59,842 nucleotides of DNA from a virus (IMGVR_UViG_3300030109_000604:1-59842); one strand, 5' to 3'. Counted from the stretch's first letter, positions 1 to 59,842 are shown. The notes: generated from the letters alone by a model not told the origin. Made by a program: numbers and translations.

Positions 1-60
1 GACGTGGCCTTCTCCCTCACAATTGGTACAAGTCCGTGTCCGGCACCCCTTCTCACTCAA
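1..60 (-). CDS. Zinc-ribbon small protein, 5' part, cut by the window edge
   Basis: This is the first 20 codons of the gene seen whole at 59454-59633. It starts with TTG at 60, and that TTG overlaps the TGA stop of the lipoprotein gene, a stop-start overlap also used at 17097 and 45044. The visible residues include the first Cys-x2-Cys pair (C11, C14). Compared with the other copy it carries three amino-acid changes (N2S, E4K and I8T) and one silent change. The rest of the gene lies across the genome join. Confidence 0.6.
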   Translation of the reverse strand, partial: MSEKGCRTRTCTNCEGEGHV

Positions 61-269
61 AGCGTGTCCTTCCTAAATCTTTCTGAGTCCAGTTCTTTAT
101 AGCCTTCCTTGGCTGCGTCTCCGCTGCGCCTAGAATTTGTTCGCTGCTTGTAAAGTTGCAACAGTTCGTTGGCCTCACCTACGGGGTAGGTTAGAAGAAC
201 ATACACCCGAAAGAATGTATTGTGGGGAAGTATCTCCATCTCCTTCACGCTGTACCCTGCCACGTTCAC
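1..269. repeat. Left copy of the terminal repeat (partner at 59574-59842)
   Basis: These bases match the last 269 bases of the window without gaps, with nine substitutions (at 38, 51, 52, 55, 56, 86, 90, 161 and 192). The repeat covers the 5' part of a zinc-ribbon gene and the 3' part of the lipoprotein gene, so the contig ends lie inside an operon. A true packaged direct terminal repeat would normally be identical in both copies. The mismatches fit better with a circular or permuted genome assembled from two close strains, although a real diverged duplication cannot be excluded. Confidence 0.9.
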
Positions 270-662
270 CTCACGCATAATGTTTTTGGTCACGCGCTCC
301 GTGTCTTGCAGCGTGGGTGGAGCCATGCCCTTCCCAGTTTCCGTGACGTAGTTCTTCACCTGAGAACTCAACCGCCCTTCAATGCGGTCCGCTAGTGTAC
401 GCTTGGCATTCAAAATACTCTTGTCGATTGCCAGTTGCAGATCGGGGGATGTCCCGCTGCCTACTGAGTGTATAGCGTTCTCCGATTGGGGCAGTTCAGT
501 GAACCAATCAGGTAGTTCCTCAATGGTATTTGATATCATCTCCCGACGCTGCTCGCGCTTCTCTTCCTGTTTCTTGAGGAAGGCTTCTGGAGAACCGGGC
601 TTTGGTGTTGAGCACCCCCCCAAGATCGCAATCAAACATGCGGTTCCAATCCATCTTCTCAT
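57..662 (-). CDS. LPP20-like outer-membrane lipoprotein
   Basis: The 201-residue product begins with a lipoprotein signal: two arginines, a hydrophobic stretch and the lipobox LGGC with the lipidated cysteine at 17. The residue after it is Ser, not Asp, which favours sorting to the outer membrane. A middle region (about 64-110) with a GSG turn followed by an alanine-rich helix looks like the LPP20/FlgP lipoprotein family, which normally serves cell-surface or flagellar-ring assembly. The gene is the second to last of the long leftward operon. In a phage such a lipoprotein could block superinfection by masking a receptor or DNA entry, but that is inference. The LPP20 link is by eye and moderate; lipoprotein status is firm. 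Confidence 0.7.
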   Translation of the reverse strand: MRRWIGTACLIAILGGCSTPKPGSPEAFLKKQEEKREQRREMISNTIEELPDWFTELPQSENAIHSVGSGTSPDLQLAIDKSILNAKRTLADRIEGRLSSQVKNYVTETGKGMAPPTLQDTERVTKNIMREVNVAGYSVKEMEILPHNTFFRVYVLLTYPVGEANELLQLYKQRTNSRRSGDAAKEGYKELDSERFRKDTL

Positions 663-850
663 CCCTGTTGCTCCTCATCTGATTTTCCAAACTGCAAGTG
701 GTGTACTATCTCTAGCAATTTCCGAATGTTTTCTAGGTGGTTCTTCTCAAACTTAGATCCTCTTGCAAGGATCGCGTACCTGACGCCCTCAACAAATCTT
801 TGTGCATCTTCAACGGGAAGACTGCACCATCTCTCATGGAAGTCACTCAT
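659..850 (-). CDS. Small unknown protein (63 aa)
   Basis: I do not recognise this gene. It encodes a charged, mainly helical protein with no membrane segment and no cysteine pair that would suggest metal binding; it has a single Cys near its N-terminus. Its ATG at 850 overlaps the stop of the gene before it (847-1053), and its own stop overlaps the lipoprotein start by four bases, so it is translationally coupled on both sides. The tight coupling is the main argument that it is real. Confidence 0.6.
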   Translation of the reverse strand: MSDFHERWCSLPVEDAQRFVEGVRYAILARGSKFEKNHLENIRKLLEIVHHLQFGKSDEEQQG

Positions 851-1053
851 TGCCGTGCCTCCTCGTCATCCTTTTCGAGTGCCTTATTTGCTAGCATGGC
901 ATAAAACTCCACGCCCTCACTAACAGCCGCAATGTCCCGTATCTCTGTCAACGCCTCGCGCAAGGCAGCAATGCGCCGCAATGCTGGACCTGATTCTTCC
1001 ACAGCAAACCTCCTATTAAATGCTTCCATGAACTCGTGATATATGTTGCTCAT
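847..1053 (-). CDS. Small unknown protein (68 aa)
   Basis: This short acidic protein is predicted from sequence to be nearly all helix, with an arginine/leucine/alanine-rich centre. I see no known motif. It is coupled by four-base overlaps to the 439-residue gene upstream (stop at 1050) and to the 63-residue gene downstream, and belongs to the same leftward transcript. Two consecutive tiny helical proteins before a lipoprotein could be regulators or host-takeover peptides, but nothing in the sequence decides this. Confidence 0.6.
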   Translation of the reverse strand: MSNIYHEFMEAFNRRFAVEESGPALRRIAALREALTEIRDIAAVSEGVEFYAMLANKALEKDDEEARQ

Positions 1054-2369
1054 ACCGCTTTCTTTTTAACATGCTTGGACCCGCGCCAGTTGCTGTCACC
1101 CTTGGTCAGTTCGTAATCGTGGGTGATGACACCCAGCGCTGGATCACCACGGTGGCATGACGTGCGCCACACCCGCTTCTTGGATTTCTTAATGAACATC
1201 CAATGCCCACGCACCTCATGGTATCGGCGCTGAGTCTTGGACTCCGCGAAGCTCTTCATAGTGACTTCGATTCCACGGTTCTTTGGTAGATCAATGGAGA
1301 TCACATGGTAGGCGTTGCCCCTCACGTAGTTGCCCCATCGCCGCTGTGATCCCTGCATGCGCCGAGTGGGTTCCTTGATCACCCAATCGTGATTGAGGAG
1401 CGCCATGACCGTAAGGATAAATCGTGGGTCACCCTCGCATACACTCATTCCTAGCTTAGAAACTTTACGCAAGTCATCAGGATTAAATTCTGACTCTGTG
1501 TTGATAAGCCAGTGTACGGCGTGAGTTTGAACAGGTCGAATGTGACCGATCAAAGCCATCACGTCTGATGGAACCTCATCTTCTTTATACTTACCATGCC
1601 CGCCCCACTTTCCCGGTGATATCTTCCCAGACCACCACCAATCTGATAATATATTTAAGGTCCCGGATGTATCGTTGGAATTAAGTTTTTCCAGTTCCTC
1701 TTCTGTAGGAAGGCGCCCTAAGAACGAGGCCCCTCGCATCCTGTCTTCTTCTTTGGTGTAACCCGTTTCCAGCTTCACGGTAAATCCAATTGGGCTTCCC
1801 ATGAGTATCTCTGGACTGTCAGGACCCTCGCTAGCCACATAAAAACATTGACCGACAAGGTAAGGAGATTCCATACGAGGGCCGCCATCTAAGGGTTCGG
1901 TACGGCCCAGCGTAGCCTTGTAGCCCACGATCTGATTAGGATCAGCAACATAATAGCCCACGCGCCGTGCTTGGCTCTGATGCAAAGGCCCGTTAGGCCC
2001 CTCATCTAAAAATTTTTTTGATCTCTCTATTACCTCTGGTCGAAACCTGTCGGGGTGATCAACGATAGTCTGGCTTATCGCTTCAACTCTCGTGATCTCA
2101 TCCCATTCAATCCAGTTGTGAGGGAACGGACATCTGACATAGTTCCTAATGAGGCTGATGCACTGCTCCGGTGTGATGAGCGTTGCCATCCTTGCGGCGA
2201 ATTGAACAAGCTCATCGTCCAGCACAAACTTTCTTGATGAGCGAACGGCATTACGCACTATCCGCATCGCTTCCTTTGCGGTGCTTGTGCGAAACTGATG
2301 AGCCAGCCCCCGCTTGGGGTTCCCCATCACAGCAATTAGATCGTCTGCAAGTGTGAAGTCCGGTTCCAT
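1050..2369 (-). CDS. Conserved phage protein of unknown function (439 aa)
   Basis: A large soluble protein without signal peptide or membrane segments. The N-terminal 120 residues are helical. The C-terminal 90 residues hold a compact basic and aromatic segment with a HEVRGHW motif followed by an HRGD motif and a lysine-rich tail, which from memory recurs in uncharacterised proteins of alphaproteobacterial phages. The basic tail suggests nucleic-acid contact. It starts 11 bases after the 267-residue gene and overlaps the next gene by four bases. At 439 residues it is one of the two largest unknowns in the non-structural half. No function can be assigned. Confidence 0.6.
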   Translation of the reverse strand: MEPDFTLADDLIAVMGNPKRGLAHQFRTSTAKEAMRIVRNAVRSSRKFVLDDELVQFAARMATLITPEQCISLIRNYVRCPFPHNWIEWDEITRVEAISQTIVDHPDRFRPEVIERSKKFLDEGPNGPLHQSQARRVGYYVADPNQIVGYKATLGRTEPLDGGPRMESPYLVGQCFYVASEGPDSPEILMGSPIGFTVKLETGYTKEEDRMRGASFLGRLPTEEELEKLNSNDTSGTLNILSDWWWSGKISPGKWGGHGKYKEDEVPSDVMALIGHIRPVQTHAVHWLINTESEFNPDDLRKVSKLGMSVCEGDPRFILTVMALLNHDWVIKEPTRRMQGSQRRWGNYVRGNAYHVISIDLPKNRGIEVTMKSFAESKTQRRYHEVRGHWMFIKKSKKRVWRTSCHRGDPALGVITHDYELTKGDSNWRGSKHVKKKAV

Positions 2370-2380
2370 GGTCCCTCTCC

Positions 2381-3184
2381 TTATCTAACTAAGCGGTATG
2401 CCTTCCTCACATAACGCTTCTGGTTGTTCGGTATCTCCATTAGCTTCAAGTTAAAGTCTTCGATGGAGTATTCCTCTAGCAGTGCTAGCTTCTGCGGCGT
2501 CGTAAGGACGTGGATCACTTCCTCTATCTCATTCCCTGACAAGTCGGCAGGAAACCTAGCTACTATGGAATACTTATCCCCGATTGGGATTGGAGTTCTC
2601 CCTGTGATCTTACTATCTAGGTCAAACTCATTCGGAAAGATCAGCGTTAGTTTGTTCTCGTGATCCTCCAATAGAATGTTCACAAACATTTCTTGTGTCG
2701 GGTCCACGGTGATGACCAGCGGATCGCCATCCCGAAGCAAGGGATTGGATAAGTCCACCCGCACGTCGAAGTTCGGATCGGATGGCTCTGATCTTGAGGT
2801 GACCCGTGCTTCCAGTATCACCCTGCACACCCTCTGATCCTGTAGGTTCTCCGTCACCCTTACTGTGCGGTCCCGAATGCCACTGATGAGACCGTCCAAC
2901 ATCGACCAAGTGAAGGTGTGGATCGGGCAGTTAACCCTATCACCCTCTTCCTGACACGACATGAATGTATCTGATGAGACGTACTCCCCACTAAATGACT
3001 GGATAGCATTGAGCTTTGCTCTGCTCTCTGCCTTACGACAGGCTTCCGCTTCTGTGATCTCAGAATGAATCACGTAGTCACCTTTGCCGTAGACCCATTC
3101 ATCAAAGACCATGGGCTGCGCATCTGGTGTGTTGAGATCCAACACCAGACGCAACAGCCCTATCCCAACGCTCAAATATTCCAT
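2381..3184 (-). CDS. DUF4384-like envelope-associated protein (267 aa)
   Basis: The C-terminal half (about residues 145-250) has the strand pattern of DUF4384: a PLVITV strand, a central TLIFPNEF strand, an IPIG segment and a final VLTT strand. The N-terminal half has an alanine-rich helix resembling the start of LPP20/FlgT-like proteins and a close cysteine pair (CQEEGDRVNC) that could form a disulphide outside the cytoplasm. The first 20 residues are moderately hydrophobic but do not make a clean signal peptide, so export is uncertain. It lies in the same operon as the lipoprotein at 57-662, and the two may act together at the cell surface. The family call is by eye and tentative. Confidence 0.5.
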   Translation of the reverse strand: MEYLSVGIGLLRLVLDLNTPDAQPMVFDEWVYGKGDYVIHSEITEAEACRKAESRAKLNAIQSFSGEYVSSDTFMSCQEEGDRVNCPIHTFTWSMLDGLISGIRDRTVRVTENLQDQRVCRVILEARVTSRSEPSDPNFDVRVDLSNPLLRDGDPLVITVDPTQEMFVNILLEDHENKLTLIFPNEFDLDSKITGRTPIPIGDKYSIVARFPADLSGNEIEEVIHVLTTPQKLALLEEYSIEDFNLKLMEIPNNQKRYVRKAYRLVR

Positions 3185-3399
3185 GGTAACTCCATCTGAG
3201 CCGGTGGCTTAATGAAGTATTTAGCCACGGTCTTGCCTTTCGGTGTAACGTGGGGTTTGGTCTCGACCTCAATGCCCTTGGCGCGAATGTCTGCAATCCG
3301 AGCCGCCAGCCTGAGGCACCCAAAATTATTGAGTGCCTCAAGTGGTGTGATGGTGTGTCCTGCATTCAACCACTCAAGAATGTCAGATGTTTGGCTCAT
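3172..3399 (-). CDS. Small HTH_39-type DNA-binding protein
   Basis: The 75-residue product has the layout of the short helix-turn-helix family HTH_39: an opening helix (DILEWLNAGH), a TPLEAL turn, a recognition helix with RLAARIADIRAKG, then a GIEVET strand wing. Such proteins sit in many phage replication operons and are thought to act as local regulators. Of the two ATG codons in tandem I chose 3399 because it gives a better distance from the GGGAGAGG ribosome site. It overlaps both neighbours, 13 bases with the DUF4384-like gene and 17 bases with the next upstream gene. Confidence 0.7.
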   Translation of the reverse strand: MSQTSDILEWLNAGHTITPLEALNNFGCLRLAARIADIRAKGIEVETKPHVTPKGKTVAKYFIKPPAQMELPWNI

Positions 3400-3598
3400 C
3401 ATCCTCTCCCTTGAACGCTTGGTGATTGATCACAAAGTCTTCAATGACCTGCCGAAACAAGGTTGCTGACGTGACGTTCTGACTTGCCGACAGAAGGCGC
3501 ATGGCCTCCAAAAGATTGTTCGGCATCAGTACGCTGTACTTGGTGAACTCACCCTTGAGTTTGGCGGGACGGTTCAGCAGACTATTTGAGTCACTCAT
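3383..3598 (-). CDS. Ribbon-helix-helix-like small protein
   Basis: The 71-residue protein shows a short strand (KYSVLMPNN) followed by two helices (LLEAMRLLSAS, then SATLFRQVIEDFV). This is the order of Arc/MetJ or CopG-type ribbon-helix-helix repressors, which bind DNA as dimers. The start at 3598 is chosen over an upstream ATG because AAGGA lies just before it and it overlaps the stop of the preceding gene by eight bases. With its HTH_39 neighbour it forms a pair of small regulators inside the recombination operon. The fold is inferred from pattern only. Confidence 0.6.
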   Translation of the reverse strand: MSDSNSLLNRPAKLKGEFTKYSVLMPNNLLEAMRLLSASQNVTSATLFRQVIEDFVINHQAFKGEDDEPNI

Positions 3599-4049
3599 TA
3601 TTATTCCTTTCATATGCTTCACGGATTTCTTTGAATTTTCTCTGGGCCGACTTGTTCTCTTTCAGTTCAGACAACGAGCCGACATTGAGAGCGAAACGCA
3701 AACGATCTCGTGTTTGTTCCTCCTCGCTCCCGTCTAGGTTAGGAAGCGGCGCATCGTGTGCCTCTCCCCATGCGCTCATGTAGAATTGGAACGCTGGTTC
3801 ACGGCAGACAATTGATGCCGCCGCCACAAGGTTGACCTCCTTAGGTGCAACCGGTTCATCATGGTCATCTAGTTCGACCATCGCTACGCCGAAGCGTGTC
3901 GCAGTTGTGTGGGAGAGTAGCCCCACAGGTACGTCATTGGGATGGATCAGCAGCTTGATCACCACCCCGGTCTGCGCCTTCATGTTGTTCACGACACTGT
4001 GAAGCTGCGCTTCAAAACTAAATGTCGCATCACGAATCTCTGTCATCAT
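3591..4049 (-). CDS. Recombination-operon conserved protein (152 aa)
   Basis: I recognise the style but not the function. An N-terminal helix is followed by a beta-rich core with an LLIHPNDVP motif and a VAMVELDD strand; similar proteins occur beside nuclease and annealing-protein genes in alphaproteobacterial phages. The C-terminus is helical and charged, ending in a run of asparagines. The start at 4049 (or 4046) is supported by a GGAAGGAG ribosome site and by overlap with the HNH gene; more upstream starts would run deep into that gene. Placement suggests an accessory role in recombination or replication. Confidence 0.65.
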   Translation of the reverse strand: MMTEIRDATFSFEAQLHSVVNNMKAQTGVVIKLLIHPNDVPVGLLSHTTATRFGVAMVELDDHDEPVAPKEVNLVAAASIVCREPAFQFYMSAWGEAHDAPLPNLDGSEEEQTRDRLRFALNVGSLSELKENKSAQRKFKEIREAYERNNNE

Positions 4050-4332
4050 TCCACTCCTTCCAGAACTTCTCAGCCCACTGAATTGGATTGCGATCCACGA
4101 TCTCCCAGTATTTCTTCTCGTCACCCTTCATGTGGAGCATGGTGTGACAAGACCGGCAAAGCGGCACCACCCAGTTATCTCCGACTTTCTTACCCATCGC
4201 ATTGGGTTCAGCATAGGTGACGTGATGAGCGTCACCACACCAAGGCGTTCTGCACGCCAGACATGGCAGTTGGCGAACGTGAGCAAGGTACTTCTTGTCA
4301 CGGACGCGCTGCCGTTTGAAGTTAGAGATCAT
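4030..4332 (-). CDS. HNH-fold nuclease, DUF968/Ref-like
   Basis: This 100-residue protein carries a compact HNH zinc-finger nuclease signature: C24-x2-C27, then the double histidine H36-H37, then C59-x2-C62-H63 and H67. The spacing and the LPCLAC opening match the DUF968 / P1 Ref-type nucleases used in phage recombination. The reading frame is open further upstream, but that part lies inside the SSB-like gene in another frame, so I place the start at 4332, which overlaps that gene's stop by 11 bases. Likely role: cutting recombination or displacement-loop intermediates. Confidence 0.75.
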   Translation of the reverse strand: MISNFKRQRVRDKKYLAHVRQLPCLACRTPWCGDAHHVTYAEPNAMGKKVGDNWVVPLCRSCHTMLHMKGDEKKYWEIVDRNPIQWAEKFWKEWNDDRDS

Positions 4333-4654
4333 CGAAATCAATAATCTCAGAGGACTGCTCCTCAACAACTGGCGCAGGAGCCGCAGCAGGAGCCTCCCCA
4401 CGGCGCGGAGGATATTGAGTGCCACCTCCACCACTCTGTTCCTTGACTTTGTTAATCTTAATTTGAACATATTCAGTTCCATTTTTGGTGCGCTTGACCT
4501 CGCCGTTCATGAACAAAGTGACGTTCTCCCCGGTTGCGTTATAGGCCGCAACCAATGTGTCGATATCTTCCTTGCGGAAGCTGATGTCACCGGACCAAGC
4601 CTTCCACGACTCATGCTTGCCGCCACGGTTGTCGAAAAGATTTCCAATCGCCAT
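4322..4654 (-). CDS. SSB-like protein with acidic tail
   Basis: The 110-residue product has a beta-rich N-terminal domain (about 1-70), a glycine/proline/alanine-rich linker, and a short acidic end (IIDFDDL). That layout is the hallmark of single-strand DNA-binding proteins, whose acidic tip recruits partner proteins. It begins on the stop codon of the DUF1071 annealing-protein gene (TAATG overlap) and precedes the HNH gene. Annealing proteins usually work with a single-strand binder, which supports the call. I do not recognise a standard SSB core motif, so it may be a divergent OB-fold. Confidence 0.55.
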   Translation of the reverse strand: MAIGNLFDNRGGKHESWKAWSGDISFRKEDIDTLVAAYNATGENVTLFMNGEVKRTKNGTEYVQIKINKVKEQSGGGGTQYPPRRGEAPAAAPAPVVEEQSSEIIDFDDL

Positions 4655-5511
4655 TAGTTATTCTCCTTGCTGAGATCAGCTTTTCGCTGACTGATCTGTG
4701 TGATGTGAATGTGCTTCTTCAGTTCTGCACTATGTGAGTTCGCAATTGACTTGAAGAGAACCACGTTCTCCGTCGTGAACTTCTGCAATGCCTCAAGGTC
4801 CAAGGTCTTGAGGATGGCCGGAAAGTGTTTGTTCACGTAGGCCTCCTGATCTGTCAGGGAACAATCCTCAGGGAACACGAACTTGAGCGTGTCAACGTCA
4901 TCGAACCCATGGATGAGGTTGGCATCGCCGTCATAAACATTTTCATATCCATCGGTTTCGCTGACAGTTTCGAGTGTCGCGCCAAGCTCTTCTTCCACAG
5001 CCTTGACCACGGGGTTCTCCTTGGCTTGCTCCACCACCGACTTGGTTTTTGGTTTGGGCGGCGCTGGCTGCTCTGGCTCTGGCTTATCTTGTGGGGTGTA
5101 GTCCTCAAGATCTTCCCCGGCGTAAATGTGAAACCCAAGGCCGTGGTATCCAATGGCCTTGGTCATGCACCGTTGAAGTGCGGTGTTCACTTGAAACGAA
5201 TCGGGATCAACAACTGGCTTGTTGTTGTTGTTGAGGACCGGGAGGATTTCTGTAATGTCCAGACCTTCAACACTGACTGTAACCTTGACGTATGCAAATC
5301 CATGGGAGTCACGGGTGTACGGAACCATGGCTCCGTCGAGATCAAAGAAATGTTTCTCGAATGTGGCGCTTGGAAACTTGTCCTTCAGCGCACCCCATGC
5401 CCAAGCCCACGACAGGTAGTCGAGATTGCCCTTTGTCTGGCGGTGCTTGTCCACCTCCACCTTCACCTCATTTGCGGCCAAGGTTTCCCACGCCGTTTTC
5501 TTATTCGCCAT
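4654..5511 (-). CDS. DUF1071 single-strand annealing recombinase (Sak-type)
   Basis: The 285-residue protein matches DUF1071, a phage family placed with Rad52-like single-strand annealing proteins. Visible hallmarks are YLSWAWAWG (about 32-40), a LPVLNNNN segment (90-97), and RCMTKAIGYHGLG followed by YAGEDL (about 114-135). The C-terminal half is acidic and probably a flexible partner-binding tail. It would anneal single strands left by the nuclease encoded two genes upstream. The ATG at 5511 was chosen because it has GGAG nearby and overlaps the stop of the HTH gene; an upstream ATG would overlap that gene by 40 bases. Confidence 0.8.
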   Translation of the reverse strand: MANKKTAWETLAANEVKVEVDKHRQTKGNLDYLSWAWAWGALKDKFPSATFEKHFFDLDGAMVPYTRDSHGFAYVKVTVSVEGLDITEILPVLNNNNKPVVDPDSFQVNTALQRCMTKAIGYHGLGFHIYAGEDLEDYTPQDKPEPEQPAPPKPKTKSVVEQAKENPVVKAVEEELGATLETVSETDGYENVYDGDANLIHGFDDVDTLKFVFPEDCSLTDQEAYVNKHFPAILKTLDLEALQKFTTENVVLFKSIANSHSAELKKHIHITQISQRKADLSKENN

Positions 5512-5864
5512 CAGTTGCTGCTCCAAAAAGATTTCAATCGTCTCCACCATTTTCTCGTGGAGGGTTCCTCAGTAATAGCGTTCGAGATGTTCAGCCGCTG
5601 CGGGTTTTTCAGTTGGCTCTCAATGAGCGCATCCATAGCCCCCATTGATTCCGTGATGGGTTTCTCAATGGGCACCTCAGCCCTAACCTCAAACGCCTCA
5701 GGATTTTTCTTTCGGTGATCCCGAACAATCTTATAGGCGTGATTTACAGAGATGTTGAAGGACTCTGCCAGCCCTTCAACGATGTATTTTCTGCCCATAG
5801 TTTTCTGAGCTATGAAGTTCTCGACCAGTAGCCGATCCCTCACAATTTTGTCTGCCTTCTTCAC
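5511..5864 (-). CDS. Small helix-turn-helix protein of the recombination module
   Basis: The 117-residue product has a likely HTH at about residues 25-50 (GLAESFNISVNHAYKIVRDH), a proline-rich middle and a basic, tryptophan-rich C-terminus (RKWWRRLKSF). I place the start at a GTG at 5864 because a near-perfect AGGAGGA ribosome site lies just upstream and it overlaps the nuclease stop by four bases. It sits between the nuclease and the annealing protein, so it may regulate this operon or act as a recombination loader. No named family recognised. Confidence 0.6.
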   Translation of the reverse strand: MKKADKIVRDRLLVENFIAQKTMGRKYIVEGLAESFNISVNHAYKIVRDHRKKNPEAFEVRAEVPIEKPITESMGAMDALIESQLKNPQRLNISNAITEEPSTRKWWRRLKSFWSSN

Positions 5865-6748
5865 TTCTCTTCCTCCTGATGTTGAGTGCAGAATGGTGCT
5901 ACCTCGCAGTAGCGTTGGCAGCGCAGCGGTTCCGCTGGCCGATGTTCGACAACCCACTTGGGATTGTCCGTCTTAAATTCCTTGGCCTCATTTTCTGAAT
6001 CAAATACTCGCTTGGCACGGGCGCTTTCGGCAGTGGCCTTGACTGCCCACTTGTCGCCCCTCTTCCAGCGTTCTTCGTCAGTGCAGAGAGGCAACGAGTC
6101 GAGGGCATCAAAGGTAACCTCAGCCCCAAGGTGGGCCTGTACACGGCTCTCAAGCCACGCTAGGCGCTCTTCCTTGGGCCATATGGGTATGTCCACTATA
6201 ACCACGGGAGCATCCGGGTAATCAGCCTGACGATCTGCTTGTGCTGAGGAGTGGTCCCTGAGAATTGCGCAGATGGATAGCCGCGTGACAGGCAAGCCCT
6301 TGTTCTCTTCAACCAGATGAGCGTAAGCGTTCAGTTGCTCAGTCCATGAGGGCAGTGAGAATGAGTTTGGCATGGCAGAGATGGCACGGGTAACTTTGTA
6401 ATCCGTGATCTCAATGCCGAAGTCGGTGATCTCTTGTATGTCAATCGCGCCAGAGATGGTCTGCCCAGAAACTTCTGCGCTGAGACGCTCTTCTTTAATG
6501 ATGGCGTTCGATCCAGCATCCCCGTCCTCTAATATCGTATGCACGGCGGAACCAAAAAGTTTCCAAAAGGAATCCGACACGTCCTCTTCTAAATCCTTCC
6601 AATGCTTCTTGGTCAGCAAGGCAATACGAGGTGGCTTCTGTAAGCCCGTCACGCTCATCCACGCATCGCCTTTAGAGTACCGGCCTTGCGATACCCGCAG
6701 CGCGTCGGCTATAGTGGACGGCAAGTTCTTTTTGTTAGTAATCTTCAT
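5861..6748 (-). CDS. PD-(D/E)XK nuclease, Cas4/RecB-like
   Basis: This 295-residue protein shows the RecB/Cas4 nuclease order: GSAVH (66-70), a GAID strand with D103, ITDYK with D116 and K118, and QLNAYA (138-143). Near the C-terminus C-x3-C-x5-C (in RCQRYCEVAPFC), with an earlier cysteine in LPLCTDE, could hold an iron-sulphur cluster as in Cas4 and AddB, though this is inference. It would resect DNA ends for the annealing protein. The ATG at 6748 has a GGGAGAAG ribosome site; an upstream ATG would run through the leftward promoter. It is the first gene of the long leftward operon. Confidence 0.8.
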   Translation of the reverse strand: MKITNKKNLPSTIADALRVSQGRYSKGDAWMSVTGLQKPPRIALLTKKHWKDLEEDVSDSFWKLFGSAVHTILEDGDAGSNAIIKEERLSAEVSGQTISGAIDIQEITDFGIEITDYKVTRAISAMPNSFSLPSWTEQLNAYAHLVEENKGLPVTRLSICAILRDHSSAQADRQADYPDAPVVIVDIPIWPKEERLAWLESRVQAHLGAEVTFDALDSLPLCTDEERWKRGDKWAVKATAESARAKRVFDSENEAKEFKTDNPKWVVEHRPAEPLRCQRYCEVAPFCTQHQEEEK

Positions 6749-6767
6749 CTCTCTTCTCCCGTAGGCA

Positions 6768-6796
6768 GAAATAGGATGGTCTGTTCGGAATGTCAA
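6768..6796 (-). promoter_or_regulatory. Sigma70-like promoter for the leftward operon
   Basis: On the minus strand a perfect TTGACA (6791-6796) is followed after 17 bases by TATTTC (6768-6773). The -35 box lies inside the first codons of the divergent rusA-like gene. Transcription would start near 6761 and give a leader of only about 13 bases that holds the GGGAGAAG ribosome site of the nuclease gene. The -10 box is weak (3 of 6). Confidence 0.45.
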
Positions 6797-7140
6797 CCAT
6801 TAAATTTACAGCCTTAGGAGAACCCGCATCGAAGTCCAACAGTCGCCGTATTGTTTTCAACGGTTCACGCCCACGGGTGATCAAATCAGCGAAGGCACTC
6901 AATTATGTGAGGACCTTTCAAATGCAGTGCCCTCGCCTTGACCCATTGTTGGAAGGCGACCTCAAGATCGACATGACAATTTATTACGCAACACGCCGCC
7001 CAGACTTGGACGAATCGGTGGTGCTGGATGCAATGCAAGACCTGATCTACAGGAACGACAGGCAAATCAAAGAGAAACATATCTGCTGGGGGCTGGACCG
7101 GGACAACCCCCGTGTGGAGATCGAAATCAATGCGCGGTGA
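6790..7140 (+). CDS. rusA: RusA-like Holliday-junction resolvase
   Basis: The 116-residue protein has the RusA pattern: RRPDLD (69-74) with the paired aspartates D72 and D74, LDAM (79-82), and a YRNDRQI strand with D90. RusA cuts four-way junctions as a dimer using three aspartates and a nearby lysine. Here the segment after PDLD is two residues shorter than usual and has SVV where the family normally keeps a lysine, so activity may be altered. Only 41 bases separate it from the divergent nuclease gene. It overlaps the next gene by 11 bases. Confidence 0.8.
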   Translation: MSTIKFTALGEPASKSNSRRIVFNGSRPRVIKSAKALNYVRTFQMQCPRLDPLLEGDLKIDMTIYYATRRPDLDESVVLDAMQDLIYRNDRQIKEKHICWGLDRDNPRVEIEINAR

Positions 7141-7444
7141 AAGCCGATTGTGGGGGGAGGTTTTACTTCTCGCAATCAATGACGTTGCGCGATCTCGCAC
7201 CACCAGAGAGATGGCTGAGGCAGTTGCTTGGTTCAAGTCAAGCCATTGCGAGGACATATGCTTTTTGTTGGGGTGTGATCCTCAGGTTCTGCGCAAGACC
7301 ATTGTGGATCTCGCCCGCCGCAGCCCAGCCCAACGAAAATTTTGGATGGAAAAAATAAAAGAGGACCTAAGAGGGGGGCCAGCGACAGACCTCGGAGGAT
7401 CAAGGGTTGCTCCTGTCGCCAGCCCTCACCATGGAATAAGTTGA
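7130..7444 (+). CDS. Conserved small phage protein (104 aa)
   Basis: The product has an opening SRLWGEVLLLAINDVA helix and a WFKSSHCEDICFLLGCDPQVLRKTI segment. A similar layout (WF, then a cysteine-containing helix, then LGCDP and an arginine helix) occurs in many small phage proteins of unknown function beside replication genes; the last part could be a helix-turn-helix. The start at 7130 overlaps the rusA stop. About 50 bases then separate it from the primase-helicase, so the genes may be co-transcribed. Confidence 0.6.
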   Translation: MRGESRLWGEVLLLAINDVARSRTTREMAEAVAWFKSSHCEDICFLLGCDPQVLRKTIVDLARRSPAQRKFWMEKIKEDLRGGPATDLGGSRVAPVASPHHGIS

Positions 7445-7469
7445 TCCTTAAACTATGGTGTGCTAAATG
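7441..7469 (+). promoter_or_regulatory. Weak promoter candidate before the primase-helicase
   Basis: TTGATC (7441-7446), a 17-base spacer and TAAATG (7464-7469) lie just upstream of the primase-helicase start at 7498. Both boxes match the consensus only partly (4 of 6 and 3 of 6). It is recorded because it occupies the only non-coding gap in this block. Confidence 0.25.
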
Positions 7470-7497
7470 GCAAGTGGGAAGTTGAGAGAGGTACACC

Positions 7498-9261
7498 ATG
7501 GGACTCAATGAAGAAATTATTTCACGTACACTACCATTCCAATCGAAGCTCAATCAAAATATTAGAATCACCTGTCCATCCTGTAGCCATAAGCGGAAGG
7601 GAAGGAACCAGCGTGAGCCGGTTCTGTCGGTCCTGATCAAGAGTGATCGACTGATATATGATTGCAAGCACTGCGGTATCAACGGGTGCGCCCCCCTCAC
7701 CACCACACCACCACGCCCACGCCTCAGTCGAGAGGCACGTCAGGTTGCTGAGGACGGCAAGCTAGGCAGGGTTAGCAGGGAGTACCTCACAGCAAGCCGG
7801 AAGATCGACACGCAGGTGCTTGAAAAGTTTGGGGTATTCAGCACTCAGAAGTTCTTTCCGAAGCTAGAGAAGTCAGTCGAAGCAATTGGGTTTCCGTATT
7901 TTGAAGACGGGGAAATATATGCCACCAAGTTTCGGGCTGTAACTGACAAGGCGCACACCCAAGATGGCGGCGGCGCATCGACGCTGTTCGGTCAGCACCT
8001 GATCAACGGGGAGACTACGTTGACAGTATGCGAAGGGGAGGTGGATGCACTCTCGCTTTGGTCGGCGTCCATTGCCAGCGTGTCGGTGCCGAATGGTGCG
8101 CCGCAAAAAATATCAGAGAACAAGGTTGACCCCAGCGAGGATAAGAAGTTCAGCTATGTCTGGAATGCTCGTGATCTTTTTGCTCGCATGGACAAGGTGG
8201 TTCTTGCAGTTGATGGGGATCAGTCCGGTGCAGCCTTGGCAGAGGAACTCGCAAGGCGAATCGGTAAGGCCAAATGCTGGCTGGTCGAGTGGCCGAATGA
8301 TTGCAAGGATGCCAATGATGTTCTTGTGAAGCACGGGCCTGAGGTTCTCAGGGATGCTGTGGAGAGCGCCACACCATATCCTTTGTCAGGCCTCAACAGC
8401 GCCGATCATTACGATGACGAGGTGGACAGGCTCTATCGGGAGGGGGTTGTCAAGGGGGAGACCACGGGGTTCCCATCGGTTGATGAGATTTACACGGTCA
8501 AGACGGGCATGGTCACGGTGGTCACGGGCATCCCGTCGAGCGGCAAGTCCAGCTTCCTTGATCATGTCATGGTGAACCTAGCCAAGGCCAAGGATTGGAA
8601 GTTTGCAATCTGCTCGTTTGAGAATGATCCATCCACTCACATTACTCAGTTGATTGAAAAGTATAGCGGCAAGCCGTTCTTCTCTGGCCCCACACCAAGG
8701 CTTGATGAGCGGTTGCTTCAAGAGTCGAAGGCGTTTGTGAAGGATCATTTTTGTTTCATTGACAACAATGATGGGGAGAAGGCCACGCTTGCCAGCGTTT
8801 TGGACCGGGCATCGGGGGCCGTGCAAAGGATGGGGGTGAGGGGGCTGATCATAGATCCCTTTTCTTATCTTGCGCTCCCTGACAAGTCGAAGAGTGAGAC
8901 GCAGCAGATCAGCGATATGCTTACGGACGTGAGGATGTTCGCCAAGCTGCACGATATTCACGTCTGGTTTGTCGCGCACCCTGCCAAGATGCGGAGGGAG
9001 GAGGGGGCCACGCCAATACCCAAGGGGTATGACCTCAGCGGTTCGGCACACTGGTTCAACTTTGCCGACGTTGGATTGACGGTGGCGCGGTTCGCTGACC
9101 AACACCAGAACCGTGAGCGTGTGAAAATTATATGTTGGAAAATGAGGTACCGCTGGCTTGGCTCTCAGGGTGAGCGTGTCCTAGATTTCGACGTACCATC
9201 GGGGTGTTATTATGAAGAGCAAACGGAAGTCCAAGCAATCCAGCATTGGTCCGACACCTGA
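7498..9261 (+). CDS. Primase-helicase, T7 gp4-like
   Basis: The 587-residue protein joins a primase and a helicase. A zinc finger sits at C26/C29 and C56/C59. A TOPRIM primase core follows, with CEGEVDAL near 178 and AVDGDQSG near 237. The DnaB-type helicase has its Walker A GIPSSGKSS near 344 and a later SGSAHWFN motif. It would unwind the fork and lay primers. The length matches T7 gp4 (about 566). As no DNA polymerase gene is visible in the window, it must cooperate with a host polymerase. The ATG at 7498 follows GAGAGAGG at suitable spacing. Confidence 0.92.
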   Translation: MGLNEEIISRTLPFQSKLNQNIRITCPSCSHKRKGRNQREPVLSVLIKSDRLIYDCKHCGINGCAPLTTTPPRPRLSREARQVAEDGKLGRVSREYLTASRKIDTQVLEKFGVFSTQKFFPKLEKSVEAIGFPYFEDGEIYATKFRAVTDKAHTQDGGGASTLFGQHLINGETTLTVCEGEVDALSLWSASIASVSVPNGAPQKISENKVDPSEDKKFSYVWNARDLFARMDKVVLAVDGDQSGAALAEELARRIGKAKCWLVEWPNDCKDANDVLVKHGPEVLRDAVESATPYPLSGLNSADHYDDEVDRLYREGVVKGETTGFPSVDEIYTVKTGMVTVVTGIPSSGKSSFLDHVMVNLAKAKDWKFAICSFENDPSTHITQLIEKYSGKPFFSGPTPRLDERLLQESKAFVKDHFCFIDNNDGEKATLASVLDRASGAVQRMGVRGLIIDPFSYLALPDKSKSETQQISDMLTDVRMFAKLHDIHVWFVAHPAKMRREEGATPIPKGYDLSGSAHWFNFADVGLTVARFADQHQNRERVKIICWKMRYRWLGSQGERVLDFDVPSGCYYEEQTEVQAIQHWSDT

Positions 9262-9721
9262 GTCGGTAGCGCATGGGGAGTTTGTTGTAGAGGACGCCTC
9301 CACAGCAGCGGGGGATATAAGGTTCCGCCGAGTGGACGTGACCCAGCTTGATCGGTTGCTGATGATGAAGCGGATCACGCCACACCACCACCAAGTGGGA
9401 GAGGAACTCCTGGGGATTCTCCATCGCGCAAAGATGATCGGGGTGGCGGGGTCCAACTGGAACGGGAACCTATCTGGTGGGGAGCGCAGCATATCAGAGC
9501 GGCAAGCCGCAGCATACGCAGAGGCGGTGAAAGTTATTAGGCATCTTAAAGATAAGGGGGGGGATAGGATCAAGGACTTGATCCTTGGGGTCCTGCTAGA
9601 GGACAGGCCAGTGGCCGACATGCTTGCGATCAGGAGGATCACAAGGGGATTAGAAATCGTGGGGGATTTCTTTGCGGAGCGGTATGGCTGGAACCCGCTT
9701 CCGAATCTTCTCGCGGAATGA
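9212..9721 (+). CDS. Conserved protein downstream of the primase-helicase (169 aa)
   Basis: A basic N-terminus precedes a helical body with a THHHQVGEELL-like segment (HHH at about 60-62), an ISERQAAAYAEAVKV helix, and a final GLEIVGDFFAERYGW motif. From memory, similar proteins of unknown function occur in alphaproteobacteria and their phages, often beside replication genes. It overlaps the primase-helicase by 50 bases, more than the usual stop-start overlap here; the start could be a later ATG, but the overlapping segment keeps coding character. It ends this rightward block. Confidence 0.55.
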   Translation: MKSKRKSKQSSIGPTPESVAHGEFVVEDASTAAGDIRFRRVDVTQLDRLLMMKRITPHHHQVGEELLGILHRAKMIGVAGSNWNGNLSGGERSISERQAAAYAEAVKVIRHLKDKGGDRIKDLILGVLLEDRPVADMLAIRRITRGLEIVGDFFAERYGWNPLPNLLAE

Positions 9722-9736
9722 GCCGTGAGAAGTGGG

Positions 9737-9779
9737 GCAGGGGGGGTTTAATCTGATTGGTCTTGGGTTCCCCCCCTGC
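9737..9779. terminator. Bidirectional terminator hairpin between convergent genes
   Basis: GCA plus seven G (9737-9746) pairs perfectly with seven C plus TGC (9770-9779), a 10-bp stem with a 23-base loop. It fills the 64-base gap between two convergent operons, so it likely ends transcription from both sides. There is no long T tract. Confidence 0.6.
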
Positions 9780-9785
9780 ACTCCG

Positions 9786-9995
9786 TCACTTCAAATAGCC
9801 GGGCTTATCCACCTCAGCCATCTTCATGCTATCCCACACCTTGCGGGATAGTTTCTTGCAGTTGGTCGGCCAACGCACGGCTTCCCGTGCCCTCACCCAT
9901 TTGTACCCAACGCTGGCCTCGACGGTGCGCTTGCCGCAGCCGCAGCTAGGCCATAGCTCGTCACCGACGTGACCGGTGTAGTATTTAGGCTTCAT
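9786..9995 (-). CDS. Small unknown protein with a Cys-Gly-Cys motif (69 aa)
   Basis: The product is basic and contains CGC early in the protein and a single later Cys, which is too few for a clear zinc finger. It starts with ATG at 9995 after a strong AGGAGG ribosome site and is the last gene of the leftward MoxR operon, 31 bases after the preceding gene. I do not recognise it. Confidence 0.6.
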   Translation of the reverse strand: MKPKYYTGHVGDELWPSCGCGKRTVEASVGYKWVRAREAVRWPTNCKKLSRKVWDSMKMAEVDKPGYLK

Positions 9996-10026
9996 TGCAC
10001 CTCCTCTTCTCCTTCATGTTTACAGG

Positions 10027-10449
10027 TCATTTCGACCCCCAATCTTCTAAACCGTCGCCATAGCCGTCTGGACCGTACTCGCCTAAGTCGCGATCATCAC
10101 GCTGTTGCTCATACTCTTCTTGATATTCGTCCCAATTTCTAGCCAACTGAAACTCAAAACCCGTTCGGCTTTCGAGCCTGTCAATCTCTGCACGCGCCTC
10201 ATCCTCAGTCGGTGCATGGACCTCAACAAATCTTGCCAAATCGTATACCCATAGCGTGTCGGGTAGCGTTTCGGGTAGCGTTTCGGGTAGCGTTTCGGGT
10301 TCCTCATCCAGAGAATTTTCTTCCACAGAAATTATCTCGTATTCCCTGAACATCTCGCGGATTTGTTCTTCGCTATAGGCGTGGATGTAAAGATGCTTCT
10401 TTGCTCCATGGAAAGATTCGTCTTGCGTCCTAACGTAATACCTTTTCAT
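10027..10449 (-). CDS. Acidic unknown protein with TLPE repeats (140 aa)
   Basis: Two similar halves seem to be joined by a spacer of ETLP units. The N-terminal half has a YYVRTQDE strand and an AYSEEQIREMF helix; the C-terminal half has a LWVYDLARFVEVHAPTEDEARAEI segment of the same strand-helix kind, so the protein may be an internal duplication. The tail is very acidic. The spacer is encoded by a 12-base tandem repeat. The start at 10449 overlaps the stop of the preceding gene. Function unknown. Confidence 0.6.
   Translation of the reverse strand: MKRYYVRTQDESFHGAKKHLYIHAYSEEQIREMFREYEIISVEENSLDEEPETLPETLPETLPDTLWVYDLARFVEVHAPTEDEARAEIDRLESRTGFEFQLARNWDEYQEEYEQQRDDRDLGEYGPDGYGDGLEDWGSK
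10261..10296. repeat. Three tandem copies of a 12-base unit
   Basis: Three exact copies of GGGTAGCGTTTC follow each other, with a fourth imperfect partial copy just before 10261. The unit is in frame with the minus-strand gene and encodes the ETLP spacer. Copy number could vary between strains without breaking the frame. Confidence 0.9.
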
Positions 10450-10631
10450 TGGCGTTGTTCCTTGTTCTGGACTGCTCCGTAACAATCGGGCAGTTGGGTT
10501 TGACGAACCGGGTGACCGGTCTTGGATTCATAGAGGTAACACCACGCCAAATACCTCTGGCCCTTGGTGTACAGGTGGGGGTTAGCGGCTACGTGAATAG
10601 CCGCCTCCCGCCAGTTGCTTTCCACGCTCAT
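10446..10631 (-). CDS. Small unknown protein (61 aa)
   Basis: A short soluble protein with an aromatic centre (GQRYLAWCYLYESKTG) and no recognised motif. Four-base overlaps at both ends couple it to the 334-residue gene upstream and the ETLP-repeat gene downstream. Real-gene status rests on this coupling and on the compact operon. Confidence 0.55.
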   Translation of the reverse strand: MSVESNWREAAIHVAANPHLYTKGQRYLAWCYLYESKTGHPVRQTQLPDCYGAVQNKEQRQ

Positions 10632-11632
10632 AACTGTTTCATCATGTTGCGGGCGATGCGGTTTCTCAGTAGGGAGTAGGCACGCTTTGCGCTGGTGCCT
10701 GTACCGTGCATCTTATTGGGGTTCACGTAGTCACCCGTGAAAGCGAGGTATCGTTTCACAGGCTCGAACGAACGGTTGTCATACGAGGTCGTACCGTCAC
10801 GGCCATACGTCTCAAGCGCATGAAAGCACACGATCTTGATCCCGTGATCAGTCGGTTCCCCGTCGATCTCAGTCATCACGTCCTCTGCTGCGAGGACAAG
10901 GTACTGATAGGTTGATCCACCGGTTGCCTTTTCTGAAACCTTTTCGAGAAACGGTGGCCTCAAACCGTGGCCCTCATTAAACGTATCACCTTTCTGAGCC
11001 GATAAATCTTTCCAATTTATCAGCCGATTGCCAAACAGGGGCATAACGTGGGTGAAGAAATTAGAAGTGACTTGGACTTGAACTCTAGATTCGGAGCCGT
11101 ACTTTTCGTGGTCAAAAGCAAACGCCGGGCGGTCCCCCATGGGGAAGCCTGTTTTTGAAAGGCCAGACGAGTCCTCTGAGGTCGGGAAGTCTATTGCTGA
11201 ATCCGAACCGATGCCAGCCATCGTGAAGCTATTAAACTTCACTCGGTCCCGCCACTTGCCCAACGTACAGTTGCGGATCATACGCATGCGCTTTTCCCAG
11301 CGTCCAAGAAACGTGCGGAACACTGGCTCAAGATGCACACCCCGGCGTGTCTGATTGATGGTGGTGTGGAAACGAGATTGGCGGCGATAATGCCTGATCA
11401 TCTGGTGATAACCGGACAAGGCCTTGTCGAATTCCTGCAACTCGAAATCGCCGCTGATCTTTTCGAGGTAGCTGCGTGCGGTGTACGTTCTCAGGTCATC
11501 GTCAGAGTCGAGGATGGAGTCGCCATCTGGCATTGGCGCAAACGGACTTACCTTTCTGGTGGAGTGCTCCTGAATAAACAGGCACAAGGCATCCAGACCA
11601 GCCTTGTTCTTTTGATATTCATTGTAATCCAT
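10628..11632 (-). CDS. Unknown protein of the MoxR operon (334 aa)
   Basis: I do not recognise this protein. It begins with a helical region (about 1-110), followed by an arginine-rich segment (RRQSRFHTTINQTRRG, then RWEKRMRMIRN) that could bind nucleic acid or an acidic partner, and a mixed C-terminal half ending in a basic helix. There are no membrane segments. I set the start at 11632, which leaves a 40-base gap after the VWA gene; a frame opening further upstream would overlap that gene. Its position suggests it works with, or is a client of, the MoxR/VWA machine. Confidence 0.55.
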   Translation of the reverse strand: MDYNEYQKNKAGLDALCLFIQEHSTRKVSPFAPMPDGDSILDSDDDLRTYTARSYLEKISGDFELQEFDKALSGYHQMIRHYRRQSRFHTTINQTRRGVHLEPVFRTFLGRWEKRMRMIRNCTLGKWRDRVKFNSFTMAGIGSDSAIDFPTSEDSSGLSKTGFPMGDRPAFAFDHEKYGSESRVQVQVTSNFFTHVMPLFGNRLINWKDLSAQKGDTFNEGHGLRPPFLEKVSEKATGGSTYQYLVLAAEDVMTEIDGEPTDHGIKIVCFHALETYGRDGTTSYDNRSFEPVKRYLAFTGDYVNPNKMHGTGTSAKRAYSLLRNRIARNMMKQL

Positions 11633-11672
11633 GGTGATAATACGGGGAGCCTTGCGGCCCCCCGCTCCCTGT

Positions 11673-12965
11673 TTAGTTGAGGTGAATGGTCTTGCCGAAA
11701 TCGGCGGTGCGAGAGGTGGTCGATACCCAAAGCACCGGATAGTCTGGCTCATCAGGCATCGAACATTCGAGGTCGGTCAGATAGATAAACGAGTCGACCT
11801 CGATTTCGTTCTCATAAACGTAATCGAATGGCGGTCGGAAGTCGGTACCGCCGCCGCCGTACCGGCCAAGGTCTTGCTGATCAATCGAGGCCGGGTCATC
11901 GTACTCGTCAACGTGGGCGATGCGCGTGTCGCAATAGATCACGGTGACCTGTTCGGCGTCCACGTCCTGGCATACTGACTTGGCCTCCGACATCAATGCA
12001 GCATACTCATCTTGAGATACGCTGGCGCTGGTATCGACGGCGATCACGATATGACCGACGCCCTCACGTATGCGGCGCGGCGCAAAGATACCGCGCTGTA
12101 CCCATTTCTTGTCGGCACGCCGCCAATCGTAGCGGTGGTCGGAACCCTTACCCAGAAAACGGGCAAGCTCGTGACGCCAATCAACCTTGGCGTCACGCAG
12201 ATCGTCAACGTATGCGGCAAGGGAACCGGGCAATTTGCCTTGTGCCTTGGCGATCTGCGCAGCGTTTTGAACGTCAGCCATAAGCTCCCGCTCCATCGCC
12301 GCAATCTCTTGGGCATCAAGGGGTTCGCCATCGTCACCTTCAGCGTCGATCACAACGCCGGTTCCGGTATCGTCGGCGAAAGGATCACCGCCGCCACCTT
12401 GCGGGGCATCGTCATCATCACCGCCGCCCGTGTCGCTATCATCACCGCCACCTTGCGGGGTATCATCGTCACCGCCGCCCGGCTGGGGTGATGTGGGTTG
12501 CTCCTGAGCAAGCTCGTCGGCCAGAATCTCAGTTGAATATTCAGACCGGTCACGCTTCAGATCACCGACGGCGCTCCAATCAAGGGCACTGGCGGGTAAC
12601 GACTTGCTATCCTTGCGCAGCAAGTCGTTGATGATCACGTCACCGCAGATATTCCATAACTTGGGGTCACGAGAACCGCGCCGCAGGTGGTGGAAAAATA
12701 TCTTGTGATAAACCTCGTGAGCAAGAACGGCTTGCACCTCGTGATCCGATAGGGTCAGCGCAAAGTCGGGATTGATATAAAGACTCTTGCCGTCGGTTGC
12801 CATGGTCGGCAACGTGTCCGTCCAAACGGTCGGCATTTGGATCAACATTGCAGCCGTGAACGGGTCCGACATTTGCAGTTTGATCTTGGCACGGGTGACG
12901 TGCCGCACCGCCTCAGCAGACGGATCGACAACCCCATCATTTAATTGTGATACAAGTGAACTCAT
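11673..12965 (-). CDS. Zincin plus von Willebrand A protein (DUF2201-like)
   Basis: The 430-residue protein has two domains. The N-terminal one carries a zinc-protease motif HEVYH (83-87) and a downstream WNICGDVIIND segment, as in the putative metallopeptidase part of DUF2201. An acidic, glycine-rich linker (about 165-220) follows. The C-terminal VWA domain (305-430) keeps the metal-binding MIDAS residues: DTSAS at 311-315, the GGGGTD turn near 374, and TD near 398. Such proteins act with MoxR ATPases, which are encoded in the same operon. The ATG at 12965 has GGAGG six bases upstream; a TTG at 12971 is a weaker choice. Confidence 0.8.
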   Translation of the reverse strand: MSSLVSQLNDGVVDPSAEAVRHVTRAKIKLQMSDPFTAAMLIQMPTVWTDTLPTMATDGKSLYINPDFALTLSDHEVQAVLAHEVYHKIFFHHLRRGSRDPKLWNICGDVIINDLLRKDSKSLPASALDWSAVGDLKRDRSEYSTEILADELAQEQPTSPQPGGGDDDTPQGGGDDSDTGGGDDDDAPQGGGGDPFADDTGTGVVIDAEGDDGEPLDAQEIAAMERELMADVQNAAQIAKAQGKLPGSLAAYVDDLRDAKVDWRHELARFLGKGSDHRYDWRRADKKWVQRGIFAPRRIREGVGHIVIAVDTSASVSQDEYAALMSEAKSVCQDVDAEQVTVIYCDTRIAHVDEYDDPASIDQQDLGRYGGGGTDFRPPFDYVYENEIEVDSFIYLTDLECSMPDEPDYPVLWVSTTSRTADFGKTIHLN

Positions 12966-12967
12966 TT

Positions 12968-13876
12968 TCAACCTCCAAAAAAACCAGCAAGGCGGTCGGT
13001 GATTTCCGACGCCTCAGATTGCACAATCTTGACCACCTCAGCATTTGAGGGGTTTTTGAACTCCGCAACATCGTGACGGAGCAATTCGCTGCCCTTGATA
13101 TCATCGACAAGGGCCGCAAGGTCAGGGTCACCGGCAACATTCAGCGCCGGTAAGATGTTCACGAGGTCACCAAGATTGGTGATCATCGTGTCGTAAAGGC
13201 GGCGGTTCGCCTCCGTCTTTTTCTTGCCGCCAGCCTTGCGAACTTCCACAGACTCGTATCCGTCCAAGCATGTGGCGATATGCGAGACCGCCTTGTGCAA
13301 CCGCTCGAACGTGTGACGGGTAGCACTTCGCAACAAGTCGGCGTTGTCGTCGTCGATTTCCGCCCGTATCTGCGCGGCCTTGTCGTCGACAATCTTGGCA
13401 TAGAAGTTAGCGCCGGTCGGCACGTCCCGCGCCCGCCATTTGAATTCATACATGGATTCAAGATCGGCGTAGCGTAGGTAGTCATCCTCCCGAAACATGC
13501 CGTTGAGTTGCTTGCGGCGCTGTTCGATTAGCTGGGGAAGTTTCCCGGCCAAGTCGGAGACGGCGGTATTAAACCGCCGCTTGTGATCATCCATGGTGGT
13601 CATGTACTTATCGAAAAGCTCAACGGGTAACAGGCGATAGGTGCCATCCCATGGGAGGGTCAACCGCTCGTGGTCACCGCGTGCCGCACGTGCCGCACGC
13701 TGCGGCCCATCCACCATGCGCGGATCAAGTAGGTGCTTGTCATACTTGCCAGCGTTGTGCGAAGCGGCATGCTCCGCGTTGATCTTGTCGGTCACGTCCC
13801 GATCCTTGCGCGTGAACCCGGCGCAATTGATCTGCAATGTGATAAGCATCGCGTTTTCTTGAAGAATATTTTCCAT
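12968..13876 (-). CDS. Third component of the MoxR/VWA cassette (302 aa)
   Basis: This protein is mostly helical, with a basic N-terminal segment and long charged helices, consistent with an adaptor or substrate-binding role. I see no catalytic motif; a DUF3150-like relation is possible but I cannot show it. It sits between the MoxR gene (four bases upstream) and the VWA gene (its stop touches that gene's ribosome-site region), exactly where ternary MoxR-partner-VWA operons keep their third gene. The ATG at 13876 follows a GGGAGGG ribosome site. Confidence 0.6.
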   Translation of the reverse strand: MENILQENAMLITLQINCAGFTRKDRDVTDKINAEHAASHNAGKYDKHLLDPRMVDGPQRAARAARGDHERLTLPWDGTYRLLPVELFDKYMTTMDDHKRRFNTAVSDLAGKLPQLIEQRRKQLNGMFREDDYLRYADLESMYEFKWRARDVPTGANFYAKIVDDKAAQIRAEIDDDNADLLRSATRHTFERLHKAVSHIATCLDGYESVEVRKAGGKKKTEANRRLYDTMITNLGDLVNILPALNVAGDPDLAALVDDIKGSELLRHDVAEFKNPSNAEVVKIVQSEASEITDRLAGFFGG

Positions 13877-13880
13877 GTTC

Positions 13881-14930
13881 TCAGCCCTCCCCGATGAGGT
13901 TAGATGTTTCGATCAGGATGTCGGTAAATCCTGTCGTTGATACTTTCTTGCCCGGATCACCAGCGGCCTCGTTCCGACGTAACAGCGCGGAAACAGCAAC
14001 CGAATGATACTCAGGCGGCAAGCGCTTGATATAGGCGGCGCATGCCTTGGCGGTTTTGTTGGTGACGGAGGCAATCAAGCTCCCGATCATGGCGTACCGC
14101 ACGTCGGCTTTCTCAGGTACCGGTGCCGCATCAGGGTTAGCGAACACCTCAGATGGTGCCACAAGGTCACGCCAAATGCGCAGGAACCCGGTGAACTTCG
14201 CTTGCTCACCAACACCGATTGCACCGGCAATCATTGGCATTTCGATTGCCTTAGGCACCTCAGCCTTGATCACGTCGGACACTGCGACCCATGTACGAGG
14301 GCAGGGGAACGGCGTGCCGTCGGCAGCATGGCGGTGTAGCGCATCAGGAAACTGGCTCAGGTACGTGGTGACCTCAGGTGCTACGTCGATCTTGGCAAAG
14401 TGTGCCAGCGTCGGATCAAGCTCCGCCTCAACGGTCACAATGTTGAACCGGGAAACCAAATGCTCAGGTATCGACTTAACCGCCGCCTTGTCCGACTTGC
14501 GGTTGCCGTTGGCAATGATCAGGCAATCCTCAGGGAGACGGTGACCAGCTACACGCCGATCCCATATGACCTGAGCGCTAGCCTTTTGAACGTCGATATC
14601 ACACTGGGGGAATTCCTCAAATATGATCAGCGACTTGGAACCGGCCTTGGCGGCGTCGATCACGTTGCGGCCCCAAACGGGTAGCAATTGATCCATGGCG
14701 TCACCGACTTGGGTGACCCAGCCAGTGACCTCAGCCGGTTGATAGTTTGAAAGGTTGACCACCTCGACATGCCAGCCCTCATCACGGGCGACTTGAACCG
14801 GCGCTTGCGACTTGCCGACGCCAACGGGACCCAAGATCAGGAGCGGGAAACCGTCAACGCGCTCAGACTGAATCGCCATAGCGGCGCGAATGTAGGCGGG
14901 TACGTTTGCAATACTGATAATGTTTTCCAT
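13881..14930 (-). CDS. MoxR-type AAA+ ATPase
   Basis: The 349-residue protein has a Walker A GPVGVGKS (34-41), a Walker B IIFEEF (102-107) and a sensor-1 strand IIANGN, in the MoxR/RavA arrangement. Walker B has Glu-Glu where most relatives have Asp-Glu. MoxR ATPases form hexamers that remodel or insert cofactors into target proteins together with VWA partners. The ATG at 14930 follows GAGGA; an upstream ATG at 14996 has no such site. It heads the leftward operon, so its promoter must lie in the 14931-15797 region. Confidence 0.85.
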   Translation of the reverse strand: MENIISIANVPAYIRAAMAIQSERVDGFPLLILGPVGVGKSQAPVQVARDEGWHVEVVNLSNYQPAEVTGWVTQVGDAMDQLLPVWGRNVIDAAKAGSKSLIIFEEFPQCDIDVQKASAQVIWDRRVAGHRLPEDCLIIANGNRKSDKAAVKSIPEHLVSRFNIVTVEAELDPTLAHFAKIDVAPEVTTYLSQFPDALHRHAADGTPFPCPRTWVAVSDVIKAEVPKAIEMPMIAGAIGVGEQAKFTGFLRIWRDLVAPSEVFANPDAAPVPEKADVRYAMIGSLIASVTNKTAKACAAYIKRLPPEYHSVAVSALLRRNEAAGDPGKKVSTTGFTDILIETSNLIGEG

Positions 14931-15797
14931 GATATCCTCATAAGCGTTTCGGCGGTGCTGCCGCCTCATCAGTGCCCTAGCAACAAGGGCAGACACTACT
15001 TGTTCAAACGGGGCCGGTTATTCTTTCCCACCGTAAGGGCTACTTTGTGCAGGCTACCGGGGCTTTAGGCTTGGGCGTTATTCGCCTCATCGTTACCGGA
15101 TCAAAGCCATCGTTCACAAAGCATCGCTAGGCTTGCTAGGCCTGAGTTTCACGGTTAGCTGGAACCTCCTGATCAAAATTTGCGACCTCGTTGCCGCAGG
15201 CATCTTATGGCAGATTGTAATCTTCTTTGCAACCCCTTTATTCAGGAATGTTCCATATTATTTGGGGTCACTATTCCCAGCCTTCTAGCCGGTCACTTGA
15301 TAGGTGACGTATGGCAGCGGGAAACCTTACAGCATGATCTATTCTGCTGAGTCTTTATATATAGGGTCCACACAAGGGGTATCTGAGGGGTCCGGTACAG
15401 CCTAGCCTAGCCGTTAACATGCTCTAAGAAGAATGTCCTTGACATTGGAAAAGTGTAACAAGATCAAGCACTTAGGTACCCACAAAAGAAGTGTGGTCTT
15501 ATTTAGCCTGTAAGTCATTGATATTAAAGGCGGAATCCTGATAGGCCCAAGTCGGAGGCCTCTGGTGGGGTAGGTGCTGAGAACCTCTAATCATGCTCTA
15601 TGGGGCTTAAAATGGACGACAGAGCGTCAAGCACAAAAGCGCCATTGTGGATAACTTTCTGTGGATAACTTTTGGAGGCCAGAATATTGAAGGGGACCGC
15701 TCCGCAGCATATGGTTCGCCGGTTTAGCGAAAACCCTTTTCGCCATTTGGCGCTCCATGCTATAGGGGAGCGGTACACAATAGAGGGGTGTAAGGGT
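14931..15797. other. Divergent 867-base non-coding region, origin candidate
   Basis: No open frame here looks coding on either strand. The region separates the leftward MoxR operon from the rightward packaging genes and must hold both promoters, but I find no convincing pair of boxes: a TTGACA at 15438 lacks a good -10, and a TATATATA at about 15356 lacks a -35. It contains short GCTAGGC/GCCTAGC repeats (15127-15142 and 15399-15411), two DnaA boxes, and a small CGCC/GGCG hairpin before the terminase gene. No tRNA is visible. Confidence 0.7.
15646..15668 (-). promoter_or_regulatory. Two perfect DnaA boxes
   Basis: TGTGGATAA occurs at 15646-15654 and 15660-15668, so both boxes read TTATCCACA on the minus strand, the exact bacterial DnaA consensus, in the same orientation and 14 bases apart. 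They lie in the large divergent gap, which is where a replication origin or a DnaA-controlled promoter would be expected. Confidence 0.75.
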
Positions 15798-16322
15798 ATG
15801 ACTGAAAAGAAGCCGTATCTCACGTTAGTGGACGGGTCACTGGTACAGCAACGCAACGTGAAGCTAACCGCCAAGCAAGCTGGGTTTATCAGGTCTGTTA
15901 TGGGAACCGACGACAACGGGAAACCGAACACGCTATCGCAAGCGTACCGGGACAACTATGATTGTTCCAACATGACGGATAAGACTGTTCACGAGAAAGC
16001 CAGCAAGCTAGCTGCGCAGGACAAGATAGCGGCAAGGCTTAGGGCCTTAGAGCAGCAAAAGGATGACACTGCGCTGCGCTCCGCGCACTCGCGCCTGGAA
16101 TTCATTCTTGAGCGCCTTGAGATAGAAGCGCTAGGCCAAGGGGACGACAGTAACAGCGCCAGCCGGGTCCGTGCCTTGGAGCTACTTGGCAAACTGGCGC
16201 ACGGCGGCGGTTCTCTGTTTCAGGAGCGCATTGCAACTGAGGATACGCGGGACAGCGGCGCGATACGTGAGGAACTCGAACAGCGCTTGTCCCGCCTACT
16301 GGCAGGGAACAGCGCAGAATAA
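15798..16322 (+). CDS. Terminase small subunit
   Basis: The 174-residue protein shows the small-terminase pattern: LTAKQAGFI, then a TLSQAYRDNYD helix, a TVHEKASKLAAQDKIAARL helix-turn-helix, and later SRVRALELLGKLA before a charged tail. It would recognise phage DNA and hand it to the large subunit. The ATG at 15798 (GAGGGG upstream) is preferred over an earlier in-frame ATG near the DnaA boxes because the extra residues lack coding character. The large terminase gene lies 2.6 kb away, with small genes in between. Confidence 0.75.
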   Translation: MTEKKPYLTLVDGSLVQQRNVKLTAKQAGFIRSVMGTDDNGKPNTLSQAYRDNYDCSNMTDKTVHEKASKLAAQDKIAARLRALEQQKDDTALRSAHSRLEFILERLEIEALGQGDDSNSASRVRALELLGKLAHGGGSLFQERIATEDTRDSGAIREELEQRLSRLLAGNSAE

Positions 16323-16624
16323 GCCCCCACCCCTCCCCTTGTGCCGTACCGCTCCCCACCTACCCGGCACTATCAGCCTGCGTTGCGGAGTGCATGGCGC
16401 GACCGACCGACCTGAGCGGCCCGGCGCTACCCGTGACCTGCCCGGGCCCGGGCCCCGGACCCTTGATCGGGACCGCTCCCGGCTAGGGGTACCCACCCCC
16501 GGCCCCCCCTGGACCGAGCAAGCTACCCCACCACCACCACAGGCTAATCCCCACGAACAATTACCCTCCTTTGATACTTCTTAGGGACCCCTCCCTTTGT
16601 TCTTCTTCAGGACTCCTTTAAGAG
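16323..16624. other. GC-rich non-coding spacer after terS
   Basis: About 300 bases of strongly C- and G-biased sequence without a coding frame I trust. It holds a 14-base perfect palindrome (16440-16453) and several CCCC runs. Being next to the small terminase gene it could hold a packaging (pac or cos) site or a terminator, but neither can be shown. Confidence 0.5.
16440..16453. repeat. 14-base perfect palindrome
   Basis: GCCCGGGCCCGGGC reads the same on both strands and contains two overlapping CCCGGG units. More GGCCCC/CCGG sequence follows. It is the most symmetric site in the terS-adjacent spacer. Confidence 0.85.
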
Positions 16625-16653
16625 TTGACCCCCTACCCCCTTTTTTGTACAAT
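16625..16653 (+). promoter_or_regulatory. Strong sigma70-like promoter
   Basis: TTGACC (16625-16630), a 17-base spacer and TACAAT (16648-16653) match the consensus at 5 of 6 positions in each box. Transcription would start near 16660, just before a GGAGG ribosome site and the ATG at 16672. It is the best promoter in the window and probably drives the methyltransferase and packaging genes. Confidence 0.75.
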
Positions 16654-16671
16654 GGTTCCATGGAGGTTGAT

Positions 16672-17100
16672 ATGAACAGAATGATTTTTCTAGTACCGGT
16701 ACTACTCTCTACGTTAGTACCTACTATTGTATTATCTAAAGAATGTACCCGTACTAACTCTAGTACAGATACTAAATTAGAACTTGTACCTAAGTTAGTA
16801 CCTATGGTACCTAAGGTACCTAGCAGGCCGCTGGAGAAGAAAGAACTGATTAAAGGTAAGCGGTATCTTTCTTTAAACTGCGATGTGCCTAAAGACATCC
16901 GTGATCAAATTCGGAATAGGTATAAGATGACCCCTGTGTGGTGGGGTCTAAATGATCACGACAATACCTATCTCGTTCATCGTAATCCGAAGACAAACAA
17001 CTGGGTGATGTTCGCTGCGTTTAAGAGTGGCGCTATTTGTGTTGTTGGCACGGGGCCTACAGGTGCCCTTGTTGATGTGAAGAGCGGCGAGATCCATTGA
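16672..17100 (+). CDS. Secreted or periplasmic unknown protein (142 aa)
   Basis: An N-terminal signal peptide is clear: a short basic start, the hydrophobic stretch MIFLVPVLLSTLVPTIVL, then SKE. The next 30 residues are rich in Leu-Val-Pro repeats (LVPKLVPMVPKVP). The mature domain (about 55-142) is beta-rich with a PVWWGLNDHDNTYLVHR segment and three cysteines in the mature part. I do not recognise a family. The gene directly follows the strong promoter, so it is probably made early and in quantity; an exported early phage protein could modify the envelope. The start at 16672 has GGAGG five bases upstream. Confidence 0.65.
   Translation: MNRMIFLVPVLLSTLVPTIVLSKECTRTNSSTDTKLELVPKLVPMVPKVPSRPLEKKELIKGKRYLSLNCDVPKDIRDQIRNRYKMTPVWWGLNDHDNTYLVHRNPKTNNWVMFAAFKSGAICVVGTGPTGALVDVKSGEIH
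16693..16819. repeat. Cluster of ten GTAC sites
   Basis: GTAC occurs ten times in 127 bases (starting at 16693, 16699, 16717, 16745, 16751, 16763, 16786, 16798, 16807 and 16816); chance would give about one in 256 positions. Seven sit in one codon phase and three in another, so protein sequence alone does not explain them. An eleventh lies in the promoter at 16647. Confidence 0.9.
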
Positions 17101-17378
17101 CGGACGATAACATTACGGCGCTCCTGACGGAGCGTGAGAAGACACACGGCGATGCAGCCAGCACGTTTTCCCTTGCGGGGGATTTGATTACGACGCTGTT
17201 GGCGCATCGTGAGGGGCCGATCAAGCCGCACGAGTTTGCTATCGTAAATATCCTGCATAAGATCGCCCGGATATCCTGTGGCAGTTACCACAAGGATCAC
17301 TGGGATGATATTAAAGGCTATGCAGATCTTGGGGAGAAGTTCCACAAGGAGTTGACAGAAACCTGTCAAGGGGGGTAG
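17097..17378 (+). CDS. DUF6378-like phage protein (93 aa)
   Basis: The protein reads EREKTHGD near the start, a long central helix, then ILHKIARI and a DHWDDIKGYADLG motif near the end. This matches the small phage family DUF6378, whose layout resembles MazG-like nucleotide pyrophosphohydrolases, though activity is not shown. The start is a TTG whose last two bases are the first two of the preceding TGA stop; no ATG is available. It is co-transcribed with the secreted protein. Confidence 0.6.
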   Translation: MTDDNITALLTEREKTHGDAASTFSLAGDLITTLLAHREGPIKPHEFAIVNILHKIARISCGSYHKDHWDDIKGYADLGEKFHKELTETCQGG

Positions 17379-17462
17379 AAGTTGTATGTTCGCCGTATAG
17401 TGTGTATTGATCATGGTGACGATACAAGACTTTGTGGTGAGTGGAATCTCTCGACCTCCCCT

Positions 17463-17504
17463 ATTGGGCCTCGCCGTTTTCTCCCTGTTACGGCGGGGCC
17501 TAAT
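17463..17504 (+). terminator. 15-bp hairpin before the methyltransferase
   Basis: Bases 17463-17477 pair with 17490-17504 through a 12-base loop, with two G-U pairs as the only imperfections. It ends in TAAT and lies only 9 bases before the AGGAGG ribosome site of the methyltransferase. It may end transcription or act as an attenuator controlling the methyltransferase and the packaging genes. Confidence 0.6.
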
Positions 17505-17518
17505 TACTAGGAGGTTGT

Positions 17519-18013
17519 ATGAGAAAGATGCACGACAACTACCCGACGCCGATGAGTATCGTTCACGAACTTGTCAAGCGGTGGGCAAAAGAGGGTATGA
17601 TCTTTTGGGAACCGTGTTCTGGAGACGGCAGGATAGCCGAAGTGTTAAAGACCAAAGGGTGTCGGACAATGACAACCGATATCTCTATGGGTCAGAACTT
17701 CTTCGACTACCAGAGGGGCATCTGTCCCAACGTGATAACGAACCCGCCGTTCAAAGACATTCGGCCTTTTATTGATCATGCTTTCGCTATCGGTGTTCAC
17801 AGTATGGCGCTCGTCTGTCCTGAAAGGCTTTGGGCTTGTAAGAAAGGGCGCGAGCAGTTTATGCGCCACAGACCTACAAGGTTTGCGAATATGGATTGGC
17901 GCGAAGACTATTTGCAGAAAGGCGGCTCACCGGATCGGGCGCTGGCTGTAGCGATGTGGGACACGCCCCATTCAGAAACTTGTTCCTATGAAGTCTGGAC
18001 AAGGACAGAGTAA
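17519..18013 (+). CDS. DNA adenine methyltransferase, short form
   Basis: The 164-residue protein has the SAM-binding motif EPCSGDGR (31-38), an acidic TTDIS strand end (D54) and the catalytic NPPF (75-78), the pattern of N6-adenine methyltransferases. It is about half the usual size and has no obvious target-recognition domain, like several orphan phage enzymes. It could protect phage DNA from host restriction or mark it for replication control. A strong AGGAGG ribosome site precedes the ATG, and a hairpin lies just upstream. No restriction endonuclease is nearby. Confidence 0.8.
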   Translation: MRKMHDNYPTPMSIVHELVKRWAKEGMIFWEPCSGDGRIAEVLKTKGCRTMTTDISMGQNFFDYQRGICPNVITNPPFKDIRPFIDHAFAIGVHSMALVCPERLWACKKGREQFMRHRPTRFANMDWREDYLQKGGSPDRALAVAMWDTPHSETCSYEVWTRTE

Positions 18014-18261
18014 TGATTACTTACCGTGGCGAAAAGTTTAGCGGGTACAACAAACCCAAACGCACGCCCGGTAAGAACAAGAAGTTTGCCGTGTTGGCAA
18101 AGCAGGGCAAAGAGGTGAAGCTGGTTCGGTTTGGTGATCCAAACATGAAGATCAAGAAGGACCAGCCGAAGCGGAGAAAAAGTTTCAGGGCGCGTCACGG
18201 ATGTGACAGCAGGCCTCCCAGCAAACTCAGTGCCCGTTACTGGTCCTGTAAGAAGTGGTAG
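18013..18261 (+). CDS. Small basic protein, marine-virus family (82 aa)
   Basis: Lysine-rich protein with a KFAVLAKQGKEVKLVRFGDPNMKIKKD-type core (the GDPNM motif is central) and an ARYWSCKKW ending. From memory this family recurs in cyanophages, other marine phages and even giant viruses, always without known function. Its ATG overlaps the methyltransferase stop. It is the first of four small basic genes before the large terminase. The strong positive charge suggests DNA contact, perhaps during packaging. Confidence 0.65.
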   Translation: MITYRGEKFSGYNKPKRTPGKNKKFAVLAKQGKEVKLVRFGDPNMKIKKDQPKRRKSFRARHGCDSRPPSKLSARYWSCKKW

Positions 18262-18267
18262 GGTAAG

Positions 18268-18444
18268 ATGGCGAAGGGCGTTCCTCATTATTTCCGAGAT
18301 GGAACCAAGCATACTGGGGGTATGCACAAGATGCCCAACGGTGAGATGCACAGTGGCGCCCGTCACACAAACAACAGCAAAAAACTTTTTCATTTTGCTG
18401 ATCTTTCAGCAACCGCAAAAAAGAAAGCGAAGAGTAAAAAGTAA
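18268..18444 (+). CDS. Small basic protein (58 aa)
   Basis: This short gene begins MAKGVPHYFRDGT, contains two similar HKMPNGEMHSGARH-type turns, and ends in a run of lysines. Such proteins recur in marine phages next to terminase genes. Its TAA stop shares a base with the ATG of the next gene. It starts six bases after the preceding stop with GGGTAAG as a weak ribosome site. Function unknown; the charge points to nucleic-acid binding. Confidence 0.65.
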   Translation: MAKGVPHYFRDGTKHTGGMHKMPNGEMHSGARHTNNSKKLFHFADLSATAKKKAKSKK

Positions 18445-18653
18445 TGGCTAAGTTGTGTGCCAAAGGGAAAGCTGCCGCCAAACGTAAGTTTGATGTGTAC
18501 CCTTCGGCTTATGCGAATATGTACGCAAGTGCCGTATGTAGTGGCAAGGTCAAGCCCGGCGGGAAAAAGAAAAAGGAAGCGGGTGGATCTGTTGGCCGGG
18601 GATGTGGCATCACGCGCAAGGGTGCCGGGGCCGTTATGAGAGTCACGGCATGA
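18444..18653 (+). CDS. Small basic protein, DUF5872-like (69 aa)
   Basis: The core KGKAAAKRKFDVYPSAYAN is a very recognisable motif (I associate it with DUF5872) found in marine phages and giant viruses. The rest is glycine- and lysine-rich (GGKKKKEAGG). It overlaps its upstream neighbour by one base and its downstream neighbour by four. The role is unknown; the conserved company of these small proteins suggests they act together. Confidence 0.65.
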   Translation: MAKLCAKGKAAAKRKFDVYPSAYANMYASAVCSGKVKPGGKKKKEAGGSVGRGCGITRKGAGAVMRVTA

Positions 18654-18904
18654 GCCTCCGTAAGTGGGTGGATGAACAGTGGGTGGACATAGGTGCGCCT
18701 AAGAAAAACGGGAAGTACCAGCCTTGTGGCAGGAAGTCCTCCTCATCAAGTAAGCGTAAATATCCGAAGTGTGTTCCGCTTGCTAAGGCAAAACGAATGT
18801 CGTCTTCGCAGAAGAAAAGCGCTGTGTCGCGTAAGCGAGCTAAGGCGCAGGGCGTAAAGGGAAAGCCAACAATGGTTTCAACTTTCGCTAAGAAGAAGAA
18901 GTAG
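18650..18904 (+). CDS. Small basic protein before terL (84 aa)
   Basis: The product starts MSLRKWVDEQWVDIGAPKKNGKY, has a CGRK and a YPKCVPLAKA motif that could bind metal with two cysteines, and ends in KPTMVSTFAKKKK. It is another family common in marine phages beside terminase genes. The ATG at 18650 overlaps the preceding stop; an upstream in-frame ATG would overlap the previous gene by 50 bases. The terminase gene follows immediately. Confidence 0.65.
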   Translation: MSLRKWVDEQWVDIGAPKKNGKYQPCGRKSSSSSKRKYPKCVPLAKAKRMSSSQKKSAVSRKRAKAQGVKGKPTMVSTFAKKKK

Positions 18905-20401
18905 ATGCAGACTCTAGCTGCCCTTCAGTCTCAGATAAGCCAACTGCCCTATCACGAGCAGTGTGAACTCTTAGAACTGATGGAGAAGCTGGAGACAGCA
19001 AAGACACGGGAAGCAAGCCAGACGGACTTTCTTGCATTTGTCAAAGCAGTATGGCCTGCCTTCATTGAGGGCAAACACCACAAGACAATGGCTGAAGCCT
19101 TTGAGCGCGTAGCCGAAGGCAAGCTAAAACGCTTGATCGTCAATATGCCTCCTCGACATACAAAGTCTGAGTTTGCTTCCTACCTGTTACCCGCTTGGTT
19201 CTTAGGGAAGACGCCGGAAAAGAAAGTTATCCAGACAGCGCATACCGCAGAATTAGCTGTAGGCTTTGGACGTAAGGTTCGTAACCTGTTTGGCGATCAG
19301 AGCTTCAAGGATATTTTTCCCGGCTCGCAGTTGCAGTCGGACAGTAAAGCAGCGGGACGCTGGAACACCAACAAAGGTGGTGAGTATTTTGCTATCGGTG
19401 TTGGTGGTGCGGTTACCGGTAAAGGCGCAGATGTTCTGATCATTGACGATCCTCACTCAGAACAGGATGCGGCCCAAGGGCAGTATCATCCTGAAGTCTT
19501 TGACCGTGTGTATGAGTGGTACACATCCGGTCCTCGCCAGCGACTACAGCCCGGAGGGGCCATCATCGTGGTGATGACCCGCTGGAGTAAGCGGGACCTG
19601 ACCGGGAAGATTATAGATAACTCTGTGAAGCGGGCAGGTTCTGATGAGTGGGAGGTGATTGAACTCCCGGCCATTATGCCCTCAGGTAATCCGCTGTGGC
19701 CCGAATACTGGGGCATTAAAGAGTTAGAGGCCTTGCGCTCAGAACTTCCGTTATCGAAGTGGTCAGCGCAGTATCAGCAAGATCCAACCTCAGAAGAGGG
19801 AGCGCTGATTAAGAGGGAGTGGTGGCAGGAGTGGAAGGGCAAGCACCCGCCTCCCTGCGAGTTTGTTATTCAAAGCTGGGACACGGCGTTTCTTAAAACG
19901 GAAAGGTCGGACTACTCAGCTTGCACAACGTGGGGCGTTTTCTTTAATGAGGAAGAAGACGCTATGCACATTATTCTTTTGGATGCTTTTAAGGAGCGCA
20001 TGGAGTTTCCAGAGCTTAAGAAGCGTGCATACGAGATGTGGCAGGAAGTTGAACCTGATGCGTTTCTGGTAGAAGGTAAGGCCTCCGGGATGCCTTTGGT
20101 GTTTGAACTTCGACAGATGGGAATACCTGTGTCGGAGTATGTCCCATCAAGGGGAAACGACAAGATTGCCCGCGTAAACTCTGTGGCAGATATGTTTGCA
20201 TCGGGTATGGTCTGGGCACCGATGACACGGTGGGCTGAAGAAGTTATTGAAGAGTTTGCTGCGTTTCCCGCTGGGGATCACGATGACCTTGTGGACAGTT
20301 CAACGCAGGCTTTAATGCGATTTAGACAAGGCGGCTTCATCCGTAATCCTACTGATGAAGAAGACGAATGGATGCCACCTCGTTATGCGGAGTATTATTA
20401 A
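18905..20401 (+). CDS. Terminase large subunit
   Basis: The 498-residue packaging motor has an ATPase domain with the Walker A variant PPRHTKSE (about 81-88) and Walker B VLIIDDPHSEQD, and a RNase H-like nuclease domain with acidic residues in QSWDTAF, LVEGKASG and DHDDLVDS near the C-terminus. It pumps DNA into the head through the portal and cuts it. It begins on the base after the previous stop and ends overlapping the portal start by one base. The length is typical. Confidence 0.95.
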   Translation: MQTLAALQSQISQLPYHEQCELLELMEKLETAKTREASQTDFLAFVKAVWPAFIEGKHHKTMAEAFERVAEGKLKRLIVNMPPRHTKSEFASYLLPAWFLGKTPEKKVIQTAHTAELAVGFGRKVRNLFGDQSFKDIFPGSQLQSDSKAAGRWNTNKGGEYFAIGVGGAVTGKGADVLIIDDPHSEQDAAQGQYHPEVFDRVYEWYTSGPRQRLQPGGAIIVVMTRWSKRDLTGKIIDNSVKRAGSDEWEVIELPAIMPSGNPLWPEYWGIKELEALRSELPLSKWSAQYQQDPTSEEGALIKREWWQEWKGKHPPPCEFVIQSWDTAFLKTERSDYSACTTWGVFFNEEEDAMHIILLDAFKERMEFPELKKRAYEMWQEVEPDAFLVEGKASGMPLVFELRQMGIPVSEYVPSRGNDKIARVNSVADMFASGMVWAPMTRWAEEVIEEFAAFPAGDHDDLVDSSTQALMRFRQGGFIRNPTDEEDEWMPPRYAEYY

Positions 20402-22866
20402 TGGCAATTGATAAGGCCCTATCAGGATCGGGAACGCCGATGGAAGAGGGCGATGCTGTAGAGATTGAGATCGTCAATCCCGAGGCAATGTCTATACAAA
20501 CGCCAGATGGTGGTGTGGTTATCGACTTCGATCCCGAAGCCGAAGATCTTATTGAGCATGGCTCTAATCTTGCTGAGTACATTGATGAAAGCGAATTAGG
20601 CTCTATCAAGTCTGAGCTCATGGGCGCGTTTGAGGCAGACCGGGCTTCACGCAGTGAGTGGGAAGAAACTTATATCAAGGGCCTTGATCTTTTAGGTCTA
20701 AAGATTGAAGAGCGAACAACGCCGTGGCCGGGGGCGTGCGGGGTGTTCCACCCGGTATTGTCAGAAGCGGTTATCCGTTTTCAGGCGCAGTCAATTATGG
20801 AGACGTTCCCTGCAAAGGGGCCGGTTCGCACTCAGATTATCGGAGACCTGACCGAAGAAAAAGAAGCTCAGGCTATTCGTGTTCAGACCGAGATGAACTA
20901 CCAGCTTACGGAAGGGATGCCTGACTACCGAAGCGAGCATGAGAATATGTTGTTCGCTCTGCCGCTAGCGGGGAGTGCTTTCAAAAAAGTTTACTATGAC
21001 GCCGACATGGAGCGGCCAACCGCTGTGTTTGTTCCTGCGGAAGATATGGTTGTTGCTTATGGGGCCAGCGATCTTCTGAGTTGTGGGCGCTATACCCACG
21101 TAATGAAGAAGACAAAGAACGAGGTCCGTAAGCTACAGGTTGCAGGGTTCTATAGGGATATTGATCTTGGCAACCCGTCTCCTGACTACACCAAGGTGCA
21201 GGAGCAGTACAATTCTTTGCAGGGCGAGCGGCCTGACTTTGAGTATGATGATCGTTACACGCTTCTTGAGTGTCATGTTGATTTGGATCTGGCGGGCTTT
21301 GAAGACGAGCGGGACGGAGAAGAGACCGGCATAGCATTGCCTTATGTGGTGACCATCGACAAGTCATCAGGGAAAGTGCTTTCAATCTATCGGAACTGGG
21401 AAGAGACAGACCCCGTTAAAAAGAAACTGTTACACTTCGTTCACTATAAGTATTTGCCGTCCTTGGGGTTTTATGGCTATGGGCTTATCCATTGCATCGG
21501 CGGGCTGACAAAATCTGCAACATCTATACTCCGACAGCTTGTTGATGCGGGCACTTTGTCCAACCTCCCGGCTGGCTTGAAGTCACGGGGGTTGCGGATT
21601 AAAGGTGATGACAGTCCAATCATGCCGGGCGAGTTCCGGGATGTGGATGTGCCCGGCGGCGCTATTCGGGACAACATTACCTTTATGCCCTACAAAGAAC
21701 CCAGTGGGGTTCTTTACCAGTTGCTGGGGAACATTGTAGAGGAAGGCAGAAGGTTTGCTTCGCTGGCTGATATGAAGATCAGCGACATGAACAACGAAGC
21801 CCCCGTGGGCACTACTCTTGCCATCATAGAGCGTGGCATGAAAGTTATGTCTGCGGTTCAGGCTAGGCTTCACGCGTCAATGCGCAAAGAGTTTGGTATT
21901 CTTGCCAGCTTGATTAAGACGTATCTTCCTGCGCAGTACGCCTACGAAACCGGCTCCGTAAGGGCTGAAGATTTTGATGACCGCGTAGACATCATTCCGG
22001 TGTCTGACCCGAACGCGACGACAATGGCGCAGCGGGTCATGCAGTATCAGGCCGCGTTACAGTTAGCCGCACAGGCTCCGCAAATGTACAATCTGCCTGA
22101 GCTTCATCGTCAGATGCTGATGACTATGGGGCTTCAAGACGTTGATAAGATTGTTCCTGACACTGACGACATGAAGCCGACAGACCCTGTTACAGAGAAC
22201 GAAAACATTATCAATGGCAAACCCGTCAAGGCTTTCTCGTATCAAGATCACAAGGCCCACATTACTGTTCACATGAACGCTTTGCAGGACCCCAAGATCA
22301 TGCAGCTTGTTTCTCAGTCTCCACAAGCAGGAGCTATCCAAGCCGCAGCAGAGACACACATACGCGAACACTTAGCGTTTGAGTATCGTAACGAGATTGA
22401 GCAGCAGATGGGCGTGCCGCTTCCGCCAGAAGGTGAGCCGTTACCACGAGACGTAGAAAAAGAACTGGCTATGTTGTTGGCTCAGGCTTCAACCAAGTTG
22501 CTACAAAAAGATCAGGCAGAGGCCCAACAGAAACAAGCCATGGAGCAGGCTCAAGATCCAATCGTCCAGCAGGCTCAGGAAGAGCTTAACATTCGACGGA
22601 TGGAAGTTGAACGGAAGGCTCAGGCAGACAAGATGAAAGCTGACGTGGAAATGGACAAAGCAGAAATGCTTGATGCCCGTGAGCGTGAAAGAATTGAATC
22701 TAACGAGCGTATCACTGGTGCGCAGATTGGGGCAAAGATTGCCAGCGAGGTCTTGGAGGGAGAGATCGAAGGCGTTCAACTGGCAGAAAAGGAAAAGATG
22801 GAGGGAGCTAGGCTTGGTGTCGAAATAGCCAAGGCGGTTCTAAACAATGAAGGGAGCAAAGACTAA
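20401..22866 (+). CDS. Portal protein
   Basis: At 821 residues this is a large podovirus-type portal. The N-terminus carries an acidic leader, then the portal core with RTTPWPGACGVFHPVLSEAVIRF-type and FALPLAGSAFKKVYYD-type segments. The C-terminal 150 residues are a long charged coiled coil rich in Gln and Glu (about 690-800), perhaps the barrel that reaches into the head. The start at 20401 overlaps the terminase stop; an ATG 33 bases upstream has no separate ribosome site. It is the DNA gate and head-tail junction. Confidence 0.9.
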   Translation: MAIDKALSGSGTPMEEGDAVEIEIVNPEAMSIQTPDGGVVIDFDPEAEDLIEHGSNLAEYIDESELGSIKSELMGAFEADRASRSEWEETYIKGLDLLGLKIEERTTPWPGACGVFHPVLSEAVIRFQAQSIMETFPAKGPVRTQIIGDLTEEKEAQAIRVQTEMNYQLTEGMPDYRSEHENMLFALPLAGSAFKKVYYDADMERPTAVFVPAEDMVVAYGASDLLSCGRYTHVMKKTKNEVRKLQVAGFYRDIDLGNPSPDYTKVQEQYNSLQGERPDFEYDDRYTLLECHVDLDLAGFEDERDGEETGIALPYVVTIDKSSGKVLSIYRNWEETDPVKKKLLHFVHYKYLPSLGFYGYGLIHCIGGLTKSATSILRQLVDAGTLSNLPAGLKSRGLRIKGDDSPIMPGEFRDVDVPGGAIRDNITFMPYKEPSGVLYQLLGNIVEEGRRFASLADMKISDMNNEAPVGTTLAIIERGMKVMSAVQARLHASMRKEFGILASLIKTYLPAQYAYETGSVRAEDFDDRVDIIPVSDPNATTMAQRVMQYQAALQLAAQAPQMYNLPELHRQMLMTMGLQDVDKIVPDTDDMKPTDPVTENENIINGKPVKAFSYQDHKAHITVHMNALQDPKIMQLVSQSPQAGAIQAAAETHIREHLAFEYRNEIEQQMGVPLPPEGEPLPRDVEKELAMLLAQASTKLLQKDQAEAQQKQAMEQAQDPIVQQAQEELNIRRMEVERKAQADKMKADVEMDKAEMLDARERERIESNERITGAQIGAKIASEVLEGEIEGVQLAEKEKMEGARLGVEIAKAVLNNEGSKD

Positions 22867-23108
22867 TGGCTAAGGAAGCTGCTCGTAAACGAGCGCGTAC
22901 ATCAAAGGGACACTACAAGCCTGACGATCCATCCACACCGGATGTAAACGAAGCATTTGTTTCGGTTGGTGGCGTGGAGGCGAAGCCGCAGACAAAAAAG
23001 GCTGCGCCAAAAAAGAATGTTATTCCATTGGTCACGCTTGAAGGGGATCGTATGTACCCTGAGCAGGCCAAGAAGTATTGGGCAAAGATTAACAAGAGCA
23101 GTTCTTAA
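22866..23108 (+). CDS. Small basic protein after the portal (80 aa)
   Basis: The N-terminus is rich in Lys and Arg and runs into GHYKPDDPSTPDVNEAF, a motif I recall from many marine phage genomes at this same place. The C-terminus has YPEQAKKYWAKI. One-base overlaps link it to the portal gene and the next gene. Function unknown; the conserved place suggests a minor head component. Confidence 0.65.
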   Translation: MAKEAARKRARTSKGHYKPDDPSTPDVNEAFVSVGGVEAKPQTKKAAPKKNVIPLVTLEGDRMYPEQAKKYWAKINKSSS

Positions 23109-23302
23109 TGGATGTCCAAACTCTCGCTGCCCTGTTGCAAAAACGTCTTCGTGAATACATGAACGAAGGTGCAGACCATCTCGCAACAGGAGGCGCAAAA
23201 GATTACCCGGAATACCAGAGAATGGTAGGCCGCATTGACGGGATAGCTCTCGCAGAACGTGAACTTCTTGATCTTGCCAAGGAGCAGGACGAGGAGGAGT
23301 AG
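23108..23302 (+). CDS. Small acidic helical protein (64 aa)
   Basis: Almost the whole protein can form two helices (LAALLQKRLREYMNEG and VGRIDGIALAERELLDL) with an acidic end. No family recognised. It overlaps the preceding gene by one base, followed by a 51-base gap before the co-chaperonin gene. It may be a small assembly factor. Confidence 0.6.
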   Translation: MDVQTLAALLQKRLREYMNEGADHLATGGAKDYPEYQRMVGRIDGIALAERELLDLAKEQDEEE

Positions 23303-23353
23303 CGCAAAGGGAACCGTTGCCCCTTTTGAAAGCAACGCGCAATGAGGAACATT

Positions 23354-23719
23354 ATGTCTGAAGTGGTTGAGTTAAAGAAAGATGCGCCAACTCAACTTCC
23401 TGAGCCGCAAGGCTACAGGTTGTTGATAGGCATGCCTGAGGTTGAAGAGAAAACAGTTGGTGGCATATACAAAACAGATCATGCTATGGAGACAGAATCT
23501 GTTGCCAGTATTGTTGGCTTCGTTATTAAAGTGGGGCCTGATGCGTACAAAGATGAAAAGCGGTTTCCTTCGGGACCGTGGTGCAAGGAAGGTGACTTTA
23601 TTCTCTTCCGTGCTTTTCAGGGGACACGTATCAAAATACATGGTAAGGAGTTCAGGCTGATTAACGATGATGGCGTCGAAGCCGTTGTTGATGATCCGCG
23701 TGGATACACGAGGGCATGA
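23354..23719 (+). CDS. GroES-like co-chaperonin
   Basis: The 121-residue protein has the Cpn10 layout: an opening PQGYRLLIGMP strand, a mobile loop (TVGGIYKTDHAMETESV), VIKVGPDAY, and the closing GDFILFRAF and RLINDDGVEAVVDD strands. Phage co-chaperonins such as T4 gp31 replace GroES on the host GroEL to fold the capsid protein. No GroEL gene is seen. It sits directly before the scaffold and capsid genes, in keeping with that role. The ATG at 23354 has GAGGAA upstream; an ATG 12 bases earlier is less likely. Confidence 0.85.
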   Translation: MSEVVELKKDAPTQLPEPQGYRLLIGMPEVEEKTVGGIYKTDHAMETESVASIVGFVIKVGPDAYKDEKRFPSGPWCKEGDFILFRAFQGTRIKIHGKEFRLINDDGVEAVVDDPRGYTRA

Positions 23720-24627
23720 TGGCTGAAGAAGCGGTAGAAGTCGCAACCGAAAGCGACGTAGAAGTTCAAGTCGTTGATGATACTCCCGAAGAGGATCGTG
23801 TTGCTCCGCGTGATCAAGAGGCAGCAGCCGATTTCGATATCTCAGAAGATGAGATTGGGCAGTATTCGGATCGTGTGCAAAAACGCATCAAGCGTTTGAA
23901 GTACGAGTTCCATGAGCAACGCCGTGCCAGAGAGACGGCAGAGCGGCAGAACCAAGAAGCGGTGGCTCACGCACAACGTATCGTGCAGGAGAACCGCGAA
24001 TTGAAGGGCCTCTTGCAAAGAGGAAACGAGGCTCTTTTTAAGGCTACTGAAGCAAAGACGGACAGCGAGCTTCAGATGGCGGAAAAAGATTTCCGGGAAG
24101 CCTACGAGGCGGGTGATACAGATCGCATCGTGGATGCCCAGAAACGCGTTAATGACGCACAGTTTTCTCGGCGCAGTGTTGAAGAAATGCGCCCAGTACA
24201 AGGGGAGCAGGCCCCAGTAGCTCAGGCACAGCCTCAGCAACAGGAGTATGTTCCTCCTCCAGATCCTCGTGCTATCGAATGGCTGCGCGAGAATCCGTGG
24301 TTCGGTCAGGACAAGGAAATGACTTCCTTTGCCTATGGCCTCCACGAAAAACTGGTAGTGGACGAGCGGATATCTCCGCAATCAGAAGACTACTACCAAC
24401 GTATAGATGAGCGGGTAAGACAAGTCTTCCCTGATCATTTTGATGGTGGCGATCCTCCTCGTGAGGAAGCGCCGCGAAAATCCGTGGTGGCCCCTGCAAC
24501 TCGTGCAGGCAAAGCCCCGCGCAAGGTTACGTTGACACAATCCCAAGTTGATCTCGCCAAGAAACTTGGGGTGACAGCGGAGCAATATGCTAATCAGATA
24601 GCAAAGGATATGGCGCATGGTAGATGA
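23719..24627 (+). CDS. Capsid scaffolding protein
   Basis: This acidic 302-residue protein has a long central coiled coil (about 50-160, beginning YSDRVQKRIKRL) full of Arg, Glu and Gln, a proline-rich break, and a lysine-rich C-terminal helix. That composition and the position just before the capsid genes are typical of scaffolding proteins, whose basic C-terminus binds the capsid subunit. It overlaps the co-chaperonin stop; ATG at 23716 is an alternative. No protease gene is visible, so the scaffold may exit intact. Confidence 0.75.
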   Translation: MAEEAVEVATESDVEVQVVDDTPEEDRVAPRDQEAAADFDISEDEIGQYSDRVQKRIKRLKYEFHEQRRARETAERQNQEAVAHAQRIVQENRELKGLLQRGNEALFKATEAKTDSELQMAEKDFREAYEAGDTDRIVDAQKRVNDAQFSRRSVEEMRPVQGEQAPVAQAQPQQQEYVPPPDPRAIEWLRENPWFGQDKEMTSFAYGLHEKLVVDERISPQSEDYYQRIDERVRQVFPDHFDGGDPPREEAPRKSVVAPATRAGKAPRKVTLTQSQVDLAKKLGVTAEQYANQIAKDMAHGR

Positions 24628-25084
24628 CCCTCGGACTAAACGAGAGCATGAAACACGCGAACTAGAGTCGCGCACAGAAACCGGGTGGGTACCGCCTTCT
24701 ATCTTACCCAATCCTGACCCGCAGGAGGGATGGGTGTTTAGGTGGATACGCACTTCTATAGTTGGTCACGCTGATAACACGAATGTCTCTAAGATGTTTC
24801 GTGGTGGTTGGACGCCCTGTAGGGCCGAAGACCATCCTGAGCTTTGCATCCAATCGGATGTAGACTCGCGTTTTGGAAAAGACGGGAACATTGAAGTTGG
24901 TGGATTGCTTCTTTGCAAAATGCCAAAAGAGAAAAGTCAACAGCGTGCGCAATACTATAGGGATCTAGCTGCTCAACAAATGGCAGCAGTGGATTCTAAT
25001 TTCATGCGGGAGCAAGATCCACGTATGCCTCTCTTACAACCGGAGAGGAAGACGCGGGTTGACTTTGGCAACGGAGGGCAATAG
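24617..25084 (+). CDS. Conserved head-region protein (155 aa)
   Basis: The protein has a charged N-terminus, a WVPPSILPNPDPQEGWVFRW segment, an MFRGGWTPC motif and a C-terminal helical region rich in Gln and Arg. Similar proteins lie between scaffold and capsid genes in marine phages. It overlaps the scaffold by 11 bases. It may be a minor virion or assembly protein; function unknown. Confidence 0.65.
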   Translation: MVDDPRTKREHETRELESRTETGWVPPSILPNPDPQEGWVFRWIRTSIVGHADNTNVSKMFRGGWTPCRAEDHPELCIQSDVDSRFGKDGNIEVGGLLLCKMPKEKSQQRAQYYRDLAAQQMAAVDSNFMREQDPRMPLLQPERKTRVDFGNGGQ

Positions 25085-25115
25085 CTCTCCATTTTTCGTA
25101 AGGAGAAATTGAATC

Positions 25116-25730
25116 ATGGCTGGTTCAGTAGAAGCGCCTTATGGGATGGTTCAAGTCGGAATACTTGGTCAAGGGTATAATACCAGTGGTCAAACGATGT
25201 ATCCGTTGGGTTCCAATAACACCAACGCGATTTTTGCGGGGCAACCCGTACACTTCGCTGCTGGTGTTACGACGGCTATCGCAGCCACCCCAACGACTAC
25301 GTTTTCGGCAACCAACACTCCCATCGGTGTTGCCTGCGGGTTTCGTTATGTAGACGGAACCACGGGGGCTTTGACGTTTTCAAACCATCTTGTAGCTAGT
25401 GCGATGACTGCTTCTGGACACTCTGACGTTCAGGTTTATGTCTGGGACAATCCTCGCGCTGTCTTCAAGGTACAGGCAGATGCCGCGATGGCTTCGACGG
25501 ACGCAGGAAAGAACTCTGCTCTGACGAACATCACGGCGGTCAACACGCTCGACCTAAGTAAGCAGAGCAAGATGACCGTTGATGCGGACGCTGCTACCAC
25601 TGCAACCCTTGCTGTTCGCATTATTGGGCTTTATGACGCGCCGAATAATGATTGGACTGACGCATTCCCCGATGTTCTGGTAACTTGGAACCCCGGCGTG
25701 CATCAGTACGATACAAGCACGTTGGCGTAG
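25116..25730 (+). CDS. Head decoration-like structural protein (204 aa)
   Basis: Beta-rich and full of Thr, Ala, Asn and Gly, with no charged helices, as expected for a surface or decoration protein. It begins MAGSVEAPYGMVQVG and ends in FPDVLVTWNPG. It is 12 bases before the major capsid gene and has a good AAGGAG ribosome site, so a high copy number is plausible. The decoration role is inferred from place and composition. Confidence 0.6.
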   Translation: MAGSVEAPYGMVQVGILGQGYNTSGQTMYPLGSNNTNAIFAGQPVHFAAGVTTAIAATPTTTFSATNTPIGVACGFRYVDGTTGALTFSNHLVASAMTASGHSDVQVYVWDNPRAVFKVQADAAMASTDAGKNSALTNITAVNTLDLSKQSKMTVDADAATTATLAVRIIGLYDAPNNDWTDAFPDVLVTWNPGVHQYDTSTLA

Positions 25731-25742
25731 GAGGCTAGATAG

Positions 25743-26660
25743 ATGGCTATTTCAAGAGCACAAATGCTGAAGGAGCTTCTTCCTGGCCTCAATGCTTTGT
25801 TTGGGTTGACCTATGAAACCTATGAAAATGAAAGTGACGAGATCTACGAGACGGAGACCTCGGATCGTTCATTTGAAGAGGAGGTCAAGCTGACGGGCTT
25901 CGGGCAGGCTCCGGTCAAACCTGAGGGGGAAGCAATCTCTTACGACTCTGCTAGTGAGAGCTTCTCGGTTCGTTACAACAACGAGACCATTGCCATGGGC
26001 TTCGCCATTACGGAGGAGGCTATGGAGGACAACTTGTATGATTCGCTTTCAGCGCGTTATACAAAAGCATTGGCAAGAGCCATGGCTTACACCAAGCAGG
26101 TGAAGGCTGCGGTTCCTCTCAATCAGGGTCTCCCAACTGTCAACAACTTCAACTCTGGTGATGGCGTGTCATTGTTTAACACGGCTCACCCGACTGTAGC
26201 TGGCGGCACCAACTCCAACACCCCGACCACTCAGGCCGATTTGAATGAGACCAGCCTTGAAGCTGCTGTTATTCAGATCGCCGGTTATGTGGATGAAAAG
26301 GGTCTGTTGATTGCTGCTCGTCCGCGTAAGTTGATTGTCCCGCCGAACAATATGTTTGTGGCTACTCGCATCCTCGATTCGGATGGTCGCACTGGTACGG
26401 CTGACAATGACATCAACGCCATTAAGAACAACGGGACTATTCCTGAGGGTTATTCGGTGAACCACTATCTCACCGACAGTGACTCTTGGTATCTCATTAC
26501 CGATGTTCCAAACGGCATGAAACACTTTACTCGTGTTCCGCTCCAGACTTCTATGGACGGCGACTTCGACACGGGCAACGTGCGTTACAAGGCACGGGAG
26601 CGCTATTCGTTTGGCGTTTCCGATCCGCTTGGTATCTTCGGCTGCGAAGGTGCTGCTTAA
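25743..26660 (+). CDS. Major capsid protein (HK97 fold, Mu gpT-like)
   Basis: The 305-residue protein has the signature run TSDRSFEEEVKLTGFG, ISYDSASESFSVRY, NETIAMGFAITEEAMEDNLY and RYTKALARAMAYTKQV, which I associate with the Mu gpT-like HK97-fold capsid family. The later half carries the PRKLIVPPN and RVLPLQTS-like (RVPLQTS) strands. A long GGAGG-type ribosome site precedes it, and a strong terminator follows directly after, a common sign of an abundant product. It forms the icosahedral shell. Confidence 0.9.
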   Translation: MAISRAQMLKELLPGLNALFGLTYETYENESDEIYETETSDRSFEEEVKLTGFGQAPVKPEGEAISYDSASESFSVRYNNETIAMGFAITEEAMEDNLYDSLSARYTKALARAMAYTKQVKAAVPLNQGLPTVNNFNSGDGVSLFNTAHPTVAGGTNSNTPTTQADLNETSLEAAVIQIAGYVDEKGLLIAARPRKLIVPPNNMFVATRILDSDGRTGTADNDINAIKNNGTIPEGYSVNHYLTDSDSWYLITDVPNGMKHFTRVPLQTSMDGDFDTGNVRYKARERYSFGVSDPLGIFGCEGAA

Positions 26661-26664
26661 TTAT

Positions 26665-26686
26665 AGGGGGGGCGTATGCCCCCCTT
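26665..26686 (+). terminator. Strong terminator after the capsid gene
   Basis: A 9-bp stem (26665-26673 with 26678-26686) of mostly G and C with a GTAT loop is followed by ATTCTTTCT. It begins four bases after the capsid stop and probably reduces read-through to the tail genes. Confidence 0.85.
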
Positions 26687-26771
26687 ATTCTTTCTGGGTG
26701 TTACTAGCCCTATCGACTGACCCAGCAGACGCTATGACGACGGTGGGGTTTATCTCTCATAGGAGAATGAA

Positions 26772-27233
26772 ATGAGTTCGACGACTTTCTCAGGCCCGAT
26801 TAAAGCGGGGACCATTAAAGAAACTACCGGAACAGTGGTGGGCACCGACATGAAGAATGTCGGCCAAGTTGTTATGGCACAGTCCCACGCAATTGACCTT
26901 TCGGGTGGTGCTATTGCAGCGGGAACTACGGATGTAATTATTCCGGCTAATTCGCAGATTATTGATATCATCTTTGACATCATTACGGCTGCAAGTGGCA
27001 CGACCAACATTAGTGTTGGTAAGGTAGGTGGTTCGGCTACGGCATTTGTAAACGCCTACACAATTGGCACGACGGCTGGACGGCAGTACCCAACGACAAA
27101 AGCTGGCGGTGCTTTGGCGTGGGAAGATGTTGGAACCAGTGATGTAAGGATGAACGTCACCAACTCAGCGGCTACATCCTCTGGTGAAGTCAGGCTTACC
27201 TTCCTGTATCAGCAGAACACCAATTACGCTTAA
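26772..27233 (+). CDS. Structural protein downstream of the capsid (153 aa)
   Basis: A beta-rich, small-residue protein (Thr, Gly, Ala, Val) with an opening FSGPIKAGTIKETTG segment; it has the look of a head decoration or fibre-like protein. It follows the capsid terminator by 86 bases, with AGGAGAATGAA before the ATG. No family recognised with confidence. Confidence 0.6.
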   Translation: MSSTTFSGPIKAGTIKETTGTVVGTDMKNVGQVVMAQSHAIDLSGGAIAAGTTDVIIPANSQIIDIIFDIITAASGTTNISVGKVGGSATAFVNAYTIGTTAGRQYPTTKAGGALAWEDVGTSDVRMNVTNSAATSSGEVRLTFLYQQNTNYA

Positions 27234-27253
27234 GGAACTGGAAGGAGGTTCTG

Positions 27254-28231
27254 ATGACTAGTTTAAGGTCATTCACTTACACCTACTCAGGTTCTGCGGA
27301 AAACAAAAGTAACCCTGCGGCAGACACTGATGCCTGTGGAGATGCAGCTACGTTAACCGATGACCAGTTCTATATGCTGCTTGATGGCGGCATGGCAACG
27401 GCTGGTGATGGTGACGGCATCTGCACGTCTCAGAGCGTGACAGGGCAACTTAGTATCAACGGCGCAGACTCCGATGAAATCGGTGGAAAGCGACGTGTAA
27501 ACTTTGGCGTGTCTTCGCCTCGTAGGGTTTCTATATCTTCTAGTAACAACAACTCAAGTTTGACCTTTACAGTTAAAGGGCTGAACGGGAGTGGTCTGGA
27601 AGTAACGGAAACCCTTACAGGGCCTAATGCTGCCAGCGTCTACACTGTAAATTTGTTTTCTCGTGTGGACATGGTGTTTAGCAGCGGTACGACAAATGCT
27701 GTAACTGTTGGCGACAATGCCGGTCATGTAGATTTTGGTAGCCTGTGCCGCCAAATAAACATCACGTCTGATGGTAACTCCAGTGCGATTACGTTTACTG
27801 TCAGTGGCCTTGATGTTTATGGTGCGGTGCAAACCGAAGACATTACAGGGCCTAACTCTGGCACTGCTACCGGGTCTAAGTTTTTCAGGTTTGTGTCCTC
27901 AGTTAAAGCGTCAGCTTCTGACAGCAATAGTGTCAGCGCAGGCGTGATAGCTGGTATCCGTATTATGATTAACAATCAGGATACGCGCCTCAAGAACTGG
28001 TACATGGTGCAAGCTGCAAATGCTGCTAAAGCAGAGATTGCTATGGAAGATGGTGCAACATCTTCTGCGGCAGGCAGTGCGTTGCTTACCTTTAATCCGG
28101 GCCAAGGTGACGGGGTGGTTAACTACCCGGACGTTGGTGGATCTGGAATACGGTTTGCTACAAGCATGAGCTTTGATATGCCGGTAGATGTGGATCTTCT
28201 TACCTCAGCCACATTTATGTTTGATGGCTGA
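27254..28231 (+). CDS. Beta-sandwich virion protein with two similar halves (325 aa)
   Basis: The protein carries two related blocks, SISSSNNNSSLTFTVKGLNGSG...ETLTGPN and INITSDGNSSAITFTVSGLD...EDITGPN, about 85 residues apart, so an internal duplication of an immunoglobulin-like or similar beta domain is clear. The C-terminal part reads GIRFATSMSFDMPVDVDLL. Likely a head-surface or tail-decoration protein. Its start follows GGAAGGAGGTTCTG. It overlaps the next gene by eight bases. Confidence 0.6.
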   Translation: MTSLRSFTYTYSGSAENKSNPAADTDACGDAATLTDDQFYMLLDGGMATAGDGDGICTSQSVTGQLSINGADSDEIGGKRRVNFGVSSPRRVSISSSNNNSSLTFTVKGLNGSGLEVTETLTGPNAASVYTVNLFSRVDMVFSSGTTNAVTVGDNAGHVDFGSLCRQINITSDGNSSAITFTVSGLDVYGAVQTEDITGPNSGTATGSKFFRFVSSVKASASDSNSVSAGVIAGIRIMINNQDTRLKNWYMVQAANAAKAEIAMEDGATSSAAGSALLTFNPGQGDGVVNYPDVGGSGIRFATSMSFDMPVDVDLLTSATFMFDG

Positions 28232-28388
28232 TAGTAAGTTGGCTGCTGAACTTATGGCGCATGAGCGAGAATGTGCTGTTCGGTGGGAAGCAATAGAAAA
28301 ACGATTGGCTCGTCTTGAGTTGATGAGTTGGGCGTTCAACATTGCTATTGTATCGGGGCTGTTTGCAATTGTGATGAAGGTTGTCTGA
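28224..28388 (+). CDS. Tiny coiled-coil and membrane-helix protein (54 aa)
   Basis: The first 34 residues form an amphipathic helix with regular charges (AHERECAVRWEAIEKRLARLE), and the last 18 are hydrophobic (SWAFNIAIVSGLFAIVMKVV), a single membrane segment. This matches XhlA-like or small holin-accessory proteins. The start is ATG at 28224 inside the end of the preceding gene. A membrane protein in the middle of the structural block is unusual. Confidence 0.55.
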   Translation: MADSKLAAELMAHERECAVRWEAIEKRLARLELMSWAFNIAIVSGLFAIVMKVV

Positions 28389-28798
28389 TGTCTTCTGCCC
28401 GTGACAAAAAAGTTGCGAAGGTTATGGGTGAGTATAAGCGTGGTACTCTTAAAAGCAGTTCAGGCAAAAAAGTTACGAATCGCAAACAAGCTCTGGCAAT
28501 AGCTAGTAGTGAAGGAGATAGAGTTATGCCTCAAGGTAAGGGTACTTATGGGAGCAAGCGTGGTCGTCCCCCGAAGAAGGCCATGTCGAAGGGTGGCCCG
28601 GCAAAGAAGAAACCTGCTGGAAAGAAGAAGCAGGGGTTCAATGCTCGTCTGGATGAGTCATTAGGCTCACGTAACAAGGCCAAAGGAAACTTGGGTTCTC
28701 GCCGCCGCGAGAGCGAAGGCATGGAGAAGAAGATGGGCCGTAAGAAGTTTGCAGCGGTCAAGACCATGGACAAGGGTTCAAGGAAGAGGAAAGCCTGA
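28388..28798 (+). CDS. DUF6496-like basic protein with lysine-rich tail (136 aa)
   Basis: The first 45 residues (ARDKKVAKVMGEYKRGTLKSS, then KKVTNRKQALAIA) match the short DUF6496 domain seen in many bacteria and phages. From residue 45 the protein changes to an extremely Lys/Arg-rich tail with an RGRPPKK AT-hook-like motif and a MGRKKFAAVKTM segment. The whole could bind DNA, perhaps as a packaged internal protein. One-base overlaps join it to both neighbours. Confidence 0.6.
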   Translation: MSSARDKKVAKVMGEYKRGTLKSSSGKKVTNRKQALAIASSEGDRVMPQGKGTYGSKRGRPPKKAMSKGGPAKKKPAGKKKQGFNARLDESLGSRNKAKGNLGSRRRESEGMEKKMGRKKFAAVKTMDKGSRKRKA

Positions 28799-29001
28799 TG
28801 CCGACATTAAATCCAAAGACGGCCTCCAAGAACAAGGTCAGCAACCAAGAAGCGTATGGCAGCATGCCCGTTGAGGTTGAAGGCACGGGTGGTGATGTCG
28901 GGGAAGCCAAGCAGCGCCGTGTCGCAGCCTATGGCAACAACAAAGGCGGTAATGTAATCAGGCAGACCAAGGGCCTGTTTACCTACGGCCCTATGGCGTA
29001 G
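28798..29001 (+). CDS. Small basic protein (67 aa)
   Basis: Soluble, rich in Asn, Lys and Gly, with no recognised motif; segments such as YGSMPVEVEG and FTYGPMA recall conserved small proteins of marine phages. It shares one base with the preceding stop and is nine bases before the next gene. Probably part of the same small-protein cluster in the head/connector region. Confidence 0.55.
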   Translation: MPTLNPKTASKNKVSNQEAYGSMPVEVEGTGGDVGEAKQRRVAAYGNNKGGNVIRQTKGLFTYGPMA

Positions 29002-29010
29002 GAGGTTTGT

Positions 29011-29547
29011 GTGGCAGATATTTCTAGATACAGCCGAAATCCTAAAGTAGGTCGAGGTTACGATACAGCTTTGCCTGCTGAAAGAGAAGCGGAGTACACC
29101 AGAAGGGCAAGCCCTCTCGGTAAATATTCCCCTCGTGCAGCTATATTGTCAGGAGTAAGCAAAATGATTGATGCTTTCAGCGACGACGAAACGGCGAGAG
29201 GCAGGAGGCACGCAAGGGGCGCTGCTAAAAAAATGAAAATTGACGGCAAAAATCCTAAAGAAGGTGGCGGCATGGCAAGAGATATGCGTGATGGAATGGC
29301 TATGGGCGGGCGCACTCGTGTTCCCAGAGTAGACGATTCCAAGGTCCTTATGGAAGCTGGTGGGTACTCCGGTGGCTTGGCTGAGAGTGGTCGCGGCACA
29401 ATGGCTGGAGAGATGGGCCGCAAAGGATCTATGTCTGTGCGTGAGGCTGGCGAGGATATGTTTGAACTCAGCAAGCGCAAGCGTGGTATGCAAGGCGGTG
29501 GCGCTGCAAGTTCTTATAACCGTCGCTACAACAACCAGAACAAGTAA
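29011..29547 (+). CDS. Basic, methionine/glycine-rich unknown protein (178 aa)
   Basis: Start is GTG at 29011 with a strong TAGGAGG ribosome site. The N-terminus has several tyrosines and arginines; the middle is rich in Lys, Met and Gly (GGGMARDMRDGMAMGGR), and the C-terminus has a helical MSVREAGEDMFELSKRKRG segment. Low complexity and positive charge suggest an internal virion or DNA-bound protein. No family known to me. Confidence 0.55.
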   Translation: MADISRYSRNPKVGRGYDTALPAEREAEYTRRASPLGKYSPRAAILSGVSKMIDAFSDDETARGRRHARGAAKKMKIDGKNPKEGGGMARDMRDGMAMGGRTRVPRVDDSKVLMEAGGYSGGLAESGRGTMAGEMGRKGSMSVREAGEDMFELSKRKRGMQGGGAASSYNRRYNNQNK

Positions 29548-29553
29548 CCCGTC

Positions 29554-30255
29554 ATGGCTGTTGAGACGACTGCCACTTTCAATCTTGATATAAACGAGAT
29601 GGCCGAAGAGGCGTTTGAGCGTTGTGGTCTGGAGATGCGTACAGGTTACGACCTTCAAACCGCAAGGCGCAGCCTCAATCTTATGGGTCTTGAGTGGCAG
29701 AACCGTGGACTAAATTTGTGGTGCATTGAGGAAAAATACTTCGATTTCACGCAGGGCACACAAAAGTACACGCTTGATGCAGACACGATTGATGTAATCG
29801 AAGCGGTTGTTCGGACAAACCCCGGTACCCAGAACCTACAGATCGACTCAAGTATCTCGCGGGTATCTCCCGTTACATACGCAACAATCCCTGACAAGTT
29901 GGAGCAGGGACGCCCAAATCAGTATTGGGTAGACAGGCAACGTGCTGCGCCCGTTATTCATATCTACCCAACGGCGAGTAGTGACTTCACCAGCGCACAG
30001 TTTGTGTACTGGCGAGTAAGACGCATGACTGATACGGGTATCAAGGGTTCTAACAACTATGATATTCCCGCGTTGTTTCTCCCGGCTATGGTCGCTGGGC
30101 TTGCGTACTATATCGCTCTCAAGAAGCCTGAGGTGTCAGACCGTGTGAGCATGCTCAAGCAAATATATGAAGAGCAGTTCCAGTTAGCCGCAGAAGAGAA
30201 CAGGGTCAAAGCACCGTTCCGGTTAATTCCGCTAGCGGAGTATTACTCAGCATGA
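29554..30255 (+). CDS. Head-tail connector protein (P22 gp4-like)
   Basis: The 233-residue protein has EAFERCGLE, then a TARRSLNLMGLEWQNRG helix and a NLWCIEEKYF strand, and a final basic helical part. This order is shared by tail-accessory or head-completion proteins of short-tailed phages that bind under the portal. Its place before the adaptor gene (30610) supports this. It overlaps the next gene by four bases. Confidence 0.75.
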   Translation: MAVETTATFNLDINEMAEEAFERCGLEMRTGYDLQTARRSLNLMGLEWQNRGLNLWCIEEKYFDFTQGTQKYTLDADTIDVIEAVVRTNPGTQNLQIDSSISRVSPVTYATIPDKLEQGRPNQYWVDRQRAAPVIHIYPTASSDFTSAQFVYWRVRRMTDTGIKGSNNYDIPALFLPAMVAGLAYYIALKKPEVSDRVSMLKQIYEEQFQLAAEENRVKAPFRLIPLAEYYSA

Positions 30256-30605
30256 GTTACCCGTATGCGCGAGGCAAATATGCTTATGGGTACTGTGACA
30301 AGACAGGCTTCCGGTATCCGTTGAGTGAACTTGTGTACGAAGTGCAGAAGGGAATACGCACGGGACTTCGCGTGGGCAAGGATGTTTTTGATCCTGACCA
30401 GCCCCAGAACTGGGTGGGCGCTATTCCTATTAGCGATCCACAGGCTTTGTTTGATCCTCGTCCTAATGGGGCTACGGCAGGCCGGGGGTTGTTTTCTTGG
30501 GACCCGGTGGGGGACGGTAACAGCGCGAAGGTCTTGGGAGATCAAGGCATGCAGACGATGCAGATTGATTCTGCTATTGGCACAGTGACCATTGTAACGA
30601 GTTGA
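30252..30605 (+). CDS. Conserved connector-region protein (117 aa)
   Basis: The pattern YARGKYAYGYCDKTGFRYPLSELVYE followed by TGLRVGKDVFDPDQPQN is a hallmark I associate with a small conserved marine-phage protein at this position. The CDKTGFRY part could bind a metal or another protein. Function not known; the location between two connector genes suggests a neck component. Confidence 0.7.
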   Translation: MSYPYARGKYAYGYCDKTGFRYPLSELVYEVQKGIRTGLRVGKDVFDPDQPQNWVGAIPISDPQALFDPRPNGATAGRGLFSWDPVGDGNSAKVLGDQGMQTMQIDSAIGTVTIVTS

Positions 30606-30609
30606 TATT

Positions 30610-31251
30610 ATGGCATTAACATATTCAACATTAGTTCAAGCCATTAAAGATTATACGGACTACGAGGAAGCAGTTTTCGATTCTCAAATAGACCGGTTTA
30701 TCTCAAATGCTGAACAACGGATTTTGCTTGATGTTCAGTTGCCTGTCTTTAGAAAAAACCAACAGGGCACACTCAATGCAGACAATAAGTATCTTGCGCT
30801 GCCTAGTGATTTTCTTGCGCCGTTTTCTTTATCGGTTGTGTCGTCAAACACCTACGACTTCCTTTTAAACAAGGACGTTAATTTTATTCAAGAGTCTTAC
30901 CCTGACACAACTGAAACAGGTAAGCCAAAGTTCTACGCAATCTTTGATGATACCAATCTTATTGTAGCCCCGATGCCTGATGCAGCGTACACGATGGAGT
31001 TTCATTACTTCTACGCGCCTGATGGCTTGTCTGCTGCGAACACGTCAACATGGCTTTCAAGCAATGCTTACGATTCGTTGCTGTATGCCGCTCTTGTGGA
31101 GGCCTACATTTTTATGAAGGGCGACACAGAGTTGTTGAGTTACTATCAGGGACGCTATCAAGAAACGCTGCCAAGGCTCAAGAACTTGGGTGAAGGCCGC
31201 GACAGAAAAGATGTGTACCGTTCAGGACAACTTAGGATTCCGGTGACATGA
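30610..31251 (+). CDS. Adaptor protein of the short tail (SU10-type)
   Basis: The 213-residue protein opens with YSTLVQAIKDYTDYEE and a DSQIDRFISNAEQRI helix, then a LALPSDFLAPFSL strand, and ends in RRKDVYRSGQ-like basic sequence. This is the order of the SU10-type head-tail adaptor family in short-tailed phages, which forms the ring below the portal. The family name is from memory. It overlaps the following gene by four bases. Confidence 0.75.
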   Translation: MALTYSTLVQAIKDYTDYEEAVFDSQIDRFISNAEQRILLDVQLPVFRKNQQGTLNADNKYLALPSDFLAPFSLSVVSSNTYDFLLNKDVNFIQESYPDTTETGKPKFYAIFDDTNLIVAPMPDAAYTMEFHYFYAPDGLSAANTSTWLSSNAYDSLLYAALVEAYIFMKGDTELLSYYQGRYQETLPRLKNLGEGRDRKDVYRSGQLRIPVT

Positions 31252-31544
31252 GTTTAGAAGGATCGGTTGGAAGCGGAGAGATTGGCCCGGTTACTGTTCA
31301 TACTACCCAGAACAGGGGGCACTCTCCTGAGGAAATAGCAGAGATGTGCGTTAACAAGATTGTTCACATCTCTCAAGATGCGCCGCCGCATGTGCGCGAA
31401 CAGGCCCTTGCCTTCCGCGAGAAGGTGAAAGCAGTGGTTGCAGAATATATGCACAGGGCCGTGCAGAGTGACCGTACAACCCTGTGGAACGTCCTAAAGA
31501 ACGAAGGGTTCCACGACGAAGCTGAGATCATAAGGAGACTCTAA
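31248..31544 (+). CDS. Conserved small structural-region protein (98 aa)
   Basis: A helical protein with a clear NRGHSPEEIAEMCVNKIVHIS motif and a closing SDRTTLWNVLKNEG-type helix. The same arrangement occurs in cyanophages and other marine phages in the neck or tail region. Function unknown. One-base and four-base overlaps tie it to its neighbours. Confidence 0.7.
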   Translation: MSLEGSVGSGEIGPVTVHTTQNRGHSPEEIAEMCVNKIVHISQDAPPHVREQALAFREKVKAVVAEYMHRAVQSDRTTLWNVLKNEGFHDEAEIIRRL

Positions 31545-32050
31545 TGGCAATCAACCAAGCAATGTGCGGTTCTTATAAGCAAGAGATTACCGCAGGGATT
31601 CATTTCTGGGTTCAGCACACGCGAACCTCAAGCACTATAGCCGCCGACACGTTCTATATTGCAATGTTCACTGCTAGTCGAACAGATGCAAATGAGGACC
31701 TCACTGGCTACACGGCAACGAACGAAGTCAGCGGCACAAACTATACTGCCAAAGGGCAGGCTTTAACTAGCGTTACCCTTGGGTTATCGGACAACAGCAG
31801 TGCGGTGCCTACAGCGTTTCTTGATTTTGCGGATACGACATGGAGTTCCTCGACTATATCTAACGCACGGGTTGCCGTTATATATAACTACACTTTGTCT
31901 TCCGCAGGAACTGGCGCAACTGTAAATCACGCGGCTTATCCTTCTGTGTGCGTGTTAGACTTTGGTGGGAACAAGTCCTCCAGTTCTGGAGACTTCACCA
32001 TTCAGTATCCTGCCAACGACGCGAACAACGCCATTATAAGATTGGCGTAG
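31544..32050 (+). CDS. Beta-rich tail protein (168 aa)
   Basis: Begins MAINQAMCGSYKQEITAGIHFW and is then rich in Thr, Ser, Ala and Asn with alternating strands, ending IQYPANDANNAIIRLA. From memory this kind of protein sits next to short-tail genes in marine phages. It could be a tail or fibre-attachment subunit. It starts on the last base of the preceding stop. Confidence 0.65.
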   Translation: MAINQAMCGSYKQEITAGIHFWVQHTRTSSTIAADTFYIAMFTASRTDANEDLTGYTATNEVSGTNYTAKGQALTSVTLGLSDNSSAVPTAFLDFADTTWSSSTISNARVAVIYNYTLSSAGTGATVNHAAYPSVCVLDFGGNKSSSSGDFTIQYPANDANNAIIRLA

Positions 32051-32053
32051 TCT

Positions 32054-32665
32054 ATGTCCTCTGTAACCATTATCTTTGGCACTGGCTGGGGAAGGGCTGG
32101 CTGGAACCAAGGTGCGTGGAACGCAGGGGGTATAAGCTCTTTATCTATAGCGAGCGCTGTTAATAGCGTTACGGCGGTAGAGGGTGCAGGTGTAACAGTG
32201 TCTCCGTCTGCGGTGCAGGCAATCTTTTCTTTCGGCACATACAGTGTTGGCGAAGGCACAGGAATTACAATAGTTGAGTCGGGCGTGTCTGCGGCTTCTG
32301 CTATTGGAACGGGGTACACAGTTTCTGGGAAGGCGGTTGTATCGCCAACAGAAGTAGGGAGCGTATCAGCTAGTTTCTCTCTTGGAACTTTTGATGTTAC
32401 GGGCGGCATTGCGTTCTCAGTGACGGGAGTTCAGGCGGTAGGCACCACAGGAACTGAAACTGTCGTCGAGGGAACGGGAATTGCAGTAGCGACGACAGGG
32501 ACTCAAGCAGCCAGTGCAATTGGTACGGTGACCCCGGCCAGCATGGTTGTTGGTGTGACAGGTGTTTCAATTTCGGGGACAATAAACTATCCGGTTATAT
32601 GGCAACCTATTGTTCCTGACCAATCTCCAGATTGGGTTCCCATAGGCAGCAGAGACGCAGCGTGA
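32054..32665 (+). CDS. Repetitive beta-structured tail protein (203 aa)
   Basis: After a short WGRAGWNQGAWNAGG opening, the protein repeats units of about 25 residues with VGEGTGITIVESGVSAASAIGTG-like patterns (variants at about 50, 75, 110 and 135), a beta-solenoid or fibre style. It ends YPVIWQPIVPDQSPDW. Probably part of the tail tip or a fibre base. Repeats of this kind evolve rapidly. Confidence 0.55.
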   Translation: MSSVTIIFGTGWGRAGWNQGAWNAGGISSLSIASAVNSVTAVEGAGVTVSPSAVQAIFSFGTYSVGEGTGITIVESGVSAASAIGTGYTVSGKAVVSPTEVGSVSASFSLGTFDVTGGIAFSVTGVQAVGTTGTETVVEGTGIAVATTGTQAASAIGTVTPASMVVGVTGVSISGTINYPVIWQPIVPDQSPDWVPIGSRDAA

Positions 32666-32672
32666 GGTAAAA

Positions 32673-33986
32673 ATGGCAAGTACATACACAACAAATTTTG
32701 GTATCGAAAAAATTGGGTCTGGCGATCAGTCTGGCTCATGGGGCACCACGACCAACTTTAACTTGGACATCCTAGATCGTGTGGCTTCTTTCAAAGCCGT
32801 TGCGCTAACTGGAACCACACACACCCTAACTGTTAGGGAGGCTTCCCCAGACTCTGGGACAGAAAACCTTCAGGATGGAATGTTCCGCGTCATTAAGTTT
32901 ACGGGGGCGCTTGGTGCAAACAATACTGTGACCGTAGCTCCGAATACGACGACGGCATACTTTATCTTTGTTAACTCGACAACGGACTCTGGCTCTAGTG
33001 GCCCGTACTCTGTGGTTATAAAGCAGGGTTCCGGTGCTGAAATTACCATTCCAAACGGGCACTCATCGGTTGTTTTCTGTGACGGCGCAGGATCTGGCGC
33101 TGCTGTAACGGATGCCTTTGCAAAGCTGTACGTCTCTGATGCGATACAGATTGGATCTGGTGCCGCAGAGGACACAAAGATTGTTTTCGATGGTAACGCC
33201 CAAGACTTCTACGTTGGCCTAGACGATTCAGCCGATGACTTGATTATTGGATCTGGTTCTGCTGTAGGCACCAACCCAGCAATAGCTGTTGATGAAAACC
33301 AACTAGTGACCTTCCCAGCGGCAGCGGTGACCATTGGTGACGGCACAGCGGAAGACACGAAGCTGGTGTATGATGGCAACGCTAAAGATTTCTATGTTGG
33401 CTTAGATGACAGCGCAGATAAGTTAGTAATCGGTGTTGGTTCGACTGTTGGAACAAATCCTATTATAACTCTTGATGATGACTCCGTAGTAATTGGTGAT
33501 GGCGATGCGGTAGACACAAAAGTTGTGTTTGATGGTAACGCTCAGGATTTCTACATAGGGCTAGATGATTCGGCTGATGATCTAGTGTTTGGTCAGGGGT
33601 CAACGGTTGGCACCAATGTTGCCTTTGCGATTGATGAGAACCAAGTTACGCAGTTTAGTCATGCTGCGGTAGGCTCTACGCAGACAGCTTCAATCTCTGG
33701 CAATACCACATTGGACTTTCAAACGTACCAGAACTTTGTTTTGACCTTTACAGGCAACGTAACGCTCGACAACCCAACGACTGAAGCAGTTGGTCAATCT
33801 GGATTTATCTTTGTAATTCAAGATGGGACGGGAAGCAGAACGCTTGCGCTGGGAACTGATTACGAGACAGTAGGAGGTGCGGGCTTGACTATTTCAACAA
33901 CGGCTTCGGCAGTTGATCTCATCCCATATGTTGTTAAAGCGAGCGGGTCTATCCAGTTAGGCACCGCGCAGTTGGCGTTTGCCTAA
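32673..33986 (+). CDS. Tail fibre or collar protein with three-fold repeat (437 aa)
   Basis: The N-terminus (FGIEKIGSGDQSGSWG) is a common tail-fibre anchor motif. The centre carries three copies of a 40-residue unit (AEDTKLVYDGNAKDFYVGLDD-like) starting near residues 160, 221 and 274. The C-terminus is beta-rich. It probably links the tail to the receptor-binding proteins encoded next. It ends where the next gene begins (one-base overlap). Confidence 0.7.
   Translation: MASTYTTNFGIEKIGSGDQSGSWGTTTNFNLDILDRVASFKAVALTGTTHTLTVREASPDSGTENLQDGMFRVIKFTGALGANNTVTVAPNTTTAYFIFVNSTTDSGSSGPYSVVIKQGSGAEITIPNGHSSVVFCDGAGSGAAVTDAFAKLYVSDAIQIGSGAAEDTKIVFDGNAQDFYVGLDDSADDLIIGSGSAVGTNPAIAVDENQLVTFPAAAVTIGDGTAEDTKLVYDGNAKDFYVGLDDSADKLVIGVGSTVGTNPIITLDDDSVVIGDGDAVDTKVVFDGNAQDFYIGLDDSADDLVFGQGSTVGTNVAFAIDENQVTQFSHAAVGSTQTASISGNTTLDFQTYQNFVLTFTGNVTLDNPTTEAVGQSGFIFVIQDGTGSRTLALGTDYETVGGAGLTISTTASAVDLIPYVVKASGSIQLGTAQLAFA
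33150..33625 (+). repeat. Three in-frame repeats in the tail-fibre gene
   Basis: Units start near 33153, 33336 and 33495 and encode GDG-AEDTK-DGNA-DFY-GLDDSAD. Base identity is only partial, so the repeats are old or kept at protein level. Confidence 0.75.
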
Positions 33987-36900
33987 TGCCTATTTGGTCG
34001 CCAGCGCTGTTCTTCGCTTCAACTAGCGACACGGCGTATACCATACAGGACTCTGTGATGCTTGATGGCAGCGCAGATTACTTGACGCTTACGCCAAGTT
34101 TTAATGCTTTAGACAATACCAAGGTTACTTTCTCATGGTGGCAGAAGCGCTCTACTCTTAGCACTGTAAGCTGGTTGTATGACGCTGGAAGCAACAACGA
34201 TCAAATGCAATTCGCAGCAGCGGATGATTTAGAAGTTTCCTTAAATGCCACTACAGATGCTTACTTAAATACAACAGCACTTTTCCGTGACCCGACAGCG
34301 TGGCAAAATTTTGTTGTATCGTTTGACACAGGTAACTCAACTTCTGGAGACAGAATGAGGATCTGGAATAATGGTACGGAAATAACTGCTTTTGATACAG
34401 ATACTATGCCAAGCGCCGGGTACGCTTTGGATTTTCTTGCAAACGGCATTGTTCAAAACCTTGGAAGACGAGGCAACAACTCTCAATTTTGGGGAGGCTA
34501 CCTTGCAGAGTTCATTGGCTTAGACGGCATATCTGTTACTGATGCGTCGAAGTTTGGAGAAACAAATGATGACGGCATATGGATTCCGAAAGATCCATCA
34601 GATACAGACAACATAGCCGATTGGGGTGGTAGCAACTCATTTTGGTTGAAGTTCGCAGATGCAACAAACTTAGGCTTTAACAGCAGGCCCACGGCAGTTA
34701 CGGCTGTTGCGGAGACTTACAAGATAGATAACTCGCTGTGGTTAGATGGTAGCGCGGACTATCTATCAAGAACGCCTTCTTCAACTGGAACACCAAAAAC
34801 ACAGACCTTTTCTTTTTGGACAAAAGCTAACGTCACCTCTGGCGATACCGCAATATTTGGAGCTTGGCCTGACGACAGCAACCACAGCTACATTGACTTT
34901 AATGGTGGAGGGGCGGGAATACTTAGAACTGCTGTTCAGGTTAGTGGGTCAAATAAACTAGATTTACGACCAACACCCGTCTACCTAGACACCACTGCGT
35001 GGAAGCATTGGGTTTTCATTTATGACTTCACCAATGAAGTATCAACAGACCGTTGCCGGGTTTACCGAAACGGTGTTCGCATAAATGCTTTTGGGACCGC
35101 AACATACCCAGCAACAACTGATACTCCGCATTGGGCTACGTCAGGCACACCAGAAACAATCGGGGCTGTAAAGCCTTCAAGCCCGGTGTGGTTCGCAAAT
35201 ATTTATCTAGCAGACTTTATTCGACTTGATGGATACGCAGCAGAGCCTACAGATTTTGGTGGTTGGAACGCTACCGGAGATTGGGTGCCTATTGATCCCA
35301 CATCTTTTGTGACATCTAACAAAGGCACGAATGGGTTTCACTTAGACTTTGCAGACCCAAGTGCGCCGGGAAATGATATAAGCGGCAACAACAATGATTT
35401 TGCTGCTAATGGCACTATTGCTACAACTCAGACAACTACTGATTCACCCACTAACACCTCTGGTGACAATGAAGGCAACTACGCCACGCTTAACCCTCTT
35501 AGTAAAAGTTCAGGTGGTGCAACCACTGCAACAATTAGTGAGGGCAATACAAGATGGCTTCGGCCTAATGACGGTAGCAATAACCAACAATGCTACGCCA
35601 CCTTTGGCGCAGATGAGGGCAAGTTCTATTTCGAGTTTAAGTTGCTTCAAGCCAACAACGGGTTTGATACTGGACTTTTTGCCGAAGGGGAAATAAACGG
35701 CAACGAAGGCGCTGGCTATACGGGTTATGATGTTCAGGGGTATTACCTTGAGAACTATGGAACTGGTGTTGTATGGAAGGTGACCACCGCTGATGGATCA
35801 GGGGGTGGCTCAAGGACGGACACTGGGGACAGTTGCACAGCAAACGATGTGATGAAGATTGCCGTAGATTTTGACGCTGGGAAAATCTGGTTAGGAAATG
35901 TCACTCAAGATACCTATTACAATTCATCTGGGGCAGATGTAGCTTTTAACACAAGCACGCCAACCTTTACGTTCACAGCTAACACGCGACTGTTCCCTTA
36001 TATCTTTGGTCACGCCCAAATAAACGAAGCGAAGTTTCGCTTTAACCCAGCATTGTGGACAGGCTCCGCACCAACTGGGTTTAAGCCTTGGAACACATCG
36101 GAGCTTCCATCACCAACTGTGACTGATCCACGAGCATATTGGTCTAATTCTTTATATTATGGCACTGCTCAAAATCGTTCAGTACGTCAATGTTTTGATA
36201 GTACAGGTACAGCATGGACACCTGATTTTGTATGGATAAAAGGTCGTAGTCATGCTGGTGAGCATGTACTTCTTGATTCTGTTAGAGGCGTTACTAAAGT
36301 TTTAACGCCAGATAGTAACGCCGCTGAATTTACTGATACAAAATCTTTAACGTCATTTGATGAAGGCGGGTTTACTCTGGGCGTTGGTGATGATCGAAAC
36401 GATAGCAATGACGATGGTAAAACCTATGTAGCTTGGTGCATGAAGGCAGGAGGTGCTGCTTCAAGTAATGGCAACGGTAGTATTACAAGCTCAGTAAGCG
36501 CAGCAAATCACGGCGGGTTTTCTATTGCAACGTGGACGGGAAATGGCAGTGCGGGTGCGACTATTGGTCATGGGTTAAGTCGCAAACCCGCAATGGGTAT
36601 CTTTCGGCGTTTATCACTAGCGCAAGACTGGGCGGTTTACCATGAAGGATTAGATGCCTCTGCCCCAGAAGATAAGTATGTCAATTTAAATTTAACTAAT
36701 GACGTGCAAGATGCTACATGGCTCAACGATACTGCGCCAACTACATCTGTATGGACACTTGGCACAAGCGGATATGTCAATACATCCAGCGAAACTTTTG
36801 TGGGGTACTTTTTTGCTAGGACACCAGGATTAATTGGTATCGGGACGTACACTGGTAACAACTCTACTGACGGCCCAATGGTAACCATTGATGACGGCGC

Positions 36901-37183
36901 TTCTGGATTTAGACCGGCTTGGTTAATGATTAAAGAATATAGCGGCAGTAACAATGGTAATTGGTTTATAAGAGACAGCGCCAGAAATCCGTACAACCCG
37001 ACTGATCTTGACCTAATGGCTAATTCGACAGACGCGCAATATACGGATTCAAACTCTGATATAGATTTTACGGCTAACGGTTTTAAGATTAGATCTAATG
37101 CTGGCGGCTATAATGAAAGCGGTGCGAAGAATCTATACATCGCATTTGCAGACCAACCATTTAACTTAGCGCGGGCGAGGTAG
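33986..37183 (+). CDS. Receptor-binding protein with LamG and SPRY-like domains (1065 aa)
   Basis: Two LamG or concanavalin A-like domains are visible from their repeated opening (MLDGSADYLTLTP at about 27 and LWLDGSADYLSRTPS at about 251). A SPRY-like domain with GKFYFEFKL follows at about 535-700. The last third (about 715-1060) is related to the C-terminus of the next protein, sharing HGGFSI, GHGLSR, TPGLIG and NPT-like motifs; I recall this end as DUF7483. Such proteins bind surface sugars. Codon use becomes more AT-rich from about 36120. It is likely trimeric and decides host range. Confidence 0.75.
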   Translation: MPIWSPALFFASTSDTAYTIQDSVMLDGSADYLTLTPSFNALDNTKVTFSWWQKRSTLSTVSWLYDAGSNNDQMQFAAADDLEVSLNATTDAYLNTTALFRDPTAWQNFVVSFDTGNSTSGDRMRIWNNGTEITAFDTDTMPSAGYALDFLANGIVQNLGRRGNNSQFWGGYLAEFIGLDGISVTDASKFGETNDDGIWIPKDPSDTDNIADWGGSNSFWLKFADATNLGFNSRPTAVTAVAETYKIDNSLWLDGSADYLSRTPSSTGTPKTQTFSFWTKANVTSGDTAIFGAWPDDSNHSYIDFNGGGAGILRTAVQVSGSNKLDLRPTPVYLDTTAWKHWVFIYDFTNEVSTDRCRVYRNGVRINAFGTATYPATTDTPHWATSGTPETIGAVKPSSPVWFANIYLADFIRLDGYAAEPTDFGGWNATGDWVPIDPTSFVTSNKGTNGFHLDFADPSAPGNDISGNNNDFAANGTIATTQTTTDSPTNTSGDNEGNYATLNPLSKSSGGATTATISEGNTRWLRPNDGSNNQQCYATFGADEGKFYFEFKLLQANNGFDTGLFAEGEINGNEGAGYTGYDVQGYYLENYGTGVVWKVTTADGSGGGSRTDTGDSCTANDVMKIAVDFDAGKIWLGNVTQDTYYNSSGADVAFNTSTPTFTFTANTRLFPYIFGHAQINEAKFRFNPALWTGSAPTGFKPWNTSELPSPTVTDPRAYWSNSLYYGTAQNRSVRQCFDSTGTAWTPDFVWIKGRSHAGEHVLLDSVRGVTKVLTPDSNAAEFTDTKSLTSFDEGGFTLGVGDDRNDSNDDGKTYVAWCMKAGGAASSNGNGSITSSVSAANHGGFSIATWTGNGSAGATIGHGLSRKPAMGIFRRLSLAQDWAVYHEGLDASAPEDKYVNLNLTNDVQDATWLNDTAPTTSVWTLGTSGYVNTSSETFVGYFFARTPGLIGIGTYTGNNSTDGPMVTIDDGASGFRPAWLMIKEYSGSNNGNWFIRDSARNPYNPTDLDLMANSTDAQYTDSNSDIDFTANGFKIRSNAGGYNESGAKNLYIAFADQPFNLARAR

Positions 37184-37185
37184 TC

Positions 37186-38943
37186 ATGCCGCAGTCATAT
37201 TCCCCGGTCGACTTTCCACAGGATTGGTCCGCAGTAAGTATGTCTGCTTCTAGCCAGTTCACTGACTCCTGCTCGGATGATGCAGATAACGATATTGGGA
37301 ACTACTGTACTTGGAACGCTATTTGTGCCTTTCCTTCAGCGAAAGTCACGTTAGGCGATGGTAATACTAAGGCTACAATAACTCCTGATGGAGCTATTAT
37401 CGGAAATCAGTTTTTTGATGTTACCGATAGTGATGGGTTCTATTGGGAAACAAAGTTTATATCTAATGTAAGTAATGCAGAACACGTTGGCATTGGACAG
37501 CAAACTGTGCCACTAAATAATACAAGTTATCTTAATAATGGCATAGCCACTTATCTTAGTGATGGTGGTGCGGATCATACATCTAGTGATAGATATTCAG
37601 GTGGAACATTCCCCACCTATACTGATGGCGATACAATTAGTGTAGCCGTTAAGGGTGGAGCTATCTGGTTTGCAAAAAATAACACTTGGATTAATGGTGC
37701 ATCGGCAGCAGAGATTGCGGCTGGAACAACTACAAATGCAGTGTTTACTGGCTTGACAGGTATGTGGACTCCTATGGTTCGTGGGCATAGTGGCAGTGCT
37801 ACAGTATCAACAACTAATTGGGGTGCATCTGCTTTTGCGTATACACCGCCAACTGGCCTAAAGCGCCTTATGACAGCAGATAGATCGGCTCCGACTGTAA
37901 CCAAACCAGATGATTTTTTTAATACGCTTTTGTACACCGGGAATGGTGGAACCTTAGCGGTAACTGGCGCGGGATTTCAGCCTGACTTTGTTTGGTTAAA
38001 ATGTCGTTCCGTCGCTACAAACTGGAATGTGGTAGACGTTGTTCGTGGTGCCGATGCTATGTTGAGAATGGCAAGTAGTACCAACACAGAACAAAGTGGT
38101 GCGAACCAAGAATTTGAGAGCTTTGACTCTGACGGGTTCACGGTAATTCATCACGGCGGTGTTGTTGAAGAACTAAATAGGAGCGGTGCAACTTACGTGG
38201 GGTATTGCATGAAGGCTGGTGGGTCTCCTTCTAGCAATGTTCAGGGGAATGTCACGAGTTCAGTTAGCGCAGCGAGTCACGGCGGGTTCAGTATTGGAAC
38301 ATTCACTACTGGCACCACTGGCGCGATCACGATTGGTCATGGCCTCAGCCGTGCGCCCGGAATGATCATTGTCAAAGACAGAGTATCGACAGGTCAGTAT
38401 TGGACCTTTCTTGAATCACAAGGTGCCGGAAAATATTTAACTCTTAATACTACTGACGCGCCCGCATCTAGTACGGCAGTGTGGAATAATACGGCCCCGA
38501 CAGCCACTGTGTTTTCTACGCAAGATAATGGTGCATGGTTAACGGCTAACAATAGTCATGTGTTCTATGCTTTTGCTAAGACGCCGGGTCTAATTGGCAT
38601 GGGAACCTACACGGGTAATGGCTCTGCCGACGGAGCATTTATACAAGTTGATGATGGCGCATCTGGCTTTAAGCCAGCTTGGGTAATGGTCAAAAGACTA
38701 GAAGCTGGCTATGCGTGGCATATTCAAGACGCAGTTAGATCTCCATATAACCCAACGGCACTGGGTCTTAATGCCAATGACACTGGAACCGACAGCGCCT
38801 CAACAGCGTATGATTTTATTGCTAATGGATTTAAGTTAAGAACCACGGATGGTGGATATAATGGCTCTGCGTCATATATGTATTTAGCGTTTGCAGAAGA
38901 TCCATTTGGTGGTGACGGTGTAGCGCAAGCAAGAGCTAGGTGA
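37186..38943 (+). CDS. Second receptor-binding protein, paralogue (585 aa)
   Basis: The first 225 residues form a SPRY-like domain (SDGFYWETKFIS) and the rest repeats the C-terminal module of the preceding protein: FQPDFVWLKCR, SHGGFSIGTF, GHGLSRAPGM, KTPGLIGMGTYTGN and a closing AQARAR. The two LamG domains are missing. It starts two bases after the preceding stop, so a duplication in tandem is likely. Two receptor binders could serve two host receptors. Confidence 0.75.
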   Translation: MPQSYSPVDFPQDWSAVSMSASSQFTDSCSDDADNDIGNYCTWNAICAFPSAKVTLGDGNTKATITPDGAIIGNQFFDVTDSDGFYWETKFISNVSNAEHVGIGQQTVPLNNTSYLNNGIATYLSDGGADHTSSDRYSGGTFPTYTDGDTISVAVKGGAIWFAKNNTWINGASAAEIAAGTTTNAVFTGLTGMWTPMVRGHSGSATVSTTNWGASAFAYTPPTGLKRLMTADRSAPTVTKPDDFFNTLLYTGNGGTLAVTGAGFQPDFVWLKCRSVATNWNVVDVVRGADAMLRMASSTNTEQSGANQEFESFDSDGFTVIHHGGVVEELNRSGATYVGYCMKAGGSPSSNVQGNVTSSVSAASHGGFSIGTFTTGTTGAITIGHGLSRAPGMIIVKDRVSTGQYWTFLESQGAGKYLTLNTTDAPASSTAVWNNTAPTATVFSTQDNGAWLTANNSHVFYAFAKTPGLIGMGTYTGNGSADGAFIQVDDGASGFKPAWVMVKRLEAGYAWHIQDAVRSPYNPTALGLNANDTGTDSASTAYDFIANGFKLRTTDGGYNGSASYMYLAFAEDPFGGDGVAQARAR

Positions 38944-38949
38944 TTAGGC

Positions 38950-39066
38950 ATGGCTCAAAAAATGCAAACAAAAGTAGAGCGAAAGATAATCCGCCGCAGA
39001 AGTAAGCCTGTTCATCTTCGGCATCGAAAGAAGCTGGGGCCGAAGTCGCACATGCGCGTTAGATAG
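38950..39066 (+). CDS. Very small, strongly basic protein (38 aa)
   Basis: The product is MAQKMQTKVERK followed by IIRRRSKPVHLRHRKK and a short end; about 40% of residues are Lys or Arg. It begins six bases after the fibre gene and ends 14 before the next one. It resembles ribosomal or nucleic-acid-binding peptides in composition. It is short, so coding status is moderate. Confidence 0.45.
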   Translation: MAQKMQTKVERKIIRRRSKPVHLRHRKKLGPKSHMRVR

Positions 39067-39080
39067 ATTGGAGACGCAAG

Positions 39081-39662
39081 ATGACTACGATTTATAAAGT
39101 TGGCGATAAGTCAATTAAGCCCGGAAGGTCGTGGAAAGACGCCGCTGGTACTGTGCAGCCAAAGAATTGGCACATCTGGAGCGCAGAGGAGAAGAAGGCC
39201 GCTGGGATTAAAGAAGTTGTCTTGCAACCGTTTCCTGATAAGCGCCTCTACACTTCTTCTCACACAGCTACAGGCAGCGTCACTTCTAAAAACAAACCGC
39301 TAGATGACACCAACGAAGTGGACAAAGACGGCAAGCCCATTCTGGATGCTAATGGTAAGCAGCTAGTCACCCTTGGCGTTAAGAGCAATTTGAAGAACGA
39401 AATTAAAGACCAACAACAGTCTCTGCTTTTCCAGACAGATTGGGCCGTTATCCGTAAGGCGGATAAAGGTACCGAGATTCCAGCAAACATTCAGACATGG
39501 CGTGACGCAATCCGTGCAAAGGCTACCGAAATGGAAGAGGCCATTGATAAGGCTTCTAACACAAAAGCAATGGAGGCTTTGTTCGTTAAGTACACCACGG
39601 ATAGCGATGGCAAAACTACGAAGTCAGGCATCCTGTACGATTGGCCTGAACTCGCGGAGTAG
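39081..39662 (+). CDS. Tail-fibre assembly protein (chaperone-like)
   Basis: The 193-residue protein has a beta-rich N-terminus and a helical C-terminal half with LFQTDWAVIRKADKGTEIP and NIQTWRDAIRAKATEMEEAID. The TDWAVIR...P...WRDAIR pattern is typical of phage tail-fibre assembly chaperones. It follows the receptor-binding genes, as expected. It probably helps fold the two lectin-like proteins. Confidence 0.65.
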   Translation: MTTIYKVGDKSIKPGRSWKDAAGTVQPKNWHIWSAEEKKAAGIKEVVLQPFPDKRLYTSSHTATGSVTSKNKPLDDTNEVDKDGKPILDANGKQLVTLGVKSNLKNEIKDQQQSLLFQTDWAVIRKADKGTEIPANIQTWRDAIRAKATEMEEAIDKASNTKAMEALFVKYTTDSDGKTTKSGILYDWPELAE

Positions 39663-39668
39663 ACCTTC

Positions 39669-41966
39669 ATGCCGTATCAGAACATCACTCTCCGTCCCGG
39701 TATTGTGAGGGAGACCACTTCCTATGCAAACGAAGGGGGATGGTTTGATTGTGACATGGTGCGGTTTAGGTATGGTTTGCCTGAGAAGTTCGGCGGTTGG
39801 ACAAAAGCAACGTCTTCTTCTTTTCAAGGCGCGTGTCGGTCTCTACACAATTGGGTCGCCGCAGACGGTTCAAACTATCTTGGGGTGGGGACTAACTTAA
39901 AATTCTATATAGAAGAGGGAAACAACTTCTACGACATTACCCCAGTTAGGAGGACGGCCTCCCTGACAGCAGCGGCGCTAGCCACTGTTAACACAGAAAA
40001 GACTGTTACTGTTACTGATCCCGGACATGGGGCGTTACAGAATGATTTTGTTACCTTTACAGGTTTAAGCGCAGTTAATGGTATTGTTGCTGGCGACCTT
40101 AACAAGGAGCATCAGATAACAAGTGTCACGGATTCCAACATCTATGTTATTACAGTCACTGGGGCAGCGACCTCGACGGGAACTGGTTCGGGGGGAGATG
40201 CGTTCACAGCGACGTATCAGATTAATACTGGTCCCAATTCGACCGCTGGCGGTACTGGTTGGGGTGCTGGTCTGTGGGGTGGCATTGTTACGGGCGCTAC
40301 AGCTACTACTTTAAACGGAGCTATATCTAGCCCTACATCTACGTCGAACATTACATTAGCTTCTGCCACTGGTTTTTCGTCAGGCAGTAGCACCTTGGGT
40401 ACAACCATTACCGACGCCAGCACTTCGATCACCGTGGCTAGCTCTACAGGGTTTCCTGATAAAGGAACAATTACAGTAGGCTCTGAAGTTATTAAGTACA
40501 ATAACCTGTCCGGGAATGTATTTACAGACCTCACTCGTGGAGCTTTCGGAACAACTGCTGCCGCCCATACATCTGGGGCGACTGTAACTTATCTGGGAGT
40601 TGTCCTGATAGACGATGAGCTTATCACCTACACTGGCATTTCAACTAATGACCTGACAGGAATAACACGGGGCACCAGAGGAACAACTGGGGCCACTCAC
40701 AGTGACGCTGTTCCAGTTCAGGATGCTCGTACTTACATTGGGTGGGGAGACGCCTCTTCCGTCACCGTAACGAATGAGCTTCGCTTGTGGTCACAAGATA
40801 ATTACGAAGAGGATCTTCTCTTCAATGTGCGTGATGGCGCTATTTATATATGGCAAAAAGTTAACGGCCTCTTAACGGCAGGAGTCGATCTTAGTTCTTT
40901 GGCAGGTGGCATTGATGTTCCCGTGGTTGCAAAGCAAGTGCTTACCTCTGATCGTGACGGTCATGTGATTTGTTTCGGAACCAATCCTGCTGGGTCTAGT
41001 ACACAAGACCCCTTGTTGGTTCGCTGGTCTAATATAGAGAGCTTTACTGATTGGGATATAACGGGCGCAACGGCTGGGGATATGCCGTTAGGATCAGGTT
41101 CAACCTTTGTTAAAGCAGTTGAAACTAAACGTGAGATTGTTATCTGGACAGATACTGCGATGTACTCCATGACATTTGTAGGAAGCCCAGACACATTTAA
41201 GTTTACGCAAATATCAAATAACACCACCATTATTTCCCCCAATGCTGTGGGGAACGTCGATGATGTATTGTTCTGGATGGGGCGCGAAACTTTTTATAAG
41301 TATGACGGGCGTGTTCAGCAGATGCCCTGCCCGATTAGGTTCAAAGTGTTTGGAGACCTGAACACAACTCGGATAAGTACAATCTATGCAGGGGTTAATT
41401 CAGAGTTCACGGAGGTGATCTGGTTTTATCCCTCTGCCGATTCTGAAGAGAATGATTCTTATGTTGTCTACAACTATGGCGAGAACGTCTGGTACTACGG
41501 AAAACTTTCCCGTACAGCTTGGTTGGACAGGGGGGTTCGTGATTTCCCTCAAGCTACGGGGGTAGAGTCCAACCCCTACTTGTATAATCACGAAAGCGGT
41601 AACGATAACGACGGCTCTGCTATTACGGCTTTTGTAGAAAGCTCTCAGTTTGATATTGGACAGGGAGACCAGTTTAGTTTTGTGGATCGTCTAATTCCTG
41701 ATCTTACTTTCGACGGGTCAACAGGAGTGGACCCCACGGCAACCTTCACTATACAAGCGCGTAATTTCCCCGGCGCTACCTATGATCAGTCTCAATCGGC
41801 TGGCGTTACCAAGACTGCAGCAACCCCAATCCAACAGTTTACGAATCAGGCCTTCTTACGAGTGCGGGGCAGGAGCATATCATTAAAGGTATCAAGTGAT
41901 GCCGAAGGAGTTCAATGGAGGCTAGGTGTTCCGCGTCTGAACATTAGACCGGATGGCAGAAGATGA
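39669..41966 (+). CDS. Tail hub or nozzle protein (765 aa)
   Basis: The N-terminus, NITLRPGIVRETTSYANEGGWFDCDMVRFRYGLPEKFGGW, has the look of tail-tube closure (gp10 or nozzle-type) proteins of podoviruses. The middle holds inserted repeat-like beta regions with TITVGSEVIKYNNL and VVLIDDELITYTGI, i.e. a duplicated motif. The later half returns to a propeller-like region (DRDGHVICFG, RWSNIESFTDW, VLFWMGRETFYKYDG). It most likely forms the end of the short tail. It overlaps the next gene by four bases. Confidence 0.7.
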   Translation: MPYQNITLRPGIVRETTSYANEGGWFDCDMVRFRYGLPEKFGGWTKATSSSFQGACRSLHNWVAADGSNYLGVGTNLKFYIEEGNNFYDITPVRRTASLTAAALATVNTEKTVTVTDPGHGALQNDFVTFTGLSAVNGIVAGDLNKEHQITSVTDSNIYVITVTGAATSTGTGSGGDAFTATYQINTGPNSTAGGTGWGAGLWGGIVTGATATTLNGAISSPTSTSNITLASATGFSSGSSTLGTTITDASTSITVASSTGFPDKGTITVGSEVIKYNNLSGNVFTDLTRGAFGTTAAAHTSGATVTYLGVVLIDDELITYTGISTNDLTGITRGTRGTTGATHSDAVPVQDARTYIGWGDASSVTVTNELRLWSQDNYEEDLLFNVRDGAIYIWQKVNGLLTAGVDLSSLAGGIDVPVVAKQVLTSDRDGHVICFGTNPAGSSTQDPLLVRWSNIESFTDWDITGATAGDMPLGSGSTFVKAVETKREIVIWTDTAMYSMTFVGSPDTFKFTQISNNTTIISPNAVGNVDDVLFWMGRETFYKYDGRVQQMPCPIRFKVFGDLNTTRISTIYAGVNSEFTEVIWFYPSADSEENDSYVVYNYGENVWYYGKLSRTAWLDRGVRDFPQATGVESNPYLYNHESGNDNDGSAITAFVESSQFDIGQGDQFSFVDRLIPDLTFDGSTGVDPTATFTIQARNFPGATYDQSQSAGVTKTAATPIQQFTNQAFLRVRGRSISLKVSSDAEGVQWRLGVPRLNIRPDGRR

Positions 41967-42259
41967 TTTTTACCGCTGGAGTTCCTGTATTTCCGACACC
42001 TCCTGAGGAGTACGACGCAGCATATGTTGCTGATCTTATAAGGGCTTTAAACTATTTTGTAGATCAGGCAGGCAATGCTGGCCCGATGCGAGGCACAACT
42101 CTAGTTCTGACTGATCTTCCTACAAGTGGGGCACAGTTAGAAACTGGTACGGTGTACAACGATAATGGTACACTCAAAGTAGTTCTCGTAAACGTGGGGT
42201 ATGCAAGTTCAGTAAGTGCTGCATTAAGTATTGGCACTGTAACAGTTACGACATCGTAG
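41963..42259 (+). CDS. Small tail-associated protein (98 aa)
   Basis: A small protein beginning FTAGVPVFPTPPEEYDAAYVADLIRAL with a short helix and then beta strands. Similar proteins accompany the nozzle gene in marine podoviruses. It is coupled by a four-base overlap to the nozzle gene and precedes the ejection genes. Function unknown. Confidence 0.6.
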   Translation: MIFTAGVPVFPTPPEEYDAAYVADLIRALNYFVDQAGNAGPMRGTTLVLTDLPTSGAQLETGTVYNDNGTLKVVLVNVGYASSVSAALSIGTVTVTTS

Positions 42260-42263
42260 GTGT

Positions 42264-45047
42264 ATGATGGACGATTTTGATATGTTCGGCGACCAAACTG
42301 AAATTGGTGATCCGGGCGAACACGATCTTGGACTCGATGATCCGTCTGAAGAGGCGTTTTATGATCCGCCTCCATACGAGCCGCCCCGTAATATTATCAG
42401 CCCAGATAGGAGTCCTATCGGGCAGGCTTTTGATGCGGTGATAGGACTTGTTCCAGACCCAACTACCGTGAAAGGCGCTTTTGATCTAGGCTTAACTGCT
42501 TTCAGTCTGGGGTCAAATAAAGCGGCAATGCAAGCGGCTAGCTATGCTAACACGATGATGAATGCCGCAGGTCGCACTAGCCCTCCCTCTTCATCTTCCT
42601 CAAAGGGGTTTACACAACCGGGACCGCATCCTGATGAAGGTAGGTTTGATATAGCTGGAGCGCCGCCCCCGCCGGGCGCTCCTCCAGCTATGCTATCTAT
42701 ACCAAGTGGTCGGCCCACACCAGTTAGCCCAGTAAATATTGTGAGCTTGAGGGACCCAGTTGAGTTCCAGACTCAACCTATTCCGAGTATTCCGAGTCCT
42801 ATTCCGGGTATTCCGAGTCCTCCGCGAGAAGAAATTGTAGGTAGGCCCCGGAGCCCATCAATGGAGCGAGAGCCGCAAATGCGAGCCGCGTCGAGAACTC
42901 CTTCCGGTCAGCAAGTAGAAATGCGTTCTACGACAGCGCCTTCCGAAGGACGACCTTCTCCGGCCCAGAACATTGCAGCGCTAGGGAACTATACAGGTGG
43001 AGAAACAGGGCGAAATATCGACGCATTTCTTGGTAAGGGAGTAGAATTTTTTGGTGGCCTTGAAAGGGGCGCTAAGGATTTTGCTGAAAACCTTGCTAAT
43101 CTGTTCACGGGCAAGTCGCAGAATGTAGCAGCCCCATCAGGCCGATACTCCCCCTTTGGCCCGCCAACGCAAACTGCGGAACGAGACCCTAGTAAGTATG
43201 GCGGCCAAGATGGTGACGGGGCAGGAGATCCCATTTACCCTCGTGAAGCAAGCGCTCCGGTTGCGCAGGAGGAACTAGCGCCGATTAACCCGGCTGCTTA
43301 CGAAAGTTACTTTATGGGGTATGATCCCGATTATGATCCTTATTTAGCTGGCTTTGTGGGACAGCCAGATATTTACGGGCGGCGCGAAGTAGTAGCAGAA
43401 GGTGGTGGTGGCATTATGAATTTACGAAAACAAGCAAACCAATTGGCCGCTCAGGGGCGTGGTGGGGACACCATGCTTATGCACATGCGCCCTGACGAGG
43501 TGGCTGGTCTGGCTTCTCTAGGAGGAGTTACTAGGAACCCGTCTACAGGATTGCCTGAAGGCTTCCTGCTTCCTGCTCTTGGTGCGTTCTTGCCCGGTAT
43601 GATGGGCTTGGGGGGCGGTAGTATTTTGGGTGGCGCTTTAGCTACGGGCTTGGGCGCAGGCGCAGGGCAGGCGTTGCAGAGTAAAATGTTGGGGGAGGAA
43701 GATCCACTTAAGAAAGGAATGATGGCGGGCCTCACCGCAGGTCTAGGCAGCGCAGCGCTTGGCGGGTTTGGTCAAATGTTTGGAGGGGAAGTTGGCGGGT
43801 TTTCTGGTTCTCTCACCCCTGAAACTACAGCCGGATTAACTAAAGCTGGCGGGGATGCTCTTGGCGAGGCTTCAAAAAGAGCAGGAATGTTTGAGCTTAA
43901 CCCGACATTTCCCTCCAGAGGGCCACAGCTAAGGAAGGCGGGGGACGCAGCCCGCGAAGCACTGGCGGTTAATCCGGGAATAACGGGCGGAACGCTGGGT
44001 GGCTTAGGTGGTATGGCGGCAGACCTTTATGCTATGCACGGCGCTGGAAGCAAGATGCCCGAAGAAGGCACTTCAAGCAAAAGTTTCCGAGAACCGCAGG
44101 TGCGTAAGCGCACAGGGTTAGCGCAGTCTGGTGACCTCACCTCCTACGGGTTCGGCCCAGAGGGTTTGTTCTTCGGGGAGGGGGTCTATGCGGAAGACGG
44201 CGGCAGGCCAGTAAAGAGGATGAGTCCGGGTGGTTTCGCTAGGCCTCTTATGAGCAGGCCTCCTATGGGCAGGCGCTTGCCCCGCTCTCCTTTCGGGGGG
44301 CAAAGCGAAGGTGTTCAAGGCAGTGTGTCTGAGGCGACACAGAACTTAGGAGAAGCAGGGCAGGCATTGCGATCAGCGACCGATCAAGTGCAGAGAGCGC
44401 AGGGCACCCTTAATCCTAGCATGCGGCGGCAAGGTGGATTTGGGGGCGGTATGCTTGGTGGGCTAGCGAACTTGTTTGGAGGCTCTAACCAGCAACAGAT
44501 GCTACAAGAGCAACAACAACTTGATGCTGAAAGAGCGCCATATATAGATCCGCGCAGGAGGATGGAAGAAGGTGGCATCGCCTCAATGCCCCCAGAGGGC
44601 GGTGATGCAGTGGCGTTGCAAGTAACACAAGACGCAGTAGAAGCCGTGCGCGGTGAACATCCTGAGCCAGAGATAGCTATCGAATCATTTGTTTCTTACT
44701 TCGGCCCGGAAGCGTTTGAGAGTCTTCGTCGCCTAGTTATTCAGGAAGAGTCCGCAAGGACTATGGGCAAGGCAGACGGACTTGTTAATGGCGATGATGG
44801 TGGCCGGGATGACATACAGCGTGGTACTATTGACGGAGATCAAGAGCTTAACATTAGCGGGGGCGAGTACATATTCTCTGCTGACGATGTGGCTCTAATC
44901 GGTGATGGGAATACCGAAGCTGGCGCAAGAAGGTTAGATGAGGCGCGAGATAAACTAAGGCGTTCAGCTAGGGGCACGACAGAGCGGCCTGCTTACATGG
45001 GTGAGGGCGCTGCTACGGAGATGATGGAAGAGGTAATGACTGCTTGA
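42264..45047 (+). CDS. Internal virion or ejection protein A (927 aa)
   Basis: The N-terminal 250 residues are proline-rich and disordered; the middle (about 440-540) is a glycine/alanine/leucine-rich hydrophobic part (LGGGSILGGALATGLGAG) able to enter membranes; the C-terminal region carries DGLVNGDDGGRDDIQ, DGDQELNISGGEYIFSADDV and GAGRRLDE-like (GARRLDE) sequences typical of marine-phage internal proteins. Such proteins leave the head with the DNA and build a channel through the cell wall. Either of two adjacent ATG codons (42264, 42267) may start it. Confidence 0.7.
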   Translation: MMDDFDMFGDQTEIGDPGEHDLGLDDPSEEAFYDPPPYEPPRNIISPDRSPIGQAFDAVIGLVPDPTTVKGAFDLGLTAFSLGSNKAAMQAASYANTMMNAAGRTSPPSSSSSKGFTQPGPHPDEGRFDIAGAPPPPGAPPAMLSIPSGRPTPVSPVNIVSLRDPVEFQTQPIPSIPSPIPGIPSPPREEIVGRPRSPSMEREPQMRAASRTPSGQQVEMRSTTAPSEGRPSPAQNIAALGNYTGGETGRNIDAFLGKGVEFFGGLERGAKDFAENLANLFTGKSQNVAAPSGRYSPFGPPTQTAERDPSKYGGQDGDGAGDPIYPREASAPVAQEELAPINPAAYESYFMGYDPDYDPYLAGFVGQPDIYGRREVVAEGGGGIMNLRKQANQLAAQGRGGDTMLMHMRPDEVAGLASLGGVTRNPSTGLPEGFLLPALGAFLPGMMGLGGGSILGGALATGLGAGAGQALQSKMLGEEDPLKKGMMAGLTAGLGSAALGGFGQMFGGEVGGFSGSLTPETTAGLTKAGGDALGEASKRAGMFELNPTFPSRGPQLRKAGDAAREALAVNPGITGGTLGGLGGMAADLYAMHGAGSKMPEEGTSSKSFREPQVRKRTGLAQSGDLTSYGFGPEGLFFGEGVYAEDGGRPVKRMSPGGFARPLMSRPPMGRRLPRSPFGGQSEGVQGSVSEATQNLGEAGQALRSATDQVQRAQGTLNPSMRRQGGFGGGMLGGLANLFGGSNQQQMLQEQQQLDAERAPYIDPRRRMEEGGIASMPPEGGDAVALQVTQDAVEAVRGEHPEPEIAIESFVSYFGPEAFESLRRLVIQEESARTMGKADGLVNGDDGGRDDIQRGTIDGDQELNISGGEYIFSADDVALIGDGNTEAGARRLDEARDKLRRSARGTTERPAYMGEGAATEMMEEVMTA

Positions 45048-45463
45048 AAGTATCTATTGTCCCGCCCGAAAGGGTGCATGAGTGCTGGAATGAGGTGGCT
45101 CCGCTGCTTCAGCCAGCGGTGGACAGATCCGGGGGAAGGTTCCTCATGGAGGATGTCTATCATTTAGTTGCTACAGGTGAGAACCACTTGTGGGTAGTGT
45201 TTGAAGATGGGGTTATTGTGGCGTGTTGCACTACAGCGTTTACGGAATACCCGCGAAAGAGAATGTTAACAGGGCAATTTTTAGGTGGAAGCCAGATGAT
45301 GGAATGGGTTCCCAAACTAGATGAGGTCTTACAACAGTGGGGCACAGATCACGGGTGTTCTGGGATTGAGTTGACCGGGCGCAAAGGCTGGCTCCGGGTT
45401 TTGGATAAGATAGGCTGGGACATTACGTTCTACATAATGGAGAAAAGCTATGGGCAAAGGTAG
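45044..45463 (+). CDS. GNAT-like acetyltransferase-fold protein (139 aa)
   Basis: The protein has a central strand-rich core (HLWVVFEDGVIVACCTTAF) and a final GIELTGRKGWLRVLDKIGWDITFYIMEK, the closing part of GNAT-like folds. The usual acetyl-CoA loop (Q/R-x2-G-x-G/A) is not evident, so activity is doubtful. The start is TTG at 45044, which overlaps the preceding TGA stop. It also overlaps the next gene by 14 bases. Its place between two ejection proteins suggests a structural or virion-carried role. Confidence 0.5.
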   Translation: MKVSIVPPERVHECWNEVAPLLQPAVDRSGGRFLMEDVYHLVATGENHLWVVFEDGVIVACCTTAFTEYPRKRMLTGQFLGGSQMMEWVPKLDEVLQQWGTDHGCSGIELTGRKGWLRVLDKIGWDITFYIMEKSYGQR

Positions 45464-46589
45464 CGGCGGTGGGCCTACCCCCACCCCTACAAAAAGCACG
45501 GTTACACAGACAAGTCTGCCCGAATATGCGCAGCCTTATTATGAGGACCTATTAGATCGTGGCGTAACGGAGTCAAAGACCCCTTATGAAACCTATGGTG
45601 GCCCCCGTATAGCTGGCTTCACTCCAACTCAACAAGCCGGTTTTGATATGCAAGTAGCTTCTGCTACGGAAGCACCTACTGGCATGACGGATGCTAGGGA
45701 CTATTACTCAGGAATTTTAAATAGGTCTTATCCTTCTCGACCCGGAGGAGGCAAGCCGGGCCTTGGGGGGCGTTCTCCTTTGCCCCCGAGGCGCTTTATG
45801 GAAGCTGTTGCAGGGTCGCCGCCGCCACCTGGGGGTGAGCAAATGGATGCCTCCGGAGTTTCTGGCGGTCAGAGAGGCCCTCGTGCCTTCCAGGCCCAGA
45901 ACTACCAGAAGTTTGTTGGGGGGTATGACCCATCAGAGTCCTATAAGGAATACATGGACCCGTACTTAGAGGACGTTCTTGGTCGTCAACGAACACGGGC
46001 CGATGAACTCTTTGCTGAACAGCAACAGGCACGGACAGATCAAAGAATTGCAGCAGGAGGCCGCAGAGGCAGTCGTCGTTACGTCCAGCAGGCCTTGGAG
46101 CGTGATAAGTATGAGCAACGCATGGGTGACCTAGAGGCCAAGCAAAGGTCTCAAGGGTATCTCTCAGCCCAACAACAGGCTAGGGACCAGTTCTTGCGTG
46201 ATCGGCAGGCTCGTATGGACGCTGCAAAATTGGGGAGCGCCGATAGATTGTCGGAGGCTGGCTATGGTTTACAAGCAGCGGCGGCGGCTGCGGGGCTTGA
46301 TCCTCAATTGTTTGCCCTACAGCAGCAACAAGCTGGCGCATTGCAAGGAGTGGGCGCTGCGGAGCAGAAGATGGATCAATCAAACCTTGATCTTGCTTAT
46401 CAAGACTTCCTTAACCAGAGGGACTTTGATCGTAGGCAGCTTCAGTTCTTGGCTGGTCTACTACAGGGCGTGCCTGTTACCCCTCAATCCGAGGTCTACC
46501 AGTATCAAGCCCCCGGATCATTTAGCGGTCAGTTGGCTGGTGCTGGTCTTGGTGGTTTGGGGTTATACAAAATGCTTTCAGGATCTTAG
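45450..46589 (+). CDS. Internal virion or ejection protein B (379 aa)
   Basis: It starts MGKGSGGGPTPTPTKSTV and then YAQPYYEDLLDRG and PYETYGGPRIAGFTPTQQAGFD, motifs I associate with ejection-type proteins of marine podoviruses. The second half is a long helix rich in Arg, Gln and Ala (about 175-300). A glycine-rich end may be a membrane hairpin. It would travel with the DNA in the particle. Confidence 0.65.
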   Translation: MGKGSGGGPTPTPTKSTVTQTSLPEYAQPYYEDLLDRGVTESKTPYETYGGPRIAGFTPTQQAGFDMQVASATEAPTGMTDARDYYSGILNRSYPSRPGGGKPGLGGRSPLPPRRFMEAVAGSPPPPGGEQMDASGVSGGQRGPRAFQAQNYQKFVGGYDPSESYKEYMDPYLEDVLGRQRTRADELFAEQQQARTDQRIAAGGRRGSRRYVQQALERDKYEQRMGDLEAKQRSQGYLSAQQQARDQFLRDRQARMDAAKLGSADRLSEAGYGLQAAAAAAGLDPQLFALQQQQAGALQGVGAAEQKMDQSNLDLAYQDFLNQRDFDRRQLQFLAGLLQGVPVTPQSEVYQYQAPGSFSGQLAGAGLGGLGLYKMLSGS

Positions 46590-46593
46590 GGCC

Positions 46594-49260
46594 ATGACAA
46601 ATATTCTACAGATGCAGGAAATACTAAAGAGTATTCCCGACCAAAGGCTTATGCAGGAAATGCAACAGCCGACAGGCCGTGCGCCCCAGTATCTGGTGAT
46701 GACTGAGATCCAGCGGCGCAAGAAAGTTCGTGACGAATATCAAGGTCAAATGCAAGACCAGCAAACTACAGTAGCAGAAGACATGGTGATGGAGCCTGCT
46801 CCTCAACAGCCTCCAATGGCTCCTGCGGGCATGCCTCCACAGATGTCTCAAGGTATGCCGCCACAGATGCAGCCGCCTATGGCTGCGGCTCAACCTCCTA
46901 TGAACATGGAGGGCGGCGGCGCTCTGTATATGCAAGAGGGATCGAAAGCCTCTCAGTATTTCGGGGCTGTGGATTTGAACCGTTTGGTAAGTTTAGTCGA
47001 GGCAGAGGCAGGTAATCAGGATCTTGCGGGCAGACGCGCAGTTGCTGCGGTGATCTTAAACAGAACGCTTTCTGATCAGTTCCCTGACACGATTCAGGCT
47101 GTGGCTGAACAAAGAACCCCCGGTGGAAGTTACCAGTTTAGTCCTTTGATAAATGTAGGTGGTGATATAGATAAGTTGCCAGCAGGATCGGCGGGGACAA
47201 GGGCAGCGGTTCTTGATCTGTTGTCGGACTTTAACAACAAGAACCCTGTCGGGGATGCGTTGTATTTTCAGAACCCTGAAATATCTGGGATGATCTTCCC
47301 TGCTTTGCGCGGGAACTATGATGATGGCAAGCGAAACAATAAACCCTTCCCTGATGGCGTAACTAAGATTGGCGATCATGTTTTCTCGACCCGTTATGGA
47401 AATGAGAAGGCCCCCGAGTTCGAGCCGGTGGCATTTAGGGTAGAAGATAATGCGCTTACAAGTGTAGACAGGAAGCGTCTTGGTACTGATGAAGCGCTGA
47501 AGATTACAGGTGCTGGCGAAGAAGTGATAATGGCAGAGTCTGAGCCTGCTCCTGTGCCTCCCTCATCCTTTCGAGGTGGCATTGCAGGAATCCCCGAAAA
47601 GATAGATCAGAGAACAGGCGGCTTTAGAGGGCCTTCCTTGGCTGAAACGCTACAGCAAGCTCCGCTTCCTCAAGAACAATTGGTAGGGGGCCTAGATGCG
47701 TTCATTCCTGATCGTCGCTTCACTACCAAATCAGGAGCGCAAGTTAAAGCAGAAACCCTTGCTGGTCTTCAGTCTCCAGACACTAACCTGCCTGTTGAGC
47801 TTTATGATGCTGCTGCTCTTGCAGGTTCTGGCTTGCCCATTGGGGAGGTTCCCCCTCCCGCGCCTCGCCCTGATGTTGTTAAGCGTATGGGGGATATAGC
47901 TGCGGCTACAAATGCGGCGCAAATGGCTGAAGATCCTTTGGTTGCGTTCGGAGGATTAGGTGCAACGGGTAGTCAGGCCACCCCTTTCGTGCCTGACCCT
48001 AATGTGGTTAAGCGCCTGCAAGATATGGCTGCGGCTACAAATGCGGCGCAATCGGCTTCTCCAGACTTTAGCTTGCCCGTGGCAGGGTATGATGCTGCTG
48101 CCTCTGCGGATCTGGGTTCCAGCCCAAGATCTTCAGCTACATTAAGGCGCAAGGAGAGGAGGCCCGCCGCAGCACCAGATCCTTTAGCGAAGCTCCGAGA
48201 GTTTGCCAGCAATACAGTAGATTTTTTGCGCAGTGGCGCTCCTTCTCCTGCAATGTCTGCCCAGCCAGACTACTCTCTTGACGTAGCTGGATATGATCCA
48301 GCTTCTGATCTAGCCGCTGCAATTCCGGGCAACGTAGATGAGTTTGGTGAATTTAACGTGAAGCCGCGTTTTGAAACTGCATCTATTGATCCTCCCTCCG
48401 GCGCAGCCGCCCCTCCCGCTGCTACTCAAGCCGCTAATCTCACGTCAACTCCTGCTGGCCTGTATGAGAATTTAGATCCAAAAGCCTATTCCGATCCGTC
48501 TGCTGGAAAAGAAGTTGTTGCTGGTGTACAATCTGTTAGGGACGCCGCCGCAGCAAGTGGGGCAGGCACCACCACAGCAGCCGCACCAACCGGCGGCATG
48601 GCAGACCTTCTCGCCCAGCTACAAGCAGGGCGCGACGATGCCAAGGCTATGGGCCTACTCACTGCTGGTCTTGGGATCATGCAACAAGCCAGCCAGCCGG
48701 GCGCTACCTTATTAAGCTCTATCCCCGGCGCAGCAGCAGGGGTCAAGCAGTACAGTGCGGATAAGGCTAATCTTGCCAAGCAGCAGCTTGCTCTAGCCAC
48801 CCTTGCCAATCAGCAGCGAGCAACGGATATAGCCGCTCAGAAAGCAGGGCAGTTACCTAAGTATCAGGCTATTCGAGAAAACCTAAGGGCAGCTATCTAT
48901 AACGATCCCACTCAGAGGGATAAGTATTTTGACAAGGCAGGCAAGCCCAATGCAGCATTTGAAGAGTTGGTTATAAGCAAGACTAGGACCTTGCCTGACC
49001 CATCGCTTACTCGCGCTCGCTTGGAGTCAGCGGCTAATAAATATGCAGATTCAAAAGCCGGTTTGGCTGAGGCCTCAAGAATCAGGGAGGAACTTAAAAA
49101 GAAAAACCCGACCATGAGTGAGGCTGATGCTTTCAAAAGAGCTTCCGAAATTTTGCGTCGAAGATTCTTGTATGGAAATAATTCTACTGTTCCCTCTGCG
49201 GGGGTACAATCTGTGGTGCGGGGCGCTGATGGTAAACTGTCTGTGGCTCCTGCGGGTTAA
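46594..49260 (+). CDS. Ejection protein with SleB-type cell-wall hydrolase domain (888 aa)
   Basis: Residues about 128-265 match the SleB/Hydrolase_2 fold: LVSLVEAEAGNQDLAGRRAVAAVILNR (catalytic Glu in the first part), SYQFSPL, ALYFQNP and HVFSTRY. This domain cuts peptidoglycan and can make the local hole for DNA entry. Before it lies a Met/Pro/Gln-rich linker; after it come repeats (VVKR-DIAAATNAAQ twice, and D-AGYDPA-like units) and a helical C-terminus. An earlier frame opening (46198) overlaps the previous gene, so I chose ATG 46594. Confidence 0.75.
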   Translation: MTNILQMQEILKSIPDQRLMQEMQQPTGRAPQYLVMTEIQRRKKVRDEYQGQMQDQQTTVAEDMVMEPAPQQPPMAPAGMPPQMSQGMPPQMQPPMAAAQPPMNMEGGGALYMQEGSKASQYFGAVDLNRLVSLVEAEAGNQDLAGRRAVAAVILNRTLSDQFPDTIQAVAEQRTPGGSYQFSPLINVGGDIDKLPAGSAGTRAAVLDLLSDFNNKNPVGDALYFQNPEISGMIFPALRGNYDDGKRNNKPFPDGVTKIGDHVFSTRYGNEKAPEFEPVAFRVEDNALTSVDRKRLGTDEALKITGAGEEVIMAESEPAPVPPSSFRGGIAGIPEKIDQRTGGFRGPSLAETLQQAPLPQEQLVGGLDAFIPDRRFTTKSGAQVKAETLAGLQSPDTNLPVELYDAAALAGSGLPIGEVPPPAPRPDVVKRMGDIAAATNAAQMAEDPLVAFGGLGATGSQATPFVPDPNVVKRLQDMAAATNAAQSASPDFSLPVAGYDAAASADLGSSPRSSATLRRKERRPAAAPDPLAKLREFASNTVDFLRSGAPSPAMSAQPDYSLDVAGYDPASDLAAAIPGNVDEFGEFNVKPRFETASIDPPSGAAAPPAATQAANLTSTPAGLYENLDPKAYSDPSAGKEVVAGVQSVRDAAAASGAGTTTAAAPTGGMADLLAQLQAGRDDAKAMGLLTAGLGIMQQASQPGATLLSSIPGAAAGVKQYSADKANLAKQQLALATLANQQRATDIAAQKAGQLPKYQAIRENLRAAIYNDPTQRDKYFDKAGKPNAAFEELVISKTRTLPDPSLTRARLESAANKYADSKAGLAEASRIREELKKKNPTMSEADAFKRASEILRRRFLYGNNSTVPSAGVQSVVRGADGKLSVAPAG
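47899..48051 (+). repeat. 24-base direct repeat in the hydrolase gene
   Basis: The same 24 bases occur at 47899-47922 and 48028-48051 in frame, encoding AAATNAAQ. The surrounding codons are also similar, so a 43-residue unit was duplicated. Confidence 0.8.
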
Positions 49261-49272
49261 TGGGCGCTGTAA

Positions 49273-52200
49273 ATGGCACAATTATTTGAGTTTGAGGGGC
49301 AACAATATTCTTTCCCCGATGACGCAACTCAAGAAGAAATCTTTGGTTTTTTAGATCAAGCATCCCCTGCGCCAACTCCTGAGGAACCTTCCGAAAAAGG
49401 GTTTCTTGATAGAACTGGAGAGATGCTCAAGGGCGGCGCTCAAAGGTTTGCAGGGTCCAGTGCCTATGGCCTAGCGTCGGGTCTTGAATATTTTGGAGCT
49501 TCTCCAGAAACTCAAGAAGAACTAAAAACCTATGCTGCGCAACAGGAGGAGTCTCTAAAGGGCATATCTCCAATTAAACCTTTGTTAGAAGCAGAGAGCT
49601 TGGGGGATGTAGCATCTTCGGGTTATGACTATTTAGTGCAGTCAAGTCCTTACATGGGCGCAATGTTAACGGGCGCTTACGCTGGGGGCAAAGCCGCTGC
49701 CGCCCTGCCAATACCTCACCCGGCAGTTAAGGCCATTACTATGTTCGCGGGAGGATTGCTGGGGGGCGCAGCGGCAACGTATAATGCGTTCTTTGGGGAC
49801 AATGTTAAAGAAGCGGAGCAAGTTAAAGGAAGAAAGCTAACCAAAGAAGAAACAGAGGGTGCTGCGGTGGCTGCGGTAGGGCAGTCTATTGCTGATGCAG
49901 TTATATCAAAGATACTGCCGTCTAGGGGCAGTCCAAAACTAATTACAAATACGCTTAAAAAGCTAATGCAAGGTGGTGCTGTTGAGGGGACCACTGAAGT
50001 TTTTCAAGAGTCTCTTTCCATACTGCAAGCTAATGATTTTGATTTAGATTCTTTAAGGACGCCTGAGGCCACGTATCGTTTAAAAGAAGCGGGCCTAGCC
50101 GGTATGGTTATTGGAGCGCCTATTAGCGCTGCTACGGGTCCGTTTACTAGAGAGGCTCCTCCAACAGCCCCACCGGTACTTCCCGATGTTACTGAGGGTC
50201 TACAAGAAACATTAGATGTAGAGACTGAAACTACCCTTGAGGAAGATACTGCTGATGGGGAGCAGTCCGTTACAGAAGCGGATATGGCTTCCGAGGGTCA
50301 ACTGGATTTAAATTTTGCATCTGAAGAGGTTGCGCAGGACGAGGTAGAATCTGCGGTTACGCCGCCAGCGAGTGACGAGTTCGTAACTGAGCAGGTTGAG
50401 GGTGGGGTGGATGAAACAGTCGCTCCCGATGTAGGGCCTGTTGACATTGCCGGTGTATCTGATGAAGTCGTAGACGAACAGTTGCGACAAATTGTTGCAG
50501 ACCCACCCCCTGAGGGGCCTGCCGCTCCTGATCTGGGGGAGCTTGACCTAGAAGTTACGGAGCCTGTCTCTCCAGAGTTTCAGCCGAGTACATTAGAAAC
50601 ATTTCCTGTTGCTGAAGAACAATTGGAACTGTTTGATACTTCTACGATTGAGGCGCTTACTGCTTCTGCGCAGTCGGCTACTCCGAAGCTATCTATTCCT
50701 GAGCATATTGTAAAAAAGATAATTGAGAACTTGAACCGCCGCCTTCAGGCACGCGGTCTGGCCGATGACGTGTCGTTAATTATAACTGATACAATATTCC
50801 GGCCTGAGATGGGGGCAGACCCAGACTCCACACCCAGTGAAGCTAAGTACATTCCCCGTACACAGTCGGCTAAGGGCGCAATAATCTTAGCCCTTGATGC
50901 TCTCCCCGAATCCACCCTGAGGAAACCCAAAGAGATGGCAACCTATCTTGCCGGTCTCACGGATCACGAGACTGTTCACTCATGGGTGGACATTGGGGTG
51001 ATAAACGACAACGACATGCAGGCTTTGTCTAAGGCGGCGTCCCTAGCCCCGCACTGGTCTGATCCTAATAAGACAGTGATGGACGTAATAGCAGATGTGT
51101 ACCCTGATCTTGATGCTGAGGGGCAGATAGAGGAAGCGGCGGCTGAATTATTCAGGGGCCATGCGGCTGGTAACGTAGTTCTCAAGGGACGGCCCCTGTC
51201 AATATGGCAACGCATTATGAACTTCTTCAGGAATCTAAAAGGAGGCCTAGCAGAAGCTGACATATACAAGGCGGCTCAGGTCTTCGACAGGGTTGGCATG
51301 TCACCTGACTTTGTATCGGCTGCGCCCACTGCTCCCGCTGATGACTTCGGAGATGAGTTGGTTGAGGCGGTGAGTGGTAAGGATAAGTCGCTAGGCGAAA
51401 AGTTACGCGACGACAAGGAAGCTCGCTCATTTCAGGGTGGTCCCAATATGTGGAAGCCCGAACCCGGCAAGCCGTTTGGTACGCCTCAACTTAAATTTGC
51501 GGGTACTGTTGGGGGTCAAGCGCATGGTTGGGGGTTTTATAATTCTCAAGATGTAGAAGTTGGGAAAGACTTTGCAGGAAGAAGCGGCAGGGGGCAGCTT
51601 CTTGAGCTTGATATTCCAGATGATGCGATAGCTAAATTCATGGACGAAAGCCTGCCACTGAGCAAACAATCTCCGAGTGTGCAACAGGCAATCGGGCGTA
51701 TTTATGATCGCGTTTACGACCGTGGATTTAGACAGTCTATGAGGCAACTCATGGAAGGAAAAGATCCAACAGGTTTTAGAATTTATCGGGACATTGGTAC
51801 TTACGAAAAAATATCTGATAAAGAAATAAGTTTGATGTTGGCCGAAGAAGGGATTCCGGGACTTAAATATGGCGCTGATCCCCGCTTAAGTGGTAGCCCA
51901 ACACCAGAAGGTGTTGCCATGCGTCTTATAGAACTTACGGGTAGTGTTGATGGTGCCATTGCTGAGGCTCAAGCCCGTATAGCTGATGCAGAGCAGAGAG
52001 GAGTTCTTGATCGGGCTGACTCAAGGTTCAAAGTGCCTGCTGCTTTGGAGATCCTGCAAGAACGAGGTGATCCTCGTAGGTATAACTACGTGATCTGGGA
52101 TCAAGATGTTCTAAATAGAGTAGAGGTTAAAGGCGTTAATGAAGTACCGGTCAATCAGGTTGCTGTTAACCTTTCCTCTGCGACAGAGAGTATCCTTGGT

Positions 52201-55200
52201 CTCAAGGATCTACAGGATCAGGCCAACACTGGAGACATAGAAGCACAAGGACTGCTTCAAGATGTAGCTTCAGACTCTTTATCCTACTTGTTGAGCGGTA
52301 TTCCTGATGTACGTGTACTGCCCACGCCCGCACAAGGTTTGTACTTTGGTGATCTAGAGCCATCAATAGGGCTAGACGTTGGTTTCGTGCAGGATAACAA
52401 GAAAGACGTTCTTGCTTCTCTGGCTAAATTTGCCAGCAACTTCAATCAAGAACAGATTCATGTTCGCACTGGTGCTGACGAGAATACAGACGTTGGGTTT
52501 ACTTATCCTGATGGGTCCTATAATACTGCTTCAGTGCGGTTCTCTTTGCGTGAGCCTCTCACCCGCCAAGAGATTGAGGAAGTAATATCTAGCTCAGGTT
52601 TGGTGGGTGTAACTGCTACAGATACTTATTTAGATGCGTACTATGTAGGAGATCCTAGTGATGCAGCCGCCATCCAACAATTCAAACAAGCCGCAGACCG
52701 AGCCTCAAAATCTCTTGAAGGACGCACTAGCGGAGTTGACCCAGCAATTCAAAGACTCTGGGCATACGGTGAGGGATATGGAGCCACCAACCCGTACTCA
52801 GACATACGAGGCCCACTTCGTCCCCCGGAAGCGAACGAAGGGAACCGAACCAGTTGGAGAATAGGTCAGCGCCTACGTGGCCGTCCGTTTATTCCGGTTC
52901 CTTCTCAGCAGACCTTAACCCCTGAGCAGCGCGATCTTCAGTCTGAGATAGCTGATGCGTTTGATGATATGCCCCTTAATGATCTGGGCAATCCAGACGT
53001 GCGCAGAGCCTATGATGAACTGGCGCGAGAGCTAGACAGTCAGTACAGAGCGCTCCCTATCAAGGTGGAAGTATTCGAGGGAGAAGGCGAGCCGTATGCA
53101 AACAGTGCGGCTATGCGAGAAGACATAAACCAGAACAATCATTTGTTTATTTATGGCACTAACGCAGACACCTTCGGCCCTGAGGGTGTGGTCTACGACA
53201 ACCATCCCATGCTTAAGCAGTCGTCATACACTGATGTAAATGGCTACCCCTTGCTTATCAACGATCTGTTGAGGGCAGTGCACGACTATTACGCGCATAC
53301 GATGGCACCAAATAAGTTTGGTCCGTTGGGCGAGGAAGCTGCATGGCAGAATCATATGAGGATGACCCGAAGCCCGTGGGCTAGATGGGCGCTTACCTCA
53401 GAAACAAGGGGCCAGAACAGTTGGGTTAATTTCCACAGGCTCGCTATTGACCCAAGTAAGCGTGCGGACTCGCTGCCAATTACGGAGCGTGAGTTCTCTG
53501 AGCAGAAGACGGCGTTGCTCCCCATAGAATACACGATGACCGGCGATCCTGTTATTGATGAAGAGATGCTCGACATAGCATCTCCCGATAAGGAAGCGCG
53601 AAACTTTCTTGTTGGCCGTTTTTACAAAAAAGAAACGATGTTCGGAGTTCAGTTCGTTAATGAAGATGGTCTTGGTTTGGTTGGAGGGGTGCCAAGTGGA
53701 AGGGCCAGCACACCGGGGACAGCAAACCTTCGTTTTGCGATTATGGATCAGAACATTAGAGGGGAGGACAACAAGCCTATTGCTCTTGGCGAGACAAAAA
53801 TAAATGTCAAGCTGGAGGATGGCGAATTAACTGAAGAGATAGAGGGCATTGTTGACATAGAAATAGAAGATGCCTACCGCAACACGGGCATCGGAAGCCG
53901 CGTAATCAACTCTTTGTTAGAGAATACCACTGACGGTCTGAACATCTACGATATTCAAGAAAGCGCATTGCCATATTGGCGGGACAAGCAGGGGACCTCA
54001 ATTGTTGAAAGAAGTTCTGCTGAGGGTGACAACCTAATTGATGGATTTATTCCGAAAGGTGCGCCTGCGCCTAGTGTGGAAAGAACGGCGGCTTCTCCTG
54101 ATAAAGAAGCGCGGCGCTTTGTTGACTTGCCTAAGGAAGCGCAGCGACTAGTCAGGACCACTGATGCTAACGGTAGGCAGACCGCTAGGTTCGGAACGAT
54201 CCAGTACAAAGGGAACAATGTCCCTGTAGTTCTACACATGGGTACACCAGAAGACTCTGGTATGCGCCATGCGGATAAACATCTTCTTAATTTTGAGACG
54301 TTCACTCCGTATGAGTCTGTTCCCATAGCGCTGAAGTCTTTGATGACGGCATCGTTCAACCCTGAGCGGCAAGCCCCCCGTAAATCTCCTGCCCTTACAT
54401 TTACAGAGGGTGGCGACAGGGGCCAAGCAGGCAAGTTTACCATTGAATGGCAGGACCCAGCATCTCGGTTCCCCATAAAGGCGGCATTTACATTACTGGA
54501 GCCAAACACAATCAGTGGGGTAGAGGTTCCTGTCTTTGCAATGGATACCATCTTTGTAAATACGGGTAGAGAAACTCCCGCTTATCAGGCAGCGGAAACC
54601 ACGATCAGACGCGAAGGCGTGATAGAGCTAGATAAGATCTCACGCCCCGGCAAAGAGGCCGTGCTAGATGCAGTCGCTAACTTCAAGCAGAAATCAAAGA
54701 AAGAAAAGTTTGCTAGGCCCATATCGCAAGAGTTCTCCATCAAGTCCACGCCTACTGATATGGGTATCGACATGCCCTCAGGTATGGTCGCGCCTCAGCA
54801 GCATGAAACCTTGGGCGAAAAGGTTCTTACTAATCTTGGCATGGTTGGCGGCAGTCCTTTAGATAGCTTCGGAGATTTCTTTAAGTGGTTCCGCACAAAC
54901 TTTGTAGATATGTGGGACCCAATCCGTCGCACTGAAGTTGGCCTGTCAGAGCAGGATGAAAAGAACCAGAATTTCCTGAGCGCATCTAGTTCAGCATGGG
55001 CGGCTATGCGAATGGCGCGTAGAGGAACTGCTGTTACAGCATACTCCCTGTCAAAAGGTGTGCCGACTTACCGTGACGGCTATACCTCGGTGAAGGATAT
55101 ACCGGAGGACGCCTTACAAACTAACATAGATGGCACAACAGAGGTCAGTCGAATAGCTGGAACCGATACGGGCTTGATCCCCATCATTGAGCCGCTGAGG

Positions 55201-57621
55201 AAAGGCAATCGTTTCGAGGCATTTCATCTGTATGCGATAGCCCGTAGGGCGGCGCGTCTTATTCGTGAAGGGCGGGAGCGTCTTCTCACTCAGGATCAGA
55301 TTGCGCAGTATCTCGCCATGGGGAACAGCCGTGCTGAGATAGCGCAGATCATGGATGTTTCAGAGGCTGAGGTAGATACTCTCTTGGCTGGGCGTGATAT
55401 TAAGTTCAATGATGATTTCTCTGATATCTTCCAAGATTATCAAGTATGGAACGGTTACTTCGTAGATTTCTTGGTAGACACAGGGGTTCTTACTAGAGAG
55501 AAAGCCGACATATGGAAAGAGTCTGCCGATTATATTCCGTTCTATCGCCAACTTGATCCGTCATACAAGGACACTGCTGGCGAAAGCCCCATGTTTGAAG
55601 GGCTAATGGCAAGCGCACCTCCCCCCGAACTAAAGGGAAAGGGGATGATATGGTCGATCATAGCAAAGGATGCGCAGGGCAACGAGACGATGCTGCCCAC
55701 CACGTTCAATCAATCTGAAAAGAATGTAGCTGAGGCATACGCGCAGAAATACAAAGATGAAACAGGGATGGACGTAAGTGTAGTTCGCAAGGGCATGCCG
55801 ATTGGCGGCTTCCTAGATACCCTTACAGAAAATGCTTTGTCTGCTGTTCAGACAGGCATGATGAACGTGGGTATGCAACGGACAATGCGGAACCTTGTTT
55901 TGGCAGATCCCCAGACAACCGTGAGAACGAAACCGGGGACGCCGGGTTCAGTTACATTCCACGTCAAGGGTGAGCCAATAACGCTATACGTGGGTGATCG
56001 TGCGCTTTATTCGTCTCTTAACAATTACCTTACCAATCAGAGGATCAACCCGTTTGTCAATTTCTTGGGGATGCCTGCTCGTTTTCTGAGGGAAATGATC
56101 ACCCGATCACCAGACTTCATGGCGGCAAACATGCTAAGAGATTCGTTGTCAGCATGGGTAACTAGTGGTCGGGACACCAAAGCCTTGATAGGAACCATTG
56201 GTGGTTTCTCTCAGGCCCTACGTGGTAGCACTTCTGCTGATGCGCTGGCTGCGGCTGGTCTGATGACGGGGTTTGATTTTGGTGGAGACCCCACCAAGAT
56301 GACCGATTTTATAAACAAAGAACTGCTTAAGTATAAGTATCCTTCAGCAGTGGGACGGTTTGCACGTAACCCATTGAAGGCCCTGTGGGATGCAACAGGT
56401 ACAGCTTCCCGTGCTTCGGATGCAGCTACTCGTATTGCTGTGTATGAGAGAGTCCTTAAAGAAACAGGCGATGAAGCACAGGCTATCTTTGAGGCGCAGG
56501 AAGTTATCAACTTCTCAGCACGGGGGCAGTCAGCACTAATACAAAACCTTGCGGTGGTGGTGCCGTTCTTGAACGCTCGTATCCAAGGCTTGGATGTTCT
56601 GTATCGTTCTTCGATGGGGCGCAAAGGGTTTGCAGCGAGGCCTGAGTCCGACATCGTGAAGAGAAGGTTTATGTTCAGAGCCATGTTGGTTGCCATGAGT
56701 AGCGCAGCGTACTGGGCCATGGTTCACGATGATGAGGAATACATAAACCAAAACCCAGAGATCAAAGATAACTACTGGATAATTCCGTCGGCGTGGATAC
56801 CCGGTTATGACGGACCACCCCTCAGGTTCCCGATACCGTTTGAGGTAGGGTTCTTGTTTAAGACCATACCTGAAAGGGTCATGGCTTTGTATTTTGGCAA
56901 GGATGTGCCTCGTGATATTGCGCAGACATTGCGGCGGGGTCTGGTGAATACGTTTGAGTTTAATCCAATCCCTCAAGCAGTGTTGCCGCCTCTTGAGGTG
57001 ATAGCCAATTACAGTTTCTTTACAGGGCGCAAGATTGAAGGACAGTATCTTGAGGGACTGTTGCCGGGATACCGTTATAGCAGCAGGACCTCTGCTCTCG
57101 CTATGGAACTTGGTCAGATGTTTAATTATTCCCCTGTAAAAATTGATCATATGATTAACGGTTATGGCGGCACCTTGGGCACAGTAGTCATTGATACTGT
57201 AGATCAAGTTATGAGGGGAGCATCGGCTGATTTGGGAGAACGCCCCGCTAAACAACTTAGCGAGTACCCGTTTATTAAAAGATTTTTAGCAACGCCAGAT
57301 GCACGAGGCCTTGTCACACAGTTCTACGAGTTGAGAAGAGAAGTTGGTCAGGCGGTTGATACCGTCAAAATGTTAGAGAAGGGCGAGCTTACGTTAGCAG
57401 AAGGCGCAAAGTTGGCAGATAAGAAAGTAAAACTGATTGCTATAGAAAATGTGGTAGAAGATATATCTAGCCTTCTTGTTAAATTGAGAAATGAGCGTAA
57501 GCGGATTCAAGAGTCGAACATAAGTGCTGAAGCGAAACGACAATTGATTGACGAGGTCACAGCTATGGAGCTTATGGCTGTTGAGTCTATCCCGGAACTA
57601 AGGCAAGAGGCGTTTCAGTAG
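49273..57621 (+). CDS. Giant polyvalent ejection protein (2782 aa)
   Basis: Modules can be seen in order. Residues 1-170: a membrane-active start with hydrophobic helices (VKAITMFAGGLLGGAAA). About 560-575: a zincin motif HETVH (565-569). About 735-945: a domain like the ADP-ribosyltransferase-type modules of polyvalent proteins (HGWGFYNSQ near 754, YNYVIWDQ near 937). About 1337: HDYYAHTMAP. About 1455-1580: GNAT-like fold with RNTGIGSRVI near 1537. About 1930-2020: a helical domain with DVSEAEVDTLL and YIPFYRQLD. About 2150 and 2290: polyvalent-associated LPD-like segments (SEKNVAEAYAQ, RDSLSAWVTSG). Such proteins enter the host with the DNA and may counter defences. Catalytic function is unproven. 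Confidence 0.75.
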   Translation: MAQLFEFEGQQYSFPDDATQEEIFGFLDQASPAPTPEEPSEKGFLDRTGEMLKGGAQRFAGSSAYGLASGLEYFGASPETQEELKTYAAQQEESLKGISPIKPLLEAESLGDVASSGYDYLVQSSPYMGAMLTGAYAGGKAAAALPIPHPAVKAITMFAGGLLGGAAATYNAFFGDNVKEAEQVKGRKLTKEETEGAAVAAVGQSIADAVISKILPSRGSPKLITNTLKKLMQGGAVEGTTEVFQESLSILQANDFDLDSLRTPEATYRLKEAGLAGMVIGAPISAATGPFTREAPPTAPPVLPDVTEGLQETLDVETETTLEEDTADGEQSVTEADMASEGQLDLNFASEEVAQDEVESAVTPPASDEFVTEQVEGGVDETVAPDVGPVDIAGVSDEVVDEQLRQIVADPPPEGPAAPDLGELDLEVTEPVSPEFQPSTLETFPVAEEQLELFDTSTIEALTASAQSATPKLSIPEHIVKKIIENLNRRLQARGLADDVSLIITDTIFRPEMGADPDSTPSEAKYIPRTQSAKGAIILALDALPESTLRKPKEMATYLAGLTDHETVHSWVDIGVINDNDMQALSKAASLAPHWSDPNKTVMDVIADVYPDLDAEGQIEEAAAELFRGHAAGNVVLKGRPLSIWQRIMNFFRNLKGGLAEADIYKAAQVFDRVGMSPDFVSAAPTAPADDFGDELVEAVSGKDKSLGEKLRDDKEARSFQGGPNMWKPEPGKPFGTPQLKFAGTVGGQAHGWGFYNSQDVEVGKDFAGRSGRGQLLELDIPDDAIAKFMDESLPLSKQSPSVQQAIGRIYDRVYDRGFRQSMRQLMEGKDPTGFRIYRDIGTYEKISDKEISLMLAEEGIPGLKYGADPRLSGSPTPEGVAMRLIELTGSVDGAIAEAQARIADAEQRGVLDRADSRFKVPAALEILQERGDPRRYNYVIWDQDVLNRVEVKGVNEVPVNQVAVNLSSATESILGLKDLQDQANTGDIEAQGLLQDVASDSLSYLLSGIPDVRVLPTPAQGLYFGDLEPSIGLDVGFVQDNKKDVLASLAKFASNFNQEQIHVRTGADENTDVGFTYPDGSYNTASVRFSLREPLTRQEIEEVISSSGLVGVTATDTYLDAYYVGDPSDAAAIQQFKQAADRASKSLEGRTSGVDPAIQRLWAYGEGYGATNPYSDIRGPLRPPEANEGNRTSWRIGQRLRGRPFIPVPSQQTLTPEQRDLQSEIADAFDDMPLNDLGNPDVRRAYDELARELDSQYRALPIKVEVFEGEGEPYANSAAMREDINQNNHLFIYGTNADTFGPEGVVYDNHPMLKQSSYTDVNGYPLLINDLLRAVHDYYAHTMAPNKFGPLGEEAAWQNHMRMTRSPWARWALTSETRGQNSWVNFHRLAIDPSKRADSLPITEREFSEQKTALLPIEYTMTGDPVIDEEMLDIASPDKEARNFLVGRFYKKETMFGVQFVNEDGLGLVGGVPSGRASTPGTANLRFAIMDQNIRGEDNKPIALGETKINVKLEDGELTEEIEGIVDIEIEDAYRNTGIGSRVINSLLENTTDGLNIYDIQESALPYWRDKQGTSIVERSSAEGDNLIDGFIPKGAPAPSVERTAASPDKEARRFVDLPKEAQRLVRTTDANGRQTARFGTIQYKGNNVPVVLHMGTPEDSGMRHADKHLLNFETFTPYESVPIALKSLMTASFNPERQAPRKSPALTFTEGGDRGQAGKFTIEWQDPASRFPIKAAFTLLEPNTISGVEVPVFAMDTIFVNTGRETPAYQAAETTIRREGVIELDKISRPGKEAVLDAVANFKQKSKKEKFARPISQEFSIKSTPTDMGIDMPSGMVAPQQHETLGEKVLTNLGMVGGSPLDSFGDFFKWFRTNFVDMWDPIRRTEVGLSEQDEKNQNFLSASSSAWAAMRMARRGTAVTAYSLSKGVPTYRDGYTSVKDIPEDALQTNIDGTTEVSRIAGTDTGLIPIIEPLRKGNRFEAFHLYAIARRAARLIREGRERLLTQDQIAQYLAMGNSRAEIAQIMDVSEAEVDTLLAGRDIKFNDDFSDIFQDYQVWNGYFVDFLVDTGVLTREKADIWKESADYIPFYRQLDPSYKDTAGESPMFEGLMASAPPPELKGKGMIWSIIAKDAQGNETMLPTTFNQSEKNVAEAYAQKYKDETGMDVSVVRKGMPIGGFLDTLTENALSAVQTGMMNVGMQRTMRNLVLADPQTTVRTKPGTPGSVTFHVKGEPITLYVGDRALYSSLNNYLTNQRINPFVNFLGMPARFLREMITRSPDFMAANMLRDSLSAWVTSGRDTKALIGTIGGFSQALRGSTSADALAAAGLMTGFDFGGDPTKMTDFINKELLKYKYPSAVGRFARNPLKALWDATGTASRASDAATRIAVYERVLKETGDEAQAIFEAQEVINFSARGQSALIQNLAVVVPFLNARIQGLDVLYRSSMGRKGFAARPESDIVKRRFMFRAMLVAMSSAAYWAMVHDDEEYINQNPEIKDNYWIIPSAWIPGYDGPPLRFPIPFEVGFLFKTIPERVMALYFGKDVPRDIAQTLRRGLVNTFEFNPIPQAVLPPLEVIANYSFFTGRKIEGQYLEGLLPGYRYSSRTSALAMELGQMFNYSPVKIDHMINGYGGTLGTVVIDTVDQVMRGASADLGERPAKQLSEYPFIKRFLATPDARGLVTQFYELRREVGQAVDTVKMLEKGELTLAEGAKLADKKVKLIAIENVVEDISSLLVKLRNERKRIQESNISAEAKRQLIDEVTAMELMAVESIPELRQEAFQ

Positions 57622-57649
57622 GAACGCTCCCCTACAATAGGAGATAAGT

Positions 57650-58099
57650 ATGTTAAGTTTGCTCGGGTCCCTATTGGGATTTGGTACTTCTTTCCTGCCA
57701 AAGGTTATGGATTTCTTCCAAGACCGTGCAGATAAGAAGCATGAACTAGCGGTAATGGAAGTTCAAATACGTCAGCAAAAAGAACTAGCTGATCAGAAGT
57801 TGGAGATGGTCAATGTGGAAGCAGATGTACGAGAGATGGAATCTCTTCACAAGTCTATGCAGCCTACCGGCGTGGCGTTTATCGACGGCCTTCGTGGTTC
57901 TGTTCGTCCTGTTATCACTTACGCTTTCTTCGGGCTGTTCATTTTTGTTGAAGTATCCGCTTATCTCGCACTCACTTCCCAAGGAGTATCTGGATTGGAC
58001 GCGGCCAACGCTGTCTGGTCTGAAGAAACCTCAGCACTGTTTGCCGCCGTCATTAGTTTCTGGTTCGGCGGACGCGCCATCTCCCGCGCTAGAAAATGA
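57650..58099 (+). CDS. Holin, GTA three-helix type
   Basis: The 149-residue protein has an N-terminal hydrophobic helix, a charged coiled coil (about 30-75) and two C-terminal membrane helices (VITYAFFGLFIFVEVSAYLAL and SALFAAVISFWFGG). This fits the GTA_holin_3TM family. It forms the membrane hole that lets the endolysin out. A TAGGAGATAAGT ribosome site precedes it, 28 bases after the ejection protein, and its stop overlaps the endolysin start by four bases. Confidence 0.85.
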   Translation: MLSLLGSLLGFGTSFLPKVMDFFQDRADKKHELAVMEVQIRQQKELADQKLEMVNVEADVREMESLHKSMQPTGVAFIDGLRGSVRPVITYAFFGLFIFVEVSAYLALTSQGVSGLDAANAVWSEETSALFAAVISFWFGGRAISRARK

Positions 58100-58551
58100 G
58101 GATCAATGCGAAGGGGATGCAGATAATAAAGCTCTTTGAGGGCTTCCGCTCTGAGCCGTATCTGTGTTCCGCGATGGTTCCCACCATTGGGTTTGGTTCT
58201 ACTTGGTCCTTTGATGGCAGTCGTGTCACCCTATCTCACCCGCCGATTGATGAGGCAGAGGCCGAGGAGCTACTTCTACGAGAGGTCCGTAAGTGTGAGA
58301 GAGCAGTAGACCGTCTGATCAAAGTTGAATTGAACCGCAACGAACACTCCGCTCTCCAAAGTTTTGTATATAATTTGGGCAGCGGGCGGCTACAGTCTAG
58401 TACCTTAAGATCCCTCTTGAACAGGGGCGCTCCCAAAGAAAAAGTTGCGGACGAGTTCCCGAAGTGGCGCAGAGCCGGGGGTAAAATATTACAGGGTCTA
58501 GTCAGAAGACGAGCGGCAGAGAGGGCCTTGTTCCTGTACGAAGGAGAATGA
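58096..58551 (+). CDS. Endolysin, GH24 lysozyme
   Basis: The 151-residue enzyme has the GH24 active site as E15-x8-C24-x5-T30; a cysteine replaces the usual aspartate at the second position, as in the E-C-T subgroup. It cleaves the glycan chains of peptidoglycan at the end of infection. There is no signal peptide, so it depends on the holin encoded just upstream. Later HSALQSFVYNLG and GLVRRRAAERALFL motifs complete the fold. Confidence 0.9.
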   Translation: MRINAKGMQIIKLFEGFRSEPYLCSAMVPTIGFGSTWSFDGSRVTLSHPPIDEAEAEELLLREVRKCERAVDRLIKVELNRNEHSALQSFVYNLGSGRLQSSTLRSLLNRGAPKEKVADEFPKWRRAGGKILQGLVRRRAAERALFLYEGE

Positions 58552-58552
58552 T

Positions 58553-58906
58553 ATGGAAGTGGATGCAAGGCTAGGCATACAGGCAGCAATCATGTTAGCC
58601 ACAATTGCTGGTGGGTATGCGGTTGTTAAGGCTCAGTTACAGCGCGTCATCTCTGATCTGGTTGATCACATAAAGAAGTTTGAGAAACATAAGTCAGCGT
58701 TCGATGCCCGACTTGATGATGCGGAGTCCCAGAGAAGTGTGTTCGCTAGTCAGATATCCACGCTCATTGATATCAATAGTGTGTCTGCATTGGAGCGCCG
58801 CAATAGAGAGATCGCTACGCTGCAAGCTGAGGTCAAAGTGTTGCAAGCTCAGATCCAACACTTAAATGATATACACAACTCAAAGCATCCAGAGACAAAT
58901 AAGTAG
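58553..58906 (+). CDS. Inner-membrane spanin-like protein (117 aa)
   Basis: A single N-terminal membrane helix (AAIMLATIAGGYAVVKAQL) is followed by a long coiled coil with regular Leu and charged residues up to the end. That is the layout of Rz-type i-spanins, which span the periplasm to fuse both membranes. No separate outer-membrane lipoprotein (Rz1) overlaps it. It begins two bases after the endolysin stop. The lipoprotein at 57-662 is on another operon and is not an Rz1 by length. Confidence 0.6.
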   Translation: MEVDARLGIQAAIMLATIAGGYAVVKAQLQRVISDLVDHIKKFEKHKSAFDARLDDAESQRSVFASQISTLIDINSVSALERRNREIATLQAEVKVLQAQIQHLNDIHNSKHPETNK

Positions 58907-58923
58907 GAGAATAGGAGGCTAGC

Positions 58924-59457
58924 ATGGACCCCATCACAATAGCAGCCGCCATTGCAGCCACCAAAACACTAGTGAAATCGGCACGGGGTGTTCAAGAGAT
59001 TGCGCACGGTATTGACGGACTGTTCCATGCCAAAGAGGAGCATGAAAAAAATAAAGACCACGAAGCTGGTAGCTCAATCGGCAGAAAGAATAAGTCAATT
59101 CTTCAAAAACGCGCTAAGGATGACGGCTCCGAAACTTCTATGTCTGCCAGTGCCGCAGCCATCATCGAACGCAAGCAATTGGATCAGCAGCTTGAGGACC
59201 TCAAAAATGAGATCAATCGTAAGTGGCCGAGCGCTCCTAACGAACCCTCCACTTGGGACCTCATTTTAAAAGAACGTGAGAAGAGGGTTGCTGCAAAGAA
59301 AGAACGCGAGAGGCTCGAAAAGATTGAGGCTGAAGAACGTGCGGAGCGGCGTAAAAAACTTTTACTTGAGCTTGCCAAGGGACTTATCGTTGCGACCATT
59401 GCGGGGGGCATTGGTACGTTCCTCTACTGGGCCGCACAGCAAGGTGGCAGTGCCTAA
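58924..59457 (+). CDS. Coiled-coil membrane protein of the lysis block (177 aa)
   Basis: The N-terminus is a short alanine-rich stretch (ITIAAAIAATKTLVKSARG), then a glutamate/lysine-rich coiled coil (about 80-150) and a C-terminal membrane helix (LIVATIAGGIGTFLYWAA). The topology is the reverse of the neighbouring spanin. It may be a second holin-like or envelope protein. Its stop overlaps the stop of the minus-strand zinc-ribbon gene by four bases. Confidence 0.6.
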   Translation: MDPITIAAAIAATKTLVKSARGVQEIAHGIDGLFHAKEEHEKNKDHEAGSSIGRKNKSILQKRAKDDGSETSMSASAAAIIERKQLDQQLEDLKNEINRKWPSAPNEPSTWDLILKEREKRVAAKKERERLEKIEAEERAERRKKLLLELAKGLIVATIAGGIGTFLYWAAQQGGSA

Positions 59458-59633
59458 CTGTCCAACTCTATCAGCCCCACACCACCACACTCTATACATA
59501 TGACCTCGAACTCTTCGATGGAGGGGAAGGCAAACCTATCGCCCGTGTGTGTAAGCCGAGTGGCTTCCACTATGACGTGGCCTTCTCCCTCACAATTGGT
59601 ACAAGTCCGTATCCGGCACCCCTCTTCGTTCAA
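59454..59633 (-). CDS. Zinc-ribbon small protein (59 aa)
   Basis: Complete copy of the gene cut at position 1. It begins with TTG at 59633, overlapping the TGA stop of the lipoprotein gene, and ends with TAG at 59454. Two Cys-x2-Cys pairs (C11/C14 and C47/C50) with a charged middle are typical of a small zinc ribbon. It has a few invariant-looking aromatic residues but no known family. It is the last gene of the leftward operon and converges on the lysis genes. It would be missed by a 60-residue cut-off or an ATG-only rule. Confidence 0.6.
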   Translation of the reverse strand: MNEEGCRIRTCTNCEGEGHVIVEATRLTHTGDRFAFPSIEEFEVICIECGGVGLIELDS

Positions 59634-59842
59634 AGCGTGTCCTTCCTAAATCTTTCTGTGTCTAGTTCTTTATAGCCTTCCTTGGCTGCGTCTCCGCTGC
59701 GCCTAGAATTTGTTCGCTGCTTGTAAAGTTGCAGCAGTTCGTTGGCCTCACCTACGGGGTAGGTCAGAAGAACATACACCCGAAAGAATGTATTGTGGGG
59801 AAGTATCTCCATCTCCTTCACGCTGTACCCTGCCACGTTCAC
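59574..59842. repeat. Right copy of the terminal repeat
   Basis: Partner of bases 1-269, about 97% identical with nine substitutions. It carries the zinc-ribbon 5' end and the 3' end of the lipoprotein gene, whose remainder lies beyond the window at this end but is present at 270-662. Removing one copy gives a unit of about 59,573 bases. Confidence 0.9.
59630..59842 (-). CDS. LPP20-like lipoprotein, 3' part, second copy
   Basis: This is the last 70 codons of the lipoprotein gene and its stop. Relative to 57-269 it has four base changes; three are silent and one is Ser to Thr near the C-terminus. Whether it is a separate gene or the same gene met again after a full circle cannot be told from this window alone; circular continuation is the simpler reading. 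Confidence 0.7.
   Translation of the reverse strand: MNVAGYSVKEMEILPHNTFFRVYVLLTYPVGEANELLQLYKQRTNSRRSGDAAKEGYKELDTERFRKDTL

Follow-up and report, generated by a model that had tools for sequence, protein, structure and literature searches.

NorQD, CbbQO and RavA-ViaA combine a motor ATPase with a MIDAS-bearing VWA adaptor and act on known bacterial targets. In NorQD, a single VWA protein binds to the AAA+ hexamer and inserts a finger of its VWA domain into the pore; its MIDAS holds an acidic residue of the target, and the partner is twisted by ATP hydrolysis. CbbQO likewise grips its target through the MIDAS (PMC13036017, PMC9976466, PMC4660213). Phages also carry ATPase/VWA gene pairs: that of N4, named 'putative ATPase' and 'vWFA superfamily' in 2009 (PMC2784036), consists of the middle genes gp24 and gp25 (PMC4193335), and for a jumbo-phage pair of MoxR and a metallopeptidase-vWA protein, reported in 2021, a role in virion assembly and processing was suggested (PMC7824862). 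A three-gene layout of MoxR, vWA and a third protein characterizes the ternary vWA-MoxR-VMAP/iSTAND conflict systems (PMC7159879).

The phage locus analyzed here is functionally comparable to NorQD, CbbQO and RavA-ViaA in its motor ATPase and MIDAS-bearing VWA protein, but it has a peptidase domain and a separate third subunit that those systems lack. Its AAA+ ATPase and DUF2201_N-DUF2201 protein are homologous to N4 gp24 and gp25, which occur in the same order and with intact HExxH and MIDAS; the N4 and jumbo-phage pairs, however, consist of two genes, whereas here a DUF3150-like third subunit, protein X, is encoded between them. A like logic is seen in IncC-type AAA/DUF3150/HExxH-VWA cassettes, several of which share the gene order and in which an HExxH-type N-terminus precedes the VWA domain. 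In the IncC cassette, the AAA protein is CbbQ/NorQ-like (AAA_5 and CbbQ_C) and the VWA protein is of CobT/VWA rather than DUF2201 type; moreover, several IncC-type cassettes adjoin ssb-Bet/RecT-exonuclease genes, and X of the present locus falls below Pfam DUF3150 detection. The layout of the ternary conflict systems is also matched, but searches of Pfam, PADLOC and NCBIfam turned up neither a VMAP or iSTAND domain nor an effector domain, and the carriers are phages and plasmids. Put forward by the original prediction as its best candidate for an undescribed system, the locus is new in its ternary form and its spread; the two-gene version of ATPase and zincin-VWA protein is already published (PMC2784036, PMC7824862), and X falls within the DUF3150 fold family.

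Organization of the locus

The window, that is, the whole stretch of DNA under analysis (59,842 bases), is an entire IMG/VR virus record. Its minus strand encodes, in leftward order, the AAA+ ATPase, X and the zincin-VWA protein (Table 1). All three open reading frames were verified, in agreement with the original prediction, which had placed three consecutive genes in a leftward operon of their own together with four further ones; the latter encode the downstream proteins of 334, 61, 140 and 69 residues. With intergenic gaps of 4 nt (ATPase/X) and 2 nt (X/zincin-VWA), the trio seems to be a coupled operon, within which promoter and terminator counts are at chance level. The 334- and 61-residue genes lie downstream of the trio in the nearest relatives only, and since the 334-residue protein has no similarity to the genes that follow the VWA gene in phages MinM2 and CRP-7, it is considered a clade-specific neighbor.

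A short PETL motif is repeated in the 140-residue gene (window 10205-10310). Elsewhere in the window, PHROG 19943 and 24898 are both matched by two adjacent proteins (33986-37183 and 37186-38943), which suggests a tandem duplication of a virion or tail-fiber protein, and an open frame of 2782 residues (49273-57621) has a C-terminal part that matches PHROGs of unknown function.

Table 1. Positions in the window of the trio, two motifs of the zincin-VWA protein and neighboring genes.
Feature	Positions	Strand	Basis
AAA+ ATPase (MoxR-like, PHROG 1297), 349 aa	13881..14930	-	ORF, PHROGs, motifs
Protein X, 302 aa, distant DUF3150 relative, between ATPase and VWA genes	12968..13876	-	
Zincin (DUF2201_N) and VWA (DUF2201) protein, 430 aa from ATG, PHROG 1314	11673..12965	-	
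HEVYH zincin motif (H83, E84, H87; H92 and N105/D109 further on, conserved)	12705..12719	-	
MIDAS DTSAS (D311, S313, S315; T374 and D398 further on)	12021..12035	-	
334-aa protein, no assigned family, same operon, kept only in nearest phages (L005, L008, L201)	10628..11632	-	
61-aa protein, no assigned family, overlaps 334-aa gene, kept in L008 and L201	10446..10631	-	
140-aa protein, no assigned family, PETL repeats	10027..10449	-	
69-aa protein, no assigned family, operon end	9786..9995	-	
Primase/helicase facing the operon, position kept in relatives	7498..9261	+	
PD-(D/E)XK exonuclease (PHROG 2139), conserved neighbor	5861..6796	-	
Sak single-strand annealing protein, conserved neighbor	4654..5550	-	

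A MoxR-like ATPase and a VWA protein with a zincin domain

The ATPase has a Walker A motif (GPVGVGKS, 14831-14808, minus strand), a Walker B motif (LIIFEEF, 14630-14610, minus strand), a sensor-1 Asn and an arginine finger. It matches phage ATPase family PHROG 1297 and has a VWA partner gene nearby, as expected of the MoxR family. Its earlier designation as MoxR needs a caveat, since AAA_3, the MoxR model of Pfam, is unmatched and AAA_5 scores 18.1 bits, under its cut-off of 22, which is exceeded by the MinM2 homolog. By Pfam models the protein of the window should hence be called 'MoxR-like' only. Among the collected ATPases, Walker A and the sensor-1 Asn are kept and the arginine finger is found in 59 of 60, with a variable Walker B that reads EE in the clade of the window and DD in Burkholderiales.

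In the zincin-VWA protein, Pfam detects both DUF2201_N, a putative metallopeptidase (8e-44, 150.7 bits; cut-off 23.2), and the VWA-like DUF2201 (2.9e-22, 79.5 bits; cut-off 26.4), and the HEVYH motif and VWA MIDAS, previously described as intact, were both located. The VWA domain extends to the C-terminus (residues 308-431 out of 432 in the Pfam comparison), with no effector domain behind it; directly ahead of it comes a conserved segment, YxWxRPNRR...LP. Zincin and VWA domains are joined by a low-complexity linker rich in Gly and Asp (window 12340-12520), for which model confidence is very low (residues 159-192). The label 'HNH endonuclease', attached to PHROG 1314 and in RefSeq to N4 gp25 and many phage records, was rejected, as Pfam finds zincin and VWA domains only; for the family as a whole, this name looks like a propagated misannotation.

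The sequences of alignment A1 diverged too far for pattern scanning, so residues were scanned on narrower alignments. HExxH, NxxxD and DxSxS/T/D are intact in 17/17 phage homologs examined, with or without X and down to ~25% identity, so that these motifs are not due to chance; the alternative raised by the original prediction, active residues that vary among relatives, is contradicted by this conservation. The MIDAS Asp and Ser are present in all collected VWA copies that cover them, and Thr is replaced by Ser in two. HExxH, by comparison, has been lost from plasmid or chromosomal copies in at least five lineages, including Variovorax (L015), Paraburkholderia L030, L031 and L040 (LKVMQ), L026 (HD), L051 (QL) and L070. 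In L030, L031, L040 and L070 the NxxxD pair has disappeared together with it, which suggests that NxxxD belongs to the same active site. The near-universal MIDAS and the repeated loss of HExxH outside phages point to gripping and remodeling as the invariant core; proteolysis, as judged from motifs, would be an added function that is kept in all phage copies examined.

Protein X as a distant relative of DUF3150 proteins

No convincing match to X was found in Pfam, PHROG, NCBIfam or PADLOC. The Pfam DUF3150 model (PF11348), which gives 306.9 bits on an IncC control, matches neither X nor the records of five X relatives, and hhalign with single sequences detects no significant similarity between X and DUF3150. 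A 56-sequence profile of X, however, aligns with five DUF3150 sequences with a score of 47.5 and 82% probability, collinearly over 226 columns, whereas reversed, column-shuffled and unrelated profiles do not exceed 25.6. In addition, the AlphaFold2 model of X (pLDDT 89.9, pTM 0.81) has as its best viral Foldseek match a phage 'DUF3150 domain-containing protein' (E 1.8e-19, TM 0.80/0.83, 18% identity).

Other structural comparisons gave no match in the PDB at E <= 0.001, a best VIA-align Z of 7.5 to helical bundles such as the vinculin head, which is within the range stated as uninformative, and in BFVD a weak match of mycobacteriophage Dylan (cluster O; rank 9, TM 0.30). By profile and predicted fold, X is a distant relative of DUF3150, a kinship seen only with family profiles and fold, since Pfam and single-sequence comparisons gave no match. 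The view of X as an orphan protein was set aside in light of this kinship and of its steady ATPase and VWA partners. DUF3150 is found on more than a thousand plasmid records; a search of open papers for it returned no matches.

The trio in phages

Relatives of the VWA protein occur in 470 phage records, including N4 gp25, Bacillus phage G gp576 and Roseobacter phage CRP-7. In N4, the ATPase gene gp24 is directly upstream of gp25; cyanophage MinM2 encodes the ATPase, an X homolog annotated as DUF3150 and the zincin-VWA protein in the same order as the window, with small genes between them. X is present in all ten related IMG/VR contigs with a VWA gene (G001-G010), and relatives repeatedly show the arrangement TerL, TerS, ATPase, X, VWA, primase/helicase, exonuclease, Sak as far as the contigs reach. 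X is present in the window, L008 and L201-L208 (the contig edge being reached before the ATPase in L203 and L204) and absent from L209-L211, where the ATPase-VWA pair stays. As X is missing from many similar phage pairs (N4, CRP-7, L209-L211), it is not required in every case.

Well-supported branches of the AAA tree require X to have been gained or lost three times or more, a count based on this tree only, as the length filter removed most X-less rows from the VWA tree. In the same tree the clade of the window groups, across a long branch, with X-less phages, so that partners may have been exchanged. In Tunturiibacter phage Tunturi_3, an X-like protein (L012:4875-5834; profile E 8e-21) is encoded ~2 kb from a larger AAA ATPase of 531 residues and no zincin-VWA gene was detected at the locus; after this example, X-like proteins may also work with other partners.

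The trio in bacteria and on plasmids

A tblastn search with X matched 34 plasmids and only four phage records; among the matches whose neighborhood was read, a VWA-like gene adjoins X. Searching genome contigs with X only yielded 51 loci from Burkholderia, Paraburkholderia, Caballeronia, Variovorax, Dechloromonas, Rhodocyclus, Bryobacterales, an alphaproteobacterium, an actinobacterial MAG and others. In 49 of these, the ATPase lies upstream and the zincin-VWA gene downstream of X (in L049, the ATPase is ~5 kb off); the two exceptions are an X at a contig end (L025) and a truncated X (L072). The original prediction that the three genes form one cassette is thereby supported, and the outcome that it had named as adverse, X never occurring with MoxR/VWA, is the opposite of this nearly constant association. 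The three proteins evolve together: in a comparison of 23 loci, their pairwise distances correlate at 0.89-0.95, a level to which shared ancestry contributes and which 0/999 permutations reach.

A type IV secretion ATPase gene then follows the trio in 37/55 loci compared, many of them from Burkholderiales, and on Burkholderia cenocepacia plasmid pBcn842-1 (L014:1-10200) the trio is flanked by PRTRC-system genes on one side and type IV secretion genes on the other. Synechocystis plasmid pSYSA has an ATPase-VWA pair without X. On IncC, E. coli, Citrobacter and Pseudomonas plasmids, a DUF3150 gene is accompanied by those for an AAA ATPase and for a VWA protein bearing HExxH near its N-terminus; three of these groups, two of them also with ssb, adjoin Bet/RecT and lambda-type exonuclease genes, and a Vibrio plasmid combines ATPase, DUF3150 and exonuclease genes, the VWA gene being further off. 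The IncC VWA protein matches CobT, and hhalign of DUF2201-type against CobT-type VWA proteins finds no more than a weak local match in the zincin part. The DUF2201-type trio of the window and the CobT-type plasmid trio resemble two branches of a single design. The trio is a mobile-element module common to several phage groups and conjugative plasmids, not a one-off.

Discussion

The reading that we favor, with moderate confidence, is a remodeler of MoxR/VWA type with a built-in protease and X as third subunit, whose target is probably a complex of the host or element and not primarily the virion. By analogy with its family, the ATPase would form a ring motor on which the VWA protein docks, gripping an acidic residue of the target through its MIDAS, and ATP hydrolysis would twist or pull the target as in NorQD and CbbQO. 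In NorD, the N-terminal domain is thought to confer specificity or to serve as a stator; X, most likely a stator or target-recognition subunit, may supply in trans what the large N-terminal domains of NorD and CbbO do. The zincin domain of phage copies would then clip the remodeled target, which is probably met during replication or establishment of the incoming element. An invariant MIDAS combined with a dispensable zincin domain fits the logic of NorQD and CbbQO, with clipping as an addition.

A role in virion assembly, with the ATPase/VWA pair as a head or tail chaperone and the zincin domain processing a structural or ejection protein, was proposed for the jumbo-phage pair by Iyer et al. 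2021, by analogy with Acidianus two-tailed virus (PMC7824862). Such a role would agree with the conservation of the cassette in the TerL lineage, where X is present in 8/8 TerL-found contigs holding the VWA gene, and with a zincin motif that is intact in all phage copies examined; we nevertheless regard it as unlikely. Plasmids, conjugative ones among others, form no virion and yet carry the same trio, which argues against virion assembly as the general role, N4 gp24 and gp25 are middle, not late, genes (PMC4193335), the operon runs opposite to the late genes and adjoins replication genes, and DSL-LC04 and 023Pt_psg01, TerL relatives with partly similar terminases, have no VWA match. The plasmid trios and the N4 middle genes are the reasons why we would sooner place the target in the DNA metabolism of host or element, or in establishment, than in the virion.

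The original prediction also linked the locus to ternary conflict systems, and a counter-defense device or a weapon between phages, one taking apart or cleaving an immunity complex of the host, would suit a cassette that is common to phages and plasmids, both of which face host defenses, and whose X-bearing and X-less versions alternate inside one phage lineage. That link is not supported: searches of Pfam, PADLOC and NCBIfam gave no convincing match for X, neither a VMAP/iSTAND partner, an effector domain nor a convincing match in the PADLOC defense library was found (compare PMC7159879), and the cassette occupies a conserved position with replication genes in phages and in plasmid backbones, not defense islands or variable accessory islands. 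A conflict function thus appears less probable still than a virion role. Least probable of all is a NorQD/CobST-like chaperone that inserts a cofactor or metal into an enzyme encoded by the phage or element: although the closest characterized ATPase/VWA relatives include a metal inserter (PMC13036017) and the IncC VWA protein matches CobT, no metalloenzyme gene is linked to the trio across neighborhoods that differ between phages and plasmids, and NorD is not known to work with a metallopeptidase domain.

Extending the preferred reading of a remodeler with a built-in protease, trios with X or DUF3150 might constitute one general machine of mobile elements, which would remodel a host DNA-associated or immunity complex, and in phages cleave it, for establishment of the DNA; this broader proposal is tentative and, in its full form, doubtful.

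In summary, the occurrence of the three-gene form in phages as well as on Burkholderiales and IncC-type plasmids shifts the range of plausible functions, as a virion role cannot explain the plasmid copies. The two-gene version, N4 gp24/gp25, has been annotated for years without an assigned function, and the separation observed between gripping and cutting, the former (MIDAS) near-invariant and the latter (HExxH) kept in the examined phages but repeatedly lost elsewhere, offers an experimental handle on this family.
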